Source of the DNA: Hyphomicrobiales bacterium
Lineage (GTDB): Bacteria > Pseudomonadota > Alphaproteobacteria > Rhizobiales > Rhizobiaceae
Assembly: GCA_900472175.1 (NCBI GenBank)
Contig: UCHD01000019.1
Location: 1 to 64,000 of the forward strand
DNA length: 64,000 nt
Direction: 5' to 3'
A model generated the notes under the pieces. That model had not been told where the DNA came from and made no database searches. It saw only the letters and a list, made by a program, of their open reading frames with translations. Positions 1 to 64,000 of the stretch are shown in pieces. Every line of letters begins with the position of its first letter. Positions within the stretch are counted from its first letter, which is position 1. The position numbers were made by a program, and so were the translations under genes.

Positions 1-404
1 ACGGCTGCTGCTCAGGCTGTCGAAGAAACAGGGGCTGGCACCGAAGCGCATCGTCACCGACAAACTCCGGCTGTACGGCGCGGCCAAACGGACCGTGATG
101 CCCGCGGTCGAGCATCGATCACACAAGAGCCTCAACAATCGTGCAGAAATTCCCATCTGCCACTGCGAAAGCGAGAGCGGGTGATGCAGGGCTTTTGATC
201 CGCTGGCGGGCTGCAACGATTTATCTCCGTGTTTTCAGCAGTCAGAAATCTCTTCGGACCACCACATCAGAAATGCTCAGCCCTGGCCATCCACATTCAT
301 CGAATCCGCGCTATGGCGCAGTGGAAGGCTGTGACCGTCGCATTTACCTGAGTTCAATGGCAGGCGCCTCGACTGGCCTCAGTAAACAATGTGACATCAC
401 CGTG
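1..404 (+). pseudogene. IS6-family transposase remnant (3' end of element)
   Basis: Reading from base 2, the frame encodes a transposase C-terminal stretch (…KKQGLAPKRIVTDKLRLYGAAKR…VEHR…LNNRAE) that closely matches the second copy at 6.6-7.3 kb. The frame closes at about 183, but homology continues in another frame (QGF-R-GGLQRF-SVFSAVRNLF-like, then HRIRAMAQWKAV-like) to about 350. It is therefore frameshifted and dead. The bases at 384-402 (aaacaatgtgacatcaccg) resemble the right terminal inverted repeat of the second copy (7321-7342), so the element ends near 404. The 5' part lies outside the window. Nothing is recognised between 405 and 489. Confidence 0.8.
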
Positions 405-489
405 GAACCCTTTGTGAGCGCGCCCATTCGTCGAGCAACGGCTTGGGACCGAAGGCTCAGCGCTCGAATCATCGATCAAATCGCCGCCT

Positions 490-2709
490 TTACGTCTTTC
501 CACCGCCAGTTCTGCAGTCCTGCATGGAAACAAACGCAGGTGGCGCCTCCCCGCCCTTGTTCACTCCGAAGTAGATCGTCTGGTGCGGGAACGGAATTTC
601 AATTCCACGAGCGTCGAAGATGCGCTTGACGGCACCGTTGAACGCTCGTCCGACACTCCATTGCTTTCCCGGCCGGGTCTTGATGCGCACCCGAATAACC
701 ACGGCGCTGTCAGCCAGTGCTTCAACGCCGAACCATTCCATATCGCCGAGAATGACACCTGCCATGTCAGGCTCTTTGCACACGTCGTTGAACGACTCGA
801 ACAGAGCGATGCGCGCGTCATCGACATTCTCACGGTAGGCGATGCCGATATCTGCGACGTGATACGAGAAGTCACGCATCAGATTGGTTACCATTTCCAC
901 TGAAGAAAACGAGATGATGTGATAGGCTCCCCGCACATCGCGCAGACTGACGGAGCGGATTGTCAGACGCTCGACCGTACCGGTCGTACCGCCGATCGTG
1001 ATAACGTCACCGACATTGATCGCATTTTCAAGCTGGATGAAGACACCGTTGATAACGTCCTGAACGAGCTTCTGCGCTCCAAATCCGACTGCCAGACCAA
1101 GAACGCCGGCGGATGCGAGCAGAGGGGCGATATCCAGCCCCATTTGCGACAGCGAAAACATGAGCGCCACGATGGCAATTGCGATTGTTGCCGCATTGCG
1201 AAGTAGCGACAGGAGGGTCGTTTCACGCGCAGTTGCAATCGAGCCAAAGGCAGGATTGAGCCGGTAATCGATCCAGGAGGACAGCGCCAACCATAGGACG
1301 TAAGCGGTCAGCAGGATTGCAAATACGGCGGCCGCGACGCCCGAAAGAGCCAATCCAGCGCGCGATTGCATCAAAGCAACCATGTCGAAAGCTCCGGTCG
1401 CCGACAACACCGCTCCAAAAACCAGCGCCAGAATAACAAAACGCAGGATGGCAAGAAAACGAGGCACAAGTCCGTTGACACGTTTTTCCAAAAGCGGCAG
1501 CCGGTGGTTTATGCCCCTGGGAAGCGTCAAACCCCGCGTTACGACCCGGCCCAATCTGTCAGCAAGGGCAAAACCTACGATGACGGCACCGAACGCCTGA
1601 GCACTGGCAGAAAGGACCGAAAAAAGCCGGTCCGTCGGACCAATCAACACCGCGAAAAACAGAAATGCGAGATAGGCGAGAACCGGCCAGTGCCACCAGT
1701 TGGCGACGAACCGTATCTGCCGTTCACGCGAGTGATAGACCGGCATTTCCAGAAGCCACTGCGTCACGGATCTTTTGTTCAACAAAATTGCCGTAATAGC
1801 GACTATCAAAGCGGTTAAGAAAACGAGCGCCGAAACGGCCTGACCGGAGGCCGTTGAGACCGCTTGGGAAAGCACCGGCTGCAAGAGAAGCTGTCCATAG
1901 CCCAGAATGCCGATGATCCAGCTTAGAACCCGGCTGATCTGTCTGGCAGTTTTATCCGATAATGGCACAAGCCTGAGTTCGACGGTTGCAGGCGACAGGA
2001 CGCTGGTGACCGCCATTTTAGCCAGTTGAACAACGGTAAAGGCATTGAGGTAGAGCGTTTGCTGAATATCCATGCGCCCGAGCTCGCCGAACACTGTCAG
2101 TGCCGCCACGTATCCCGCTGCCCAAGCGGCAACAATAATGCCGATATCGAGTGCAGCTGAGGCCATGATCAAAATTGTCTTGCCCAGAAATCCGGCCGTT
2201 GGTGCACGTCTTGCGAGCGACCGGACAATCCGTCTGGTCGTGAGTCTCAGGACCGAAAAGACCCCGTGCGTGACGATGATGACGAGGGCGATATTACGCA
2301 GCGTCAACAACAATACCTGGGCTTCGGTAACATCCAGATTGGCAAACGTTGCCGGGGCCGCCCTAAGCTGTGCCCAAAAGACAATCACCGAGGATACTGC
2401 CCCTTCGGCGAACTGTCGTGTAACCTCTGCGATCCTGCCGCCAAGGGAATTGTGCTCATTTGCAGTGTTTTGCGAGGAGCCGACTGCAGCCTCTGCATTG
2501 CCAGAGGCTGCTTTCTCCAACCCGTCCAGAAACGTCTCACGTGCTTCTTCATCGCGCAAAATTTCTATGAGCTCGGTGAGCTTCGATGTTTGCGCCGCCT
2601 GGGTCTGAGTAATCGGCGGGACGTTGCTTTGCTGCGCGGCCACAGGAAGGATACCTGCTACCCCTGTGAAAACCAGAAACAAAGCTGTTCGCATCAACTG
2701 GTATGCCAT
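490..2709 (-). CDS. Large MscS-family mechanosensitive channel (YbiO-like)
   Basis: About 739 residues. A signal peptide (LMRTALFLVFTGVAGILPVAAQQ) precedes a periplasmic stretch and many hydrophobic helices. The conserved MscS pore/beta region lies in the last third (ASAGVLGLAVGFGAQKLVQD, then INGVFIQLENAINVGDVI). Such channels open on membrane tension and release solutes after hypo-osmotic shock. I chose ATG at 2709 because it directly precedes the signal peptide; an upstream in-frame start at 2769 would place about 20 non-signal residues before it. A G9 run (coding strand) lies two bases before this ATG, where the ribosome-binding site should be. The gene is divergent from the betaine importer, which fits an osmotic role. 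Confidence 0.88.
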   Translation of the reverse strand: MAYQLMRTALFLVFTGVAGILPVAAQQSNVPPITQTQAAQTSKLTELIEILRDEEARETFLDGLEKAASGNAEAAVGSSQNTANEHNSLGGRIAEVTRQFAEGAVSSVIVFWAQLRAAPATFANLDVTEAQVLLLTLRNIALVIIVTHGVFSVLRLTTRRIVRSLARRAPTAGFLGKTILIMASAALDIGIIVAAWAAGYVAALTVFGELGRMDIQQTLYLNAFTVVQLAKMAVTSVLSPATVELRLVPLSDKTARQISRVLSWIIGILGYGQLLLQPVLSQAVSTASGQAVSALVFLTALIVAITAILLNKRSVTQWLLEMPVYHSRERQIRFVANWWHWPVLAYLAFLFFAVLIGPTDRLFSVLSASAQAFGAVIVGFALADRLGRVVTRGLTLPRGINHRLPLLEKRVNGLVPRFLAILRFVILALVFGAVLSATGAFDMVALMQSRAGLALSGVAAAVFAILLTAYVLWLALSSWIDYRLNPAFGSIATARETTLLSLLRNAATIAIAIVALMFSLSQMGLDIAPLLASAGVLGLAVGFGAQKLVQDVINGVFIQLENAINVGDVITIGGTTGTVERLTIRSVSLRDVRGAYHIISFSSVEMVTNLMRDFSYHVADIGIAYRENVDDARIALFESFNDVCKEPDMAGVILGDMEWFGVEALADSAVVIRVRIKTRPGKQWSVGRAFNGAVKRIFDARGIEIPFPHQTIYFGVNKGGEAPPAFVSMQDCRTGGGKT

Positions 2710-3041
2710 TGCCCCCCCCCGGCATTCCTCTGAAGCGAACGCACTCGTTTTGAAAACTTGTGCCGCCAAACTTAAGCCATGATTATGCTACGTCAACCAT
2801 CGACGGAGATAAAAATTCCCATAACCAAGAAACAACGATTCATATTGAGTATTTTTTTCTGTCTTTGTGGACATTTATGCCATGATGTGCCACATAGTTG
2901 CCAAATTGCGACGTGATATCGTGTTTGCGAACCCCAAGCTTCGGACGAAGCACGCCGTGTATTTCCTTGGGAAAATCATCTCCGGGATCACCTGAAAAAC
3001 GAGGGAGCGCGCCCTGCTTCCGGAGCCGGGCCTAATAAAAT
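2710..3041. promoter_or_regulatory. Divergent control region between mscS and proVWX
   Basis: These 332 bases contain no gene. They must hold the promoters of the channel gene (minus) and the importer operon (plus). The middle (about 2810-2890) is AT-rich. A C9 tract (2712-2720) abuts the channel start. A small inverted repeat (GCTTC at 2938-2942, GAAGC at 2947-2951) is visible, but no operator family is recognised. Confidence 0.4.
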
Positions 3042-4268
3042 ATGGCTTTAAAATATGACCCGTCGAACCTGGATCGCCCGGTCAAAATCAGTATTCGAAA
3101 TGTCTTCAAAGTTTTCGGTGAGCAGCCTGAAAAGGCCCTTGGCCAGCTGAAATCCGGCAAGACCAAATCCGAAATTCACGCATCGACCGGTTGTTCAATC
3201 GGGGTCAATAATGCCAGTTTCGACATCCACGCCGGTGAGATTTTTGTCATCATGGGACTGTCTGGCTCGGGCAAATCCACAATGCTTCGCCTGCTCAACC
3301 GCCTGATCGAGCCCACTTCCGGAACGATCGAAATCGATGGGCAGAACGTTACACAGATGAAGCGCAGCGAGTTGATTGCACTTCGCCGGCGCGACATCAG
3401 CATGGTGTTTCAGTCTTTCGCCCTTCTCCCAAACCGGACCGTGATCGACAACGCCGCCTTCGGTCTAGAGGTCGGCGGCATGGGTGAGACCGAACGCAAG
3501 CAACGAGCACGCGCCGCGCTGAAGGCAGTTGGCCTGCAGGGTCATGATGACAGCCGGACCGACCAGTTGTCGGGCGGCATGAAACAGCGCGTTGGACTTG
3601 CCCGGGCGCTTGCCAGCGAACCCACCATTCTGTTGATGGATGAGGCCTTCTCTGCACTTGATCCACTCATCCGCGCGGAAATGCAGGACGAACTGGTACG
3701 GCTTCAGTCCGAGCAAAGCCGGACGATCGTTTTTGTCAGCCACGACCTCGATGAAGCAATGCGCATCGGCGACCGCATCTGCATCATGCAAAATGGAGAA
3801 GTCGTCCAGGTCGGCACACCTGATGATATCGTGTTGCGGCCAGCCAATGACTATGTCCGCTCGTTCTTCCGCAATGTCGATGTGTCGCAGGTCTTCCGTG
3901 CCGGCGACGTTGCGCGCAACACCCAGGTCACCATCATCGAACGGCAGGGCACGTCGGCAGCGGCCGCTCTTGAACGCATGGAGCACTTCGACCGGGAGGT
4001 CGCCATCATCCTTGGTCGCGACAAGACCTATCATGGAATGGTCAGCCGAAATTCTCTTGTCGAAACGATGAAGGATGGCGCAAGCGATCCCTACCGACGC
4101 GCCTTTCTGGTCGATATCGAGCCGATCCCGGCCGCAGAAAGCCTCTCCGCCGTGCTTGGCACGGTTGCCTCGAGTGCATGGCCGGTGCCTGTGGTCGATG
4201 AAGGCAATCGCTATCTCGGCTCCATCAGCAAATCTGCACTTCTCGAAACACTCGATCGTACCGTCTGA
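3042..4268 (+). CDS. proV: Glycine betaine/proline-type ABC importer ATPase
   Basis: 408 residues, typical ProV/OpuAA length. Walker A is GLSGSGKST (about residues 72-80), the signature is [16 protein letters not shown], Walker B is [13 protein letters not shown], and the switch histidine is in FVSHDLDEA. About 130 C-terminal residues form the CBS-like regulatory tail of this class, which senses ionic strength in the characterised OpuA system. It energises uptake of quaternary ammonium compatible solutes with the permease 23 bases downstream and the binding protein after it. There is no good ribosome-binding site close to the ATG, but the start fits family length. Choline as substrate cannot be excluded from the ATPase alone. 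Confidence 0.93.
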
Positions 4269-4291
4269 TCAAGCTCGCCCGGAGTACTACC

Positions 4292-5176
4292 ATGACATTC
4301 GACATTGGTGACGGCGTCGACAGAGCCGTCAATTTTATCCTCGACAATTTCAGTCCGGTTCTGGATTTGATCGCCCTTGCGATCGGGACCGTGACGGACG
4401 CAATCCAAAGCCTGCTTCTGGCTGCGCCGTTCGCGCTTGGCCTTGCAATCTTCGTGCTCTTGGCGCTTTGGCGCGTCGGTATCGCCTTTGCGCTGTTTAC
4501 GGGCCTTTCGCTGCTGCTCGTCAACCATATGAATCTGTGGTCGCCCATGATGGAGACATTGTCGCTGGTGCTCGCCTCGACGCTGGTTGCCATGCTGATC
4601 GGCCTGCCGCTCGGTATCGCGATGGCCCGCAATGATCGCGTGGCGTCGATCGCGCGCCCGATCCTCGACCTGATGCAGACCATGCCTGCCTTCGTCTATC
4701 TGATCCCGGCGGCGATGTTTTTCGGGCTCGGAGCGGTGCCAGGCACGATCGCCACCGTCATTTTTTCCATGCCCCCCGTTGTGCGTCTGACCAACCTCGG
4801 TATCCGCCAGGTGCATGTGGAATTCGTCGAGGCCGGCCAGGCCTTCGGCTGCACAGAGACGCAACTCCTGTTCAAGGTGCAACTGCCCAATGCGATGCCG
4901 TCGATTATGGCCGGCATCAACCAGACGATCATGCTCTCACTGTCGATGGTGGTGATCGCCTCGATGATCGGTGCCGGTGGCATCGGCAACACCGTCCTGA
5001 CCGGCATCCAACGCCTCGACGTCGGGACCGGCTTCGAAGGCGGCATCGCCGTCGTTATCCTCGCCGTGATCCTCGACCGGATCACGCAAAGTTTCGGAAA
5101 GGACCGCGCCAGCGTCTGGCGCGTTTTCTTCCAACGGACAGCGCAGCCACAGACGGTCTCCACCGCTACGGCCTGA
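4292..5176 (+). CDS. proW: Glycine betaine/proline-type ABC importer permease
   Basis: 294 residues with about six membrane helices and the BPD_transp_1 coupling region: [22 protein letters not shown] is the EAA motif that contacts ProV. The helix-loop [21 protein letters not shown] is characteristic of ProW/OpuAB. It forms the membrane channel of the importer. The gene lies 23 bases after proV and 70 bases before proX, in the usual ATPase-permease-binding-protein order, so one transcript is likely. Confidence 0.92.
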
Positions 5177-5246
5177 ACCGTATTTACTGCGCTCAAAGAT
5201 GGCGGCGCCCGTTCGCCTAATGCCAACCTTCCAATAAGGAGCAAAG

Positions 5247-6122
5247 ATGTTGAAGACACTTGTAACGATGAGCCTCGCAGCCGGAATTTTCACCGGCATG
5301 TTCGGGACTGCCATGGCGGATGAAAAGCCGCCGGTAAAGATCGGTTGGGCCGCATGGTCCGATGCGGAATTTGTCACCAAGCTTGCAGCGAAACTGATCA
5401 AGGACGAACTCGGTCACGAAGTCGAACTCGTACAGACCGATGTCGCACCTCTATATCAAGGCGTCAGCCGCGGCGATATCGACCTGATGATGATGGCCTG
5501 GCTGCCTGAGACCCATGCCGACTATTTCGCGAAAGTGAAGGACAAAGTGACGACGCTCGGCACGGTCTATGACGGCGCCAAACTCGGCTGGGTTGTCCCG
5601 AAATATATACCCGAAGATGCGATCGCCTCGATCGAGGACCTCAAGAAGGACGATGTAAAGGCGAAGCTCAAGGGACGGGTTGACGGCATCGATCCGGGGG
5701 CGGGCCTGACGCGTCTCTCGGAAAAAGCCGTCAAGGACTATGAACTGGACGGCTACAAGCTGCAGATATCCAGCGAGGCCGGAATGCTGACGACCGTCGA
5801 CCGGGCGATCCGCAAACAAGGTTGGTTCGTTGCCACGTCCTGGAGCCCGCACTGGATGTTCGGCAAGTACGAACTTCGTTACCTCGCCGACCCTAGGGGC
5901 TCGCTTGGCGCATCCGAACATGTCGATGTGCTGGCGCGCAAGAATTTCCAAAAGGAGAACCCGAAGGTTGCGGGATTTCTGTCACGGATGAAACTGCCGA
6001 TCGGCGATCTTGAGGCGGCGATGTTTAATGCACAGGAGATCTCGTACGAAGCGGCCGTCGATCAATATATCGCAGACCATCCCGACCAGGTGAAGGCCTG
6101 GGTGGGTGAGCAGGAAGGCTGA
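5247..6122 (+). CDS. proX: Glycine betaine-type periplasmic binding protein (OpuAC/ProX)
   Basis: 291 residues starting with a Sec signal peptide (LVTMSLAAGIFTGMFGTAMA, cleavage before DEKPP). The mature domain has the OpuAC signatures VKIGWAAWSDAEFVTKLAAK, DLMMMAWLPETHADYF and WFVATSWSPHWMF. These tryptophan/aromatic stretches build the cation-pi cage that holds trimethylammonium groups in the family. It delivers ligand to ProVW. AAGGAG lies 5-10 bases before the ATG. Specificity (betaine, proline betaine or choline) cannot be settled by reading. Confidence 0.92.
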   Translation: MLKTLVTMSLAAGIFTGMFGTAMADEKPPVKIGWAAWSDAEFVTKLAAKLIKDELGHEVELVQTDVAPLYQGVSRGDIDLMMMAWLPETHADYFAKVKDKVTTLGTVYDGAKLGWVVPKYIPEDAIASIEDLKKDDVKAKLKGRVDGIDPGAGLTRLSEKAVKDYELDGYKLQISSEAGMLTTVDRAIRKQGWFVATSWSPHWMFGKYELRYLADPRGSLGASEHVDVLARKNFQKENPKVAGFLSRMKLPIGDLEAAMFNAQEISYEAAVDQYIADHPDQVKAWVGEQEG

Positions 6123-6205
6123 TAGCAACGCCACCATACCGTGTGCGTACAGCGGCATCTTTCGCGAGAAATTGCGCGAAAGATGCCCAAGCGAAGAAAG
6201 GACCG

Positions 6206-6502
6206 ATGCGAATGCATAGTCACGATAATTCCGGGTCTTTGGCCGGTAGCGAAAACGCAGATGATACTATCGGGGGCCGCATTTCCCTTGCACGGGATGC
6301 GCTCGGCCTTACGGTGGAGGAAATCTCCGCCGTTGCCGGCGTAACTGCAGAGACCTGGAACCATTGGGAAAACGACCGCGCAGAGCCTCGCGCCAACCGT
6401 CTCGACATGCTCGCGCGCATCCTGCAGGTCAACATCATCTGGCTTTTAGGGGGCGGTTACCCGCGAATTGAGCCGGACGCCTGCACGATGTTGCCGAGCT
6501 AG
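6206..6502 (+). CDS. Small XRE-type helix-turn-helix regulator
   Basis: 98 residues. One Cro/C1-type HTH spans about residues 25-85: GRISLARDALGLTVEEISAVAGVTAETWNHWENDRAEPRANRLDMLARILQV. There is no effector domain, only a short tail. I chose ATG 6206, preceded by AGAAAGGA, over the upstream in-frame codon at 6143, which lacks a ribosome-binding site. It sits 83 bases after proX on the same strand, so it may be co-transcribed and could regulate the osmotic block; that link is inferred from position only. Confidence 0.82.
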   Translation: MRMHSHDNSGSLAGSENADDTIGGRISLARDALGLTVEEISAVAGVTAETWNHWENDRAEPRANRLDMLARILQVNIIWLLGGGYPRIEPDACTMLPS

Positions 6503-6530
6503 ACGCCCATTACGGGTCTGCACCGCAGGA

Positions 6531-7342
6531 CCGGGGCGTTGTCACGTTGTTTTTGGCTTAACGGTTGACGGCTAATCAAGCGCGATGAACACGCCGACCA
6601 TCAGCTACAAGAACCACCGTTTTCCGCGCAGATCATCGCCCATGCGGTGTGGCTTTATTTCAGGTTTCCGTTGAGCCTGCGGTTGGTCGAGAAAATGCTC
6701 CTGGAGCGCGGCATTGTCGTATCCTATGAAACGATGAGGCGATGGAGCCGGAAATTCGGGGCTGCACATGTGAAGCGTTTGCGCACGAAGAAGCCGTCCC
6801 GGAAGGATATCTGGCACCTGGATGAGGTGGTGATTTCCATCGGCGCCCGCCAGCACTGGCTTTGGCGGGCCGTCGATCAGGACGGTTATGTGCTCGACGA
6901 AATCGTCCAGATCCGCTGCAATACCAAGGCGGCCAGGCGGTTGCTGGTCAGACTGTTGAAGAAGCAGGGCCTGTCGCCAAAGCGCATCGTCACCGACAAG
7001 CTGCGCTCGTATGGAGCGGCGAAGCGCGATGTGATGCCTGCTGTCGAACATCGATAGCACAAAGGCTTGAACAATCGCGCGGAGAATTCTCACGTGCCGC
7101 GTCGAAGACGAGAACAGATGATGCAGGGCTTCCGATCCGCCGGCGGCCTGCAACGGTTCATTTCGGTGTTTTCAGCAGTCAGAAATCTCTTTGTGCCGCC
7201 ACACCAGAAACGCTCCGCACTCGCCACCCACCTTCATCGAATCCGCGCAATGGCGCAGTGGAAAGCCGTCACCGCTGCAACTGTCTGATACCAACGAGTA
7301 CGCTCCGTGCACCCTCAGTCAAACAACGTGACAACGCCGGGC
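6531..7342 (+). mobile_element. Decayed IS6-family insertion sequence
   Basis: About 0.81 kb, the usual IS6 size, bounded by inverted ends. The left end at 6531-6552 and the reverse complement of the right end at 7321-7342 share ggcgttgtcacgttgttt (18 identical bases) with mismatches only at the outer tips. It encloses one disrupted DDE transposase gene. It lies in the same orientation as the remnant at 1-404, and the two bracket the osmotic-stress genes. No target-site duplication was established. Confidence 0.82.
6584..7288 (+). pseudogene. IS6-family DDE transposase, broken by a frameshift and a stop
   Basis: The product is a DDE transposase with DIWHLDEVVISIGARQHWLWRAVDQDG (first catalytic Asp), IVTDKLRSYGAAKRDV (second Asp) and a C-terminal NNRAENSH region carrying the Glu. 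The N-terminal frame from ATG 6584 (…ISYKNHRF) needs one extra base near 6620 to join the main frame. The main frame then stops at TAG 7055-7057, where the first copy has a serine codon, and resumes in the same frame to 7288. It is therefore inactive unless suppressed. Confidence 0.85.
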
Positions 7343-7690
7343 AAGACCATGACCGTCATCATAGGCCACGTGTGCGTATTATGCCGGCGTTACATGCAAT
7401 AACCGCACGCCATGTCTTTCTCGTTTTATGTCCGATAATCTTGCATTATCGAGCGCTTTAACTTTTCAGTGATGCATGGTGGTTCTAGCTAGCTTACCCG
7501 TGCAAATCACAGCCGCCGCATTATCGCAGGATAGTGGTTTTTATGCCGTAAAGACAGTTCCCTGAACTCGTCGGGGCTCCCTCTTTCTTATTGTTTCTAT
7601 TCGTCTGGCTGTGGATATCGCTCACCTAATTCACTTGTTTCTATGGTTAAAAGGCCGTAAATGGCTAGACAGGCTAGATTGGAGCAGAAG
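7343..7690. other. Gene-free stretch before the toxin-antitoxin pair
   Basis: No gene is visible in these 348 bases. A small perfect inverted repeat CGATAAT-N5-ATTATCG lies at 7433-7451, and the part before 7660 is AT-rich, so the promoter and possible autoregulatory sites of the toxin-antitoxin operon are probably here. Confidence 0.4.
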
Positions 7691-7945
7691 ATGGAATGGC
7701 AGTTACAGGATGCGAAGAACCAGTTCTCCAAGGTCATTCAGAAAGCCAAGTTTGAGGGTCCGCAGGTTGTGACGCTGCGCGGCGCGCGGGCTGCGGTCGT
7801 GTTGTCGGCGAAGGATTATGATGCTTTGCGGGCCGGGAAGCCGACACTTGTTGATGACCTCCTTGCTGCGCCGCCGTGGGATGATACCCTTGCCGATAGT
7901 ATTTCGGCGCGCGAGCGTTCGTCCAGCCGGGGCCTGGCATTCTGA
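7691..7945 (+). CDS. Phd/YefM-family antitoxin
   Basis: 84 residues. The N-terminal fold MEWQLQDAKNQFSKVIQKA…GPQVVTLRGARAAVVLSAKDYDAL is the Phd/YefM DNA-binding dimerisation domain, and the last 30 residues are the toxin-binding tail. It neutralises the toxin encoded next and is expected to repress the operon. I preferred ATG 7691, with GGAG about 7 bases upstream, to an in-frame ATG at 7661. The stop shares one base with the toxin start (TGATG), showing translational coupling. Confidence 0.88.
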   Translation: MEWQLQDAKNQFSKVIQKAKFEGPQVVTLRGARAAVVLSAKDYDALRAGKPTLVDDLLAAPPWDDTLADSISARERSSSRGLAF

Positions 7946-8349
7946 TGTATCTCGTCGATACCTGCATCATTTCCGCGGCTGCCCGTGGCGCACCAGAAGC
8001 CGTCACCTGGTTGCGAGCCCAGGATCCGGCCGCCATCTATCTCAGCGTGGTTACACTCGGCGAAATCATGCGCGGCGTTGCCGAAAAGCAAACGACAGAT
8101 CGGAGAGCCGCCGCGTACCTTGCCGAATGGCTGCGCAAGCTCCGGCAGAACCATGCGGAACAGATACTCCCGATCACCGGTCAGGTGGCCGTCGAATGGG
8201 GGCGGCTTATCGCCCAGGGGCCGCGCGGTGACGTGGATGGATTGATCGCAGCGACCGCGATTGTTCACGATCTCATTGTCGTGACGCACAATGGCGACGA
8301 CTTTGCCGGTACCGGTGTTTCGATTATCAATCCCTGGGATCTTGCCTGA
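7945..8349 (+). CDS. PIN-domain ribonuclease toxin (VapC/FitB-like)
   Basis: 134 residues, a single PIN domain. Acidic metal-binding positions are visible: Asp5 in YLVDTCIIS, Glu40 in LGEIMRG, Asp98 in DVDGLIAATA, and Asp118/119 in THNGDDF. Proteins of this family cleave RNA and stop growth when released from the antitoxin. The gene overlaps the antitoxin by one base. Its place directly before a recombinase and repABC suggests post-segregational stabilisation of the replicon (inference). Confidence 0.9.
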   Translation: MYLVDTCIISAAARGAPEAVTWLRAQDPAAIYLSVVTLGEIMRGVAEKQTTDRRAAAYLAEWLRKLRQNHAEQILPITGQVAVEWGRLIAQGPRGDVDGLIAATAIVHDLIVVTHNGDDFAGTGVSIINPWDLA

Positions 8350-8367
8350 CAATGCAGAGGTGTGACC

Positions 8368-9456
8368 ATGACCGCTGACAAAAGCTCAATCATCCCTCCT
8401 GTGGCTGGTTCTCCCCTGCCCCTTCCTACGGTTGGCGATGGGGCTCCGGTTGACCGGGCAGCCGCTCTTCCGGCCCATCTTGATGGCCTTGCCGATCGCG
8501 CTCGCGGTTATGTCGAGGCCGCCAGTTCCACCAATACCCGTCGTGCCTATGCGAGCGACTGGAAACATTTTACCGCCTGGTGCCGGCGCCAGGCTCTTTC
8601 TCCCCTCCCCCCTGAGCCGCAGATCGTCGGGCTCTACGTCACCGCTTGCGCGTCCGGTGCCGTTGGCGGTGATAGAAAGCCGAATTCGGTCTCCACGATC
8701 GAGCGCCGGCTTTCTTCGCTTACCTGGAACTACGCTCAACGTGGGCAACCACTCGACCGCAAGGACCGCCATATCGCCACGGTAATGGCCGGCATCCGCA
8801 ACAGCCACGCACGGCCGCCGGTGCAGAAGGAAGCGGTGATGCCGGAAGACATTATCGCCATGCTCGAGACGCTCGACCGGGGCGCACTGCGCGGGTTGCG
8901 GGACCGGGCCATGCTGCTGATCGGTTTTGCCGGCGGGCTTCGCCGTTCCGAGATTGTCGGGCTTGATCTCAATAAGGACCAGACGGAGGATGGTCGTGGC
9001 TGGATCGAAGTGCTGGAGAAGGGGCTGGTCGTCACTTTGCGGGGTAAAACCGGTTGGCGTGAGGTCGAGATCGGCCGCGGCTCGTCGGATGCCACCTGCC
9101 CTGTTGTTGCGCTCGAAACGTGGCTGAATCTGGCCCGCATCGCTCATGGTCCGCTGTTCAGACGGGTGACCGGCCAGGGCAAAGCTGTTGGTGCTGACCG
9201 GCTGAACGATCGGGAAGTCGCCCGCCTGGTTAAACGGGCAGCACTTGCCGCCGGCGTTCGCGGGGATCTTACCGAGGGCGAGCGAGCGCTCAAATTTTCC
9301 GGCCATTCGCTGCGCGCTGGTCTTGCTTCGTCGGCTGAGGTCGATGAGCGCTATGTACAAAAGCAGCTCGGTCACGCGTCGGCAGAGATGACCCGCAAAT
9401 ACCAACGCCGCCGCGACCGGTTCAGGATCAACCTGACGAAAGCTGCAGGTCTCTGA
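8368..9456 (+). CDS. Tyrosine site-specific recombinase (integrase)
   Basis: 362 residues from ATG 8368, which has AGAGG 7 bases upstream; the GTG at 8362 is too close to it. An N-terminal SAM-like core-binding domain (YVEAASSTNTRRAYASDWKHFTAWCRRQ) is followed by the catalytic domain. Arg192 (GGLRRSEIVGL), His313/Arg316 (GHSLR), His336 (QLGHAS) and Tyr345 (RKYQRR) form the active-site set, so it looks functional. It cuts and rejoins DNA through a phosphotyrosine. Between a toxin-antitoxin pair and repABC it may resolve replicon multimers, but it could also be a leftover integrase of a mobile element. Confidence 0.88.
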   Translation: MTADKSSIIPPVAGSPLPLPTVGDGAPVDRAAALPAHLDGLADRARGYVEAASSTNTRRAYASDWKHFTAWCRRQALSPLPPEPQIVGLYVTACASGAVGGDRKPNSVSTIERRLSSLTWNYAQRGQPLDRKDRHIATVMAGIRNSHARPPVQKEAVMPEDIIAMLETLDRGALRGLRDRAMLLIGFAGGLRRSEIVGLDLNKDQTEDGRGWIEVLEKGLVVTLRGKTGWREVEIGRGSSDATCPVVALETWLNLARIAHGPLFRRVTGQGKAVGADRLNDREVARLVKRAALAAGVRGDLTEGERALKFSGHSLRAGLASSAEVDERYVQKQLGHASAEMTRKYQRRRDRFRINLTKAAGL

Positions 9457-10767
9457 GCGGTCCTTGTAGCCCTGTGCAGGGTCTGGAACCGGCTTGAATG
9501 AGGTCTCTGTCGCTGTGACAAATGCTGCTGTGGAGCCCGCACCCGCTCTTCGACGGCTGTGGTTTCTCGATATTGTCCGCTTGGCCCTTTGGTCGAGGTG
9601 CGCGTAGCACCGGAGGCTGCTGGTCAAGCTCCTAAAGCTGCAAGGCTTGATGAGATGGTTGAAGCATCTCCCAAACTCCTTCTCTTGCGACAGCTGCGGC
9701 GTGTTGCGCCCCCACCCCCGCTGTCACCATATCCGGAAATGCGAAACCGGTCAGCGCGCGTTTTAAGCCGTAATGCTGCTTCAACGGTACGGAGTGATCA
9801 GCGGCAGCCGCGACTCGGCGAGGCACGGCACGCGTTCCGCCGCGAGATTGCCTCGTCGGATGTGCTTCCGATTTTTTGTGGTCCCACAAAATGAAAGAAC
9901 TCTGATCCCGATTAATCCGGCATGCGGATGTCGGCTTTACAAAATGACGGTTGGCTTGCGTTCTGTGACCTGGCGACACCGTGGCGGTCAGCGCGATCAA
10001 GAGGATATGGTTGCGGATCGTTTGTGCATTGAGCCATCTGCGTGACCATGGATTAGGCGCACGAATTTTCGACACATAGAGATGTTTCGTGGCAACGGCG
10101 TTGCGTGTGAAACCGCCCTTGTTCTGTTACCCCACGACGCGACCGTTTAGCCGGATTTAGCATACCGGATGTATCGCTGTTCAATCGCCGAGTCCGTTAA
10201 ACGCTTGAATAGGGCAGGGGCGTGCTGTTGGCCGCTCGCCCATTAGGATCATCGTCCCGATCGATACGAGCAGGCTGCGGAAATCGCGGGTTAGGCTTGA
10301 TATTGGCGAGTAACATTGTGCCACCGGGATAAATGTCGGCAAGCTGCGGCGTGCCATATTTTGCACTGCTCGGCAGATGCCGGTGGCCAAGCCGTCTTCA
10401 GAATGGAATGGTCATTGCGAAGCTCCGCCGCCTCACCCGCGAAACAGCGGACCCGATCGACGCCGACACGTTGTGAGCGAGCCAGATTCAAACGGGCACC
10501 TGATCAAGATCCCCAGCGCAATCCGAACCTCAAGGGGAGGGAGGTCGATTATAGATCGCCAATGGCCAAGATTAAGGTCTTCTAGGGCGCGACATAAAAG
10601 GCGGTGAGGACCGCGGACTTTACCGGCGAACATATGGGCGTGTTGAGATGCGGCGGATCCGTTCCGTCCGTTCAGCCTCAACGGGGTAGATGGACGTTGT
10701 CTCGTTGTGTCGATCGCCACATGTCCGTCGAACGATTAGGGGCGGGGAGAATTTCACTTCTGCCATA

Positions 10768-10783
10768 GTTGTACGTGTACAAC
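10768..10783. promoter_or_regulatory. GTTGTACGTGTACAAC near-palindrome (candidate parS or Rep operator)
   Basis: A 16-base inverted repeat mismatched only at its central pair. It has the GTT…AAC ends of RepB (ParB) centromere sites described for repABC replicons, whose consensus is often written GTTNNNNGCNNNNAAC, but the centre differs. It lies 400 bases before repA and is nearly identical to the site at 11024. Confidence 0.5.
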
Positions 10784-11023
10784 CGGCGGCACGCCATCGT
10801 TTTGTGCCGCAGTGCGCGCGGTAACGCGGCAACGCAATTGGGAAATTGGCGTCACATATGATGGTCAATGGCGAAACCCATCGCGCTGATGGATGTTGCT
10901 GCATGGAGCGAGGCTTTTTAGCGCGGGTACGGCCTGCGCGCGGCAGCGGAGAGTTTCAAGCCGTCAGATCAAGTTCCGTGGAAAGCCTTCATCGCAAGCC
11001 AGCACACTCTCACGCACCAGTCA

Positions 11024-11039
11024 GTTGTACATGTACAAC
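11024..11039. promoter_or_regulatory. GTTGTACATGTACAAC perfect palindrome (candidate parS or RepA operator)
   Basis: A perfect 16-base palindrome 143 bases before repA. It differs from the site at 10768 by one base. Two near-identical palindromes so close to a partition operon are best explained as RepB-binding centromere sites or RepA/RepB operator sites controlling repABC; which one is not decidable from sequence alone. Confidence 0.6.
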
Positions 11040-11182
11040 GATATTGCCTCGAGTCGTGATCCTGTTGGTTAATCTGTTGTTAACGAAAAAGACTTTGCCA
11101 CACCGGATAGAATCGGGCCTAATGAGATCAGCGCATTTTGCGCGCCAATCGAAAAATAAGCGCGGATTAAGTCGGGGACAAT

Positions 11183-12382
11183 ATGTTGAATATCGCAGGC
11201 AATAAGAATGGTGAGAGCCTGCGCTCTCTGATCTCTTCTGACGCCGAAGAATTGTCGCGTCAATTGCAGGCACACCAGCAGCGGACATTCCCACCTACCG
11301 CGCAGAAAAGCATTCGGCAGTTCACGCCCGCGGAGGCCGCTGATTTCATTGGTATCCATCAGGGCTATCTTCGGCAGATCGTGGCCGACGGGCATGGACC
11401 TGAACCCCTGGCCAACGGTCGCCGCCAATATTCAGTCCAGGACATCGAAAACCTCCGCCATCTTCTCGACGATGGAGGGAAGGGGCCTCGCAAATATGTC
11501 CGCCATCGTCGTGATGGTGAGAAGCTTCAAGTCGTTTCCGTCATGAACTTCAAGGGCGGCTCCGGAAAAACCACGACGTCGGCGCATCTCGCGCAATTTC
11601 TTGCCTTGCGCGGTTACCGCGTTCTTGCGATTGACCTCGATCCGCAGGCGTCGCTGTCGGCCCTGTTCGGGCACCAGCCGGAGTTCGATGTCGGAGAGAA
11701 CGAGACATTGTACGGCGCCATCCGCTACGACGGCGCCAAGCGGGATGTCACCGATATCGTCCGCGCGACCTATACGCCCAATCTCCACATCATTCCGGGA
11801 AATCTGGAATTGATGGAGTTCGAGCACGAAACGCCAAAGGCTCTTGCGGGCCGGCACAAAACGGATTCAATGTTCTTTGCCCGCATCGGAGAATGCCTAG
11901 CCGAGATCGAAAGCGCCTACGACATTGTAGTCATCGACTGCCCGCCGCAATTGGGGTTCCTGACGCTGTCAGCGCTCTGCGCGGCGACGGCGGTTCTGAT
12001 CACTGTGCATCCTCAGATGCTGGATGTCATGTCGATGAGCCAGTTCCTGCATATGACCGGCGACCTCTTGTCCGTTGTCGAAGAAGCGGGCGGTTCGATG
12101 GACTATGATTGGATGCGCTATCTTGTGACGCGGTATGAACCGAACGACGGACCGCAATCTCAGATGTCAGGCTTCATGCGGTCCATTTTCGGAAATCGGG
12201 TTTTGGAAAACTCTATGGTCAAGTCGACCGCGATTTCGGATGCCGGGCTGACGAAGCAAACGCTGTATGAAGTCGACAGAAACCAGTTCACACGAGGCAC
12301 ATATGACCGTGCGCTGGAATCCCTGACATCCGTGAATACCGAAATTGAGGATCTCATCAAGCGAACGTGGGGAAGGAAGTAA
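11183..12382 (+). CDS. repA: Plasmid partition ATPase RepA (ParA family)
   Basis: 399 residues, the normal RepA length. The N-terminal part (FTPAEAADFIGIHQGYLRQIVADG) is a winged-HTH DNA-binding region. The deviant Walker A KGGSGKTTT lies at about 124-132, DLDPQASLS at 151 and VIDCPPQLGF near 250. With RepB it segregates the replicon and represses the repABC promoter. GGGGACA precedes the ATG. repB follows after three bases. Confidence 0.96.
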   Translation: MLNIAGNKNGESLRSLISSDAEELSRQLQAHQQRTFPPTAQKSIRQFTPAEAADFIGIHQGYLRQIVADGHGPEPLANGRRQYSVQDIENLRHLLDDGGKGPRKYVRHRRDGEKLQVVSVMNFKGGSGKTTTSAHLAQFLALRGYRVLAIDLDPQASLSALFGHQPEFDVGENETLYGAIRYDGAKRDVTDIVRATYTPNLHIIPGNLELMEFEHETPKALAGRHKTDSMFFARIGECLAEIESAYDIVVIDCPPQLGFLTLSALCAATAVLITVHPQMLDVMSMSQFLHMTGDLLSVVEEAGGSMDYDWMRYLVTRYEPNDGPQSQMSGFMRSIFGNRVLENSMVKSTAISDAGLTKQTLYEVDRNQFTRGTYDRALESLTSVNTEIEDLIKRTWGRK

Positions 12383-12385
12383 TTC

Positions 12386-13408
12386 ATGGCCCGCAAGAAT
12401 GTTTTTAGCCTGATCGAATCCGATGTGAGCCCGGCTGCGGAGAACGAGCAGCCGTTTACAAATTCACGGCCGCTTGCCGGTTTTGAAAAGCCGCTGAAGC
12501 GCGCAAGCCCTGTCGGAGCGATATCTCAGTCGCTCGGCGGTGTTCACGAAAAGGCGCAGCGTGCTGACGAATTGGAGAAGCAGCTTGCCCAGGGGCAGAT
12601 GATTGTCGAACTCGACACCGCCGTTCTGGACAGCTCATTCGTTGTCGACCGGCTCGGTGTAAGCGCCGAGGATCAGGAGCTGCTGGTTGCTCAGATCCGC
12701 GAACACGGACAACAGGTCCCCATTCTTGTCCGGCCGCATCCGGAGAAGGAAGGGCGGTTTCAGGTTGCCTATGGTCATCGCCGCCTGGCTGCCGTCAAAA
12801 GGATTGGCGGGCCCATTCGTGCTGTTGTCCGGGATCTGACCGACGAACAACTTGTCGTCAGCCAGGGCCAGGAAAACAATGCCCGTACCGATCTGACATT
12901 TATCGAGCGGTCGTTCTTTGCCTCACGGCTGGAAGAACGAAATTTTTCCCGCGATATCATCATGTCGGCGCTGGGCGTCGACAAGGCTGCGCTGTCGCGA
13001 ATGATCGCCCTGGTGAACCGGTTGCCGGCGGAACTGATTGAAGCGATTGGTGCTGCCCCTGGCTTTGGCCGAACACGCTGGGCGGAACTTGCCGATTTGA
13101 TCGAAGAGAAGAACCGCAGATCCAAAGCTCTCGGCTCTATCCTTGAGCCCGGCTTTGACAGCCTGACATCGGATGCGCGATTCCAGGTGGTCTATGATCA
13201 ATTGCGAGAGAGCAAGGACAAGGCGCGAAGCGCTTTCTGGAATGCGGGTCCTCGCCGGAAGGCGGTCAGGATATCCGAGACGGGCGAAGCATTGAAACTC
13301 ATCTTCGACAAGACGATCGAGCCCGAATTCGGAGCTTATGTCGAAGGTAAATTGTCCGCACTCTATGACGATTTCATGCGTTCGAAAACAACAGGAACAG
13401 GAGACTGA
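12386..13408 (+). CDS. repB: Plasmid partition protein RepB (ParB family)
   Basis: 340 residues. The ParB N-terminal domain is present (VPILVRPHPEKEGRFQVAYGHRRLAAVK, then GQENNARTDLTFIERSFFA), followed by the KorB/HTH-like DNA-binding region (FSRDIIMSALGVDKAALSRMIALVNRLP). RepB binds the centromere-like parS and stimulates RepA. It is three bases downstream of repA, so translational coupling is likely. No parS fits between repA and repB, unlike Ti-type plasmids, so the site must be elsewhere. Confidence 0.95.
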   Translation: MARKNVFSLIESDVSPAAENEQPFTNSRPLAGFEKPLKRASPVGAISQSLGGVHEKAQRADELEKQLAQGQMIVELDTAVLDSSFVVDRLGVSAEDQELLVAQIREHGQQVPILVRPHPEKEGRFQVAYGHRRLAAVKRIGGPIRAVVRDLTDEQLVVSQGQENNARTDLTFIERSFFASRLEERNFSRDIIMSALGVDKAALSRMIALVNRLPAELIEAIGAAPGFGRTRWAELADLIEEKNRRSKALGSILEPGFDSLTSDARFQVVYDQLRESKDKARSAFWNAGPRRKAVRISETGEALKLIFDKTIEPEFGAYVEGKLSALYDDFMRSKTTGTGD

Positions 13409-13413
13409 ACCGC

Positions 13414-13470
13414 AAAAGAAAAAGGCCCCCAAACGTTTCCGTCGTGGAAGCCCTTCTCTGAAGTTTAGCA
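13414..13470 (-). ncRNA. ctRNA (incA-type antisense RNA) between repB and repC
   Basis: On the minus strand a promoter TTGACT (13504-13499), a 17-base spacer and GATTCT (13481-13476) predict a start near 13469. A terminator hairpin follows: GGCTTCC (13452-13446) pairs with GGGGGCC (13430-13424), and then comes TTTTTCTTTT. The predicted RNA is about 55 bases, as in characterised repABC replicons. There the antisense RNA pairs with the repC leader to cause premature termination and keep copy number low, and it is an incompatibility determinant. Confidence 0.85.
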
Positions 13471-13562
13471 GCTAGAGAATCCCATTTCCGCGAATCATAG
13501 TCAAGAGTCTTTGGCATCGTTTTGGTGAGCAATTTTCTTTTGCCTTTTGCAGGGTGAAGAAA

Positions 13563-14777
13563 ATGCAGGTTGGAAGTGTGACGACGCCTTTTGGGCGGCG
13601 GCCGATGACGCTTGCCATGGTGGCAAACCAAGTCCTGGCTCAGGAAACTGAACCGGAAAAGTCGGTCGACAAGTGGAAACTCTATCGCGCTTTGTGCGAG
13701 GCAAGATCGTGCCTGGGCGTAACGGACCGTGCTTTGGCGGTTATGAATGCTCTTTTGAGCTTTTACCCCAAGAATGAGCTGTCGGCAGATGGCAGCCTGG
13801 TTGTGTTTCCATCCAATGCACAGCTGTCTCTGCGTGCCCATGGGATGGCAGAGCAAACATTGCGCAGGCATCTGGCGATCCTGGTTGAGGCAGGACTACT
13901 GTCGCGTAAGGACAGCGCTAACGGCAAGCGTTACGCGCGCCGTGATCGGGCTGGAACGATCGATGAAGCCTTTGGCTTTTCCCTGGCGCCTCTTTTGGCC
14001 CGGTCTGATGACATTGAGCGCCTCGCGGACGAAGTTGTCGCCGAGCGACTGCATACCCAGCGGTTACGCGAACGGTTGACCATCTGCAGCCGGGACGTCT
14101 CAAAGCTGATTGAAACGGCTTTGGAAGAAGGAATTCCAGGCAATTGGGAGACCACGCACCTGCATTACAGCGCCCTTATGGGTGCATTACCGCGCAAACC
14201 GGCGGCACTTGAACTCACCGCAGCGCTAGGTGAACTTGAAGCGCTGCGTGAAGAAGTGGCTAAGCAGTTGGAAAATCAGATAAATAAGCGAAAAACGAGC
14301 GGCAATGCATTACAAAATGAGCGGCATATACAGAATTCAAAACCCGACTCTATTCCTGAATCTGAACCTGCTCGAGAAAAGCAGCAGGAAGAAAATTCGG
14401 TGATCGAGCAGCAAAACAGGCGTGAACCGATAAAAGCGTTCCCACTGAGCATGGTGTTATCGGCTTGCCCGGAAATAATCATGTACGGGCCGGGCGGCGG
14501 AATCTCCAGCTGGCGCGATCTCATGGGCGCAGCCGTTGTGGTGCGGTCGATGCTCGGCGTCAGTCCGAGTGCCTATCAGCAGGCCTGCGAAACTCTTGGG
14601 CCTGAGAACGCGGCCGCGGTAATGGCCTGCATCCTGGAGCGTGGCGGCCAGATCAACTCTGCCGGCGGCTATCTTCGCGATCTGACACGCAGAGCCGAAA
14701 AGGGTGAATTTTCACTGGGACCGATGCTGATGGCGCTGATGCGTATCAATGCACCCGGAGAACGGAAGGCCGGATAG
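13563..14777 (+). CDS. repC: Replication initiator RepC
   Basis: 404 residues from ATG 13563 (AGGG about 8 bases upstream; a GTG at 13554 is an alternative). The family start MQVGSVTTPFGRRPMTLAM is clear, followed by the winged-helix initiator region (LSLRAHGMAEQTLRRHLAILVEAGLLSRKDSANGKRYARRD) and a C-terminal RepC domain (GPGGGISSWRDLMGAAVVVRSMLGVSPSAYQQA). RepC is the only protein needed for initiation and acts mainly in cis. Its level is set by the ctRNA in the 154-base repB-repC gap. Confidence 0.96.
   Translation: MQVGSVTTPFGRRPMTLAMVANQVLAQETEPEKSVDKWKLYRALCEARSCLGVTDRALAVMNALLSFYPKNELSADGSLVVFPSNAQLSLRAHGMAEQTLRRHLAILVEAGLLSRKDSANGKRYARRDRAGTIDEAFGFSLAPLLARSDDIERLADEVVAERLHTQRLRERLTICSRDVSKLIETALEEGIPGNWETTHLHYSALMGALPRKPAALELTAALGELEALREEVAKQLENQINKRKTSGNALQNERHIQNSKPDSIPESEPAREKQQEENSVIEQQNRREPIKAFPLSMVLSACPEIIMYGPGGGISSWRDLMGAAVVVRSMLGVSPSAYQQACETLGPENAAAVMACILERGGQINSAGGYLRDLTRRAEKGEFSLGPMLMALMRINAPGERKAG
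14265..14420. other. Candidate replication origin (oriV) inside repC
   Basis: A clearly AT-enriched segment inside otherwise GC-rich repC (for example aaaatcagataaataagcg near 14271). It encodes a low-complexity Lys/Asn/Gln/Glu linker. In studied repABC replicons the origin lies within repC in an AT-rich tract; placement here is by that analogy. Confidence 0.5.
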
Positions 14778-14804
14778 GGGAGCAACTGATGAAAGGCTGT
14801 TCTT

Positions 14805-16802
14805 TTAAGCCGGCCGGCGCAGACGTGGTGCTTGATCGTCAAACGGGGGAGGGGATCGGAAATCCTCCGGGGGGGCCGGGCGGCCCACGTGAAAGCCCTG
14901 GACCTGATCGATGCGAAATTCACGCATGAGTTCCAGTTGCTCGTCCGTCTCGACGCCCTCAACCAGAATCTTGTGACCCCGGTTGCGGACCAGCCCGACA
15001 ATGTCCTGCAACATCGCCTTGCCTCTCGGGGTGCCGCTGTCATGCAGAAACGAGCGATCGATCTTGACGGTGTCGAAATCGATAAGGCGTAGCCAGGAAA
15101 GGCCGGCAAATCCGGTCCCGAAGTCGTCGAGCCAAATTCGGATGCCCAGCATCTTCAGATCGCTGATGCAGCGCAGGATGTCCGAGTTCATTTCCATTTC
15201 GAGGCCTTCGGTGATCTCGAACGCGAGCCTGCCGCCCGCAACGCCGGTATCGCCAAGGATCGCAGCCACAGAGGTTGCAAAACCGGGTGTTTTTAGCTGA
15301 ATGGGCGATACATTGACGCTGACGACACGAACATGATTGTCGATCAGAAGTTCGGCGCAGACAGTGCGGATTGCCCAGTATCCGAGGCTCAGGATTGCGC
15401 CCGTCCGCTCGGCAATAGGGATGAAGAGGCCAGGCGATACGGCCGTCCCGTCGAGCATCTTCAAGCGCATCAACGCCTCGACGGCTTCAACGCGGCCAGA
15501 GGAGACATTGCGGATCGGTTGATAGACCAGAGACACGAGATTCTGAGCGGTCGCGATTTTCAGGAGAGCGGCGATATTTTCGCTTTCATCGCTGCTATGA
15601 GGATCGTTGGGGTCAAACAGTTTGGCGCAGTTGCGCCCGCTTGCCTTGGCAGCATACAGCGCACGATCAGCCTCATGAATGATCTTTTCCAGTTTCGTAC
15701 CGGCCTGGCTGCGGGTGAACGCCGCGCCAACACTGACTGTCACGATCGACATACCGTCACGGCGCTGCTGATGAAGCAGACCCATGTTTTCCACGGTCCG
15801 GCAGATGTTTTCCGCCAGTTCCTCAACTTGCTCCAGTGTTTCCAGGCGCGCGAGCACAATAAATTCTTCGCCGCCGTAACGGCCGATCGAACCATTATGC
15901 TGCTTGATTGAATCGGCAAGCGCATCGGCGACCTGAATAAGGCATCGATCACCTTCCTGATGACCATAGCAGTCGTTGTATTTCTTGAAGAAATCGACAT
16001 CGATGAGGATTGCCGTAAAACTGGTGCCGTATCTTTGCCAACCGTTCCAGTAATCCCTCAACCGCTGATCGATAGCCCTGCGGTTTTCCAGTCCGGTCAA
16101 TGGATCGGTATTCGACAACCTCAGCAGCGCATCGCCCCGCTCGGAGGCCTCCTTCTGCTGAACTTTCGCTTCAAGTGCGTTCAGGAAAACCTTGTAGCGC
16201 TCTCTGTTCAGCTTCCAGTTTACATAGGAGGTGAAGACAAAGCAGGAGATGCAAAATGTGCCGAATGCGAGTTTGTAGGAGGGGTCGACGACCGGAAACG
16301 ACTGCAATGCGGCGAGGAAAATGGCGAGAATGACAGCCGATGCTATCAGGGAAAGGCGGAACTGGAAGCTGAAGAACAGATTGACGCTCATCATGAAGAT
16401 CGCGCCGAACACCATGTAATAGGAGATGCTGATCGTGTCGGCCGTCATCAGCGATGGATATAGCCAACCGGCATAGGCTGCGACGAGGCCGGTAGCGCAG
16501 GTCGCGTCGATGACATCGGCGCTGGCGTTCCAGCGAACCTCGGCTTCCAAGAGGAAGAAGGCGATCGTTCCGATAACGAAACGGGACGCGATCACGTATT
16601 TTGCAACGTCCGGGACAAGCAGGATGTCGGTGATCGAAAACAAGAGATAGACGGCAATCGCGATCCACATGCCCTGGCGCGTATCCTGACGCCGGGTGGC
16701 CTGACCTTCCTCGCGATAGAGTGTGCGAAGCTCCGCCAAAGCCGGGCGCGGCGGCTCAGCATTGAGATCGATCTCCACTACGTCAGCCAGTGTGTGCTTC
16801 AT
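14805..16802 (-). CDS. Membrane-bound GGDEF-EAL protein (cyclic-di-GMP turnover)
   Basis: 665 residues from ATG 16802. An N-terminal block with about six membrane helices (residues 40-195) precedes a GGDEF domain (SNTDPLTGLENRR, active-site GGEEF near 310-314) and an EAL domain (EALMRL near 442, DDFGTGFAGLSWLRLIDFDTVKIDRSFL, VEGVETDEQ). Both active sites look intact, so it could make and degrade cyclic di-GMP. No RxxD inhibitory site is visible five residues before GGEEF. A longer frame to 17075 exists, but its extra 91 residues look non-coding and would overlap the divergent gene's leader. Confidence 0.9.
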   Translation of the reverse strand: MKHTLADVVEIDLNAEPPRPALAELRTLYREEGQATRRQDTRQGMWIAIAVYLLFSITDILLVPDVAKYVIASRFVIGTIAFFLLEAEVRWNASADVIDATCATGLVAAYAGWLYPSLMTADTISISYYMVFGAIFMMSVNLFFSFQFRLSLIASAVILAIFLAALQSFPVVDPSYKLAFGTFCISCFVFTSYVNWKLNRERYKVFLNALEAKVQQKEASERGDALLRLSNTDPLTGLENRRAIDQRLRDYWNGWQRYGTSFTAILIDVDFFKKYNDCYGHQEGDRCLIQVADALADSIKQHNGSIGRYGGEEFIVLARLETLEQVEELAENICRTVENMGLLHQQRRDGMSIVTVSVGAAFTRSQAGTKLEKIIHEADRALYAAKASGRNCAKLFDPNDPHSSDESENIAALLKIATAQNLVSLVYQPIRNVSSGRVEAVEALMRLKMLDGTAVSPGLFIPIAERTGAILSLGYWAIRTVCAELLIDNHVRVVSVNVSPIQLKTPGFATSVAAILGDTGVAGGRLAFEITEGLEMEMNSDILRCISDLKMLGIRIWLDDFGTGFAGLSWLRLIDFDTVKIDRSFLHDSGTPRGKAMLQDIVGLVRNRGHKILVEGVETDEQLELMREFRIDQVQGFHVGRPAPPEDFRSPPPFDDQAPRLRRPA

Positions 16803-17108
16803 GCACGTTCCATGGGGTTGCGTCGGATCCTTCTGCCCGTGAAATGCCCTTGCGGCTACGGCCGTCACCTGCAGCATTCGCGCGTGCAGGACAACAAGGC
16901 AGCCTATCAGGAGCAGGCGGAACTTTTCGGCACAATATTGGACGTACATTAAGTTTTCCTGAATTTGCCGAAGGTTAGCGGATCCGCGCAGTATACCCAA
17001 CTGATACGCGAGCGCGTTAACCATGCCATGCGGATACGTGCAATTCCGATTGGCACTGCACTCGTTTTTCTCCATAATGTTAATAATCTATTAACGCATG
17101 AGGCTCGA

Positions 17109-18152
17109 GTGACCCAAATTAAGATTGCCTTTGACGGCGAAAGCCTGATCACACCGGCGGCCATAAACACCGAACTGTCGTCCTCCATAACAGACATGCA
17201 TTATGAGCAGCTCGCGACCGGGCGAGTGGAGATTGCGCTTGCGTTGAAGATCGCGCAGCAGCAGATTCAGGAGGATCAGAACCCGGCGCTGATCATCCAT
17301 CGACTGATCGGCTCACTTCATGAGATGCGCCGCAAATATCATCACAATGTCTGGCAGGAACTGATCCCGATCGTCCAGAATCACCCGGTCGCGGATTTCT
17401 TCCATCAGGATCCTTTTACGCGCTGGTCGTTCATGAAGCCGCGTGGCTATTCCGGCGATGCTCAGTTGATCGACTTCATCTACGGTCACCCGAGCGTTGC
17501 GGACGAAATCGCCAAGGCTTCGCCGCTCGGCAAGGAACTTTATGGCTACACCAGCCAGTCACCGTCACCGGTTGCAGTGCGTGAGCGGCGCGATCTTCTG
17601 ACGCGCTATGTCGATGAAATTGCAACTGAAAAAGGCCCCGGAACGGAAATTCTGACAGTGGCAGCCGGCCATTTGCGCGAAGCAAACAATTCGGTCGCCC
17701 TGCGGGAAAAGCGGATCAAGCGTTGGGTTGCGCTTGATCAGGATCCGCTCAGTGTCGGTTCGATGGTGCGTGATTTCAACGGCACGTGCGTCGAGGCGAT
17801 CGATGGCTCCGTTCGTGGCCTGCTGACGAAATCGCAGACGCTCGGCAAGTTTGACTTCATCTATGCGGCAGGTCTCTACGACTATCTTGCCGACAAGGTG
17901 GCGATCAAGCTGACGCAGACGTGCCTGGACATGCTGAAGCCGAATGGAGTGTTTCTATTCGCGAATTTCTCGCGCGACGTCGATGACGACGGCTATATGG
18001 AAACGTTCATGAACTGGGCACTGCTGCTGCGTTCGGATGTGGAAATGTGGAACATCATCAATGCCAGCGCCGACCGTAATTCGGTCGAGGCGCGCGTGGA
18101 ATTCGGCGAAAACCGGCATATCGTCTACGGGACGATCCGTAAACGGGGTTGA
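17109..18152 (+). CDS. SAM-dependent methyltransferase of the 'EF/3-OH-PAME' annotation family
   Basis: 347 residues from GTG 17109, with AGG 5 bases upstream. An N-terminal helical part (IHRLIGSLHEMRRKYHH…) leads to FMKPRGYSGDAQLIDFIYG and then a Rossmann-type methyltransferase core (ILTVAAGHLREANN as motif I, RWVALDQDPLSVG acidic motif II, FDFIYAAGLYDYL). Proteins with this layout are often labelled 'extracellular factor 3-hydroxypalmitate methyl ester biosynthesis', but that role was shown for a different Ralstonia protein, so the substrate is unknown. It is divergent from the GGDEF-EAL gene and shares its control region. Confidence 0.75.
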   Translation: MTQIKIAFDGESLITPAAINTELSSSITDMHYEQLATGRVEIALALKIAQQQIQEDQNPALIIHRLIGSLHEMRRKYHHNVWQELIPIVQNHPVADFFHQDPFTRWSFMKPRGYSGDAQLIDFIYGHPSVADEIAKASPLGKELYGYTSQSPSPVAVRERRDLLTRYVDEIATEKGPGTEILTVAAGHLREANNSVALREKRIKRWVALDQDPLSVGSMVRDFNGTCVEAIDGSVRGLLTKSQTLGKFDFIYAAGLYDYLADKVAIKLTQTCLDMLKPNGVFLFANFSRDVDDDGYMETFMNWALLLRSDVEMWNIINASADRNSVEARVEFGENRHIVYGTIRKRG

Positions 18153-18164
18153 AAACAGCTTTTT

Positions 18165-18191
18165 GGCGGGAGCGGTAATGCCACTCCCGCC
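18165..18191. terminator. Bidirectional terminator between convergent genes
   Basis: GGCGGGAG (18165-18172) pairs with CTCCCGCC (18184-18191), with a short inner stem. It is flanked by attttc on the right and cttttt on the left, so it can end transcripts of the methyltransferase (plus) and the dehydratase operon (minus). Confidence 0.75.
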
Positions 18192-18198
18192 ATTTTCA

Positions 18199-19476
18199 TC
18201 AACCCTTGAACAGATATTGCTCGGTCGACACCGGTTTCATCTCGATTGAGAAGCCCGCGGCTTGTGGCGGCATATAGGCAGCGTTGTCGATGATGCAGGG
18301 CTCAAGAAAATGCTCATGCAGATGGTCGACATATTCGATCACCCGGCCGTCCTTGGTGCCGGACACAGCGATATAGTCGATCATCGACAGGTGCTGGACA
18401 TATTCGCAAAGGCCGACGCCTCCGGCATGCGGCCAGACCGGCAGGTCATATTTGGCTGCAATCAGAAGAACCGCCAGCACCTCGTTTAATCCGCCCATAC
18501 GGCATGAATCGATCTGGACGATGTCGATCGCGCCCTCGGCGATGAACTGCTTGAACATGATGCGGTTCTGGCACATCTCGCCGGTCGCAACCTTGACTGC
18601 GCCGATCCCGGCGCGGATCTTGCGGTGCCCGGCAACATCGTCGGGGCTGGTCGGCTCCTCGATGAAGAAGGGCTTGGCGAAGGCCAGTTTGTTCACCCAG
18701 TCGATGGCCTCGTTGACTTCCCAGACCTGGTTGGCGTCAATCATCAGATAACGATCAGGACCGATGACTTCACGGGCGATGCGCAGGCGGCGGATATCGT
18801 CCTCAAGATCGCGGCCAACCTTCATCTTGACGTGGTTGAAGCCTGCATCGATCGCTTCCTGGCAAAGGCGGCGCAATTTCTCGTCGTCATAGCCGAGCCA
18901 GCCGGCGGATGTCGTATAGCAGGCGTAACCTTCGGCCTCGAGTGTGGCGATGCGCTCTGCCTTGCCGGTTTCGGCGCGCTTGAGGATCGCGACGGCCTCG
19001 TCGCGGGTCAATACATCGGTCAGATAGCGATAGTCGACAATGTCAGCGATCTCTTCGGCCGGCATGTCGGCAATGAGACGCCAGACAGGTTTTCCCGCCT
19101 GCTTGGCGAGCAGGTCCCAGACCGCATTGACGACGGCGCCGGTGGCAAGATGCATGGCGCCCTTGTCGGGTCCGATCCAGCGCAACTGGCTGTCGCCGGT
19201 CAGATGCCGCCAGTATTTGCCGGGATGAGCGAGGACGTCAGCAAGTTCGGTCCCGACGACCAGGTGCTTCATCGCATTGATTGCCGCGCAGCAGATCTCG
19301 TTGCCGCGGCCGATGGTGAAGGTCAGGCCGTGACCCGAAAGCCCATCCGTGTCGGTGTCAAGAATGACGTAAGCGGCGGAGTAATCCGGGTCGGGGTTCA
19401 TCGCATCGGAACCGTCAAGGCTTTGCGAGGTGGGGAAGCGAAGGTCGAACACGCGGAGATCGGTGATGCGGGTCAT
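18199..19476 (-). CDS. L-fuconate dehydratase (enolase superfamily)
   Basis: 425 residues from ATG 19476 (GGAG upstream). Strong family matches are RVFDLRFPTSQSLDGSDAMNPDPDYSAAYV at the N-terminus, the KMK catalytic pair in HVKMKVGRDLEDD, metal ligands in MIDANQVWE, FIEEPTSPDD and ATGEMCQN, and the His region WPHAGGVGLCEYVQHLSM. It removes water from L-fuconate to give 2-keto-3-deoxy-L-fuconate. It is the last gene of a long minus-strand operon with the next two pathway enzymes directly upstream, which supports the assignment. Confidence 0.88.
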   Translation of the reverse strand: MTRITDLRVFDLRFPTSQSLDGSDAMNPDPDYSAAYVILDTDTDGLSGHGLTFTIGRGNEICCAAINAMKHLVVGTELADVLAHPGKYWRHLTGDSQLRWIGPDKGAMHLATGAVVNAVWDLLAKQAGKPVWRLIADMPAEEIADIVDYRYLTDVLTRDEAVAILKRAETGKAERIATLEAEGYACYTTSAGWLGYDDEKLRRLCQEAIDAGFNHVKMKVGRDLEDDIRRLRIAREVIGPDRYLMIDANQVWEVNEAIDWVNKLAFAKPFFIEEPTSPDDVAGHRKIRAGIGAVKVATGEMCQNRIMFKQFIAEGAIDIVQIDSCRMGGLNEVLAVLLIAAKYDLPVWPHAGGVGLCEYVQHLSMIDYIAVSGTKDGRVIEYVDHLHEHFLEPCIIDNAAYMPPQAAGFSIEMKPVSTEQYLFKG

Positions 19477-19565
19477 GGGTTTGCTCCGAAAAGGTATGGC
19501 GGCAGGCTGTCGTCGTGGGATTTTGAATTGGCCGGCGGGGGCAAGGCGCTCCACCGGCCAAAACC

Positions 19566-20411
19566 TCAGATGTCTGCCCGTGTTGTTTGTTTCTGGCTTC
19601 CCAGACCCTCGATGCCGAGTTCAACGACATCACCAGGCTTCAGGTAGCGCGGCGGCTTCATGCCCATGCCAACGCCGGGCGGCGTGCCGGTGGAGATGAT
19701 GTCGCCGGGATGCAGTGACATGAACTGGCTGAGATAGGAAACGAGGAAGGCGGCACCATAGACCATGGTCTTTGTGGTGCCGTTCTGCACGGTTTCGCCG
19801 TTGACCTTCAGCCAGAGCCCGAGGTTTTGCGGATCGGCAACCTCGTCCTTGGTTACGAGCCAGGGGCCGATCGGGCCGAACGTGTCGCAGGACTTGCCTT
19901 TGGTCCACTGGCCGGAACGCTCGATCTGGAAGGCGCGTTCGGAAACGTCGTGGACGGTGCAATAGCCGGCTACATAGTCGAGAGCGTCGGCTTCAGACAC
20001 ATATTTGGCCGTCTTGCCGATGACGACGCCGAGTTCGACTTCCCAGTCGGTCTTTTCCGAACCGCGCGGGATCAACAGGTCGTCGTTGGGACCGACGATT
20101 GCCGAGGTCGCTTTCATGAAAACGACAGGTTCCGGAGGCACTGCCATGCCGGATTCAGCCGCATGGTCGGCATAATTGAGGCCGATGCAGATGAACTTTC
20201 CAGTACCGGTAACGCAAGGACCGATGCGCGGCGTGCCGGATACCAGTGGCAGGCTGGCCGGATCGAGCTTTGCCAGTGCCGAAAGTGCCGCCGGATCGAT
20301 GTGCTTACCGCCAATATCGGAGACGTGGCCGGAAAGATCACGGATCTGGCCGTTAGCATCGAGCATTGCCGGCTTTTCAGCGCCGGGTGCGCCATAGCGA
20401 AGAAGTTTCAT
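19566..20411 (-). CDS. FAH-family hydrolase, probable 2,4-diketo-3-deoxy-L-fuconate hydrolase
   Basis: 281 residues of the fumarylacetoacetate-hydrolase fold. Signatures include FICIGLNYADHAAESG, the metal glutamates in DWEVELGVVIGK, VHDVSERAFQ, and the C-terminal STGTPPGVGMGMKPPRYLKPGD. Relatives in L-fucose/L-rhamnose oxidative pathways cleave a 2,4-diketo-3-deoxy acid into pyruvate and lactate. Position between the fuconate dehydratase and an SDR dehydrogenase gives the role; the family is broad, so the substrate is inferred. An AGGAAA site precedes the ATG. Confidence 0.85.
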   Translation of the reverse strand: MKLLRYGAPGAEKPAMLDANGQIRDLSGHVSDIGGKHIDPAALSALAKLDPASLPLVSGTPRIGPCVTGTGKFICIGLNYADHAAESGMAVPPEPVVFMKATSAIVGPNDDLLIPRGSEKTDWEVELGVVIGKTAKYVSEADALDYVAGYCTVHDVSERAFQIERSGQWTKGKSCDTFGPIGPWLVTKDEVADPQNLGLWLKVNGETVQNGTTKTMVYGAAFLVSYLSQFMSLHPGDIISTGTPPGVGMGMKPPRYLKPGDVVELGIEGLGSQKQTTRADI

Positions 20412-20435
20412 AAGCGTGTTTCCTGTTTCAAGGCG

Positions 20436-21170
20436 TCAGATCGACCAGCCGCCGTCGATATTATAGGCTTGCCCAGTGGTGTAGGTGGCACCGGCAAGAT
20501 AGACGGCGAGGTCGGCGATCTCCTCCGGTGTGCCGAGCCGGCCCATCGGCTGGCGGGCGATGAAAGCGGCGCGGGCGGTATCATAGTCGCCCTGCGAGCG
20601 CATGCGCTCCTGCAGTGATGGGCTTTCAACCGTGCCGGGGCAAATGGCATTGCAACGAATGCCCTGCGCAACATAATCGGCGGCCACGGCCTTGGTCAGG
20701 CCGATCACGGCAGCCTTGGTGACGCCATAGGCGAAGCGGTTGGGCACGCCCTTGATACTGGAGGCGACTGACGACATGTTGACGATCGAGCCGTCACCGC
20801 GCGCCAGCATGCCCGGAAGCACGGCGCGGATGGTACGGATCATCGCCTTGACGTTGAGGTCGAAGGCAAATTCGAGATCGCTATCCTTCATCTCCAGAAC
20901 TGAGCCGCCGTGAACGACACCGGCGCAGTTGAACAGCACATCGACATCGCCGATTTCGGCAATCAATGTCGAAACGGCATCAGCTTCCAGAACATTGAGA
21001 ATGTGGGTGGATATACCCGGTTCCTTCGCCAGAACGGCAAGAGCTTCGGCGTTGATGTCGGTGGCATGGACGATCGCGCCCGCCTTGGCAAAGGCGAGGG
21101 CGGACGCCTGGCCTATGCCTTGCGCTGCAGCGGTGATCAGGACTTTCTTGCCGGTCAGATTGGCGGTCAT
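20436..21170 (-). CDS. SDR dehydrogenase, probable 2-keto-3-deoxy-L-fuconate dehydrogenase
   Basis: 244 residues. The cofactor motif is TAAAQGIGQASALAF instead of the usual TGxxxGIG; this variant is typical of the BDH2/DHRS6-like subfamily that includes 2-keto-3-deoxy-fuconate dehydrogenases. NCAG, the Ser in NMSSVASSIKG and YGVTK (Tyr/Lys) complete the active site. It should oxidise the C4 hydroxyl, using NAD, to the diketo acid split by the next enzyme. It belongs to the sugar-acid operon. Confidence 0.86.
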   Translation of the reverse strand: MTANLTGKKVLITAAAQGIGQASALAFAKAGAIVHATDINAEALAVLAKEPGISTHILNVLEADAVSTLIAEIGDVDVLFNCAGVVHGGSVLEMKDSDLEFAFDLNVKAMIRTIRAVLPGMLARGDGSIVNMSSVASSIKGVPNRFAYGVTKAAVIGLTKAVAADYVAQGIRCNAICPGTVESPSLQERMRSQGDYDTARAAFIARQPMGRLGTPEEIADLAVYLAGATYTTGQAYNIDGGWSI

Positions 21171-21184
21171 GTCATTGGCCTCTT

Positions 21185-21634
21185 TTAGGTTTTCTTGCGT
21201 TCGACGATCAGAATGTGGTCGGCGGCGAGCACGACTTCGTCGCGTTGGTTGATGACTTCGCAGCGTTCGGTGACGCGCCCGGACGCCGGACGTTTTGGGT
21301 CGTCATCCTTGGCCGCGATCGTCACGCGCGTGCGGATGGTATCACCAATGTGGACCGGACGGACAAACCGCAGCCGGTCATAGCCATAGGAAAATGCGAC
21401 CGGGTTGATCAGCGACGCGGTAAGGCCGACGCCGATCGAAAAAATCATCGTGCCATGGGCGATGCGCTGGCCACCCGGCAGGGTCTTGGCGAATTCGGCA
21501 TCCATGTGATGCGGAAAGAAATCGCCGGTGTGGCCGGCATGGACGACGAAATCGGTCTCTGTGATCGTGCGCCCGGTGGTCAGCCGGACGGAGCCCAACT
21601 CATAGTCTTCGAAATGGATTGTCTGTTCGCTCAT
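21185..21634 (-). CDS. MaoC-like hot-dog dehydratase/hydratase
   Basis: 149 residues, a single hot-dog domain. The catalytic Asp/His segment is [17 protein letters not shown], followed by [39 protein letters not shown]. Such proteins usually hydrate or dehydrate acyl-CoA thioesters. A CoA-type enzyme in a non-phosphorylating sugar operon is unexpected. It is similar to the MaoC protein at 32.6-33.2 kb (shared AFSYGYD-LRF--PV-IGDTI). The gene sits 3 bases after the Gfo/Idh gene's stop codon, so it is co-transcribed. Substrate unknown. Confidence 0.82.
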
Positions 21635-21637
21635 GGC

Positions 21638-22717
21638 TTACGTCCCGGGCAAGGGCGCCAGCGGCGTTGCCGGCTGCGCACTGGATTGATAGGCGGCTTC
21701 GACCAACGCCATGGTCTGCCAGGCATCCTCGACGGAGCCGATCAGCACGTCATCTTCGCCGGTGGCATAGCGCTGCAGGTTGGCCATGCGATTGGCAAAA
21801 GCATCGGGAAACCATGCACCTTGCAGCGGCACGGAAACCCATTCGTCGCCCCCGGCCGGGCGGATCCAGAGCTCGTCCGGCTCGCCGCGCGGATAATCGA
21901 GATTGACGCCGAGTTTGATATAGGCAGCACCTTTCGTACCGGAAATGCGGAACTCGCAGGCCTGGAACTTGCGGCCGAAATCATGGTCATGATTGACGGA
22001 GAGAACACAGCGAAGCCTGTCACCATAATCAAGGATTGCGGCTGTGCGGGTCTGGGCAACATCATGGTTCGGATGACCGATGGTCTTGGCGTGAACGCCG
22101 AGCGGGTTGCCAATCAAACCACGGATGAAATCCAGGTAGTGAATCGAGTGCATGGCAATCTCGATGCGCGGCAGGCCCTTGAGGAAAGGCCACAAGCCCC
22201 AGGGTGTCGCCAGCGCCAGCCAAGCGTCGAAATCGACGATTTCGCCCAGAAGTCCGCGTTCGACCGCGTCCTTCAGGGCCAGCATCATCGGCGCAAAGCG
22301 CAGCTGGAAATTGACGGCCGCTTTCAGCTGCCGCGCACGGCAGATCGCCAGAATGTCCGTTGCCGCCGCAAGATCCGAGCCCATCGGCTTTTGAATGAGA
22401 ACCGCAGCACCCTCAGGAAGTTTCGACAGGATCGCGGCATGTGTGGCGGGGGGCGTAGCGAGATCGAAGATAGCGTCCTTGATCGCAAGTGCCTCGCCCT
22501 CGCTGGCAAAGACTTTGGTGCCCCAGTTTCCAGCCAGTTCCTTAGCTTTTTCCGTGTTTGGGTCGTAGAGACCGGCAACCGGAAAACCGGCTTTCCTGTA
22601 GGCTGGCAGATGGGCATCGCCGACAATGCTGCCGGCGCCGAAAATGACGATCGAGCGCGGTGCGGCGGGCTTTGGCCACCATTGGCGCAGCGTTGCCGGA
22701 TCGAAGTGCTCAATCAT
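21638..22717 (-). CDS. Gfo/Idh/MocA-family NAD(P)-dependent oxidoreductase
   Basis: 359 residues. The N-terminal Rossmann domain (VIFGAGSIVGDAHLPAYRKAGF…GLYDPNTEKA) holds the nucleotide, and IQKPMGSD is the EKP-like motif with the catalytic lysine. The C-terminal substrate domain includes EIAMHSIHYLDFIRGLIG. Members oxidise sugars or inositols. It overlaps the mutarotase gene upstream by 8 bases. No aldose dehydrogenase is otherwise visible in the operon, so this protein is a candidate for the first step (inference). Confidence 0.85.
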   Translation of the reverse strand: MIEHFDPATLRQWWPKPAAPRSIVIFGAGSIVGDAHLPAYRKAGFPVAGLYDPNTEKAKELAGNWGTKVFASEGEALAIKDAIFDLATPPATHAAILSKLPEGAAVLIQKPMGSDLAAATDILAICRARQLKAAVNFQLRFAPMMLALKDAVERGLLGEIVDFDAWLALATPWGLWPFLKGLPRIEIAMHSIHYLDFIRGLIGNPLGVHAKTIGHPNHDVAQTRTAAILDYGDRLRCVLSVNHDHDFGRKFQACEFRISGTKGAAYIKLGVNLDYPRGEPDELWIRPAGGDEWVSVPLQGAWFPDAFANRMANLQRYATGEDDVLIGSVEDAWQTMALVEAAYQSSAQPATPLAPLPGT

Positions 22718-23039
22718 GATGGAAAACCTCTTCCATCATTGCCCACCACTCGCCTTCCTTGCGGGTCTCCAGCGGCTTCTGGCAGGGCATGCAGACCGAC
22801 CACCATTCCTGGTTTTTCGGATGCGCCGCCATCTTGGCCATATCGGCCTGAAAATCTGTCCCGGTATATTCCCAGTAGCCGAACAACAGGTTTTCCGGCT
22901 CCTTCAGGAATATTGAATAGTTGGTGATGTTGCACTCGGAGATCAAGGCAAGGATTTCCGGCCAGACGGCCGCGTGCAGCCGCTTGTATTCTTCGATCTT
23001 CGTCGGTTCCAGCCCGATCACCATGCTCATGCGCTGCAT
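22710..23039 (-). CDS. L-rhamnose/L-fucose mutarotase-like protein (RhaM/RhaU family)
   Basis: 109 residues, the full length of this family. YKRLHAAVWPEILALI contains the conserved His, and NYSIFLKEPENLLFGYWEYTG and NQEWWSVCMPCQKPLE are signature stretches. It interconverts sugar anomers at C1 to speed entry of the imported sugar into the dehydrogenase. A GGAGACGGTT ribosome-binding region precedes the ATG. Its 3' end overlaps the Gfo/Idh start, showing tight coupling. Confidence 0.88.
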   Translation of the reverse strand: MQRMSMVIGLEPTKIEEYKRLHAAVWPEILALISECNITNYSIFLKEPENLLFGYWEYTGTDFQADMAKMAAHPKNQEWWSVCMPCQKPLETRKEGEWWAMMEEVFHHD

Positions 23040-23051
23040 AACCGTCTCCCG

Positions 23052-24164
23052 TCAGGCTCGGAATTCGCGGGTGAATTCTGTAACCGAGCGCGATTTGACG
23101 GCATCCCAATCCCAGGAAATGCCAATGCCCGGCTCGGACGGTGCCAGCGCCTTGCCATCGACAATCTCCATGCGCTTGTCCGTCAGGTCGTCGAGCTGGG
23201 GAATATACTCGACATATTTGCCGTTCTGTACGGCGCAGACGAGGCTGACATGCAGTTCCATCAGGAAATGCGGGCAGACGGGAATGTCAAAGGCTTCGGC
23301 CGCGTGCGCAACCTTCAGCCAAGGCGTGATGCCGCCGATACGGGCAACGTCGACCTGAACGATCGAGCAGGCGCCTTTCTGCATGTATTCACGGAAATGG
23401 CGGATCGAATACATCGATTCGCCGACGGCAATGGGCGTGGTGGTCGAGCGCGACAGCCGGATATGGCCGTCGAGATCGTCGGCTGGAAGCGGTTCCTCGA
23501 TCCAGGCGAGATCAAGTTCCTGCAAGCGTCCGGCACGCCGGATGGCTTCATCGACAGCAAAGCCCTGATTGCAATCGGTCATGATCTCGAAGGCCGGGCC
23601 GACAGCCGCGCGCACGGCCGACAGCCGCTCATAATCTTCCGAGCCATGCGGCCGGCCGATTTTGATCTTGGAGCCGGAAAAGCCCTTGGCTTTCGCCTGC
23701 AGCGCGTCATCGACCAGTGCCTGCTTTTCAATATGCAGCCAGCCACCTTCCGTTGTGTAGAGCGGGCAACGGTCACGCGCGCCACCGGCGAGCTTCCACA
23801 GCGGCAGGTTCTGCTTCTTCGCCCGAAGGTCCCATAGGGCTGTATCGACAGCTGCCATAGCCAGCGCCGTGATCGGACCGATCGTCGTGGCGTGCGTGGC
23901 AAATTCCATCTTATGCCAGATCGCCTCGATGCAATCGGCATCAGCCCCGATCAGCAGCGGCACGAGATGATCCGACAAGAGCCGCATGACGGAGGAGCCG
24001 CCCGTGCCGATTGTGTAGCTATAGCCCGTGCCGGTCGCGCCGTCGGAATCGGTGATGGTGACGAAGGGCGTTTCCTGGCTGACAAAGCTCTGGATCGCAT
24101 CGGTCCGTTTCACCTTCGGCTGAAGGTCGACCATGCGCAGTTCGATTTTTTCAATACGGGCCAT
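23052..24164 (-). CDS. Mandelate-racemase-type sugar-acid dehydratase
   Basis: 370 residues. Enolase-superfamily features are the KIKIG catalytic lysine pair, metal ligands in MTDCNQGF, WIEEPLPADD and AVGESMYS, and a His in VCPHFLMELHV. This is the MR subgroup (KxK plus His/Asp), and no subfamily signature beyond that is recognised. Likely an acid-sugar dehydratase or epimerase that broadens the pathway to a related sugar. Two enolase-superfamily genes in one operon suggest two substrates. The ribosome-binding site is GAGGAA. Confidence 0.85.
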   Translation of the reverse strand: MARIEKIELRMVDLQPKVKRTDAIQSFVSQETPFVTITDSDGATGTGYSYTIGTGGSSVMRLLSDHLVPLLIGADADCIEAIWHKMEFATHATTIGPITALAMAAVDTALWDLRAKKQNLPLWKLAGGARDRCPLYTTEGGWLHIEKQALVDDALQAKAKGFSGSKIKIGRPHGSEDYERLSAVRAAVGPAFEIMTDCNQGFAVDEAIRRAGRLQELDLAWIEEPLPADDLDGHIRLSRSTTTPIAVGESMYSIRHFREYMQKGACSIVQVDVARIGGITPWLKVAHAAEAFDIPVCPHFLMELHVSLVCAVQNGKYVEYIPQLDDLTDKRMEIVDGKALAPSEPGIGISWDWDAVKSRSVTEFTREFRA

Positions 24165-24174
24165 TATGGATTCC

Positions 24175-25272
24175 TCAGGCTACCAGGCTCTTGCCGGTGG
24201 TCAGGTCAAACAGATGCGCTTGCGAGAGATCGAAGCTCATCTTGATGCTCTGGCCGGAGGGCAGGGGGCGCGGGTTGAGCATGCGCGATACCCAATCGCG
24301 GCCGTTGAAGCCAACAAAGACCAGTGTCTCATTCCCCAGTGGTTCGGTGATCGAAACCGGCAATTCCAGTTCCGCGACCGCTTCGGCATCACCGGAGTTC
24401 AGACCATGGCCGGTCGGAAAGAAATCGTCGGGGCGAAGGCCGAAGGTCAGCTTCTGACCGGAGGTCAGGCTCTGGCGGAATTTCGGCGGGATCGGCAAAG
24501 TGGCGCCGCTGGCGAAGACCAGTTTTCCGTCAGCGACCGTCACGTCGTCCATGTTCATCGGCGGCGAGCCGATGAAACCGGCAACAAACTTGGTCAGCGG
24601 GCGGTTGAACACTTCTTCCGGGGTGCCGACCTGCTCGATATGGCCATCGCGCATGATGACGATACGGTCGGACAGCGTCATCGCCTCGACTTGGTCATGC
24701 GTCACGTAGATCATCGTCGCTTGCATGCGGGCATGCAGCTTCTTGATTTCGGTGCGGACCTGCGTGCGCAGCTTGGCATCGAGGTTGGACAGCGGCTCAT
24801 CGAACAGGAACACGTCAGGACGGCGGACGATCGCCCGGCCCATGGCGACACGCTGACGTTGGCCGCCAGAGAGCTGCGAGGGGCGGCGTTCGAGCAGATG
24901 CGTGAGATCGAGGATGGCGGCGGCATCCGCCACCTTTTCCTTGATTTCCTCAGGCGGACGACCGGCGATCTTCAGCGAAAAGCCCATGTTTTCACCGACC
25001 GTCATATGCGGATAGAGCGCATAGGACTGGAACACCATCGAGATGTTGCGGGCGCGGGGGGGCAGGTCGTTGACGACATTATCACCGATCTCGATCGTGC
25101 CACCGCTGACATCTTCCAGGCCGGCGATCATTCTCAACGTCGTCGATTTTCCGCAGCCGGACGGGCCGACCAGCGCGACAAACTCGCGGTCCTTCACTTC
25201 CAGGTCGATGCCGTGCACCACTTCCAGCGCGCCGTAGCGCTTGACCAGTTTCTTGAGACTGACGGGAGCCAT
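24175..25272 (-). CDS. Sugar ABC importer ATPase (UgpC/MalK type)
   Basis: 365 residues. Walker A is GPSGCGKST, the signature is LSGGQRQRVAMGRA, Walker B is FLFDEPLSNLDAK, the switch is VTHDQ, and there is a C-terminal TOBE regulatory domain (LTFGLRPDDFF…). It energises the importer made by the two permeases and the binding protein transcribed before it. It lies 4 bases after the MalG-type permease and 10 bases before the dehydratase, so importer and enzymes form one operon. Confidence 0.93.
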   Translation of the reverse strand: MAPVSLKKLVKRYGALEVVHGIDLEVKDREFVALVGPSGCGKSTTLRMIAGLEDVSGGTIEIGDNVVNDLPPRARNISMVFQSYALYPHMTVGENMGFSLKIAGRPPEEIKEKVADAAAILDLTHLLERRPSQLSGGQRQRVAMGRAIVRRPDVFLFDEPLSNLDAKLRTQVRTEIKKLHARMQATMIYVTHDQVEAMTLSDRIVIMRDGHIEQVGTPEEVFNRPLTKFVAGFIGSPPMNMDDVTVADGKLVFASGATLPIPPKFRQSLTSGQKLTFGLRPDDFFPTGHGLNSGDAEAVAELELPVSITEPLGNETLVFVGFNGRDWVSRMLNPRPLPSGQSIKMSFDLSQAHLFDLTTGKSLVA

Positions 25273-25276
25273 GAAA

Positions 25277-26143
25277 TTATCCTTTGACCGCGCCGAAGGT
25301 GAGGCCGGAGACGAGGTGTTTTTGTATGATGAAGGTGAGTGTCAGCGCCGGAATGATCATCACGACGGCGAGCGCACACATGCCGCGCCAGTCGATGGTG
25401 AACTCGGCCGTATAATCGAGCAGGCCGACCGGCAGCGTTTTGGAATTCACCGAGCGGGTGATCTGCGACGCCAGCGCATATTCGTTCCAGGAGATCAGGA
25501 AGGCGAAGATACCGGCCGATGCGATGCCGGGACCGGCCAGCGGAAATTCCACCTGCCAGAAAGCCTGCCAACGGGTGCAGCCGTCGATCTGGGCAGCTTC
25601 GGCCAGATCCTTCGGGACCTGCCGGAAGAAGCCGTCGATCAGCCAGATGGTGAAGGGCACGTTCAGCGCGACATAGGTGAGAATGAGCGCAAAATGCGTG
25701 TCGATGATGCCGGTGCGGGCAAAGATCATGAACAAAGGCAGCGACAGCGCGATGCCGGGCACAGCACGGGTCAGCATGAAGCCAAGGAAGATCGCCGATT
25801 TGCCCTTGAACTTGTAGCGCGCAAAAGCATAGCCGCCGGCCATGCCGATGCCGAGCGCGATGATCGTCGATGTGATCGAAATGATCAGCGAGTTGCGGAA
25901 ATAGGACCAGACCGGAATACCGCCCTGGCCGGCGCCCGAGAACATCGACCGGTAAGCATCGAGCGACAGGTCTTGCGGAATCCAGACCGGCGGCTTTGCC
26001 ATAATCTCTACGGTTGGGCGCAGCGAAGACAGGATGATCCAGAAGCCGGGCAAGCAGATGATCAGCATCGCCACGAACAGGGTGACGATATGGGCGAGCG
26101 AATAGAGGCGCTTGCGCAGGCGGTGGGACGAATTGATATCCAT
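25277..26143 (-). CDS. Sugar ABC importer permease (MalG type)
   Basis: 288 residues from ATG 26143, whose A is shared with the TAA of the upstream permease; the in-frame GTG at 26149 is less likely. Six membrane helices are expected (VTLFVAMLIICLPGFWIILSS is the first). The EAA loop is EAAQIDGCTRWQAFWQVEFPLAGPGI. It forms half of the membrane channel with the next gene's product. Confidence 0.92.
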   Translation of the reverse strand: MDINSSHRLRKRLYSLAHIVTLFVAMLIICLPGFWIILSSLRPTVEIMAKPPVWIPQDLSLDAYRSMFSGAGQGGIPVWSYFRNSLIISITSTIIALGIGMAGGYAFARYKFKGKSAIFLGFMLTRAVPGIALSLPLFMIFARTGIIDTHFALILTYVALNVPFTIWLIDGFFRQVPKDLAEAAQIDGCTRWQAFWQVEFPLAGPGIASAGIFAFLISWNEYALASQITRSVNSKTLPVGLLDYTAEFTIDWRGMCALAVVMIIPALTLTFIIQKHLVSGLTFGAVKG

Positions 26144-27039
26144 TACCACTCAGCTCCAATCTGCTGGCGCGCGGCTGCGAGCTTGCGGAAGAAATAGACG
26201 GTGAACAGGATCGACAGCACGATGGCGAAATAAGCCATGGCATTGGCCATTCCCATGCGCGCATCGCCATAGGCGGTGCGCCCAACCAACGTCCACAGGA
26301 GTTCGGTACGCTTGGCAGGACCGCCGTCGGTCATGATCTTGACGATGTCATAGGCCCTCGCAACGTCGAGCGAGCGGATGGTCATGGCGATGAACGCGAA
26401 CGGCATCAGATAAGGCCAGGTGACATAGCGGAAGGTCTGCAGTGGCGTGCAGCCATCAACATGGGCAGCCTCGATCGGATCGCGCGGCATGGCGAGAAGA
26501 CCTGCCAGGATCAGGATCGCAAAGACCGAGGTGGACGACCAGACTTCGGCAACGGTGATCGAAAACAGAGCCAGATTGCCATTGATCAGCCACGGGATCG
26601 CCTGGTCCGTCAGCCCCAACGATTGCAGCGCATTGTTGATCAGACCGATATTGTCATTGAACAGGAATTTGAACTGGAAGCCGACGAGTACCGGCGAAAA
26701 CATCATCGGAAACATCATCAGGGTGCGCAACAGCCGTTGACCGCGCACGGCCTTGGAGACCAGCAACGCAAGACCGAGGCCCAAAAGCATTTCGGCATTG
26801 AGCGCAATCGTCAGGAACAGAACCGTGCGGCCGAAGGCGACCCAGAAATCCCAGCTCGAAATGACGGTGATGTAGTTGCGCAGGCCGATGAAGACATAGA
26901 GCGATTCCGGCTTGGTGAGGCGGAAAGGCGTAAAGCTCGAATAGAAGGAGAGCGCCAGCGGCACGACGACAACAGCCGCAAGAACCAGGAATGCTGGAAA
27001 CAGCAGCAACACTGGTGCCGATAATCTGGATAGTTTCAT
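26143..27039 (-). CDS. Sugar ABC importer permease (MalF type)
   Basis: 298 residues with about six helices, beginning LLFPAFLVLAAVVVVPLALSFY. The EAA motif is EAAHVDGCTPLQTFRYVTWPYLMPF. It pairs with the MalG-type subunit. It is separated from the binding-protein gene by 73 bases that hold a strong hairpin, the usual arrangement that lets the binding protein be made in excess. Confidence 0.92.
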   Translation of the reverse strand: MKLSRLSAPVLLLFPAFLVLAAVVVVPLALSFYSSFTPFRLTKPESLYVFIGLRNYITVISSWDFWVAFGRTVLFLTIALNAEMLLGLGLALLVSKAVRGQRLLRTLMMFPMMFSPVLVGFQFKFLFNDNIGLINNALQSLGLTDQAIPWLINGNLALFSITVAEVWSSTSVFAILILAGLLAMPRDPIEAAHVDGCTPLQTFRYVTWPYLMPFAFIAMTIRSLDVARAYDIVKIMTDGGPAKRTELLWTLVGRTAYGDARMGMANAMAYFAIVLSILFTVYFFRKLAAARQQIGAEW

Positions 27040-27072
27040 GTCGCGCCCTTTGATTTGCGCCGGAAATTAAAA

Positions 27073-27102
27073 GCGGCGCCACGGCAAAAGCCGTGGCGCC
27101 GC
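27073..27102 (-). terminator. Intra-operon hairpin after the binding-protein gene
   Basis: A perfect 13-bp stem (GCGGCGCCACGGC, 27073-27085, with its complement at 27090-27102) and AAAA/TTTT loop. On the minus strand it is followed by ttttaattt. It probably ends or protects most binding-protein transcripts, with some read-through into the permeases. Confidence 0.8.
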
Positions 27103-27112
27103 GTCAGTTCAA

Positions 27113-28429
27113 TCAAAGCTTGCCGGCATCCTGCAGGATGGTCGTGGCTTTCTCGGCAGCGCTATCGAGCGCCTGCTTCGATGTCTTGTCGCCAAGGATC
27201 GCAGCCTGCAGTTCCGGATAGACCGAGTTGGAGATTTCGATCCACTCGGCGGTCTGCGGAACCGGGAAGGCATGCTTTGCCGCTTCCTGGAAGGCCTGCA
27301 GTACTTCGGTCTTGTAAGCGTCGCCTTCGGCGGCCTTGATGTTGTAATCCCAGACGGCGCTGCGTGTCGGCAGCGGGCCGGTCGCCGATTCCAGCTTCTG
27401 GCTGTCTTCGTTGGTCAGCCACCAGACGAGCGAAGCGGCTGCTTCCTTGTTGGCGCAGGCTTCCGTGACCGAGAAGCCGTGGTGACCCGACCAGCCGGTG
27501 CGCTTGCCGGACGAACCGGCCGGCTGAACCTTCACGCCGACATTACCGGCAACCTTGGAGGACTTCGGATCGTTGAAGAAGCTCGCCCAACCAGGCCAGT
27601 CGAGATTGAGAGCGATCGAGCCGGATGCGAAGCCCTGGCCGAGATCATCCCAGAGATAGTTGGTGGTGCCGGCCGGAACAGCCTTGTCCTTGTAAAGCTT
27701 GACGAACCAGTCGAGCGCACGGACGCCAGCGTCCGAATTGAAGGCCGGGCGACCATCCTTGTCGAGGTATTCGCCGCCTTCGGCAACCAGCATTTCATAG
27801 AAGCGGCCGTTGATCGCTTCTTCCTTGCCGGCAAACTGGGTGCCGTAGAATGTCGGCGGTGCGGAGAAGAATTCGGCCTGGTCGGAAACCTGCGCCCAGG
27901 TGTCCGGCGGGGTCAGGTCGTAGCCATACTTGGCCTTGAAGGCCGTCTTCTTGGCTTCATCCTGATAAAGGCTTTTCTGATAATACAGCGCCGAAACGTC
28001 GAACTGGGCACGCGGCAACATCACCAGCTTGCCGTCGAGCGTCGAGGCAGCGATCAGCGCCGGCACGAATTTGGCGATTTCGTCGGCCGGGATCAGTGGC
28101 GTCAGATCGGTGTAGATATCCGGATATTGCGGTGCGAACGACGAATGGTTCGAACCGACGCACCAGCTGAGGCCACCGGTGGCGATGTCCGACTTGATTT
28201 CCTTGTCGAGCTCAAAGTGGTTCTTCTTCGAGAGGATATTGACTTTGGCGCCCGTCGCTTTTTCCCACTCGCCTATGCGTTCATAGAGCTTTTCGTATTG
28301 CTGGCCACCGATGAGCTTGGCATCGATCGTCACGCCGTCGAATTTGCCGGGCAGGTCTGCAGCTTGTGCCGCGACCGAGCAGGCAAACAACATTACCCCG
28401 GCCGAGACGCCGGAAAGCAGCTTGTTCAT
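27113..28429 (-). CDS. Sugar ABC importer periplasmic binding protein (family 1)
   Basis: 438 residues with a Sec signal peptide (LLSGVSAGVMLFACSVAAQAAD). The mature part has the family-1 extracellular solute-binding fold: YEKLYERIGEWEKATGAKVNIL, FNSDAGVRALDWFVKLYKDK and WSGHHGFSVTEACANKEAAASLVWWL. It captures the sugar in the periplasm. GAGGAG precedes the ATG. It is the first gene of the operon, facing the IclR gene across a palindromic operator. Confidence 0.92.
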   Translation of the reverse strand: MNKLLSGVSAGVMLFACSVAAQAADLPGKFDGVTIDAKLIGGQQYEKLYERIGEWEKATGAKVNILSKKNHFELDKEIKSDIATGGLSWCVGSNHSSFAPQYPDIYTDLTPLIPADEIAKFVPALIAASTLDGKLVMLPRAQFDVSALYYQKSLYQDEAKKTAFKAKYGYDLTPPDTWAQVSDQAEFFSAPPTFYGTQFAGKEEAINGRFYEMLVAEGGEYLDKDGRPAFNSDAGVRALDWFVKLYKDKAVPAGTTNYLWDDLGQGFASGSIALNLDWPGWASFFNDPKSSKVAGNVGVKVQPAGSSGKRTGWSGHHGFSVTEACANKEAAASLVWWLTNEDSQKLESATGPLPTRSAVWDYNIKAAEGDAYKTEVLQAFQEAAKHAFPVPQTAEWIEISNSVYPELQAAILGDKTSKQALDSAAEKATTILQDAGKL

Positions 28430-28468
28430 GATTTCTCCTCCTCACGTCCACACCATCCCAATGGCGGG

Positions 28469-28490
28469 AATTCCTCATTTGTGAGGAATT
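28469..28490. promoter_or_regulatory. Perfect 9-4-9 inverted repeat, likely IclR operator
   Basis: AATTCCTCA, four bases, TGAGGAATT. It lies between the divergent binding-protein operon (start 28429) and the IclR-type gene (start 28598), next to an AT-rich stretch (gatttatatacaaac). It is the only strong dyad in the gap and is placed to control both directions. Confidence 0.75.
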
Positions 28491-28597
28491 GATTTATATA
28501 CAAACAGCAAATGCACCCTTGCGTCAAGCCGCAACTTTGCTTTGTCGTGCGCCTCGTATGCGTATATGAAGTAATTTATTCACAGGGGGATGTGTTG

Positions 28598-29383
28598 ATG
28601 GACGCTGATGAATCCGACCGTTACCGCGCACCGGCGCTGGACAAAGGTCTCGATATTCTCGAGCTTCTGGCCGGTGTTGATGGCGGGCTGACGCAGGCCG
28701 AGATTTCCAAGAAGCTTGAGCGCAGCCCGAACGAGTTCTACCGTATGCTCGACCGGCTGGTGCGGCGCGGCTATGTCACGCGGATCGATGGTGACCGCTA
28801 TTCCCTAACGCTCAAGCTGTTCGGCCTGGCGCAGCTGCATGCGCCGGTGCGGCGATTGGCATCCTATGCGACCCCGCTGATGCGCGACCTTGCCCAGCGC
28901 AGCCGTCAGGCCAATCATCTTGCAGTCTTCGATCGTGGCTTTGCCGTCGTCATCGCCCAGCAGGAAGCGCCGGATTACTGGGGCATTTCGATCCGCGTCG
29001 GTTCACATATCAGCCTGTTTGACACGGGTTCCGGTCACGTTCTGCTCGCATTCCGTTCTGAGGAAGAGCGGCAAATGATGATTTCCGAACATGTGAAAAG
29101 CCAAACCGAGCCACCCTTATCCGATGATTTCTTCGAGCGGCTCGACCGGATTCGCGAGCGCGGATACGAGATGATGGCCAGCGCCCAAACCGCTGGCGTC
29201 TATAACCTGTCAGCGCCAATCCTCGGGCCGGACGGGCGCGGCATTGCGGCTTTGACCTGCCCCTATATCGCCCTGGTCAATGCTCCCTCCGCCCCTGATA
29301 TATCCGAAAGCATCGCGCTATTACAAAAGACGGCTGCCCAGCTTTCGCTGCTCGCCGGATCGGATGTCAGCCACGCGGAATAG
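28598..29383 (+). CDS. IclR-family transcriptional regulator
   Basis: 261 residues from ATG 28598 (AGGGGGA upstream; the frame is open to 28511 but without signals). N-terminal winged HTH: ALDKGLDILELLAGVDGGLTQAEISKKLERSPNEFYRMLDRLVRRGYV. C-terminal effector domain: SRQANHLAVFDRGFAVVIAQQEAP … GSHISLFDTGSGHVLLAF … SAPILGPDGRGIAALTCPY. It probably represses or activates the sugar operon in response to a pathway acid, binding the palindrome at 28469-28490. Confidence 0.92.
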   Translation: MDADESDRYRAPALDKGLDILELLAGVDGGLTQAEISKKLERSPNEFYRMLDRLVRRGYVTRIDGDRYSLTLKLFGLAQLHAPVRRLASYATPLMRDLAQRSRQANHLAVFDRGFAVVIAQQEAPDYWGISIRVGSHISLFDTGSGHVLLAFRSEEERQMMISEHVKSQTEPPLSDDFFERLDRIRERGYEMMASAQTAGVYNLSAPILGPDGRGIAALTCPYIALVNAPSAPDISESIALLQKTAAQLSLLAGSDVSHAE

Positions 29384-29478
29384 GCAGGGATTCAAAGCAC
29401 TTGGGCGATGAACTTCTTATTTGAATGATATCTTCTTGTGTGAAATAGTCGGGAATAACACCGGGGAGGACACGGACG

Positions 29479-30315
29479 ATGATCATCGATACCCATCTGC
29501 ATTTGATCGACAGGGCAGCACTTGCCTATCCGTGGTTGTCGGGCGCACCTGCGCTGGATCGGGATTTTCTCTATGAAACCTACGCGACCGAAGCCAGACG
29601 CTGCGGGATCGGGGCTGCCCTGCACATGGAGGTTGATGTCGATCCGGCCGAGATCGAGGCTGAGATCAGCTATGTCCAGACGCTTTCGCAACGTCCCGAA
29701 AACCTGATTGCTGGCGCGATTGCCGCCTGCCGCCCGGAAGAGGCGGGTTTTGCGGGCCATCTCGAGCGCCAGCAGGCGAACCCGTTCGTCAAGGGTTTCC
29801 GCCGTGTGCTGCATGTCATTCCCGATGACGTCTCGGAAGGCGCGCTGTTTCGCGAGAACATCAAACGGCTTGGTGGAACCGGCCTGTCCTTCGATCTTTG
29901 CGTCCTGCCGCATCAGATACCGAAAGCCATCGCGCTGGCCGATCTGGCGCCGGACGTCCAGTTTATCCTCGACCATTGCGGCGTTCCAGCCATTGCTTCC
30001 GGCGCCGTACAGCCGTGGCGGGACAACATGATCGAGATCGCCAAACGCCCAAACGTCACCGCGAAGATTTCCGGCGTCGTCGCCTATGCCGAAGCGGAAA
30101 GCTGGTCGGTCGAAACCCTGCGGCCTTATGTCGAGCACACGATCGCGCAGTTCGGCTGGGACCGTGTTGTCTGGGGCAGCGACTGGCCGGTCTGCACGCT
30201 CGGCGGAGGTCTGTCGACCTGGATGGCGGCGACGCATGCGCTGCTGGCCGGATGTTCGCAAGGTGAGCGCGCCAAGCTGCTATCAGGCAATGCAAAACGG
30301 CTTTGGTGCCTCTAA
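29479..30315 (+). CDS. Amidohydrolase-2 family lactonase, probable L-fuconolactonase
   Basis: 278 residues. MIIDTHLHLID is the metal-binding start, followed by FVKGFRRVLHV, FILDHCGVPAI and the catalytic Asp region VVWGSDWPVCTLGG. The family includes L-fuconolactonase and 2-pyrone-4,6-dicarboxylate lactonase. Context favours hydrolysis of L-fucono-lactone to L-fuconate, the substrate of the dehydratase at 18.2-19.5 kb. It lies 95 bases after the IclR gene on the same strand. Ribosome-binding site GGGGAGG. Confidence 0.85.
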   Translation: MIIDTHLHLIDRAALAYPWLSGAPALDRDFLYETYATEARRCGIGAALHMEVDVDPAEIEAEISYVQTLSQRPENLIAGAIAACRPEEAGFAGHLERQQANPFVKGFRRVLHVIPDDVSEGALFRENIKRLGGTGLSFDLCVLPHQIPKAIALADLAPDVQFILDHCGVPAIASGAVQPWRDNMIEIAKRPNVTAKISGVVAYAEAESWSVETLRPYVEHTIAQFGWDRVVWGSDWPVCTLGGGLSTWMAATHALLAGCSQGERAKLLSGNAKRLWCL

Positions 30316-30321
30316 AAAGGT

Positions 30322-30342
30322 GGCCGGCGTTATCCGCCGGCC
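30322..30342. terminator. Terminator between convergent genes
   Basis: GGCCGGCG (30322-30329) and CGCCGGCC (30335-30342) form an 8-bp stem. The minus-strand side is followed by cctttttag, so it suits the minus-strand gene ending at 30350 and probably also stops the lactonase transcript. Confidence 0.7.
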
Positions 30343-30349
30343 TGTCCCT

Positions 30350-31483
30350 CTATCGAAAGCTTTCGGCGAACAGCCGATTGATATCCGCCACTACCGCATT
30401 GGCTGATTGATGCTGCAACAGGCCTTCGTTCAAACGGTCCGAAGCCGCTTGCTGGAAGCCCATGTAGCCATCGTGGCGAGGCCTGACCCAGGCGGCATCC
30501 AGTGTCGCGCGGGTGGCGCGATAGAAGTCGGCGGTAGCAAGATTGACCGCCGCATCCTCCCACGCTTGCGCATGACCGGGCTGTCCGCCCGCTGCGGCAT
30601 AATCGGTCTTCTGGATATCGCCGCTGGCGATCCAGTAGGCAAAGTTGATGGCGGCGTCCGGGTTTTTGGAAAATGCCGAGACGGCAATACCGGTTCCGCC
30701 CAGCGCTGAGCCTATTGGGCCACCGTCGCCCACCGCTGGAATATCGCCGAAACGAATGAGGCCCGGCCGGAAATCCTTCACCGAATAGCTGACGTATCCG
30801 TAGATCAGCGGCGCCACGACAGCTTTTATTTCGGGCGCTGCCATCCGCTCCAGAACCGCGATTGGGTCCATCTCGAAACAGGACGGATCGACCAGTGCGG
30901 CGATCTCGCGCAGCATTTCGAAAACCTGCGCACCCGTCTCGATGTCGATCAGTTCACCGGGACCTTCGACGGCGCAGGGCCGCCCGAGGTTGCCGCAGAG
31001 CGTGTAAAAACTCATCAATGAATGGGGCGGGCGCAGCGGTATGAGGACTTTGCCGCCTCGCGCCAACTCAAGCACCTCGGGCCAACTGGCAGGTGGTGTG
31101 GCCTGCAGATCAGGCCGCCAGGCCTGCACCTGTGTTGCCGCATCGATAGGGAATGCCCATTGACGGCCCTGCCACGAGTAGCTCGGATAGGATTGGCCGA
31201 CACTGGCCGCCGCCAGCGCCGCACGCTCGCTCTCGCGTCCGGCAATATCCAGCGGCAGCAGGCACTTCTCATGTGTGATCTGCCCGACATGCGGATGATC
31301 GATGACGATGAGATCGAACTGTTTGGCCAGTTCTTCGACCGGAAACGTCTCGAAATCCTGCAGCGAGCGCTTTTCCCACTCGACGGTGACGCCGGTTTCG
31401 TTGAACCAGCGGCGCGAACAGGCGATCATCGGATCATAGCCGCGCGGGTGGTTCCAGGTCATGCCCTTGAGTGTGATCGTCAT
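30350..31483 (-). CDS. Solute-binding-protein-like protein without a signal peptide
   Basis: 377 residues from ATG 31483 (GAGGAGTT upstream; ATGA overlap with the preceding CoA-transferase). The fold reads as a family-1 ABC binding protein: GMTWNHPRGYDPMIACSRRWFNETGVTVEWEKRS, DLIVIDHPHVGQI, WAFPIDAATQVQAWRPDL and INFAYWIASGDIQ. No hydrophobic leader is present, and the longer open frame to 31690 adds no signal peptide either. No permease or ATPase genes adjoin. It is therefore probably cytosolic, perhaps binding the operon's acid or CoA metabolite (inference). Confidence 0.8.
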   Translation of the reverse strand: MTITLKGMTWNHPRGYDPMIACSRRWFNETGVTVEWEKRSLQDFETFPVEELAKQFDLIVIDHPHVGQITHEKCLLPLDIAGRESERAALAAASVGQSYPSYSWQGRQWAFPIDAATQVQAWRPDLQATPPASWPEVLELARGGKVLIPLRPPHSLMSFYTLCGNLGRPCAVEGPGELIDIETGAQVFEMLREIAALVDPSCFEMDPIAVLERMAAPEIKAVVAPLIYGYVSYSVKDFRPGLIRFGDIPAVGDGGPIGSALGGTGIAVSAFSKNPDAAINFAYWIASGDIQKTDYAAAGGQPGHAQAWEDAAVNLATADFYRATRATLDAAWVRPRHDGYMGFQQAASDRLNEGLLQHQSANAVVADINRLFAESFR

Positions 31484-32640
31484 AGGCCGAACTCCTCGCG
31501 GATGGCCTGGCTGTGTTCGCCAATGCGGGGTGCTGCACGATCGACCTTGGCGCGCACACCGTTGACGCGGAGTGGCGAGCGCGTTGTCGTGATCGAAATA
31601 TTGTCCTCGCGGGTGACGGTCTGCAGCATGTCGAGAACCTGAAAGCCTTCGCTCTCCATCAGTTCGTTCCAGTTCAGCACCCGGGCGCACCAGATATCCG
31701 CCGGTTCAAGGATCGCCAGCCATTCGTCTGTTGTCTTGGTCGCGATGCGTTTGGCGATCAGCGCCTTGATCTCGTCGCGGGCCGTAAACCAGGTGGCGGA
31801 GTTGTCGCGGTAGGGCGCAAGCTCGTCCATGCCGAGCAGGTCGGCGAGCTTCGGAATTGGCGTCATGGCGATGGCGAGATACCCGTCGGCGGCCGCATAG
31901 ACGCCGTAGGGCGCCGAAAGATATGCGTGGGCGCTGCGGAAGTTTGCGCGTTTCGGCAGCCTCCGGCCGTCGTTGAGATGCGTGGTCAACACCTCGAACT
32001 GAAAATCGACCAGCGCTTCGAGCAGGCTGGTCTCGACATGGCTGCCGGAGCCCTTGATGCTGCGGCGGACCAGCGCTGCGAGAATGCCCTGGGCAAGGGC
32101 TGCACCAGCCAGCATGTCGCCGATTGCCAGACCGAACGGAACCGGCCCCTGATCCTCATCGCCGTTCAGCCACATCACGCCGGAGCGCGATTGTGCCAGA
32201 AGATCCTGGCCTGGCCGCTTGACCCAAGGGCCTTCCTCGCCATAGCCGCTGATCGATGCGTAGACGAGCCGCGGATTGATCTTCCTGACCGCCTCATAGT
32301 CCAGCCCGAGCCGTTCGATGACGCCGGGCCGAAAATTCTGGATTAGCACGTCAGCCTTGGTTAGCAACGTTCGCAGCGAGGCCAGATCCTTTTCGTCCTT
32401 CAGGTCGATCGACAGGCTTTCCTTGGCCCGGTTGATCGCGTGGAAGATGGTGGAATCGCCGCCGATCTCGGTGTCGCTGAGATAGAGCCGCCGTGACAGG
32501 TCGCCGCCATCGGGCCGCTCGATCTTGATGACGCGGGCGCCGAGATCCATCAGCCGGAGCGAACAATAGGGGCCGGACAAGAATTGGCTGAGATCGACGA
32601 CGACGAGGCCGGCGAGGGGAAGATCGGTATCGGCTGACAT
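31480..32640 (-). CDS. CaiB/BaiF-family CoA-transferase
   Basis: 386 residues. Class III CoA-transferase features: LAGLVVVDLSQFLSGPYCSLRLMDLGARVIKIERPDGGD at the start, INRAKESLSIDLKDEKD, and VLIQNFRPGVIERLGLDYE. The catalytic Asp typical of the family is likely in the QDLLAQSRSGVMW region. It moves CoA between carboxylic acids. It starts directly after the stop of the MaoC gene and overlaps the binding-protein-like gene by 4 bases. The acid is unknown. Confidence 0.9.
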   Translation of the reverse strand: MSADTDLPLAGLVVVDLSQFLSGPYCSLRLMDLGARVIKIERPDGGDLSRRLYLSDTEIGGDSTIFHAINRAKESLSIDLKDEKDLASLRTLLTKADVLIQNFRPGVIERLGLDYEAVRKINPRLVYASISGYGEEGPWVKRPGQDLLAQSRSGVMWLNGDEDQGPVPFGLAIGDMLAGAALAQGILAALVRRSIKGSGSHVETSLLEALVDFQFEVLTTHLNDGRRLPKRANFRSAHAYLSAPYGVYAAADGYLAIAMTPIPKLADLLGMDELAPYRDNSATWFTARDEIKALIAKRIATKTTDEWLAILEPADIWCARVLNWNELMESEGFQVLDMLQTVTREDNISITTTRSPLRVNGVRAKVDRAAPRIGEHSQAIREEFGL

Positions 32641-33195
32641 TTAGGATTTTTCCGTCTTGCCGGCAAAATCGGCCGGGTTCTTGTATTTCACGGTTTGCAG
32701 ATGCTCACAGTAGAGCACCAGTTCGCCTTCGCCCTTGAATATCTCGTAGCTGGCGCGGATCAGGCCCATGTCCTTGTAGCGCGGCCGCTTATCGAGATTG
32801 GTGCGGATGGCGTAGATCGTGTCGCCGATAAAGACCGGCTTGATGAACCGCAGCTTGTCGTAGCCATAGGAAAAGGCGTTGACGCAATTGGTGGCGACAA
32901 GCCCGAGGCCGGCCGAAAACACGAAGGCGCCGGCAATCAACCGCTTGCCAAAAATGCCCTCGCGTTCGGCAAACATCTGGTCCTGCACGTAAGGGTGAAT
33001 ATCGGTGACCAGCATGTTGAACATGTGGCTGTCGCCCTCGGCCATCGTGCGCCGCAACGATCGAATGCGCTGTCCGACCGGCCAATCCTCATAGAACCAG
33101 TTTTCCGCGTTCCAGACCGGAAGCGAAGCATGGTCCGCGGGCATGTCGGAAGGATGCGTGGAGGAAACGCCCACGGTCGGTGCAGCGGCGCTCAT
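32641..33195 (-). CDS. MaoC-family acyl-CoA hydratase/dehydratase
   Basis: 184 residues from ATG 33195 (GGAG upstream). Hot-dog fold with [27 protein letters not shown] (active-site region) and [38 protein letters not shown]. It resembles mesaconyl/methylmalyl-CoA-type MaoC proteins and the protein at 21.2-21.6 kb. With the CoA-transferase it suggests activation and hydration of an unsaturated acid. It is the first gene of a three-gene operon. Confidence 0.85.
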
Positions 33196-33597
33196 GGCAT
33201 GTACTCCACGCAAAGTGCTGCCGGGTTGTTGATGTCCATGTGCGTCCTCCAATTTTCTTATGTAAAGAAGATTTTCACATATGGATGATTATTGCAAGCG
33301 ACATCGTGCGCACTTTCGCGCCGCCCTGCCGGATGATGGAGCGGTCCATCCGGCGATCAGGCGGGCATTGGTCAGGGAGATGTGTGAGCAGGCTGTGTCT
33401 TGGGGGGGGGGCTGCAGAGATAGCTGAGGGTGGGGTTGATCTGCCGCTTGGGTTCTTCAGTTTGGCTTGGGCGTGGCAGCGCATTCTCGCACTTGAGGCG
33501 AGCTTTCGGACGCCAAAACCGGGAAAGCCGGGCTTCGGATACGAAGCGTTAACCATATGCTTTGTAAATCAGAATCACCAACATGGAGAACCGCCTG
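33196..33597. other. Intergenic region with a G10 tract
   Basis: About 400 bases without a convincing gene. It holds the promoter of the MaoC operon (AT-rich, 33255-33300) and the leader of the small gene at 33598. A run of ten G lies at 33402-33411. A plus-strand open frame crossing the region has no family resemblance or start signals. Confidence 0.4.
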
Positions 33598-33912
33598 ATG
33601 AGTGCTGCGTTGAAGGATGTGCGTTTTTCTGAAACGGAAGAACGGGTCGTGCCATTTCCCCTATCGGGACAGGCAAGCACCATCAGACGCTGTGCCAGCG
33701 AGCTGGAAAACGTCCATGGCGAAGAGGCTCTCCAGTACTGGAAAACCGAGTGCCGCGCCTTGGCAAAACGTCTGAGCAATCTCGGATGTTCCGAGGATGC
33801 CATCCGCAGCCAGGTGATGGCTTTTCAGACTGAGGTTCAGGTGGAGATGATGCGGCGTTACTCGGATCGGCTGGCCGCTGAAGCTCAGGATGGATACACC
33901 CTCAATTCCTGA
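33598..33912 (+). CDS. Small DUF6074-like protein
   Basis: 104 residues from ATG 33598; GGAG sits 8 bases before it, whereas the ATG at 33583 has none. The pattern RVVPFPLSGQASTIRRCASELENVHGEEALQYWKTECRALAKRLSNLGCSEDAIRSQVMAFQTEVQVEM fits a short alphaproteobacterial family of unknown function (DUF6074-like, recalled from memory). It is helical and probably cytosolic. It stands alone, followed by a strong terminator. Confidence 0.7.
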   Translation: MSAALKDVRFSETEERVVPFPLSGQASTIRRCASELENVHGEEALQYWKTECRALAKRLSNLGCSEDAIRSQVMAFQTEVQVEMMRRYSDRLAAEAQDGYTLNS

Positions 33913-33955
33913 CATGCAGGCCCGCGGTTACAGATGCCGCCCGGTCAGGACACAC

Positions 33956-33981
33956 AAAAGGGCAGCGCAGGCTGCCCTTTT
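33956..33981. terminator. Bidirectional terminator
   Basis: AAAAGGGCAGC (33956-33966) pairs perfectly with GCTGCCCTTTT (33971-33981) around a 4-base loop. T-runs occur on both strands, serving the small plus-strand gene and the minus-strand aspartate decarboxylase gene. Confidence 0.85.
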
Positions 33982-34004
33982 GTCGTTATGAAGGATCTGG
34001 TCCG

Positions 34005-35606
<1,602 letters not shown>

Positions 35607-35620
35607 CTAAGTCGAATGGA

Positions 35621-37306
35621 TCAGACGAAGGCGACGACGAGCGGGCCGAGCAATGTCAGAAAGACGTTGGCCAGCGCGTAGGTAATGGCGAAGGGAGTTG
35701 TCGGGACGGTGTTGCCGGCCTTGTCGAGGATTTCCCCGAAGGCGGGATTGGCGCTGCGCGATCCGGAAAGCGCCCCGGCAAAAATGGCGGTGTTGTCGTA
35801 GCGCAGGATATAGCGCCCGACGAGCATGGTGATCAGGAGCGGCAGGATGGTGACGACGACGCCGATCAGGAAGATCGAGATGCCGTTTTCAGCGATCGTG
35901 TGCACCGCCTGCTGTCCGGACTGCAACCCGACGACCGCGACGAAACCGGCAAGGCCGAGATCTCGCAAAAGGGTGGAGGCTGCCGTCGGCATGTTGCCGA
36001 GCGTCATGTTGCGGCTGCGATACCAGCCGAAGGCGAGACCGGCGAGAAGAGCGCCGCCGCCGCTGCCGAGTGTCAGCGGAATGGAGCCGATGCGAATGAC
36101 CGCAAGTCCAACCAGCAGGCCGACGACGATGCCGAGCCCATGAAAGACGAAATCGGTCTTGTCGCTGGGCATAATCACGGTGCCGACCCGTTTGGCGATG
36201 CGCTGCAGGTCTTCCTGCAGGCCATGGGCGGTAACGACATCACCGGCTTCGATGCGGGTGTCGGCCACAAGTGTCAGCGGGTTGCCGGCGCGCTTGACCT
36301 GCAGAACGAAGACGCCGTGCCGCAGCTCCTTGGTCGCTTCGATGATTTCGGCGACCGTCTTTCCGGCAAAGTCCTTGTTGCCGATGACGACATCCCGCGT
36401 CGCCACGACCATGTCCATACCCTCGGACGATTGCGTTTCAGGTCCGATGGTATTTGCCATACCGACAACTCCGGCGCGTCGCCCAACGACGAGAACGATA
36501 TCATCGGCCTGCAACTTGAGATCAGGTTCGACGCCGATGATCGCCCCGGCGCGTTTTACCCGCTCAATGGCGAGTGCCGCACTGACGGCTCCGGCCTCGA
36601 TCTCGGCAACGGTGCGGCCGGCGGCCTGACTGACCTGGAACAGGCGACCGACCAGATCCGGCAGGGCAGGTGTCTCGCCCGGTCCGTAGATCTTGGCACC
36701 CGCCAGCATCTCGGCTTCGGCCTTGACGGCATCGTCGCGGATACTGCGGCCCATGAGCCAGGGCAGGATGTTGACGCAGACGATGATCGCCCCGAACGAG
36801 CCGAAAATGTAGGTGACCGCATAGCCGATGGCGACGTTTGCCTGCAGGCGCTGGACTTCATCGGCGGCAAGGCCGAGTTTGCCGATCGCCGAGCTTGCGG
36901 TGCCGATGATGGCCGATTGGGTCAGGCCACCGGCGGCGATACCGGCAGCAAGGCCTTTGTCGAGCCCGAACATTTTGGCCAGCACGACAACGGTCAGCAG
37001 GCCGCTGATAGCAAGCACGGCCGCCATGACGATCTCGCGGATCGACTTGCGGCCGAGTGAGCGGAAGAATTGTGGCCCGCTTTCAAAACCGACAGCATAG
37101 ATGAACAGTGCAAACAGGACTGCCTTGATGCCGTTGTCGATGGTGATGCCGATCTGGCTGAGCACAACTGCAACCAGAAGCGAACCGGCGACGCCTCCAA
37201 GTTGGAACTTACCGAACTGGAACTTGCCGATCCAGTAGCCACCGGCCAAGGATAGAAACAGAGCAATTTCAGGAGACTGCTGGAAAATCGATTGCAGGAA
37301 TGACAT
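35621..37306 (-). CDS. aspT: Aspartate:alanine antiporter AspT
   Basis: 561 residues from ATG 37306 (GGAGGGG upstream); the open frame to 37462 is longer but without signals. Two blocks of membrane helices carrying the Asp-Al_Ex motifs (FALFIYAVGFESGPQFFRSLGRK, GAIIVCVNILPW) flank a central hydrophilic part with two TrkA-C/RCK-type domains. It exchanges external aspartate for internal alanine; with the decarboxylase this yields a proton motive force, as shown in Tetragenococcus. Confidence 0.92.
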   Translation of the reverse strand: MSFLQSIFQQSPEIALFLSLAGGYWIGKFQFGKFQLGGVAGSLLVAVVLSQIGITIDNGIKAVLFALFIYAVGFESGPQFFRSLGRKSIREIVMAAVLAISGLLTVVVLAKMFGLDKGLAAGIAAGGLTQSAIIGTASSAIGKLGLAADEVQRLQANVAIGYAVTYIFGSFGAIIVCVNILPWLMGRSIRDDAVKAEAEMLAGAKIYGPGETPALPDLVGRLFQVSQAAGRTVAEIEAGAVSAALAIERVKRAGAIIGVEPDLKLQADDIVLVVGRRAGVVGMANTIGPETQSSEGMDMVVATRDVVIGNKDFAGKTVAEIIEATKELRHGVFVLQVKRAGNPLTLVADTRIEAGDVVTAHGLQEDLQRIAKRVGTVIMPSDKTDFVFHGLGIVVGLLVGLAVIRIGSIPLTLGSGGGALLAGLAFGWYRSRNMTLGNMPTAASTLLRDLGLAGFVAVVGLQSGQQAVHTIAENGISIFLIGVVVTILPLLITMLVGRYILRYDNTAIFAGALSGSRSANPAFGEILDKAGNTVPTTPFAITYALANVFLTLLGPLVVAFV

Positions 37307-37467
37307 AGGCCCCTCCGTATCAATGCTGCTTTGCGCGCTGGCCAAATCAGAGGGGATGGTTGCGGTGTGGTCAAGGAAAAACTTAGGCGAGAAGATTAAC
37401 AACACATCGGGATTGTTCAAATTTGAGACTCGCCGCCGAAAATGCGGCAAAGGCTGGCCCAAATAAA

Positions 37468-37491
37468 AACGCCCGGCTTTCGCCGGGCGTT
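37468..37491 (-). terminator. Rho-independent terminator after eryI
   Basis: AACGCCCGGC (37468-37477) and GCCGGGCGTT (37482-37491) with a 4-base loop. On the minus strand it is followed by a TTTTTATTT run, so it ends the eryR-eryH-eryI transcript. Confidence 0.88.
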
Positions 37492-37550
37492 CATTCTGCA
37501 GGACATGAGGGAGGATCTACATATTCTGCGGAAGCAGTTTGATCAGAGCG

Positions 37551-37988
37551 TCACTTGCCAGCGTCGAGACGGTCGATCGCCTGAACATTGCCGGCCGACG
37601 AGCCGTTCGGATCGAATTCGGATTCCAGCCACTTGTCGACGATGGCCTTGGCCAGTTCCGGCCCGATGACGCGGGCGCCCATGGTGATAATCTGGGCATT
37701 GTTGGACTTGGCGGCACGCTCGGCCGAGTAGGTGTCGTGGGTGAGCGCGGCGCGGATACCCGGCACCTTGTTGGCCGAGATCGAGACGCCGATACCGGTG
37801 CCGCAGATCAGGATGCCACGGTCGTTCTGGCCGCTGACGATGGTTTCAGCCAATCCCTTGGACAGGTCGGCATAGAAGCCGGACTGGCTGAGATTGCTGA
37901 CTTCGAGGCCGCTCTTGGTGGCGAGATGGGCTTCGATGATGTCGAGAAGCGGCTTGCCTGCGCTGTCGGCGCCGATTGCGATTTTCAT
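37551..37988 (-). CDS. eryI: RpiB-family isomerase (EryI-like)
   Basis: 145 residues from ATG 37988. RpiB/LacAB signatures: [47 protein letters not shown] (with the active-site Cys) and [15 protein letters not shown]. In Brucella and other Rhizobiales the RpiB homologue next to a TIM-like gene and a DeoR regulator is EryI, which isomerises D-erythrulose-4-phosphate to D-erythrose-4-phosphate. Order and neighbours match here, but ordinary ribose-5-phosphate isomerase activity cannot be excluded. Confidence 0.85.
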
Positions 37989-38016
37989 GGCTGTATCCTT
38001 CCGTTGACGGGTGGTT

Positions 38017-38784
38017 TCAGAGCGCCGCAGAGACGCGTTTGAGAATGTCGAGATAGCCGGCCACGTCCCAGGCCGAGCGGCCGATGAACAGGCCATGGAT
38101 GTGTGGTTTGGCAATCAGCTCCTCGCAATTGCCGGGATTGACACTGCCGCCGTAGAGAACCGGTACGGAAATGCCAAGGCTTGCCTTCGCCCATCCGGCG
38201 ATCAGGGCGTGACGTTCGTCGGCATAGTCGGAGGAGGCGGGAATTCCATTGACGCCGATTGCCCAGACCGGCTCGTAGGCAAGCAATATGGGTTTGCTCT
38301 TGTCTGCGCCCTCGATCAGTGCCAGCGCGCCTTCGACCTGACGTCGCAGGACGATGTCAGCTTGTCCAGCTTCGCGTTCGGCCAGCGTTTCGCCAATGCA
38401 GATCAGCGGGATCAAGCCATGCCGGACGGCAGCTGCCGTCTTCAGGCCGACCGCGCGATCGGTTTCGCCGAAATGTTCGCGCCGCTCGCTATGGCCGAGT
38501 TCGACGATATCAAGATTGCAGTCCTTCAGCATCACCGGCGAGATTTCGCCGGTCCAGGCACCGGCGTCGTCCCAGTGCATGTTCTGGGCGCCCACCTTGA
38601 CGCTGGTCGCGGCAAGCCGCTCCTTCACCTGGCGCGTGGCTGTAAATGGCGGAATGACGAAGCGCTGGACGCGGTTGTCGCGCGTCGCGTCGGCTTCTGC
38701 CAGCCCGTCGGCAAAGACCATCGCCTCGGCGAGTGTCTTGTTCATTTTCCAGCTGGTTCCAACCCAGACGGATGTCTTTGTCAT
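38017..38784 (-). CDS. eryH: Triose-phosphate-isomerase-like tetrulose-phosphate isomerase (EryH-like)
   Basis: 255 residues, TIM barrel. Catalytic residues are kept: Lys in SWKMNK, His in [11 protein letters not shown] and Glu in AYEPVWAIG. Loop 6 reads [18 protein letters not shown] instead of the canonical AIGTGKTA, and the C-terminal phosphate loop is [10 protein letters not shown]. This fits the TpiA2/EryH group that acts on tetrulose-4-phosphate in erythritol breakdown. It overlaps eryR by 4 bases and lies 28 bases before eryI. Confidence 0.87.
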
Positions 38785-39566
38785 GCTGTTTCCTCCGCGG
38801 TTTTGCCGCTGATTTTCTGAAGTTTGATGCCGGCGTCCTTGAGGCCCTGTTCACAGGACGGATCGATTTCCGCGCCTGTCAAAATCGTGTCGAACACGTC
38901 GAGCCCGGTCAGGAAATGCAGGGCGGATTTGCCGAACTTGCCGTGATCGACAAGCAGCACGCTTTGCGCCGCCGACTTGATCATCTGGCGTTTGGTCTGG
39001 ACGACTTCCTGGTCCTGATGAAAGGCGGAGGCACCATGGATGGCCGAGCTCGACAGGAAAGCCATGTCGGCTCTTAGCGAGCGCAGGGCCTCCTCGGTGG
39101 TGATGCCGAAAAATCCGTTGAATTTCTTAGAATACTGGCCGCCAAGCGAGATCACATCGATGCCGGGAATAGCCGCCAGTTTGTTGATCACGCCAAGATT
39201 GTTGGTGATCACCGTCAGCGGCCGGATATCCTTGAGATAATCAGCCACGCCACCTGCCGTGGAACCATCGTCGATGATGATGATCTGGCCGGGCTCGATC
39301 AGCGTTGCTGCGTGCTGGGCTAGCCGCCGTTTTTCTTCCGCTGCAATCTTCTCGCGGTAACGGAAGTCGCTTTCGAACTGCGGGCTGGACTGGATCGAGG
39401 CGCCACCGTGAACTTTTCGTAAAAGGCCCGCCTGCTCGAGATCGTCGAGATCGCGATGCACGGTCATCTTGCTGACGGCGAACCGGCCGGCGAGATCCTC
39501 GACCGAAGCCGAGCCCGTTTCCATCAGGATATCCATGATCGCCTGGCGGCGGTCTTCGGGCTTCAT
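38781..39566 (-). CDS. eryR: DeoR-family regulator (EryR-like)
   Basis: 261 residues from ATG 39566; the open frame to 39839 runs through repeated non-coding DNA. N-terminal HTH: RRQAIMDILMETGSASVEDLAGRFAVSKMTVHRDLDDLEQAGLLRKVHGGA. Sugar-phosphate-sensing DeoRC domain: IIDDGSTAGGVADYL … VITNNLGVINKLA … AIHGASAFHQDQE. The DeoR-TIM-RpiB order is that of eryR-eryH-eryI. It is expected to repress its own operon until a polyol phosphate is present. The ribosome-binding site is poor. Confidence 0.87.
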   Translation of the reverse strand: MKPEDRRQAIMDILMETGSASVEDLAGRFAVSKMTVHRDLDDLEQAGLLRKVHGGASIQSSPQFESDFRYREKIAAEEKRRLAQHAATLIEPGQIIIIDDGSTAGGVADYLKDIRPLTVITNNLGVINKLAAIPGIDVISLGGQYSKKFNGFFGITTEEALRSLRADMAFLSSSAIHGASAFHQDQEVVQTKRQMIKSAAQSVLLVDHGKFGKSALHFLTGLDVFDTILTGAEIDPSCEQGLKDAGIKLQKISGKTAEETA

Positions 39567-39589
39567 AGGAGTGCTTTCGCGCGGTCTGT

Positions 39590-39647
39590 GTCTGTCCCAG
39601 ATATAACTGTTTCCCTGAGTCTGTCCCAGATATAACTGTTTCCCTGA
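39590..39647. repeat. Perfect 29-bp tandem duplication in the eryR promoter
   Basis: Two identical adjoining 29-base units, 39590-39618 and 39619-39647, starting gtctgtcccagatataactg. On the minus strand each carries a TTATAT stretch that could be a -10 box. They end 24 bases before the eryR ATG. They may be duplicated operators or a duplicated promoter. Confidence 0.9.
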
Positions 39648-39865
39648 GAATTTCAACCAAAATAGTGATACTTTGTGATATTTGTATGTGATGATGTGAT
39701 GTTTCGTGCCAATGCTTCTGCTGCAAGCCTGTGCGGCCCGAGTTTTGCGGCTTTCGGGCAATTGCTTTGTTGCATCAGCCTGTTGCGGCGAGGCTAAATG
39801 CCGTGCCATGACTGGGGGATAACGGATACGTCGCGCCATGCAGTGCTGGAGCGGGAGAGAGTTTC

Positions 39866-41170
39866 ATGACCAAGACGGATATCGCGCAGCGCGTCTATAA
39901 CAACGCCTGGAAGCTCGACCCGGTCGTGCGCAGCCTGCTCGATACGGATTTCTACAAGCTCCTGATGCTGCAGATGATCTGGCGGCTCTATCCTGACGTC
40001 GACGCAACGTTCTCGGTAATCAACCGTACCAAGACGGTTCTGTTGACCGACGAAATCGACGAGCAGGAACTGCGCGAACAACTGGATTATGTGCGCGGCC
40101 TGCGTTTCACCAAGAAGGAAATGATCTGGCTCGCTGGCAACACATTCTATGGCCGCAAGCAGATTTTTGCGCCGGATTTCCTCGCCTGGCTCGCCGATTT
40201 CCAGCTTCCGGATTACGAACTGTCCCGCAAGCACGGGCAGTACGAACTGACCTTTCCCGGCAAATGGACCCACACGACCATGTGGGAAATCCCGGCACTG
40301 GCGATCATCAATGAACTGCGCTCGCGCACGGCCATGAAGGATATGGGGCCGTTTGCGCTGGATGTGCTTTACGCCCGTGCAAAAGCCAAGATGTGGTCGA
40401 AGGTCGAGCAGCTCAAAACCTATCCGGACCTACGCATCTCCGACTTCGGGACGCGCCGCCGCCACAGCTTCCTGTGGCAACGCTGGTGCGTCGAGGCGCT
40501 GAAGGAGGGCATCGGCAAGTCCTTTTCCGGCACCAGCAACGTGCTTCTTGCCATGGATACCGATCTTGAGGCTCTCGGTACCAACGCGCACGAATTGCCG
40601 ATGGTCGCCGCAGCGCTTGCGCGCACCGACGAGGAACTCGGCCTGGCGCCTTACAAGGTCCTGCAGGACTGGAACCAGCTTTATGGTGGCAACCTGCTGA
40701 TCGTTTTGCCCGATGCCTTCGGTACGGCGGCCTTCTTGCGCAACGCGCCGGAGTGGGTCGCCGACTGGACAGGCTTTCGCCCGGACAGCGCACCGCCGAT
40801 CGAAGGTGGAGAAAAGATCATTGCGTGGTGGAACAAGATGGGACGCGATCCGAAAGAGAAACTGCTGATCTTCTCGGATGGCCTCGACGTCGAAACAATC
40901 CTCGAAACCTACCGGCACTTCCAGGGGCGGGTGCGCATGAGCTTCGGCTGGGGGACCAACCTGACCAACGATTTTGCCGGTTGCGCGCCGACGCAGGTCA
41001 GCGGGCTCAACCCGATTTCGGTCGTCTGCAAGGTCAGCGATGCCAACGGCCATGCTGCGGTCAAGCTGTCGGACAATCCGCGCAAGGCAACGGGCGAGCC
41101 TTCAGAAGTCGAACGGTATCTCAATTTCTTTGGAACGGAAGATTTCACCGAACTGGCCGTCAAGGTCTGA
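39866..41170 (+). CDS. pncB: Nicotinate phosphoribosyltransferase
   Basis: 434 residues, standard PncB length. Signatures: [71 protein letters not shown] (with the conserved regulatory His) and [17 protein letters not shown]. It makes nicotinate mononucleotide from nicotinate and PRPP with ATP, for NAD salvage. A GGGAGAGAG site precedes the ATG. It is a single gene divergent from eryR and closed by its own terminator. Confidence 0.96.
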
Positions 41171-41203
41171 GCGGGAAGTCAGCGGCGATCATCTCCACAA
41201 ACA

Positions 41204-41241
41204 AAAACCCAGCCGGTGGAGGTGCCCGGCTGGGTTTGTTT
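41204..41241 (+). terminator. Terminator after pncB
   Basis: AAACCCAGCCGG (41205-41216) pairs with CCGGCTGGGTTT (41226-41237), followed by gttt. It also separates pncB from the convergent small gene ending at 41283. Confidence 0.85.
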
Positions 41242-41282
41242 GCGCATTCTTTTGAGGGGTGCGCCGGGAGAACTGGGGTACG

Positions 41283-41546
41283 TTACGCGCTCATGCGTAA
41301 GCAGTCCGAGCGCGAAGCGAGCGGATGGACCATCGACAGCAGGCGGCGCTTGGGAGCCGCCAGCAGATTGGCCGTATGATTTTTGGCGCTTACGGTTCCC
41401 GGCTGCATCTGGCGAAGTGCGCTGGCAGCGGAATAGAGAAGCGTTTTCATTTCATTGGTCGTGACGCCGTCCGCACGCATTACGGCACGGATCATCGGGT
41501 CTGTCAGGACCTCATGGATGGTCAGATCGCTGTTTGCCTGGTGCAT
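41283..41546 (-). CDS. Small conserved rhizobial-type protein of unknown function
   Basis: 87 residues from ATG 41546 (AAGGAA 8 bases upstream). MHQANSDLTIHEVLTDPMIRAVMRADGVTTNEMKTLLYSAAS is well-behaved coding sequence with a predicted helical N-terminal half; the tail LLAAPKRRLLSMVHPLASRSD is basic. No signal peptide or known domain. It is divergent from a TetR gene with a palindromic control region between them, so it may be under TetR control. Confidence 0.6.
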   Translation of the reverse strand: MHQANSDLTIHEVLTDPMIRAVMRADGVTTNEMKTLLYSAASALRQMQPGTVSAKNHTANLLAAPKRRLLSMVHPLASRSDCLRMSA

Positions 41547-41607
41547 TGGGGTATTCCTTCGGTTCATCGTCTTTTCCGGCGGGCGGATCCCGTCCGGTGT
41601 CTTAACC

Positions 41608-41668
41608 TTGACATCGTTGCATTGCAGTGTTACCAGTAAGTAACATTCGAATAGTTACCGACCGGTCA
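41608..41668 (+). promoter_or_regulatory. Promoter and dyad sites upstream of tetR-type gene
   Basis: TTGACA (41608-41613), 17 bases, TACCAG (41631-41636) forms a plausible sigma-70 promoter. GTTAC-N6-GTAAC (41629-41644) overlaps its -10 box, and a perfect GACCGGTC palindrome (41660-41667) follows inside ttaccgaccggtca. These are typical places and shapes for an autorepressing TetR operator. Confidence 0.6.
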
Positions 41669-41757
41669 CACCTATGTCAAGAAGCCTTGTCAATAAAAAT
41701 TCGAAACCCGTATCGTCTCCGAAACCGGCAGATGTAAGGCTGGAAAAAGGTGACTGT

Positions 41758-42357
41758 GTGCAAGTGCGCCAGGCACCGAGGGATCGTATCGTTTCAACGG
41801 CTTGCGAGCTGTTTCGGCAGCACGGAATCCGCGGTATCGGCGTCGATGCGATTGCCGAAGCGGCAGAGACCAACAAGATGACGCTCTATCGTCATTTCGG
41901 CTCGAAAGATGACCTGATTTGCGAGGCATTGCGGTTCACATCTGAAAAGGCCGCTGCTTTCTGGGATCAGCTCGAAGCGTCCCATCCAAACGATCCGATG
42001 GCCCAGCTTCACAGCTGGGTGGAAGCCCGGGCACAGTGTCTGGCCGACAATCAATATGGTTGCGACCTCGCCAATGCGGCTGTTGAACTCAAAGAGCAGG
42101 GCCATCCCGCCCATGCCGTCATCGAAAACTTCAAGATCACTCAGCAACGCCGTCTCGAAAAGCTCTGTCGCGATGCGGGCGTGAGCGAACCGGAACTGCT
42201 CTCCGATACCCTCTCGATGCTGATGGAGGGTGCGCAGGTCAGCAAGCTTGCGACCGGCAGCGAAGGCCCGTCGATGCGGTTTTTGCGCGCCTGTGAGGCG
42301 GCTATCGCCTCGTTCCGCCAACCGGTAAAGAGCACTGCTGAAACCGTCGGCGCCTGA
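41758..42357 (+). CDS. TetR-family regulator
   Basis: 199 residues from GTG 41758 (AAGGTGA upstream), the usual TetR length. The frame is open to ATG 41674, which would add 28 low-complexity residues and has no ribosome-binding site. HTH: PRDRIVSTACELFRQHGIRGIGVDAIAEAAETNKMTLYRHFGSKDDL. The C-terminal ligand domain (AAAFWDQLEASHPNDPMAQLHSWVEAR … YGCDLANAAVEL) is of the TetR_C type. It stands upstream of the three-gene peptide-type cluster, 141 bases before it, and may control it. Confidence 0.88.
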   Translation: MQVRQAPRDRIVSTACELFRQHGIRGIGVDAIAEAAETNKMTLYRHFGSKDDLICEALRFTSEKAAAFWDQLEASHPNDPMAQLHSWVEARAQCLADNQYGCDLANAAVELKEQGHPAHAVIENFKITQQRRLEKLCRDAGVSEPELLSDTLSMLMEGAQVSKLATGSEGPSMRFLRACEAAIASFRQPVKSTAETVGA

Positions 42358-42498
42358 ATCCCGGTCTGCACGAACAGACCCGCTTAGGCTGATGGCCTGC
42401 TCCGTCGAAGCCCTCGATGGAACAAACCCGCTTCATGTCCATTTACTCGTTGATTGAAATGCGCAGCTTCACCGCTGCCCGCCAACGAGAAGGACAGC

Positions 42499-43320
42499 AT
42501 GTCCCGCTTCCAGGAATTCATTGTCGATCCGCATCCCGCGGACTGGTGGTCGGTCCATCGCGGGGCCTCGCCGATTGTCGGCACGGCCATCCATAACGGC
42601 CATAATATCCGAAGCAACCTCACGGATTTTCTCGGTCTCAGCGCCTGCGATCGGCTGCGCGAAGAGGATCCTTTCACCGAATTCTTCATCCGCGACTTGC
42701 CCAACCGGATCGTCTTTCACCGTTCCCGCTTCGAGATCGATATCAACCGCGCCCGCGACGGCGCCATCTATCTCACGCCGGAGCAGGCCTGGGGGCTGAA
42801 GGTCTGGACGCAGCCGCTGCCGGATGGCGCAGTCGCAGCCTCGCTTGGCATTCATGATGCCTACTATGCCATGCTGGAAACCTATCTGCGCGGTATCGAA
42901 CAGCAATACGGCGCCTTCGTTCTCCTCGACATTCACAGCTACAATCATCGCCGCGATGGAGCGGAAGGCGCCGAAACGCCGTTTGAAAAGGCGCCGCAGA
43001 TCAATATCGGCACGTCTTCGATGGACCGCCAGCGCTGGGCGCCTGTGCTTGATCCCTTCATCGCACAATTGCGCCGCTTCGAATTTCGCGGCCAGCCAAT
43101 GGATGTGCGGGAAAACGTCGCCTTTCAGGGCAAGGGCGAGCAGACCCGTTTTGTCCACGACCGGTTCCCTCAAACAGGCTGCGCCATCGCCATCGAGTTC
43201 AAGAAGTTCTTCATGGACGAGTGGACCGGCGAACCGGACATCGAGGCGCTGAAGGCAATGCGGGAGATGATCCGCCAGTCGCTGCCCGTCCTGCTCGAAG
43301 CCCTGCAGGCGCGGTCATGA
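42499..43320 (+). CDS. N-formylglutamate amidohydrolase-family protein
   Basis: 273 residues from ATG 42499 (AGAAGGA upstream). FGase-family stretches: IVGTAIHNGHNIRSNLTDFLGL, REEDPFTEFFIRDLPNRIVFHRSRFEIDINRARDGAIY, FVLLDIHSYNHRRDGA and CAIAIEFKKFFMDEW; the His/Glu residues are candidate zinc ligands. The classical enzyme hydrolyses N-formyl-L-glutamate in histidine breakdown, but no hut genes are near. Its stop overlaps the start of the DUF1704 gene (ATGA), so it works with that protein, probably on an amide or peptide. Confidence 0.85.
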   Translation: MSRFQEFIVDPHPADWWSVHRGASPIVGTAIHNGHNIRSNLTDFLGLSACDRLREEDPFTEFFIRDLPNRIVFHRSRFEIDINRARDGAIYLTPEQAWGLKVWTQPLPDGAVAASLGIHDAYYAMLETYLRGIEQQYGAFVLLDIHSYNHRRDGAEGAETPFEKAPQINIGTSSMDRQRWAPVLDPFIAQLRRFEFRGQPMDVRENVAFQGKGEQTRFVHDRFPQTGCAIAIEFKKFFMDEWTGEPDIEALKAMREMIRQSLPVLLEALQARS

Positions 43321-45218
43321 CCAGCTTGCGTCACCGCACATCGCGGGAGGTTGTTACCAGCTATCCGCAATGGCTGGAGGAAGTCCTTGATTGCATTCGC
43401 TCTGACAAGTCGGTGCGCAGGGATTTCGACAATGGCGGCCGCCTGCATATCGACCGGCCACTGCCTTTCCTCTCCGTTCACATCGGCAAGGGGAGGGAGG
43501 ATCTCGCTGCGAGAGACATCGCAGCTGCCAACGCCTCCTACTTGGTCGCCGATGACCTCGACGAAGCCGTGCCGATCATTGCGGCAGTCGGCGCCGTTTT
43601 GAATGAGCGATTTGGCGCGTTTTTGCTTCTGGACATCGACGAACTCGATCACGACACGCTGATAACCGACGATGCACCCTACCTTCCGCCCTTCGAAATC
43701 AGGATTGCGTCGACGGACGACGTGGCCGCTCAAAAAGCCGCGGCCGCATTGGCGGAAGGCACGGATATCCGGCAGGTGAAGTTCCGCACGCCGCACGTAA
43801 ACTGGTTCAAGATCAAGACGGATATCCAGGCAGCAAAGTTGACCGCGCAAACCGGATTCCCCCTGGTCGCCGTCCGGTTCGCGCCGATCTACCGGCAGCC
43901 GGAATCGGGCAGCACCTATCCCGATCTGCGCGAACGCCTCGTTGCCAACCTCTTCGATGCGGGCCTCAAGGCCTTTGCAGCGTTTGTCGATGCGACACAA
44001 AGCCTGAAATTGACGACGCATCGGGCGCTGGGCCGCAAGGCTTTCGTCGACGCCGTCAGCCGCGCAGACCGCAGTATCGATGATGTCGCCTCGAGCTTCG
44101 ATTTTCTTTTGGCGGTCACCCCGATCAATACGGATGCCGCCTGGCGGGAATTCAAGGCCGGCAAATTCAAGCAGGAACCGCAGTTTCTCTACCGGCCACT
44201 GTCTGTGCAGGTCGAGGTGGAAAAGCGGAAACTTTTCTCCGTCGCCTTCGATCGTTTCGAGGATCCGGTTCTCTACCATCTCTACCGTGAGAAACAGCAG
44301 GAACTGGACCTGCAACTGTCGCTGATTTCGGCACGAGAAACCAGCCGGTTCGTCGAATATGGCCGGGCGCTCTATGGTCCGGTCGAGCCGTCACTCCACC
44401 GTGTTGCCATTGATATCCTGGCAAAGACGGCGGGGCTCGCCGATGATGGCGATGACAAGGAGGACGATCCGCAGACGGCGGATTGCGGTGAGGTGGAAGC
44501 TGCGGCCCGCGCGATGATTGCCGATTACCATCAGAAATATCCCGGCTTCGCGGCCGAGATCGAATTGCGGGACGACCTGCCGTCCGGCCTGCTGGTTTCC
44601 GGTGAGCGCCTGCTGATATCGCGCCAGACCCTAATGCCGAAGGCTCGCGTGCATGCGCTTTTGAGCCACGAGATCGGCGTGCATCTTCTCACCTATTTCA
44701 ACGGTTCGGCGCAAGGGTTGCGGCTGTTCCGCTCCGGTCTTTCCGGCTACGAGGGCATGCAGGAAGGTCTTGCCGTGTTTTCCGAATATATGGCCGGCGG
44801 CATGACCGTCGGGCGGCTGCGCCTGATCGCGGCTCGGGTGGTTGCCTGCTCGGCAATGCTCGAGGGGCGGCCGTTTACGGGGACCTACGGCATGCTTGTC
44901 AGTGAACACGGGTTCGGTCCCGTCGCTGCTTTTCACCTGACCATGCGGCTCTATCGTGGCGGCGGGCTCGCCAAGGACGCGATTTATCTGCGTGGTCTGC
45001 TGGAACTGCTCAGCCACCTGAAGTCCGGCGGCGCGCTCGATCCGTTCTGGATGGGCAAGATTTCCGCGTCGCATTTCCGGGTCATGCAAGAACTCAGCCT
45101 GCGGGGCCTGCTCAAGGCGCCTGTCATCCGCCCCGCCTTTCTCACCCAACCGCAAGCACAGGCCCGCCTCGACAAGGCGCGGGCAGGACTGAACCCCCTC
45201 GATATGATCATCAGTTAG
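43317..45218 (+). CDS. DUF1704 'QEGLA-motif' metallopeptidase-like protein
   Basis: 633 residues from ATG 43317 (4-base overlap with the previous gene). The N-terminal 350 residues have no recognised domain. The C-terminal half holds LLSHEIGVHLLTYFNG, an HExxxH zinc motif (His451, Glu452, His456), and MQEGLAVFSEYMAGG (residues 482-486, likely third ligand Glu483). Bacterial members are labelled 'flavohemoglobin expression-modulating QEGLA motif protein'. Eukaryotic DUF1704 proteins (MATCAP) are carboxypeptidases that trim C-terminal residues. A peptidase role here is inferred. The next gene starts 8 bases later. Confidence 0.86.
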   Translation: MTSLRHRTSREVVTSYPQWLEEVLDCIRSDKSVRRDFDNGGRLHIDRPLPFLSVHIGKGREDLAARDIAAANASYLVADDLDEAVPIIAAVGAVLNERFGAFLLLDIDELDHDTLITDDAPYLPPFEIRIASTDDVAAQKAAAALAEGTDIRQVKFRTPHVNWFKIKTDIQAAKLTAQTGFPLVAVRFAPIYRQPESGSTYPDLRERLVANLFDAGLKAFAAFVDATQSLKLTTHRALGRKAFVDAVSRADRSIDDVASSFDFLLAVTPINTDAAWREFKAGKFKQEPQFLYRPLSVQVEVEKRKLFSVAFDRFEDPVLYHLYREKQQELDLQLSLISARETSRFVEYGRALYGPVEPSLHRVAIDILAKTAGLADDGDDKEDDPQTADCGEVEAAARAMIADYHQKYPGFAAEIELRDDLPSGLLVSGERLLISRQTLMPKARVHALLSHEIGVHLLTYFNGSAQGLRLFRSGLSGYEGMQEGLAVFSEYMAGGMTVGRLRLIAARVVACSAMLEGRPFTGTYGMLVSEHGFGPVAAFHLTMRLYRGGGLAKDAIYLRGLLELLSHLKSGGALDPFWMGKISASHFRVMQELSLRGLLKAPVIRPAFLTQPQAQARLDKARAGLNPLDMIIS

Positions 45219-45226
45219 GAGCCACC

Positions 45227-46273
45227 ATGCGCGTCGCATTCTTTGTCAATTCGATCGAGAGCGAGGAATCCCATTTCACCACCACGGCACTGGCTATGGC
45301 CGCACTCGCCCGAGGCCATGACGTTTGCTACGTCGCGCCCGGCGATTTTGTCCTGCGTCCGGACGATAGCCTGATGGTGCGGGCAACCATGGTTGCAGCC
45401 GGGAAGTACAAGAATGCCCAGGCATTCCATGACGGTTTTCAGGGCAAGGACGCCAAGGTCCAGACGATCGACGTCCGCGAGGTCGATGTCATTTTCCTGC
45501 GCAACGATCCGTCGCTGGATTCCGACGACAGGCCTTGGGCCGCCCATATCGGCGCGATGTTCGGACGCTTGGCGAGTGAGCGAGGCTCGATCGTCGTCAA
45601 TGATCCGGCCGGGCTGGCGCTGGCCCAGAACAAGCTCTATTTCCAGGGTTTTCCCGAAGCCGTGCGTCCGGAAACCTTGATCTCCAAGAGCATCGAGGAA
45701 ATCCGTGCATTCATTGCCGATCACCGCAAGGGCGTCATCCTCAAGCCGCTGCAGGGTTCTGGCGGCAAGAACGTCTTCAAGATCGCCACGCCCGACGATA
45801 CCAATCTCAACCAGATCTTTGAGGCGGTGAGCGGCGAAGGGTATCTGATCGCGCAGGGATATCTGCCGGAAGCAAAAGCGGGCGACATCCGCTTCTTCAT
45901 GATGAACGGCAAGCCGCTGTCGCGGGATGGCGCCTATGCCGCATTCCGCCGCGTTCCGGCCAAGGGCGAGGTCCGCTCCAACATGCACGCGGCCGGAACG
46001 GCTGAGGCGGTCAAGATCACCGACGACATTCTTGCGGTCGCCGAGTTGGTCCGCCCCAAACTGATCGAGGATGGCATGTTCCTCGTCGGGCTCGACATCG
46101 TCGGCGACAAGATCCTCGAGATCAATGTCTTCACGCCGGGCGGGATTCCAGACATCGCGGCCATGCACAAGATCGATTTTTCCGAAGATATTATCGAGGC
46201 TCTGGAAAAGAAGGCCGCTATCCGCAAGGCTTATGGTGGTGCCATGTCCAACCGGGCACTGGCGACGCTTTAA
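45227..46273 (+). CDS. Glutathione-synthetase-like ATP-grasp ligase
   Basis: 348 residues. N-terminal GshB-type domain (MRVAFFVNSIESEESHFTTTALAMAALARGHDVCYV, RNDPSLDSDDRPWA) and ATP-grasp domain (GVILKPLQGSGGKNVFKI, DIRFFMMNGKPLSRDGAYAAFRRVPAKGEVRSNMHAAG, LVGLDIVGDKILEINVFTPGG). Typical GshB ends EINVTSP, while here it is EINVFTPGG, so the amino-acid acceptor may differ. The family joins a carboxylate to an amine using ATP. It is third in a coupled unit with an amidohydrolase and a metallopeptidase. TAGGAG precedes the ATG. Confidence 0.87.
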   Translation: MRVAFFVNSIESEESHFTTTALAMAALARGHDVCYVAPGDFVLRPDDSLMVRATMVAAGKYKNAQAFHDGFQGKDAKVQTIDVREVDVIFLRNDPSLDSDDRPWAAHIGAMFGRLASERGSIVVNDPAGLALAQNKLYFQGFPEAVRPETLISKSIEEIRAFIADHRKGVILKPLQGSGGKNVFKIATPDDTNLNQIFEAVSGEGYLIAQGYLPEAKAGDIRFFMMNGKPLSRDGAYAAFRRVPAKGEVRSNMHAAGTAEAVKITDDILAVAELVRPKLIEDGMFLVGLDIVGDKILEINVFTPGGIPDIAAMHKIDFSEDIIEALEKKAAIRKAYGGAMSNRALATL

Positions 46274-46329
46274 GCTGTTTTCACGGGCCATCTGTGCTAT
46301 CGCGGGCGCCTCAACGATTGGAAGCGCCC

Positions 46330-47010
46330 GTGATACCCTGGACCCTGATTGACACAGCGATAATGCCTGGCGGCGGCGGTGAGTTGCGGCTGAAGCAGCG
46401 CGGAACCGAATTCTCCATCATGCTCGGGACGATCGAGCTGATGAACAGCCGGTTGAGTGGCTCGGAAGAGGCCTTAGCGCGGCTGTCCTACGAGCGGGTG
46501 CGCAGTCATCCCCGCCCGCATATGCTGATCGGCGGTCTCGGCATGGGGTTTACGCTCAGGGCTGCCTTGGCCGAACTTCCGGCCGATGCCCGCATAACCG
46601 TCGGCGAACTCGTTCCTGCCGTCGTCGCCTGGGCGCGTGGACCGATGGCTGACGTGTTTGCAGGCTGCCTTGATGATACCAGGGTGACCATTCGCGAAGG
46701 CGATGTCGGTCGTCTTATCCAGTCTGCCGCCGCCGAATATGACGCGATCCTTCTTGACGTCGATAATGGGCCGGAAGGACTGACCCGCAGGGCGAACGAC
46801 GATCTTTACAGTGTTGGCGGCCTTCGCGCCGCGCGTAAGGCACTGAAGCCGAACGGTGTTCTCTCCGTCTGGTCATCGGCGCCGGACGCGGGCTTCACCC
46901 GCCGGCTGAAGGAGGCCGGTTTTGTGGTCGAGGAACTCTCGGTGCGCGCCAGCACCAAAGGGCGCGGCGCCCGCCACGTCATCTGGATGGCGACCAGGAC
47001 GGCGCGCTAA
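46330..47010 (+). CDS. Spermidine-synthase-like methyltransferase-fold protein
   Basis: 226 residues from GTG 46330 (GGAAG 5 bases upstream). Rossmann core: HMLIGGLGMGFTLRAALAELPADARITVGELVPAVVAWARG (nucleotide loop and acidic residue), YDAILLDVDNGPEGLTR (catalytic-Asp region in true spermidine synthases) and LKPNGVLSVWSSAPDAGFTRRLKEAGF. It lacks the N-terminal beta domain of full aminopropyltransferases, so the substrate is uncertain. It may be read from the upstream cluster (56-base gap). Its 3' end overlaps the convergent gene by 4 bases. Confidence 0.8.
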   Translation: MIPWTLIDTAIMPGGGGELRLKQRGTEFSIMLGTIELMNSRLSGSEEALARLSYERVRSHPRPHMLIGGLGMGFTLRAALAELPADARITVGELVPAVVAWARGPMADVFAGCLDDTRVTIREGDVGRLIQSAAAEYDAILLDVDNGPEGLTRRANDDLYSVGGLRAARKALKPNGVLSVWSSAPDAGFTRRLKEAGFVVEELSVRASTKGRGARHVIWMATRTAR

Positions 47011-47375
47011 AGGCCTTCGCGTTCCAGCAGGATGCGAACCTCATCGAAGCGGCGTTTGTTTTCCTCGTTCTTTTCGTCGGCGGAGTAGCAGGTGCTGGCC
47101 AGGCAAAACCGCTTCAGCCCGAATGGCGCCTTGGCACTGTCGAACTGGCATTCGAACGTATCCACAATGTCCTTCTTTTCGACGCCGTCGCGGGTGGAAT
47201 AGGTCATGCGTGCACCCGGCGGCTTGAGCTCCGGGAAGGACTGGACGACGCCGGTATGGAGGGTATCTGTCATCAGCAGGTGTTTCGCCACCTTGACGCA
47301 CAGGTCCTCAACCTTCAGCGACTGGGCGGTAGCCGGCGAGGCCAGCAATACCAAGGCAAATACGATTTTTCTCAT
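47007..47375 (-). CDS. Small secreted protein of unknown function
   Basis: 122 residues with a clear Sec signal peptide (MRKIVFALVLLASPATAQ). The mature part has four cysteines (LCVKV, FECQF, FCLAS, TCYSA), suggesting two disulfides in the periplasm, and ends in a charged helix (ADEKNEENKRRFDEVRILLERE). Ribosome-binding site CAGGAG. I do not recognise a named family. Convergent with the spermidine-synthase-like gene. Confidence 0.78.
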   Translation of the reverse strand: MRKIVFALVLLASPATAQSLKVEDLCVKVAKHLLMTDTLHTGVVQSFPELKPPGARMTYSTRDGVEKKDIVDTFECQFDSAKAPFGLKRFCLASTCYSADEKNEENKRRFDEVRILLEREGL

Positions 47376-47701
47376 GATACACTCCTGAAATGCCGGCCCC
47401 CAAAGCCGGTGCGCCGGTCACAACGGCGTTGCTCGCCTTTGGTTCCACGAAAGATGGTGCAAAACGCCTTCCTCGGTTGTGAATTCACTCGCTTGCACGT
47501 CGAATGAGCGTAGCATGGAGCGGCGAATCGTTTTTGACCGCGTCCATTTCGCAATCTTGGGAGCGCGAAATTCTGTTCTGACACTCTGGTTCAATCGTAG
47601 CGGGTCCCCGGCGATATAGTGTCGCCAACGGCCGTTCAGGCGGAACCAAGCGCTCTCGTCGCAGTTTCTATTTGGCCACTTTGACAAGGGGAGAGAAGCA
47701 G
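47376..47701. other. Intergenic region upstream of the DUF2934 gene
   Basis: 326 bases without a gene. It carries the leader of the secreted-protein gene on one side and an EcfG/RpoE2-type promoter (47642-47667) on the other. Open frames here have no family resemblance. Confidence 0.4.
47642..47667 (+). promoter_or_regulatory. EcfG (RpoE2)-type general stress promoter
   Basis: GGAAC (47642-47646), 17 bases, GTTT (47664-47667). This fits the alphaproteobacterial general-stress-response consensus GGAAC-N16/17-GTT. It lies 35 bases before the DUF2934 start, a correct distance and orientation. Confidence 0.65.
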
Positions 47702-47941
47702 ATGACGGATATCACCGAAGACGACATCAGACTGCGGGCTTATGCTCTCTGGGAAGCCGACGGCCGCCTGGATGGCAGTCACGACGTGCATTGGCTGCAG
47801 GCATTGCGGGAACTGACGGAGGAGGCCAATGCGGCCGCCGGGGACATTCCACAGACACCACTCAGGACGTCAAAACTGTCCGTGGTGCAGAACGAAGCGC
47901 CCATCGAGCCCGTTCCGCGCAAGCGCAGCAAGACGGCTTGA
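47702..47941 (+). CDS. DUF2934-domain small protein
   Basis: 79 residues from ATG 47702 (GGGAGAGAAG upstream). The domain is DDIRLRAYALWEADGRLDGSHDVHWLQALRELTEEA, followed by a flexible tail with basic end RKRSKTA. DUF2934 proteins are common in rhizobia and often stress-induced; the function is unknown. The preceding GGAAC-N17-GTT promoter supports stress control. A strong hairpin follows the stop. Confidence 0.85.
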   Translation: MTDITEDDIRLRAYALWEADGRLDGSHDVHWLQALRELTEEANAAAGDIPQTPLRTSKLSVVQNEAPIEPVPRKRSKTA

Positions 47942-47955
47942 TCTTTTGACGTTCC

Positions 47956-47982
47956 GTGGGGTGCCGGCGGCCGGCACTCCAC
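47956..47982. terminator. GC-rich hairpin after the DUF2934 gene
   Basis: GTGGGGTGCCGGC (47956-47968) and GCCGGCACTCCAC (47970-47982) pair over 13 positions with one mismatch. No clear T-run follows on the plus strand, so it may stabilise or pause as well as terminate. Confidence 0.6.
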
Positions 47983-48203
47983 ATCTTGACGCTTTGATCG
48001 TACGATATTTCGTTCCCGCGCGCGACTGAAGGCGAAAAATCCGGCCATTCGAGCTGATTGATTTTGCGTTGCAAAACTTTTTGCAACCGCGATGCGCTTT
48101 TCTGCGGACATCGACGGCGCTTTGCAACATCATGGGCCATCCGGTGCGCTTCGTGCTTTAGCGGAGTGGTGTGATAACCGGTGGTACAAGGAACGTGGCC
48201 TGC

Positions 48204-49682
48204 GTGAAGATACTCTCGGTGACGTCGGAAATTTTTCCATTGGTCAAGACGGGCGGTCTTGCCGATGTGACAGGCTCGTTGCCGAAGGCCCTTGAGGGCT
48301 ACAACTGCCACACACGCACGCTGGTGCCCGGTTATCCGCAGCTGTTTTCCAAACTTCCCGATGCACGGCAGGTCTATTTTTTCCCGGACCTGTTCGGCGC
48401 TCCGGCCTCCATTCTTCAAGCCCGCTACGAGCGGCTTGACCTGCTGATCCTCGATGCGCCTGCCCTTTACAATCGTCTGGGAGGTCCCTATCTCGACGAG
48501 ACCGGCCGCGATCATCCGGACAATTGGAAGCGGTTTGCCATCTTGTCCTATGTCGCATCGGCCATTGCCGGCGGTTTGCTTGCGGACTGGTCACCGGATG
48601 TCGTTCATACCCATGACTGGCAGACGGCGCTGACCTCCGTCTACATGCGGTATTCGAGCAATGCCAAGACCGTGCCCAGCGTCCTGACCATCCACAATCT
48701 CGCTTTCCAGGGGCAGTTCCCAACTTCGGTCGTCAGCCAGATCGGCTTGCCGCCGGAAACTATCTCGCTCGATTGCCTCGAATATTACGGTGATGTCAGC
48801 TACCTGAAGGGTGGCATCCGCACCGCTAGCGCCATTACCACGGTCAGCCCCACCTATGCGCGCGAAGTCATCGGGCCGGAACTCGGCATGGGTATGGCCG
48901 GTGCGCTGAGTTCGCGTCCACGCACTCTGACGGGCATCGTCAACGGCATCGACATGGATATCTGGAATCCGGCAACGGACGCGCACCTGCCGGTCAACTA
49001 CGATCACAAGCGGATCAGGCTGCGGGCGCAGAACCGCGCTAGACTGCTCGAGACGTTTCGCCTGGATGACGGTCCCGGACCGGTCTTTGCCGCCGTGACG
49101 CGGCTGACCTGGCAAAAGGGGGGCGACATGCTGGCCGAGGTGGCAGAGGAAGTCGCGGCCCTTGGCGGCCGGTTGATCGTGCTCGGCAAGGGCGAGGAGC
49201 ATATCGAGACGGCACTTCTTGCGATCGCCGGAAGACACCCCGATCGCATCGGCGTGCGGATCGGTTATGACGAGGCTACCGCCCATCTCATCCATGGCGG
49301 CAGTGATGTGATCATCCAGCCCTCGCGCTTCGAGCCATGTGGCCTCACCCAGCTCTATGCCCTGCGTTATGGCGCGGTGCCGGTGGTGTCACGCACCGGT
49401 GGCCTCTCAGAAACGATCATCGATGCCAATGACGCAGCGATTTCCGCCCGGGTGGCTACCGGTTTCCAGTTTCATCCGGCTACGGCCGAAAACCTGCGGC
49501 TTTCCATCCACCGCGCGTTTGCCGCCTATCAGGAGCCGAAGAAATGGGCGCGCCTGCAGAGCCAGGGTATGAAGGCTAATTTCTCTTGGGAACGGAGCGC
49601 CGAACAGTATGCGGCACTCTACGCCCAGCTCATACCCGGCCGTAAGGCGCGGCCTGCCCCGCGGGTAAAAGCGGCGGAATAA
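48204..49682 (+). CDS. glgA: Glycogen synthase (ADP-glucose type)
   Basis: 492 residues from GTG 48204 (AAGGA upstream). GT5 features: VKILSVTSEIFPLVKTGGLADVTGSLP with the KTGGL ADP-glucose motif, VVHTHDWQTAL, TIHNLAFQG, and PSRFEPCGLTQLYALRYGAVPVVSRTGGL with the catalytic Glu. It extends alpha-1,4-glucan chains from ADP-glucose. No glgB, glgC or glgP genes adjoin, so this is an isolated copy, possibly a second glgA on a secondary replicon. Confidence 0.94.
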   Translation: MKILSVTSEIFPLVKTGGLADVTGSLPKALEGYNCHTRTLVPGYPQLFSKLPDARQVYFFPDLFGAPASILQARYERLDLLILDAPALYNRLGGPYLDETGRDHPDNWKRFAILSYVASAIAGGLLADWSPDVVHTHDWQTALTSVYMRYSSNAKTVPSVLTIHNLAFQGQFPTSVVSQIGLPPETISLDCLEYYGDVSYLKGGIRTASAITTVSPTYAREVIGPELGMGMAGALSSRPRTLTGIVNGIDMDIWNPATDAHLPVNYDHKRIRLRAQNRARLLETFRLDDGPGPVFAAVTRLTWQKGGDMLAEVAEEVAALGGRLIVLGKGEEHIETALLAIAGRHPDRIGVRIGYDEATAHLIHGGSDVIIQPSRFEPCGLTQLYALRYGAVPVVSRTGGLSETIIDANDAAISARVATGFQFHPATAENLRLSIHRAFAAYQEPKKWARLQSQGMKANFSWERSAEQYAALYAQLIPGRKARPAPRVKAAE

Positions 49683-49929
49683 CAATCCCAGAGGCAGAGT
49701 GTCTGTACTGGACGTGGAACCGGCGGACGTTGGTCACAGCCATCATCGTCTGGGACGAGAGGCAACGCCAAAGGGCGCTTCAAGCCTCACGATTCACCAG
49801 GAACGAAGTAAAAAGCCGTGCCTTGCGTTTCGTCGCACGGTTGCAGGTGACAAAGGTCCCGGTGAATGCTCTAACTCTCTAAAATGCACGAAAGTGCGAC
49901 TGGGGTGACATGAGCTGAGGGGGCCGCGC

Positions 49930-52080
49930 ATGAAGACGTCTCGTAATATCAGGCTGTTGGTGTTGCGGTTTTGGCTTATTGCCGTACTGGCGTTGGGGGC
50001 GGCAACAGCGTCCGTCCAGCCCGTTCTTGCGCAGGCGGCCAGTCCACCGGCATCGGCGGACAAGGTCGATCAGTTGATCAAATTGCTGGACGATCCAGAG
50101 ATTCGCGCGTTGCTCAACAAGCAGACGGCCGCACCGGTTGCCGAGCCTGACACGAACATGTCCGCGACGGAATTCAGCGCCTGGGGAGACCGGATCCGGG
50201 ATCATCTACGTCACGTCGGGCAGGCTATCCCATTGGTTCCGTCCGAGTTCATGCGCGCAGGCGCAACGATCGCGTCCGACATCAACGGCCACGGCCCCTT
50301 CGGCGTCTTCGTGCTGTTCCTGACACTGGTGTTGATCGGCTTTGGCGCCGAATGGCTGTTCCACCGCATCGCACGCCGCAGCCGTGTTCATGCAGCCCTG
50401 GCGTATGCGGACGGGGCGCCCGAAAACCCTTTATATGCTGCCGGCCGGCACCTGTTCGCCTTGCTGGCACCGCTCGTCGCCTTCAGTCTGGCAAGCCTTG
50501 GCCTGTTCATGGCCATGACATGGCCGCCATTGCTCGACGCGCTGATGCTGCCTTTGCTTTTGGGCGTCATTGCCTGCCGTTTCGTCATCCGTATCGCCCG
50601 GTTGCTGTTGCTTGGCCCGGATACGGCAGGAGGCGTTGACGGTGCGGCAGGGTTGGGGGCGGCCGACCGCACGTCCGGCATCTTCTGGTATAAGCGCATC
50701 TTCTGGATGTCGTGCATCCTGTTTGCCGGATGGGCATTGGCGGGCGTCATGTCGGCGCTGAACATTACGCCTGCCGTGCGGGGCGTGGTGGTCTACGCTC
50801 TTGGCCTCGGTCTGCTGCTCGTTGCTATCGAGACCATTTGGAACCGGCCGGCAGCGATCGCACGGCCGCATGGCCGCGGGGCCATGGAATGGGCGCTGAC
50901 CTTTTATCTGTGCCTGCTTTGGGCGCTGTGGGTCGCGGGTCTGGTCATCGTTCTGTGGCTTGGTATCTATGCGTTGATTTTACCCGGCCTCCTGAAAGCA
51001 ACGACATCGATGGCGCGAAGCGCTTTCGCAGGCCAGCCCGACATGCCCGGCAGCGGCAATCCTGTCATCGAGGTTCTGGTGGAGCGGGGCGCGAGGGCCG
51101 GCATCATCGCGCTCGCCGTGCTCTGGCTCGCCTTCATTGTCAGCAAGCGATCGTCGATGTTTACCGGCGAGGGCATGACCGATCGTCTTATCCAGGGTGT
51201 TCTGGCGGGCGCGGTCATTCTGCTCGTTGCCGATATTCTCTGGCAGATCGTCAAGGCGATGATCAACCGCACACTGGAACAGGCCCGGACATCCTCCACG
51301 GCCGACACTGCCCATGCGGCACGAAACGGCAGGCTGTTGACGCTGCTGCCGCTGCTGCGCACCGTGCTGGCGGTTATTATCGGAGTGATCGCGGTCCTGA
51401 TGGTTCTCTCGGGCCTTGGCGTTCAGGTTGCGCCGCTGATCGCCGGTGCGGGCATTTTCGGCGTCGCCATCGGCTTCGGTTCACAGACGCTGGTCAAGGA
51501 TGTGATCAGCGGCGTCTTCTACATGATGGATGATGCCTTTCGGGTCGGGGAATATATCCAGAGCGGCAGCTACAAGGGCACGGTGGAATCTTTCAGCATC
51601 CGTTCGGTGCGTCTGCGCCACCATCGCGGGCCGGTCTTCACGGTCCCCTTCGGGACGCTTGGCGCCGTCCAGAACATGAGCCGCGATTGGGTGATCGACA
51701 AGTTCACGATCTCGGTCGGCTACGGCACCGATATCAACAAGGTGCGCAAGATGGTCAAGGCTGTGGGGGCGTCACTGCTTCAAGACGAGGAGTACGGCGC
51801 GATGATCCTGGAGACGCTGAAGATGAAGGGTGTCGAACAATTTGGTGATTACGGCATCAATCTGAGTTTTGCGATGATGACGAAGCCAGGTTATCAGACG
51901 ACGATCCGCCGGAAGGCCTACATGATGATCCGCGAGGCATTCATCCAGAATGGCGTCGTCTTTGCTTCGCCAACCGTTCAGGTTGCCAGCAACGATCCGT
52001 CATCGGCCGCCGCTGCCGCTGCCACGGTCAAGGCAGCAATGGACCAGAAGAAACTGGCGGAAGGCGGGGAGGGCGCCTGA
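49930..52080 (+). CDS. Second large MscS-family mechanosensitive channel
   Basis: 716 residues. Signal peptide (VLRFWLIAVLALGAATASVQPVLAQ), a periplasmic domain, then many hydrophobic helices. The MscS core is LIAGAGIFGVAIGFGSQTLVKDVISGVFYMMDDAFRVGEYI followed by GTVESFSIRSVRLRHHRGPVFTVPFG. The C-terminus is Ala/Lys-rich. Length and layout match the protein at 0.5-2.7 kb, but the sequences are clearly diverged. It protects against osmotic downshock. A single-gene unit, 247 bases after glgA. Confidence 0.92.
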   Translation: MKTSRNIRLLVLRFWLIAVLALGAATASVQPVLAQAASPPASADKVDQLIKLLDDPEIRALLNKQTAAPVAEPDTNMSATEFSAWGDRIRDHLRHVGQAIPLVPSEFMRAGATIASDINGHGPFGVFVLFLTLVLIGFGAEWLFHRIARRSRVHAALAYADGAPENPLYAAGRHLFALLAPLVAFSLASLGLFMAMTWPPLLDALMLPLLLGVIACRFVIRIARLLLLGPDTAGGVDGAAGLGAADRTSGIFWYKRIFWMSCILFAGWALAGVMSALNITPAVRGVVVYALGLGLLLVAIETIWNRPAAIARPHGRGAMEWALTFYLCLLWALWVAGLVIVLWLGIYALILPGLLKATTSMARSAFAGQPDMPGSGNPVIEVLVERGARAGIIALAVLWLAFIVSKRSSMFTGEGMTDRLIQGVLAGAVILLVADILWQIVKAMINRTLEQARTSSTADTAHAARNGRLLTLLPLLRTVLAVIIGVIAVLMVLSGLGVQVAPLIAGAGIFGVAIGFGSQTLVKDVISGVFYMMDDAFRVGEYIQSGSYKGTVESFSIRSVRLRHHRGPVFTVPFGTLGAVQNMSRDWVIDKFTISVGYGTDINKVRKMVKAVGASLLQDEEYGAMILETLKMKGVEQFGDYGINLSFAMMTKPGYQTTIRRKAYMMIREAFIQNGVVFASPTVQVASNDPSSAAAAAATVKAAMDQKKLAEGGEGA

Positions 52081-52264
52081 CGGCGCTTTCCTTTAAAGCC
52101 CCTGACATACGCCGTCGTCTACCGGGCGCGAAATGGCTGCGATAGATTGAGCGGATTTTCCGGCTTCAGAGCACAGATTTCCTTCCGCTGAATTCGTGTC
52201 ATTCAAGCGGATTTTAGCGGATTTAAACCAGGCTGCAGAATTTTTACCCGCGGATAGAGGAGGA

Positions 52265-52286
52265 GGCCGGATGGTGTGATCCGGCC
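52265..52286 (-). terminator. Terminator of the DUF6481 gene
   Basis: GGCCGGAT (52265-52272) pairs with ATCCGGCC (52279-52286), 13 bases downstream of the minus-strand stop at 52299. It may also act on the MscS transcript from the other side. Confidence 0.6.
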
Positions 52287-52298
52287 ATCACTCTCAAA

Positions 52299-52679
52299 TC
52301 AGCGCTGGCGGGCTTTGCGCGCTGCGTAGCGGCGGTCGCGCTCGGCCTTGCGTTCAGCTTCGTCGGCGACAACGCGGGAGATGCGGTCACGTTCGGCCTG
52401 TTCGCGTGCTGTTGCTTCAGCCCGTGCTTCGGCATCGGCTGCTGCGGTCCGGGCCGCGGCTTCCGCGAGCTGACGCTCGTTTTCTTCCTGCTTCAGGCGG
52501 TCGCGTTCGGCGCGGCGCACTTCGCGCGCTTCCGCATTGGCCTGACGTTCGGCAAGCTTGGCAGCCAGTTCCGGATCGTCAGCTTTCGGTGCCGATGCGA
52601 ACTTCTTCAGAAGCTGCTGCTTGGCTTCGGCTGCGGCTTTGCGCCGATCGGCAAAGCCATTATCGGATGCGTGTCTCAA
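52299..52679 (-). CDS. Highly charged DUF6481-like coiled-coil protein
   Basis: 126 residues, almost entirely Ala/Arg/Glu/Lys/Asp helix with heptad character (LAERQANAEAREVRRAERDRLKQEENERQLAEAAARTAA…). The start NGFADRRKAAAEAKQQLLKKF matches a small alphaproteobacterial family (DUF6481-like, recalled from memory). The first codon appears to be TTG at 52679, with AAGGAC upstream. Probably cytosolic; function unknown. Single gene with its own terminator. Confidence 0.78.
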   Translation of the reverse strand: MRHASDNGFADRRKAAAEAKQQLLKKFASAPKADDPELAAKLAERQANAEAREVRRAERDRLKQEENERQLAEAAARTAAADAEARAEATAREQAERDRISRVVADEAERKAERDRRYAARKARQR

Positions 52680-53110
52680 TCTTATTTGTCCTTGTCTGTT
52701 GTATTATCTGGGTCGGAAATGGCCGGGACAAAATGGTCGCCTTGCCGTCGACATATGTGTCGTTTCGCATTTTGTGCCTTCCCAAGATAGAGTGGAAGCG
52801 CCAAAAAAATAGATAGGTGGCCGTCTTTTCCGGCCTATTTCACCAAGATCGAATAATAACAGCCATATGGTGGCCCGGGAAACGCTGCTGGACGACCGGT
52901 GTTTTGCCAATTTATCTGGTGCTGCAGTCTTGACGGCTACGGGCGCCTTCCTCTGGAACGCACTTGATCGGCCTTTCCTTGAACAGTGATTTTCCACTGT
53001 TCAACACTTGGAGACAATGCGTCCAAGCCTGCAGGTCTATCGCTGCTGGCGAAATAGGCACATCTATGTCGGCGACATGAAGCCCCACGGGGGCAGAAAG
53101 GGACCAGATC
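52680..53110. other. Divergent intergenic region before the dioxygenase operon
   Basis: 431 bases without a gene. It holds the DUF6481 promoter on the minus side and, at 52979-53004, a perfect inverted repeat upstream of the dioxygenase gene. Otherwise nothing is recognised. Confidence 0.45.
52979..53004. promoter_or_regulatory. Perfect 10-6-10 inverted repeat, probable operator
   Basis: TTGAACAGTG, six bases, CACTGTTCAA. It lies 107 bases before the dioxygenase start. There is no T-run and no gene end near it, so an operator is more likely than a terminator. No regulator gene adjoins. Confidence 0.65.
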
Positions 53111-54043
53111 ATGCTTACCCAGATCAAGGGACTGCACCACGTCACCTCGATGGCGGCAGACGCCCGGACCAATAATCAGTTTTTCACCGATACGCTCGGC
53201 CTGCGCCGCGTCAAGAAGACCGTCAACTTCGATTCGCCGGATGTCTATCATCTCTACTACGGCGACGAGACCGGCGCACCCGGATCGGTGATGACCTATT
53301 TCCCGTTCCCTGATATGGGGCCGGGCCGTCCGGGCACCGGCGAAGTCGGCACGACGGTGTTTTCCGTGCCCGAAGGCTCGCTCGGTTTCTGGAGCGACCG
53401 GCTGTCCAAGCGCGGCATTTCAGGGCTCAAGATAGAAGAGACCTTTGGCGAAAAACGCCTGAACTTTGCCGGTCCGGATGGCGATGGTTTTGCGCTGGTG
53501 GAAGTCCGCGACGACAATCGCCCGGTCTGGACTGCCAACGGCGTTTCCGAAGATCACGCGATCCGTGGCTTCCATTCGGTTGCCATGCGTCTCCGTGACG
53601 AAGGGGCAACGGCGGAACTTTTGAAGTTCATGGGCTACGAGACACTGGACGCCAAGGATGGCGTCACCCGGTTGATCGTACCCGGCGGCAATGGAGCAGG
53701 TCTGATCGATCTCGAAACCATGCCGAACATCCAGCGTGGCCTGCAGGGCGCAGGCTCGGTGCACCACGTCGCCTTCTCGGTCGAGAACCGGGAAAAGCAG
53801 CTGGAAGTCCGCAAGGCGCTGATGGATACGGGCTACCACGTCACGCCGGTGATCGACCGCGACTATTTCTGGGCGATCTATTTCCGCACGCCGGGCGGCG
53901 TCCTGTTCGAGATCGCCACCAACGAACCCGGCTTTGACCGGGACGAGGACACTGCCCATCTGGGCGAAGCACTAAAACTGCCTCAGCAGCACAAGCATCT
54001 GCGGCCAATCCTCGAGCAGCACCTGCAAAAGCTGGAAGGCTAA
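53111..54043 (+). CDS. VOC-family ring-cleaving dioxygenase (MhqO/LinE-like)
   Basis: 310 residues with tandem VOC domains. Likely iron ligands are in IKGLHHVTSMA, SVHHVAFSV and VLFEIATNEPGF. The TYFPFPDMGPGRPGTGEV and FRTPGGVLFEIATN stretches are characteristic of hydroquinone-type (MhqO/PcpA-like) ring-cleaving dioxygenases. The next gene, 12 bases on, is an MhqD-like esterase, a pairing known from quinone-resistance operons. Substrate inferred. Confidence 0.88.
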   Translation: MLTQIKGLHHVTSMAADARTNNQFFTDTLGLRRVKKTVNFDSPDVYHLYYGDETGAPGSVMTYFPFPDMGPGRPGTGEVGTTVFSVPEGSLGFWSDRLSKRGISGLKIEETFGEKRLNFAGPDGDGFALVEVRDDNRPVWTANGVSEDHAIRGFHSVAMRLRDEGATAELLKFMGYETLDAKDGVTRLIVPGGNGAGLIDLETMPNIQRGLQGAGSVHHVAFSVENREKQLEVRKALMDTGYHVTPVIDRDYFWAIYFRTPGGVLFEIATNEPGFDRDEDTAHLGEALKLPQQHKHLRPILEQHLQKLEG

Positions 54044-54055
54044 GGGAGAGATATC

Positions 54056-54655
54056 ATGACTGATTATGGTTATGTGCACCGGCTGAAGGCCGGCGCACCC
54101 GGAAATCCGATTTTCTTCGTCTTCCACGGAACGGGCGGCGACGAGCGGCAGTTCTTCGATTTCGGCGTCGATGTCCTGCCTGATGCGACGATCGTCTCAC
54201 CGCGCGGCGACGTGTCCGAACACGGGGCTGCACGCTTCTTCCGCCGCACCGGCGAAGGTGTCTACGACATGGCCGACCTTGCCCGGGCGACCGGCAAGAT
54301 GGCCGAGTTTGTCACCCGGCTGGCGTCCGAGCATCAGGCCTCCGAAATCATCGGTCTTGGCTTTTCCAACGGCGCTAACATTCTCGCCAATCTTTTGATC
54401 GAGACCGGCCTGTTTGACAAGGCGATCCTGTTGCACCCGCTTATTCCCTTCAAGCCGAAGGACAATCCGGCGCTTGCGGGCAAGAAAATCCTGATCACTG
54501 CCGGCCAGCGCGACCCCATATGCCCGGCGCCGCTGACGCAGGCTCTTGCCGACTATTTCGCAACTCAGAAGGCGATCGTGGAAACAGAATGGCACACCGG
54601 CGGCCATGATATCCGGCCGAACGAAGTCGAGGCCATCAAGCGGTTTCTGGGGTGA
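54056..54655 (+). CDS. Alpha/beta-hydrolase, MhqD-like carboxylesterase
   Basis: 199 residues. IFFVFHGTGGDERQF is the oxyanion region, GLGFSNGANILANLL the nucleophile elbow (Ser in GFSNG), ITAGQRDPICP the Asp and WHTGGHDIRPNEV the His, so the triad is complete. It belongs to the phospholipase/carboxylesterase family and is co-transcribed with the dioxygenase (12-base gap, GGGAGAG site). It probably hydrolyses the ring-cleavage product or a related ester. Confidence 0.88.
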   Translation: MTDYGYVHRLKAGAPGNPIFFVFHGTGGDERQFFDFGVDVLPDATIVSPRGDVSEHGAARFFRRTGEGVYDMADLARATGKMAEFVTRLASEHQASEIIGLGFSNGANILANLLIETGLFDKAILLHPLIPFKPKDNPALAGKKILITAGQRDPICPAPLTQALADYFATQKAIVETEWHTGGHDIRPNEVEAIKRFLG

Positions 54656-54666
54656 AAGCGATTGGT

Positions 54667-54761
54667 CCTCTTCTCCCCGCTGGGGAGACGAGGAAGTGTA
54701 TACTGGGTCACCCCACCCCACCCCGGCACTGTGTGCCGACCCTCCCCCTCAAGGGGAGGGT
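54667..54761. repeat. Palindromic intergenic repeat (RIME-like)
   Basis: Two adjacent dyads: CTCCCC-gct-GGGGAG within 54671-54688 and ACCCTCCCC (54739-54747) with GGGGAGGGT (54753-54761). The motif 'cttctcccc…ggggag' recurs at 59.4 kb. This is the style of mosaic repeats scattered in Rhizobiaceae genomes. It sits between convergent genes and may also help terminate. Confidence 0.65.
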
Positions 54762-54771
54762 GAGACTCTCC

Positions 54772-56517
54772 TCAATATCCCCTTGCCGCCCCCGAGGTCG
54801 CGCGGCTGTCCATAGCGCCATTGTAGCGGGCGCCGCCGCCTTCCTCGATTTCAGTCAAATTCCGTCCGCCGACGAGGATGCCGGCCGCCTGGCCCCAGAC
54901 CGGCCAACTGGCATCGATCCCGACGTCATGGCCCATCTCGGTCAGGAGCTTCAGCGTATCGGACGACAGGGCGAAGGGCTCCATGTAGACCTTGTCGGGC
55001 AGCCATTGGTGATGGATGCGCGGGGCGTCGATCGCCTCCTGAATGCTCATGCCGTGGTCGATGACGTTGATGATCGCTTCCAGCGTGATGGTGATGATGC
55101 GCGCCCCACCGGGGCTGCCGATGATCATGAACGGCTTGCCATCCTTGGAGATGACCGTCGGGCTCATCGATGACAGAGGCGTCTTCTTCGGTGCGATAGA
55201 ATTGGCTTCACCCTGGACGAGGCCGTAGAGATTGGGCGAGCCGGGCTTGGACGTGAAATCGTCCATCTCGTTGTTCAGCAGGATACCGGTTCCGGGCGCC
55301 ATGACGCCCGCACCGAACGAGCCGTTCAGCGTATAGGTGACCGCGACGGCATTGCCGTCATTGTCGATGATCGAATAATGCGTCGTCTCGGTGCTTTCGC
55401 CCATGCCCTTCGGCATCAGGTCCTTTGAGATCCCGGCCTTGAACGGATTGATCTTTGCCCGGATTTCCTTGGCATAGGCCTTGTCGGTGAGTTTTTCGAC
55501 GGGGTTTTCGACAAAGTCCGGATCGCCGAGTGCCGAGTTGCGGTCGACATAGGCGTGCCGCATCGCCTCGACCATCGCATGTACGGTTTCAGCTGATCCG
55601 TAGCCGAGATAGGACAGCGGGTAGCCTTCCAGCACGTTGAGAATTTCGCAGATGATGACGCCGCCAGAACTTGGCGGCGGCGAGGAGACAATCTCGTAGC
55701 CGCGGTAATTGCAGGTCACGGGTTTGAGTTCGCGCACCGTATATTGCTCGAAATCGGCCTTGGCCAGCACGCCGCCGGTCGCGGCGCTCGCCTTGACGAT
55801 ATTGTCGGCGATTGTGCCCTTGTAAAAGGCGTCGGGGCCTTTTTCGGAAATGCTGGTCAGGCTTGCGGCCAGGTCCGGCTGGACGAGCATTTCGCCGATC
55901 GAAAAAGTCTTTCCGTCCGGCTTGAGGTAGATCGCGGCGGCGGCTTTGTCCTTCGACAGTTTCTTGGCGCCATTTTGCAGCGAGGCGACATCGCCCTGAT
56001 CAAGCACGAAGCCATCCTTGGCGAAGCGGATGGCGGGTGCCAGCAGTTCCTCGCGCGATAGCGTGCCGTATTTTTCACGGGCCGTCTCAAAGCCCATAAC
56101 CGAGCCAGGGACGCCGACTGCCAAGTAGCCGGCGGTACTGGCACCTTTGACGATCTCGCCCTTGTCATCGAGATACATGGTCTTGGTGGAGGCGAGCGGT
56201 GCGCGTTCGCGGAAATCGAGGAAGGTGGCCTTGCCGTCCTTCAGCCGGATGGTCATGAACCCGCCGCCACCGATATTGCCAGCGGTGGGATAGACAACGG
56301 CCAGCGCATAACCGACGGCAACTGCCGCATCGACAGCATTACCGCCCTTCTTCAACACCTCGACGCCGACTTCGGAGGCGAGATGCTGGGCGGTGACGAC
56401 CATGCCATGCTCGGCCTTGACAGGCTCGGGCGCGGCGGCGAGCACCGGGGACAGTGGCAAGAGGGCGATGGAAACGATAAGCGCGGCAATCGCGCCGGTA
56501 CGGGGGTGAGGCAACAT
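54772..56517 (-). CDS. ggt: Gamma-glutamyltransferase (periplasmic)
   Basis: 581 residues with a signal peptide (IAALIVSIALLPLSPVLAAA). Family signatures: GMVVTAQHLASEVGVEVLKKGGNAVDAAVAVGYAL, FRERAP, and TETTHYSIIDNDGNAVAVTYTLNGSFGAGVM, where Thr at ETTHYS is the autocleavage nucleophile. SMSPTVI and GSPGGARIITIT form the substrate loops. It transfers or hydrolyses the gamma-glutamyl group of glutathione outside the cytoplasm. GGGAGAAC precedes the ATG. It stands alone, 108 bases after the FAD-dehydrogenase gene's stop codon. Confidence 0.95.
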   Translation of the reverse strand: MLPHPRTGAIAALIVSIALLPLSPVLAAAPEPVKAEHGMVVTAQHLASEVGVEVLKKGGNAVDAAVAVGYALAVVYPTAGNIGGGGFMTIRLKDGKATFLDFRERAPLASTKTMYLDDKGEIVKGASTAGYLAVGVPGSVMGFETAREKYGTLSREELLAPAIRFAKDGFVLDQGDVASLQNGAKKLSKDKAAAAIYLKPDGKTFSIGEMLVQPDLAASLTSISEKGPDAFYKGTIADNIVKASAATGGVLAKADFEQYTVRELKPVTCNYRGYEIVSSPPPSSGGVIICEILNVLEGYPLSYLGYGSAETVHAMVEAMRHAYVDRNSALGDPDFVENPVEKLTDKAYAKEIRAKINPFKAGISKDLMPKGMGESTETTHYSIIDNDGNAVAVTYTLNGSFGAGVMAPGTGILLNNEMDDFTSKPGSPNLYGLVQGEANSIAPKKTPLSSMSPTVISKDGKPFMIIGSPGGARIITITLEAIINVIDHGMSIQEAIDAPRIHHQWLPDKVYMEPFALSSDTLKLLTEMGHDVGIDASWPVWGQAAGILVGGRNLTEIEEGGGARYNGAMDSRATSGAARGY

Positions 56518-56625
56518 GGTGTTCTCCCGGTCCGGTTTTCGGATCGGTCATCTTTGCCGAGTTTGGCCGGTAATGCCAGCTTTTGCTATGCTGCAAGGCC
56601 ACATATCGCCAGATCTGTATCCCTG

Positions 56626-58005
56626 CTATCGCGGTGGCGGGATGACCTTGCCGGGATTCATGATGCCGTTGGGATCGAGCGCGGCCTTGATCCGGCGCAT
56701 GACGCCGATCTCTTCTTCGCTGCGCGAATGGTCGAGGAAATCGCGTTTCAGCGTGCCGATGCCATGTTCGGCGGAGATCGAGCCTTTGTATGTGCGGACG
56801 AGATCATAGGCGATTGCGTCGATTTCGTGCAGGTCGTGCACGCTGGCTTTCTCAGTCCAGACCGCCACGTGCAGATTGCTGTCACCAACATGACCGAAGA
56901 ACGACACATGAGCGGCCGGAAAGCGGGCAAGTAGGGCCTTTTCGCAATCGCCAGCGAAAGCGTCGAGTTGGCCGACCGGCAGGCTGACGTCGAGATTGAT
57001 CAGGCCGGGCAGGAGTTGATCCATCATGTGCCCCTCGCGCACCGACCAGAAGGCGCGGGCTTCCTTTTCCGACTGGGCGACCAGCGCGTCGGTAACAAGG
57101 CCATCCTCGAAGGCTTGGCCAAGGAAGGCTTCGAAACGTTCCTTGTCCTCGTCGCTGCCATCGACATCCTGCTCGATGATGACAAAAAACGGATAGGCCC
57201 TGTCGAAGAACGTCAGGTTGAGTGCTTCTGCATTGAAGCGGAAATAGCTTTGCCACATCGCCTCGAAGGCTGACAGGCCGGGCAACCCGCGTTGCGCGGA
57301 TTTCAGCAACGTGACGACTTGGTCGTAATTTTCGATGGCGCACAGCGCCGTCAGGCGGGCAGCGGGAAGGGGCCGTAGCCGCAGCACGGCGCGGGTAACG
57401 ATCCCCAGTGTGCCTTCCGAGCCGATGAACAACTGGCGCAGGTCATAGCCGGTATTGTTTTTGGTCATCCGGTTGAGCGACGACAGCACGGTTCCATCGG
57501 CCAGCACGGCTTCGAGGCCGAGTACGTTGTCGCGGGTGACGCCATGGCGGATGACGCGGATGCCGCCGGCATTGGTGGAGATATTGCCGCCGATCTGGCA
57601 CGAGCCGCGGGCGCCGAGATCGATCGGCAACAGGAACCCGGCGGTTTCGGCGACCAGTTGCGCCACTTCCAAAGGTGTGCCGGCCAGAACCGTCATGGTG
57701 CCGGCAGCCGTATCGATATCCTCGACGCCGGACATGCGTTCCAGTGAAATCGCGATATCGCCCGAGCGTGCATTGGCGCCGCCCGCAAGACCGGTGAGAC
57801 CGCCCTGCGGCACGACGGGTTGGTGATGCCGATCACAGATGGCAAGCGCTGCTGCGACCTGCTCGGTGCTTGCTGGACGCAGTACGGCGAGCGGCAGGAA
57901 CTTGCCGGTGCCACTCGCATCGCTGCGGTAGCGGCCGCCAATGGCATCGCCGGTGAGCACCACATCCGTACCAAGAGCTTCGATCAGGTCATCGATGACG
58001 GTCAT
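56626..58005 (-). CDS. FAD-dependent 2-hydroxyacid dehydrogenase (D-lactate/2-hydroxyglutarate type)
   Basis: 459 residues. FAD_binding_4 domain: VLRPASTEQVAAALAICDRHHQPVVPQGGLTGLAGGA, LPIDLGARGSCQIGGNISTNAGG, FIGSEGTLGIVT. FAD-oxidase C-terminal domain with the metal/active-site stretch FFGHVGDSNLHVAVW and SAEHGIGTLKRD near the end. It oxidises a D-2-hydroxy acid and passes electrons onward. It overlaps the upstream FMN enzyme gene by 4 bases, so both act on related hydroxy acids. Confidence 0.9.
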   Translation of the reverse strand: MTVIDDLIEALGTDVVLTGDAIGGRYRSDASGTGKFLPLAVLRPASTEQVAAALAICDRHHQPVVPQGGLTGLAGGANARSGDIAISLERMSGVEDIDTAAGTMTVLAGTPLEVAQLVAETAGFLLPIDLGARGSCQIGGNISTNAGGIRVIRHGVTRDNVLGLEAVLADGTVLSSLNRMTKNNTGYDLRQLFIGSEGTLGIVTRAVLRLRPLPAARLTALCAIENYDQVVTLLKSAQRGLPGLSAFEAMWQSYFRFNAEALNLTFFDRAYPFFVIIEQDVDGSDEDKERFEAFLGQAFEDGLVTDALVAQSEKEARAFWSVREGHMMDQLLPGLINLDVSLPVGQLDAFAGDCEKALLARFPAAHVSFFGHVGDSNLHVAVWTEKASVHDLHEIDAIAYDLVRTYKGSISAEHGIGTLKRDFLDHSRSEEEIGVMRRIKAALDPNGIMNPGKVIPPPR

Positions 58006-59177
58006 GGCTGGTGTCTTCCATAATTCTGGGTGGGAGCATGGAGGAAGGACGGCAGCTCCGCAACCGTCCGGCAGCCGAGCTGGGCCATCGTGCTGGAGAG
58101 TTCGGCCTTGAGGATATCAATCAGATGATCGCCACCCGGAGCGCCCATTGCGGCGCTGGCATAGACGAACGGGCGGCCGATCAGGACGAAATCGGCGCCG
58201 AGCGCCAGCAGGCGGGCGACATCGAGACCGGAGCGGATACCGCCATCGGCGGCGATCAAAGCATCAGGACCCAACGCACGGCGGATAGTGGGCAGAACAG
58301 AGAGGGCGGTGGGGGCGGCATCGAGCTGACGGCCACCGTGATTGGAGACGATCAGACCGTCGGCGCCCATCGCCAGATAGGCCCGCGCTTCCGAAACGTC
58401 GAGCACGCCCTTGATCAGGAGCTTGCCCTTCCAGGCATCACGGATGCGGCGGACACGCTCTGCACCCAGATGACCGGTCATGACACGGCCGACGAATTCC
58501 GCCGACTGCTTGAGCGACGAGCCCTTCGGATAGTAGGGCGACAGGTTTTCAAAATCGGGAATGCCGTGGCGGAACACATGGCTTGCCCAATGCGGATGGG
58601 TGGCGATCTGAAACATCGTCTTCAGATCGAGGATTGGCGGCACGGACATGCCGTTGCGAATATCGCGCTCGCGGCGGGTGGGTGCCGGGATATCGACGGT
58701 CAGCACCAGCGTCTGATAGCCGGACCGCGCGGCGCGGGCGATCATGTCGGCTTCCATCGCGGGATCGTTCGGCGGATAGAACTGGAACCAGCCATTGTCG
58801 CCGGTGATCGGGCCGATGGTTTCTATGGCGCGGTTGGCGAATGTCGAGAGCACATGCGGGATATTATGGGCCTTGGCCGCTTCAGCCAGCGGTACTTCGC
58901 AGCCCGGCCAGAGCAGGCCTGCGAGCCCGAGTGGAGCGATGCCGAATGGCGCGTCGAAACGCTTTCCGAACAGGGTGACGCCCAGATCCGGCGAAGGGGC
59001 TTCCGAGAGATAGCGCGGCATCAACTCGATGGTGTCGAAGCTTTCGACGTTGCGCCGGACGTTGCTTTCCCGGCCAAGGCCGCCGATCAGATAATCATGC
59101 ACGAACCCCGGCATGCGTCGCGCTGCGGCCTTCTCCATGTCCGGAATGCAGGGAAAACGTCTATTCAGGTCTGTCAT
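58002..59177 (-). CDS. lldD: FMN-dependent alpha-hydroxyacid dehydrogenase (L-lactate dehydrogenase type)
   Basis: 391 residues. FCB2/LldD fold: FDTIELMPRYLSEA, FGIAPLGLAGLLWPG, WFQFYPPND, LLIKGVLDVSEARAYLAMGADGLIVSNHGGRQLD (Lys and catalytic His) and ALIAADGGIRSGLDVARLLALGADFVLIGRPF. It oxidises L-lactate or a similar L-2-hydroxy acid to the keto acid. It is the first gene of a two-gene operon with the FAD enzyme for the opposite stereoisomer. Substrate may be lactate or glycolate-like. Confidence 0.9.
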   Translation of the reverse strand: MTDLNRRFPCIPDMEKAAARRMPGFVHDYLIGGLGRESNVRRNVESFDTIELMPRYLSEAPSPDLGVTLFGKRFDAPFGIAPLGLAGLLWPGCEVPLAEAAKAHNIPHVLSTFANRAIETIGPITGDNGWFQFYPPNDPAMEADMIARAARSGYQTLVLTVDIPAPTRRERDIRNGMSVPPILDLKTMFQIATHPHWASHVFRHGIPDFENLSPYYPKGSSLKQSAEFVGRVMTGHLGAERVRRIRDAWKGKLLIKGVLDVSEARAYLAMGADGLIVSNHGGRQLDAAPTALSVLPTIRRALGPDALIAADGGIRSGLDVARLLALGADFVLIGRPFVYASAAMGAPGGDHLIDILKAELSSTMAQLGCRTVAELPSFLHAPTQNYGRHQP

Positions 59178-59307
59178 GCTCGGTCCGGATGCTCCTCGAA
59201 TCGCCGGGAACCTTAGCGGGTTTAGCCTGTTGGCCGAAAGCCCTGCAGCTCTATTGTCTGTCGGTTAGAAGAGCAGTTCTGATAGGCACTTCGGCCGGTT
59301 CGTACCT

Positions 59308-59446
59308 CATCTCCTTCTCCCCAGCGGGAAGAAATGCCGAACGCAGTCAGGCGATGAGGGGGGCACTTCGGCAAGCTCGTCAATGAATGGCTTCGCCCCC
59401 TCATCCGTCCCTTCGGGGCACCTTCTCCCCGATGGGGAGAAGAGGA
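59308..59446. repeat. Palindromic intergenic repeat (RIME-like)
   Basis: Contains ccttctccccagcggga (59313 on), ccccctcatccg (59396 on) and a perfect hairpin CTTCTCCCC (59422-59430) / GGGGAGAAG (59434-59442). It shares its core with the repeat at 54.7 kb. It fills the gap between lldD and the dimethylargininase-like gene. Confidence 0.7.
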
Positions 59447-59452
59447 GACTCC

Positions 59453-60370
59453 CTATGCAGCCTCCCTCACCAGCGCCTGCGCCATGCAGTGAATGCCGCC
59501 GCCGGTCTTGGAGATTTCACTCATGTCGATGGCGGCGACCTCGAAACCGCGGGCGCGCAGTTTTTCGATCAGGGTTTTCGACGATGTCGGAGCGATGACA
59601 CGGTCACGGCCCAGCGACATGAAATTGCAACCGAGTGCCATTGTATCCTGGAAGGGAACGTCGATGATCTCGTGGCCCTTGGCCTTCAGCCAGTCGACGA
59701 TGCCGGGTTCCGTGCAGGCAAGGCACACGGCGGTCAGCTTCGGCGCGATCGGCACGACCATCAGGTCGATATGGACATAATATTCGTCGATGAAGGCAAG
59801 GCGCGTTTCCCAGCCTTCTTTCTTGAACCAGTCTTCAACTTGCCGGGCGCCTTCCTCTTGGGTGCGGGCGCCGCCGCAACCGATCAACACGCAACCGTCC
59901 TCGATGACGTTGAAGTCGCCACCTTCGAAGGTGCCGGCCGTCACCATGTCGTAGATCGGGATGCCAAGCTTTTCATAGGTGCGGATGGCCGCATAGTTTT
60001 CGCCGCGCCGCCACCAGTTGGCCATGGCTGTGATGATCGCGCCATAGGGGGTCATGACACTGCTGTCGCGGGAATAGACCTGCATCGGCAGTTCCGGCGT
60101 CGGCTCGTGCCAATGGATTTTCACACCGAAATGCTCGTAGGCTGACACCAGTTCCTTGTGCTGCGATTGCGCCACCTGAATGTTGCAGGGCGCCTCGCGC
60201 AGGTGTTTGCGCGACAGCGAGCTGGTGGAGAGATGCCGTAGATGCGCCGGCGATCCGAGCAGCACGTCGGTCAACGGATCGGTTTCGTTCTTGAAGCCCC
60301 AGCGGGTGAGGGGCGCGGTGCCGCCTTTCGGGTTGCGGCGCTGAAGCGAAAAGGGCTCGTTGAACTGCAT
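59453..60370 (-). CDS. Dimethylargininase / arginine-deiminase-superfamily hydrolase
   Basis: 305 residues. Guanidine-modifying fold: PMQVYSRDSSVMTPYGAII, FEGGDFNVIEDGCVLIGCGGART, FIDEYYVHIDLMVVPIAPKL, and the C-terminal catalytic Cys in KTGGGIHCMAQALVRE. The Glu/Asp-His-Cys set is complete. Likely substrates are methylated arginines or a related guanidino compound, giving citrulline. It follows one base after the M20 gene and has GGAGG upstream, so the two are coupled. Confidence 0.87.
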   Translation of the reverse strand: MQFNEPFSLQRRNPKGGTAPLTRWGFKNETDPLTDVLLGSPAHLRHLSTSSLSRKHLREAPCNIQVAQSQHKELVSAYEHFGVKIHWHEPTPELPMQVYSRDSSVMTPYGAIITAMANWWRRGENYAAIRTYEKLGIPIYDMVTAGTFEGGDFNVIEDGCVLIGCGGARTQEEGARQVEDWFKKEGWETRLAFIDEYYVHIDLMVVPIAPKLTAVCLACTEPGIVDWLKAKGHEIIDVPFQDTMALGCNFMSLGRDRVIAPTSSKTLIEKLRARGFEVAAIDMSEISKTGGGIHCMAQALVREAA

Positions 60371-60371
60371 G

Positions 60372-61928
60372 TCATGCCTCCGGGGTTGCGGGTTTGGGGA
60401 TCCACCAGTCGCGGCCGCGGGCGGTGGTCACATATTCGGGCCAGCGGAAATGGATGGGGGGTGCGTAGTCACAAAGGGGCGGAATCCATTTCGATCCGCC
60501 AATGCCGCCGCCAGTGCGTTCATTGAATTCGGTCTTGGCCGCGGCGCGAACCGTCTCGTCTTCCAGAAGTCGGATGGCCGACAGGGAAAGGGTCTTGGCC
60601 GCGCAAAGGACGGTTGGGTCAATCGTGGCGGGGATGCCGCCGAGCGCATTGGAGACCCAGACGGGATAGGTATAGCCGGATGGCGCTTTCAGCGTCGGGC
60701 GGGCGATGTAGAAGCGCGCGGTCGGGGCGTGCCAGCTCATATCGGTGTAATCGTCGGAGGTGGAATTCAGCTGTGAGGGAGCGAGGTCGCGGCGCAGGAT
60801 GGCTTCGGCGTCCTGCGGTGAAATCAGCTTTTCCATTTCGTCGATGAACGGCTGTTCCATCACTTCGATGCCAAGATTGGCCTGGATTTCGCGGGCTACA
60901 GTCTTAGCCGCCTCATCCCAACGTGGCGGACCGGCGGTTTGCAAGGCATCCCAGACGAGATTGGCCATTGCATGGTTGGCAAGGCCGGGGCGGGATTTTG
61001 AGACCCAATGGCGTTCATACCGGCAGCCGGTCATGGCGGCGGCCGCAGCCGCATTGCGATCCAGAACGGAAGCCACCTGTTCGGCCATGGCGATGGTGGG
61101 CACGCGGATCATGTACTGGATCTCGGCAAGGCCTGCCGGCAGATTGTCGGCGGTCGCCTGGCCTGCCGTCAGGATTGCCTCGCTGATCGACCAGCCGCCC
61201 TGATGGGTGAGCATCGAGTCACGCAGGGCCTTCGATGCCATATACATGGTCATCAGCGCGTCGTTGGCGCCGGGCGCGCGCACGGCGGAATGCGATTGCG
61301 GGATTGGTGCGTCGTCACTGCGGCCCCAGGCTTCGGGCTGGTCGCAGATGAAGCGGTAGATCATCGAATAGGCAGCGCCGCAATGCGTGTCCCAACGCAC
61401 CGTGTTGCACATCGGCAGCATGTAGAACGGGTGGAAGGAGAACATGCCGGCGAGGCCGTCATAATAGCCCTTGGCCGCGTGGATCGGCTTGGAACCGCGC
61501 ACTTTTTCCGCGGGTTCACCGGTAAAGCGGAGAGTGCCCTTGATGCCATGCCGCTGCATCGCCGCCTTGGTGGCGAGCAGGCCGCCGAGCGAGCCGATGC
61601 CGAGCGCCGAATGCGGGTCGGTATGGCCACCAGCTTCAAAACTCAGGCCGTTGCGGGCTTCTCTTCGTGTCGCCGCCGCCTGGCAATTGCCGGGCACGGC
61701 GTCGTATTCCGCATACATGCCGACCACGGGACCGGGACCGTTGCTCCATTCGGCGCAGAATGCCGTCGGCATACCGGCTGAGCCTTCCTCGACGAAAAAG
61801 CCCTGTTTGCGCAGCAAGTCGACATACCAGGCAGCGGATTCATATTCGCGCCACGCTGTTTCTCCGAAACCGAAAATACGCGCAGTCCAGTCAGACAGAT
61901 CGGTCCTGATGGTGTCGACGAAAGTCAT
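60372..61928 (-). CDS. M20-family amidohydrolase (AbgB/PM20D2-like)
   Basis: 518 residues from ATG 61928 (a GTG at 61958 is also possible; neither has a good ribosome-binding site). MYAEYDAVPGN is the metal-binding Asp region, followed by GLSFEAGGHTDPHSALGIGSLGGL, FTGEPAEKVRGSKPIHAAKGYYDGLAGMFSFHPF and a C-terminal NSTSDDYTDMSWHAPTARFYIA. Relatives cleave acyl- or dipeptide-type amides. Its partner is the guanidine hydrolase, so an acylated or peptide-linked arginine derivative is a reasonable guess. Divergent from a LysR gene. Confidence 0.85.
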   Translation of the reverse strand: MTFVDTIRTDLSDWTARIFGFGETAWREYESAAWYVDLLRKQGFFVEEGSAGMPTAFCAEWSNGPGPVVGMYAEYDAVPGNCQAAATRREARNGLSFEAGGHTDPHSALGIGSLGGLLATKAAMQRHGIKGTLRFTGEPAEKVRGSKPIHAAKGYYDGLAGMFSFHPFYMLPMCNTVRWDTHCGAAYSMIYRFICDQPEAWGRSDDAPIPQSHSAVRAPGANDALMTMYMASKALRDSMLTHQGGWSISEAILTAGQATADNLPAGLAEIQYMIRVPTIAMAEQVASVLDRNAAAAAAMTGCRYERHWVSKSRPGLANHAMANLVWDALQTAGPPRWDEAAKTVAREIQANLGIEVMEQPFIDEMEKLISPQDAEAILRRDLAPSQLNSTSDDYTDMSWHAPTARFYIARPTLKAPSGYTYPVWVSNALGGIPATIDPTVLCAAKTLSLSAIRLLEDETVRAAAKTEFNERTGGGIGGSKWIPPLCDYAPPIHFRWPEYVTTARGRDWWIPKPATPEA

Positions 61929-62116
61929 GGCAGATGTCTGGGCGGCGGATATCAGCACGGGCTATCGTCTCACTGGAGGGTTGAGCTGTGTTGCTGGGGC
62001 CAGTTAAGCGCCGATCCGATCTTCGAAAAAGTGAAATGTTTTCCCGCCTTCGACAAATTAAGTTCGCCAATGCTCAAAATCCGGACTAGCTTTTCATCCT
62101 GATCAGGAGGCAGCCG

Positions 62117-63013
62117 ATGCAGAGAATTCCGTCGACACAGGCTTTGCGTGCGCTCGAAAGCTTCGCGCGGCACGGCACTGTGTGGAAAGCCGCCGACGAG
62201 CTGAACCTGACGCGCAGTGCCATCAGCCATCAGCTGCGCTTGCTGGAGCGGGAGCTCGGCTTCCAGATTTTCAACCGGGTCGGTACGCGCATCGAGTTGA
62301 CGGAGCAGGGGCTCGGCTATGCCGCCGATATCAGGCAGGCGCTGAACGCCATTGCAGGGTCTGCTTCACGCCACGCGAGCCGCGGCGTCAGTGGTTCTAT
62401 CACTGTCAGTTGCCCGCCGGGTTTTGCCTCCAACTGGTTGTGCAATTACATTTCCCACTTTCGCGATGCCTATCCCGATGTGCGGATTTCCATCGTCACG
62501 CCGCGCCGGCTCGACGATATCAGCAATCCCGATGTCGATGTGTTCATCGCGTTCGGCACGGGAAACTGGCCGTCGATGCAGGTGGAGCTGATCATCGAAG
62601 TGGAGTTTGCGCCGCTTTGCAGTCCGGCTTTACTGAACAAGATCGGTGGTCTCAATGGCCCGAACGACATCAAGAAGATGTGCCTGCTGCATCTCACAGA
62701 TTATGAGGATTGGGAGACCTGGCTCGCCTTGGCGGGGGTCGATCAGAGCTATGCGTCGACCGGCATTGTCTTCTCCGACATGAACCTGGTTTTCGCCGCG
62801 ACACTGTCGGGGCAGGGCGTTGCGGTCGGCGACCGTTTTACCTGTCGGCACGCCATGAACAGCGGCCAGTTGGTGCAGCCGTTCGATATCAGCATCAATT
62901 CCAGCCGCTCCTATTATCTGGTCACATCGGAGGCCAAGGCCGACAATCAGGCCGTTGTGGCCTTCAGTTCGTGGTTGCGCTCCGAGATGCTTAAAAATGA
63001 CGCAGATGCCTAG
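62117..63013 (+). CDS. LysR-family regulator (GcvA-like)
   Basis: 298 residues (CAGGAGG site). The HTH IPSTQALRALESFARHGTVWKAADELNLTRSAISHQLRLLERELGFQIFNRVG is the GcvA type, and the remainder is a periplasmic-binding-type effector domain (GSITVSCPPGFASNWLCNYISHFRDAYPDVRISIV). It faces the M20/dimethylargininase operon across 188 bases and lies 119 bases before the ABC gene on its own strand, so it may regulate one or both. Confidence 0.92.
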   Translation: MQRIPSTQALRALESFARHGTVWKAADELNLTRSAISHQLRLLERELGFQIFNRVGTRIELTEQGLGYAADIRQALNAIAGSASRHASRGVSGSITVSCPPGFASNWLCNYISHFRDAYPDVRISIVTPRRLDDISNPDVDVFIAFGTGNWPSMQVELIIEVEFAPLCSPALLNKIGGLNGPNDIKKMCLLHLTDYEDWETWLALAGVDQSYASTGIVFSDMNLVFAATLSGQGVAVGDRFTCRHAMNSGQLVQPFDISINSSRSYYLVTSEAKADNQAVVAFSSWLRSEMLKNDADA

Positions 63014-63132
63014 CCGCCCGCTCACGGATCAGGCGTCTTTTGGCAAATTATATTTGTCCAAGCGGGGAAAAGATTTCGTTTGTCCTGTTGCTAAAACGCC
63101 CATACGATTTCGGAGTTGGAAAAGGAGCGTCT

Positions 63133-64000
63133 ATGCAGAGCGGACACGAGGCGGCCGAAATCACAGCGAACGGAATAGGCAAGGCCTATGGCGATTTCCA
63201 TGCCCTGCGCGATATTTCGCTGACCATAGGCTCCGGTGAATTCCTCACGCTCCTTGGCCCTTCCGGCTCCGGCAAAAGCACTTTTCTGATGATCCTGGCG
63301 GGCTTCGAGACGCCGACATCCGGAACCCTGCGCAAGAACGGCGCCGATATCACAACCGTACCAGCCGAGAAGCGTGCCTTCGGCATGGTCTTCCAGGGAT
63401 ACGCGCTGTTTCCACACATGACGGTCGAGCAGAACATCGCCTTTCCGTTGCAGGTACAGCGCCGGGCCGACGCCGATATCAAGCGCAGCGTCGATCGGAT
63501 CATCGATCGCGTCGGCCTTCGCGGGCATGAGAAGAAGCGGCCGGCGGGCCTGTCCGGCGGACAGCAGCAGCGTGTTGCCCTGGCGCGCGCCCTGGTGTTC
63601 GAACCCTCCGTGCTTCTGCTCGATGAGCCGTTTTCAGCGCTCGACAAGAACCTGCGTTCCTCGATGCAGGAAGAAGTCCGGCGGCTGCATCAAGAGACGG
63701 GTACCACCTTCGTCTTCGTCACGCATGATCAGTCCGAGGCCCTGGCGCTCTCGACCCGTATTGGCATTTTCAATCAGGGACAACTGCAGCAGATCGGCAC
63801 ACCGAAGGATGTCTATGAACGTCCGGCCAACCGGTTTGTCGCGGAGTTTCTGGGTGACGTGAATTTCCTGTCGCTATCCTCGGTCAGGCCAACGTCTGAT
63901 GGTGCAGAGGGACTGTTTGAGGGGCATCCGATGCGCATCTGTGCGCCCGGCCAGTCTGTCAGCGAACATTTCGCCATCCGGCCAGAGCATATGGTGATGT
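63133..64000 (+). CDS. Polyamine/thiamine-type ABC importer ATPase (cut by window end)
   Basis: First 289 residues; the 3' end lies beyond 64000. AAAGGAG stands 6 bases before the ATG. Walker A is LLGPSGSGKST, the Q-loop is MVFQGYALFPHMT, the signature is LSGGQQQRVALARAL, Walker B is VLLLDEPFSALDKNL and the switch is FVTHDQSEA. The sequence after about residue 240 starts the C-terminal TOBE domain (FAIRPEHM). It is PotA-like. The substrate, perhaps a guanidino or polyamine compound given the neighbours, depends on the missing permease and binding-protein genes. Confidence 0.9.
   Translation, partial: MQSGHEAAEITANGIGKAYGDFHALRDISLTIGSGEFLTLLGPSGSGKSTFLMILAGFETPTSGTLRKNGADITTVPAEKRAFGMVFQGYALFPHMTVEQNIAFPLQVQRRADADIKRSVDRIIDRVGLRGHEKKRPAGLSGGQQQRVALARALVFEPSVLLLDEPFSALDKNLRSSMQEEVRRLHQETGTTFVFVTHDQSEALALSTRIGIFNQGQLQQIGTPKDVYERPANRFVAEFLGDVNFLSLSSVRPTSDGAEGLFEGHPMRICAPGQSVSEHFAIRPEHMVM

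Follow-up and report, generated by a model that had tools for sequence, protein, structure and literature searches.

Three adjoining genes in the window (the whole 64,000-nucleotide stretch of contig UCHD01000019.1 from a Hyphomicrobiales bacterium) form a real and widely conserved unit. They encode an N-formylglutamate amidohydrolase-like protein (FGase), a QEGLA/DUF1704 protein (QEGLA) and an ATP-grasp ligase (LIG), all in the same orientation (Table 1). The coordinates bear out the close packing described in an earlier sequence-only reading: the first two genes overlap by 4 bases, and 8 bases separate the second from the third. As the best explanation of the whole, held with somewhat less than even confidence, we propose a writer/trimmer cassette for a short amino-acid tail or peptide, probably acidic, in adaptation to low osmolarity. 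None of the three proteins has a match among the anti-phage defence models of PADLOC-DB, and no record in the phage collection matches the QEGLA protein.

Table 1. Features of the triplet, in positions of the window
Feature	Position	Strand	Basis
FGase-like metallohydrolase gene, 273 aa	42499..43320	+	PF05013
QEGLA/DUF1704 (MATCAP family) gene, 633 aa, two domains	43317..45218	+	PF08014, TIGR02421
QEGLA N-terminal domain, residues 13-246, degenerate FGase copy, presumably inactive	43353..44054	+	profile, model, motif loss
MATCAP domain of QEGLA, residues 278-623	44148..45185	+	PF08014 match
HExxxH motif (HEIGVH), residues 451-456	44667..44684	+	HE...H in 94/94 proteins
QEGLA motif, residues 482-486	44760..44774	+	QEG[LMI]A in 94/94 proteins
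LIG, ATP-grasp ligase of GshB superfamily, 348 aa, not GshB	45227..46273	+	NF009110
LIG active-site loop EINVFTPGG	46118..46144	+	alignment to 1gsa; E. coli GshB here EINVTSPTC

The conserved order that the sequence-only reading would have counted as support is found across genomes. Of 574 relatives, the 80 most similar to the window's protein were used as the named loci. Among these 80, 74 carry FGase, QEGLA and LIG in this order on one strand, with an FGase match at 77 loci and a LIG match at 79; the triplet-bearing loci of this set span about ten phyla. The genes are thus not scattered in relatives, and the exceptions are few: QEGLA stands without LIG or FGase nearby at L040, no FGase was seen at L045 and L122, the sole FGase at L033 is degenerate, and a plasmid of Vibrio sp. 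HDW18 has no LIG within about 5 kb. QEGLA and LIG are spaced by -4, 0, +8 or +9 bases in 52 of 75 pairs. A second form occurs in other Pseudomonadota, where LIG is followed by a single fused FGase-QEGLA protein (six fetched loci; Photobacterium sp. DA100 has this arrangement as well). At L125, L139 and L141, LIG genes are repeated head to tail in two or three copies (up to three in L139), and the first-copy ligases of such loci form a supported subclade in the tree. Both observations fit a stepwise building of chains. When ORFs of at least 80 aa were clustered at 53 alphaproteobacterial loci, no gene, whether for an exporter, a substrate or another partner, kept a constant position next to the triplet; ATPases of ABC transporters, an abundant family, lie within 10 kb at 24 of these loci, on either strand and in no fixed place.

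The QEGLA protein belongs to the MATCAP family PF08014 (2.9e-91, 306.6 bits against a cut-off of 27), for which DUF1704 is the older name. It also passes the cut-off of TIGR02421 (368.5 against 338.65 bits), whose title, 'flavohemoglobin expression-modulating QEGLA motif protein', is no more than a name. As the sequence-only reading stated, the HExxxH and QEGLA motifs are intact in the window's protein, and they are present in every QEGLA protein compared (Table 1); H451, E452, H456, Q482, E483 and G484 are invariant in a 13-row alignment. The fold predicted by AlphaFold2 (pLDDT 82.3, pTM 0.63) is that of MATCAP, the top five Foldseek matches all being chains of human MATCAP (7z5g/7z6s; E 3.6e-7 to 1.1e-6, probability 1.00, TMt 0.63-0.66). 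According to PMC10499314, human MATCAP relatives cleave Tyr, Glu or Ala off C termini and also shorten polyglutamate, and KIAA0895L (human TMCP1) carries an EEG motif, by analogy with which E483 of QEGLA is likely the third zinc ligand. The suggested parallel to tubulin editing holds in so far as QEGLA shares its family, by PF08014 and by fold, with human trimmers of tubulin tails. We know of no ordinary tubulin tail in bacteria that would be available for editing.

Over its N-terminal ~235 residues, QEGLA is a degenerate copy of FGase, a feature absent from the sequence-only reading. In hhalign comparisons this domain aligns with the FGase domains of the fused proteins over 211 columns (prob 79, P 1.6e-5) and with the standalone FGase directly over 116 columns (prob 66, P 5.8e-5). 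A model of the domain on its own (pLDDT 91.7) finds M14 carboxypeptidases and the FGase-like 2odf as structural matches, and the FGase motifs are missing. Since the N terminus is such a copy, the dead domain probably pairs with the active FGase, and the two proteins would then form a complex. Likewise new compared with the earlier reading are the fusion of FGase to QEGLA, the repetition of ligase genes and the low-osmolarity context.

FGase itself is a member of PF05013 (8.2e-21, 75.6 bits against a cut-off of 28.9) and, judging from its residues, is probably enzymatically active: H32, E55-E56-D57-P58, S76-R77-F78, D81, N83-R84, H146 and E233 are identical in all 79 standalone copies, except that E233 is found in 78 and falls in a gap in one. 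With HutG, the N-formylglutamate amidohydrolase, it shares this family and the presumed zinc and catalytic residues, but it lies far under the HutG equivalog cut-off (TIGR02017, 23.8 against 278.75 bits) and no hut neighbour was recognised in the stretch read, so we rejected this identity. The absence of hut and gsh genes around the triplet, remarked on before, agrees with our inspection by eye of the ORFs overlapping 38-51 kb and with the annotation of a syntenic 13.9 kb region on plasmid p3 of Pararhizobium qamdonense, in neither of which such a gene was recognised.

LIG is a different protein from the cell's glutathione synthetase. It has GSH-S matches in Pfam (PF02955/PF02951), and its best model is NF009110 (480.5 against a cut-off of 408), a 'glutathione synthetase' subfamily that likewise supplies a name and nothing beyond it; with the GshB equivalogs it stays below the cut-offs (TIGR01380, 209.9 against 299.05; NF003573, 226.1 against 272). 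In the tree, eight GshB proteins form one clade (100/99) and 36 and 6 LIGs form two separate clades (100/97 and 99/100), with long branches that make the branching order among clades unsure. The true GshB of the host genome sits on another contig (C6), and the host and seven others of the 28 triplet genomes have such a separate enzyme while every LIG there scores under the TIGR01380 cut-off. Both findings argue against LIG being a lineage-specific synthetase of glutathione, or of another gamma-glutamyl thiol, that the two hydrolases recycle, a reading to which we give little credence. It would agree with the annotation of LIG as glutathione synthase, with 20 of the 28 genomes having no GshB over the TIGR01380 cut-off, and with the two fused-form LIGs tested, which passed one NCBI GshB model (NF003573; 276 and 280 against 272) and failed TIGR01380 (238 and 249); E. 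coli-type GshA (PF04262, the one GshA type searched for) occurs, however, in just five of the 28 genomes, each of which already has a true GshB. The EINVFTPGG loop, expected to be a conserved variant, largely is one: of 92 ligases, 81 have E[IV]NV.[ST]PGG, 8 carry a different PGG, PGA or PGT form, and 3 do not match the pattern. The ATP-grasp residues D290, E298 and N300 are invariant in 12 rows.

Some RiPPs are matured by ATP-grasp enzymes, and LIG scores 24.3 bits against TIGR04187, a model for ribosomal-peptide maturases. That the triplet is a RiPP-like natural-product cluster with LIG as its maturase nevertheless seems to us very improbable: the cut-off of this model is 350, no precursor gene of at least 80 aa, the size range clustered, recurs, and the triplet is very widely conserved.

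The triplet is linked to MscS and CorA, mostly in genomes outside the Alphaproteobacteria. Of 26 genomes, 12 have an MscS channel within 12 kb of a QEGLA locus, where 0.78 would be expected, and 8 have CorA within 10 kb, where 0.13 would be expected; one of these eight CorA genes is incomplete, lying at the end of a contig. The statistics are nominal, assume uniform gene placement, leave kinship uncorrected and concern a link first noticed on many of the loci afterwards counted. As a control, 62 other loci for RimK-domain ATP-grasp proteins in the same genomes were counted: MscS lies near 5 of them and CorA near 2, whereas 14 of 31 QEGLA loci have MscS nearby and 9 have CorA. MgtE and SLC12-type transporters are further neighbours in diverse loci, and in two genomes (L044, L160) an operon for a retropepsin, a membrane protein and an ATP-grasp enzyme, of the rlo type, follows directly downstream of LIG. 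PMC12239564 describes rlo as a hypo-osmotic stress operon, and PMC10308900 reports that in Photobacterium damselae at low salt the annotated GshB is raised 38-fold, QEGLA 27-fold and RimK 52-fold. The lineage of the window itself contributes little to the osmotic link: of the 53 alphaproteobacterial loci, eight have MscS in the neighbourhood, six of them by a single ortholog shared among the closest relatives of the window, and none has CorA. Five of the six fused-form genomes have neither gene nearby. A role of the triplet at low osmolarity would, for this lineage, rest mainly on its relatives.

This context also bears on the improbable alternative of a unit that breaks down or detoxifies acyl-glutamates or small peptides, in which LIG would be a carboxylate-amine ligase and the co-location metabolic and unrelated to tails. 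The host genome has five FGase-family genes, among which the one in the triplet diverges most (76 bits, the others scoring 150-256), and the triplet's QEGLA is found in 32 of 297 genomes of the family, a sporadic presence like that of accessory catabolic genes. The nearby ABC-transporter ATPases would fit as well, but they keep no fixed place or strand, the bare triplet is present over about ten phyla, and the annotated GshB and QEGLA of Photobacterium are induced by low salt (PMC10308900).

For the writer/trimmer cassette that we prefer, LIG would activate a carboxyl group with ATP and attach an amino acid, QEGLA, as a zinc carboxypeptidase of the MATCAP family, would remove C-terminal residues again, and the FGase-type zinc hydrolase would take off a remaining or acyl-capped residue. 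Pairing of FGase with the dead FGase domain of QEGLA would bring both trimming activities into one complex. The product would most likely be a short tail of acidic (glutamyl) type, carried by the C terminus of a protein or by a small peptide; cells would add and remove it during low-osmolarity adaptation, in parallel to RimK-RimB and RloA-RloB-RloC. From the sequence-only reading, the picture of one maker and two breakers stands, as do the unit, its order, the loop, the non-GshB ligase and the QEGLA family; the parallels to RimK and rlo lend indirect support to the inferred 'glutamyl-type peptide or amino-acid tag' of that reading.

A somewhat unlikely alternative is that the triplet makes and recycles a small peptide in free form, or a compatible solute, in place of a protein tag. 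This would be an acidic, perhaps N-acyl-capped glutamyl di- or tripeptide balancing K+, which LIG would join, FGase uncap and QEGLA recycle. FGase and AspA-type hydrolases act on N-acyl-glutamate or N-acyl-aspartate, RimK-AspA-RimB cassettes have the same make-up, the up to three head-to-tail LIG genes of L139 suit sequential building of a peptide, and MscS, CorA, MgtE and SLC12-type transporters lie nearby in diverse loci. RimK itself produces free poly-alpha-glutamate, according to PMC11957791. Protein tails are, however, the targets of human MATCAP relatives (PMC10499314), and no exporter in a fixed place was seen at the 53 alphaproteobacterial loci.

Extended further, and now speculatively, the writer/trimmer cassette might be a bacterial 'C-terminal tail code', with tubulin-type editing enzymes of one operon acting on the C terminus of a bacterial protein, a low-osmolarity switch and an enzyme-pseudoenzyme FGase pair that holds the trimming complex; we consider this improbable. 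In this comparison the ATP-grasp ligase presumably corresponds to TTL and the M14-like metallohydrolase to the CCPs, next to the MATCAP carboxypeptidase. If such a code is real, eukaryotic MATCAP would descend from a bacterial family of tail editors. The names formylglutamate amidohydrolase, flavohemoglobin modulator and glutathione synthase are all misleading and have hidden a unit conserved over about ten phyla. The QEGLA name was found in one paper, where its mention is confined to an expression table, and no description of the FGase partner or the three-gene unit was found in the literature that could be searched. Solving the triplet would reveal the role that the tubulin-detyrosinase family has in bacteria, would put right how a strongly salt-regulated 'GshB' of Photobacterium is interpreted, and would place a third system of ligase and peptidase alongside RimBK and Rlo.

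Compared with known systems, QEGLA has PF08014, HExxxH, a Glu-containing third motif and the predicted fold in common with MATCAP/TMCP (KIAA0895L, KIAA0895), but identity in the structural match is 16-17% and the bacterial protein has the added FGase-like domain. RimK-RimB (with a RimA or AspA-type partner; ribosomal S6 glutamylation, poly-glutamate) likewise opposes an ATP-grasp ligase with a peptidase, and RimK-AspA-RimB cassettes combine a ligase, a peptidase and an acyl-amino-acid hydrolase as the triplet does; AspA is present at six and RimB at nine of the ten RimK loci examined. RimK is also raised at low salt together with the annotated GshB and QEGLA (PMC10308900). On the other hand, LIG scores 31.1 bits with NF007764 against a cut-off of 331, the peptidase is of the MATCAP type and not a retropepsin, and the hydrolase is FGase and not AstE/AspA. 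The triplet is not itself a RimK-RimB system, with LIG so far under the RimK equivalog and PF05618 directly adjoining in just 2 of 26 genomes. Other RimB loci lie near MscS in 3 of 17 cases, one being the triplet's own, so the parallel in gene context is weak; by its parallel make-up and the shared low-salt induction, the triplet may still work like RimK-RimB on an acidic tail. The rlo operon (RloA retropepsin, RloB 7TM-transglutaminase, RloC ATP-grasp) has just the ATP-grasp superfamily in common with the triplet. RloA is a secreted protein, but inspection by eye showed no signal peptide in FGase, QEGLA or LIG. Like the triplet, the rlo operon combines a ligase with a peptidase; according to PMC12239564 it serves hypo-osmotic tolerance, and an operon of its kind adjoins the triplet at L044 and L160.

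The three genes behind this study encode an N-formylglutamate-amidohydrolase-like protein (P0001, FGase), a DUF1704 protein (P0002, QEGLA) and a glutathione-synthetase-like ATP-grasp ligase (P0003, LIG). They follow one another with a 4-base overlap between FGase and QEGLA and an 8-base gap between QEGLA and LIG, as the sequence-only reading had described. The protein families of the triplet are already known and automatically annotated. The triplet recurs in a matching neighborhood on plasmid p3 of Pararhizobium qamdonense with 82, 87, and 97% identity (FGase, QEGLA, and LIG), annotated there as N-formylglutamate amidohydrolase, flavohemoglobin expression-modulating QEGLA motif protein, and glutathione synthase. 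Plasmid pSmeSM11d of Sinorhizobium meliloti SM11 likewise gives matches to each of the three, with the order preserved. The flanks shared by the window and p3 comprise triose-phosphate isomerase, RpiB, DeoR, pncB, and TetR before the triplet, and a methyltransferase and glgA after it. This methyltransferase gene (window 46294–47010; MnmC family according to the p3 annotation) begins 20 bases after LIG; since it recurs in close relatives only, we place it outside the unit. Against PDB sequences, P0002 returned no phmmer match at E 1, and P0001 returned a single chance-level match (E 0.34). FGase was rejected as HutG (23.8 bits, HutG cut-off 278.75) and LIG as a RiPP maturase (24.3 bits, TIGR04187 cut-off 350). 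A defence or phage system was likewise rejected, because PADLOC gave no match for the three proteins and the phage collection gave none to P0002.

Coordinates of the triplet, of MscS genes in the window, and of gene groups at other loci
Feature	Location	Coordinates	Strand	Remarks
FGase	window	42499-43320	+	PF05013 (family scan)
QEGLA	window	43317-45218	+	PF08014 (now named MATCAP), TIGR02421 (family scan)
LIG	window	45227-46273	+	GSH-S domains; best model NF009110 (family scan)
MscS	window	880-1068	-	43 kb from QEGLA
MscS	window	49930-52080		6.8 kb from QEGLA
Two or three head-to-tail LIG genes	L139	11860-15095
Two or three head-to-tail LIG genes	L125	3118-5272
Two or three head-to-tail LIG genes	L141	7864-9974
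rlo-type operon directly downstream of LIG	L044	4265-7277		retropepsin, 7TM-transglutaminase-like, ATP-grasp
rlo-type operon directly downstream of LIG	L160	2688-5679		retropepsin, 7TM-transglutaminase-like, ATP-grasp

The QEGLA alignment was scanned against 84,980 species, each represented by a single genome; out of 574 relatives, the best 80 by likeness were named. Among these best 80 loci, 77 have an FGase match, 79 have a LIG match, and 74 carry FGase, QEGLA, and LIG in this order on one strand, which bears out the expectation of a conserved gene order. No FGase was seen at L118, L122, and L132, of which L118 and L132 begin at a contig end. The contig of L138 ends before LIG, the triplet is rearranged at L128 and L140, and an MgtE gene separates QEGLA from LIG at L120. 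Alphaproteobacteria account for 53 of the best 80; the others belong, going by their record titles, to Planctomycetota, Campylobacterota, Poribacteria, Gemmatimonadota, Verrucomicrobia, Kiritimatiellae, Calditrichota, Acidobacteria, Bacteroidota, Deltaproteobacteria, and Acidimicrobiales. At the 53 alphaproteobacterial loci (greedy longest ORFs of at least 80 residues) we found no partner gene with a fixed place beyond close relatives, and the triplet therefore looks self-contained. ABC-transporter ATPases, present on either strand at 24 of these 53 loci, were taken for background.

In the window's own family (297 genomes from 109 genera) the MATCAP gene is sporadic, occurring in 32 genomes and 11 genera. 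Of 398 genomes drawn across the phylum, 47 encode any MATCAP protein, many of them the short form. The 18 fetched loci with short QEGLA proteins (L034, L035, and L046–L061; most 390–480 residues) contain neither FGase nor LIG of the triplet kind by tblastn and were kept outside the triplet claim. L040 holds a long-form QEGLA (8658–10580) with no FGase or LIG in 18 kb, and the same genome has a complete triplet (L044). At L097 (9182–13693) and L117 (11890–12936) triplet genes are disrupted by shifts of frame or by a stop, possibly through sequencing error. The row sets (94 QEGLA, 79 FGase, and 92 LIG, window proteins included) were filtered by length and score, so that truncated copies were dropped.

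All 94 QEGLA proteins contain both HExxxH and QEG[LMI]A. The five best PDB matches to a model of full-length QEGLA (pLDDT 82.3, pTM 0.63) are human MATCAP chains (E 3.6e-7 to 1.1e-6); M32 carboxypeptidases come next. The human relatives TMCP1/2 take Tyr, Glu, or Ala off tubulin C-termini and shorten polyglutamate chains, according to excerpts of PMC10499314. Kinship to human MATCAP marks bacterial QEGLA as a putative carboxypeptidase.

At six loci (L033, L036–L039, and L043; five from the window's phylum and one from its class) LIG opens the unit, and the single ORF of ~660–700 residues behind it encodes FGase fused to QEGLA. Photobacterium sp. DA100 has the same architecture, and in Vibrio sp. 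HDW18 the fused gene occurs with no LIG within 5 kb. Two fused-form loci are immediately preceded by a MaoP/DUF413 gene (L039 5671–6012, by eye; L170 4530–4889, annotated), which in Vibrio sp. HDW18 takes the place where LIG would be expected. L033 is odd in that its sole FGase is both fused and degenerate; this locus (5245–10025) also features a RimK-like ligase divergent from LIG and, 20 bases downstream, a short MscS gene.

The fused architecture makes the additional N-terminal stretch of ~235 residues in QEGLA of the window recognizable as a copy of FGase. A profile of seven QEGLA N-termini aligned by hhalign with fused FGase domains (prob 79, P 1.6e-5, 211 columns) and with standalone FGase (prob 66, P 5.8e-5, 116 columns); the latter two aligned with each other at prob 100 (4e-44). 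An AlphaFold2 domain-only model of the degenerate N-terminal domain, based on 45 sequences of the degenerate kind, was confident (pLDDT 91.7, pTM 0.90). The best Foldseek match to this model is the M14 metallo-carboxypeptidase 4b6z (E 2.4e-5); later matches include the carboxypeptidase A-like 3l2n and amidase_3, and the FGase-like 2odf appears at rank 29 (E 1.6e-3, prob 1.00, TM 0.43/0.41). Since nucleoside phosphorylases score too, the fold search alone cannot single out FGase. In a search of the 94 QEGLA proteins for five FGase motifs, 5 proteins of the fused form contain all five, 6 contain one, and 83 lack every motif; the standalone FGase copies retain these motifs (79 rows). In most of these lineages the gene for a predicted active FGase thus stands immediately ahead of one whose product contains a dead FGase copy, and because of this arrangement we infer, as the natural reading, an enzyme–pseudoenzyme pair.

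With the NF009110 subfamily model, LIG of the window reaches 480.5 bits; it falls below both GshB cut-offs. The true GshB of the same genome lies on contig C6 and scores 402.5 bits, compared to 209.6 for LIG. A separate true GshB occurs in this genome and in 7 others of 28; the other 20 contain LIG and no GshB above cut-off. A tree of 56 proteins (42 of the 92 LIG rows; long branches make the order of groups unsure) resolves four separate groups: GshB, RimK, and one LIG group each for the three-gene and the fused form. The cut-offs, the true GshB elsewhere in the genome, and the tree lead us to reject LIG as the cell's GshB. The two fused-form LIG proteins tested pass one NCBI GshB model (276 and 280 vs 272), which explains the annotation, and fall below the other. 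The EINVFTPGG-type loop variant singled out earlier is largely conserved: 81 of 92 ligases match E[IV]NV.[ST]PGG, at a place that reads EINVTSPTC in E. coli GshB.

Five of the 27 non-alphaproteobacterial named loci (L125, L128, L132, L139, and L141; the pieces at L117 are one broken gene) contain LIG in more than one gene or piece, with a head-to-tail arrangement at L125, L139, and L141. A supported subclade, common to Planctomycetota and Gemmatimonadota loci, unites the first copies of these three with the only copy of L122. The distinctness of this subclade suggests that LIG copies may have two ligation specificities. An orphan LIG-like gene (G401:C20:150861–151805; 196.9 bits to TIGR01380) has no QEGLA on its contig and an MscS gene 5.6 kb away.

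Across 45 diverse loci the recurrent neighbors, with examples named by Pfam, were MscS (11 loci), CorA (7), SLC12-type permeases (5), and MgtE (3). We counted the first two in 26 genomes, of which 10 came from the phylum search and 16 represent non-alphaproteobacterial named loci (27 in all). MscS lies within 12 kb in 12 of 26 (0.78 expected, P 1e-12) and CorA within 10 kb in 8, one as a partial gene (0.13 expected, P 3e-13), both P values being nominal; the pattern was noticed before counting, and the genomes are related. Outside this set are 11 named loci (nine on contigs or loci below 12 kb, two further Pontibacter), the Rhizobiaceae genomes G000, with MscS 6.8 kb from QEGLA, and G307, with none on the QEGLA contig, and the G173 fragment. 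The control consisted of 62 other ATP-grasp loci with a RimK domain from these genomes, one being the RimK beside the triplet of G304; 5 are near MscS and 2 near CorA, compared to 14 (Fisher 6.6e-5) and 9 (Fisher 6.7e-4) of 31 QEGLA loci, with the orphan G401:C20:150873 in neither set and four second pieces of one gene dropped. Among Alphaproteobacteria the link is weak: MscS is near 8 of 53 loci, six of these being one orthologous gene in the window's closest relatives, and CorA is near none of the 53. The window's genome has three MscS genes, two of them inside the window. By eye, no common acidic C-terminal tail was seen in the neighboring MscS and CorA proteins.

Excerpts of PMC10308900 describe Photobacterium damselae in 1% vs 3% NaCl: the neighboring locus tags RS17020 ('GshB') and RS17025 (QEGLA) are up 38.4-fold and 27.5-fold, and RimK is up 52-fold. 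The authors take RS17020 as glutathione synthetase; judged by its annotation and by the Photobacterium sp. DA100 locus, A0J47_RS17020 is probably a fused-form LIG instead. Brackish genomes hold more glutamate-modification KOs (including K05844), CorA (K03284), and mechanosensitive channel (K03282) than their marine relatives, as stated in excerpts of PMC10219603.

In two genomes of one family (G093, L044; G113, L160) LIG is followed, after a gap of ~100–112 bases, by genes for a PF05618 retropepsin, a large membrane protein, and an ATP-grasp protein. This make-up is the same as that of the rlo operon (RloA retropepsin, RloB 7TM-transglutaminase, RloC ATP-grasp). The three genes of L160 match PF05618, PF14402/PF14400, and TIGR02291; at L044 the ATP-grasp protein matches PF14397, and the assignment of the middle gene relies on inspection by eye. 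According to excerpts of PMC12239564, rlo is required for hypo-osmotic stress tolerance in Pseudomonas aeruginosa, and the effect of losing the proteases, in a triple rloA mutant, is rescued by deleting rloB, for the membrane protein, or rloC, for the ATP-grasp protein. The ten RimK loci we looked at (one cut by a contig end) include RimB at nine and AspA at six. A cassette of three genes, for RimK, RimB, and a hydrolase of the AstE/AspA type, recurs (L154 7799–10650, L162–L166); it adjoins MscS and CorA at L154, and open-licence PMC literature offered no description of it by title.

We tentatively propose that the triplet is a writer/trimmer cassette that may act in low-osmolarity adaptation, on either a protein or a small peptide as acceptor. 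A purely free-peptide version, in which the triplet acts on a small peptide and not on a protein acceptor, appears somewhat less likely. The roles in the proposed cassette are drawn from the parallel with RimK–RimB, whose peptidase takes off what the ligase puts on ribosomal protein S6 (abstract of PMC11957791), and with the RimK–AspA–RimB cassettes. LIG would add amino acids, with glutamate favored by analogy, QEGLA would cut them off at the C terminus, and removal of the last or capped residue would fall to FGase, anchored by its dead copy in QEGLA. Searches of open-licence PMC papers, read in excerpts, brought up nothing that describes the triplet as a unit, its degenerate FGase domain, or its osmotic context. 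Next to these known systems, the triplet would be a ligase/peptidase writer–eraser cassette built from other peptidase families.
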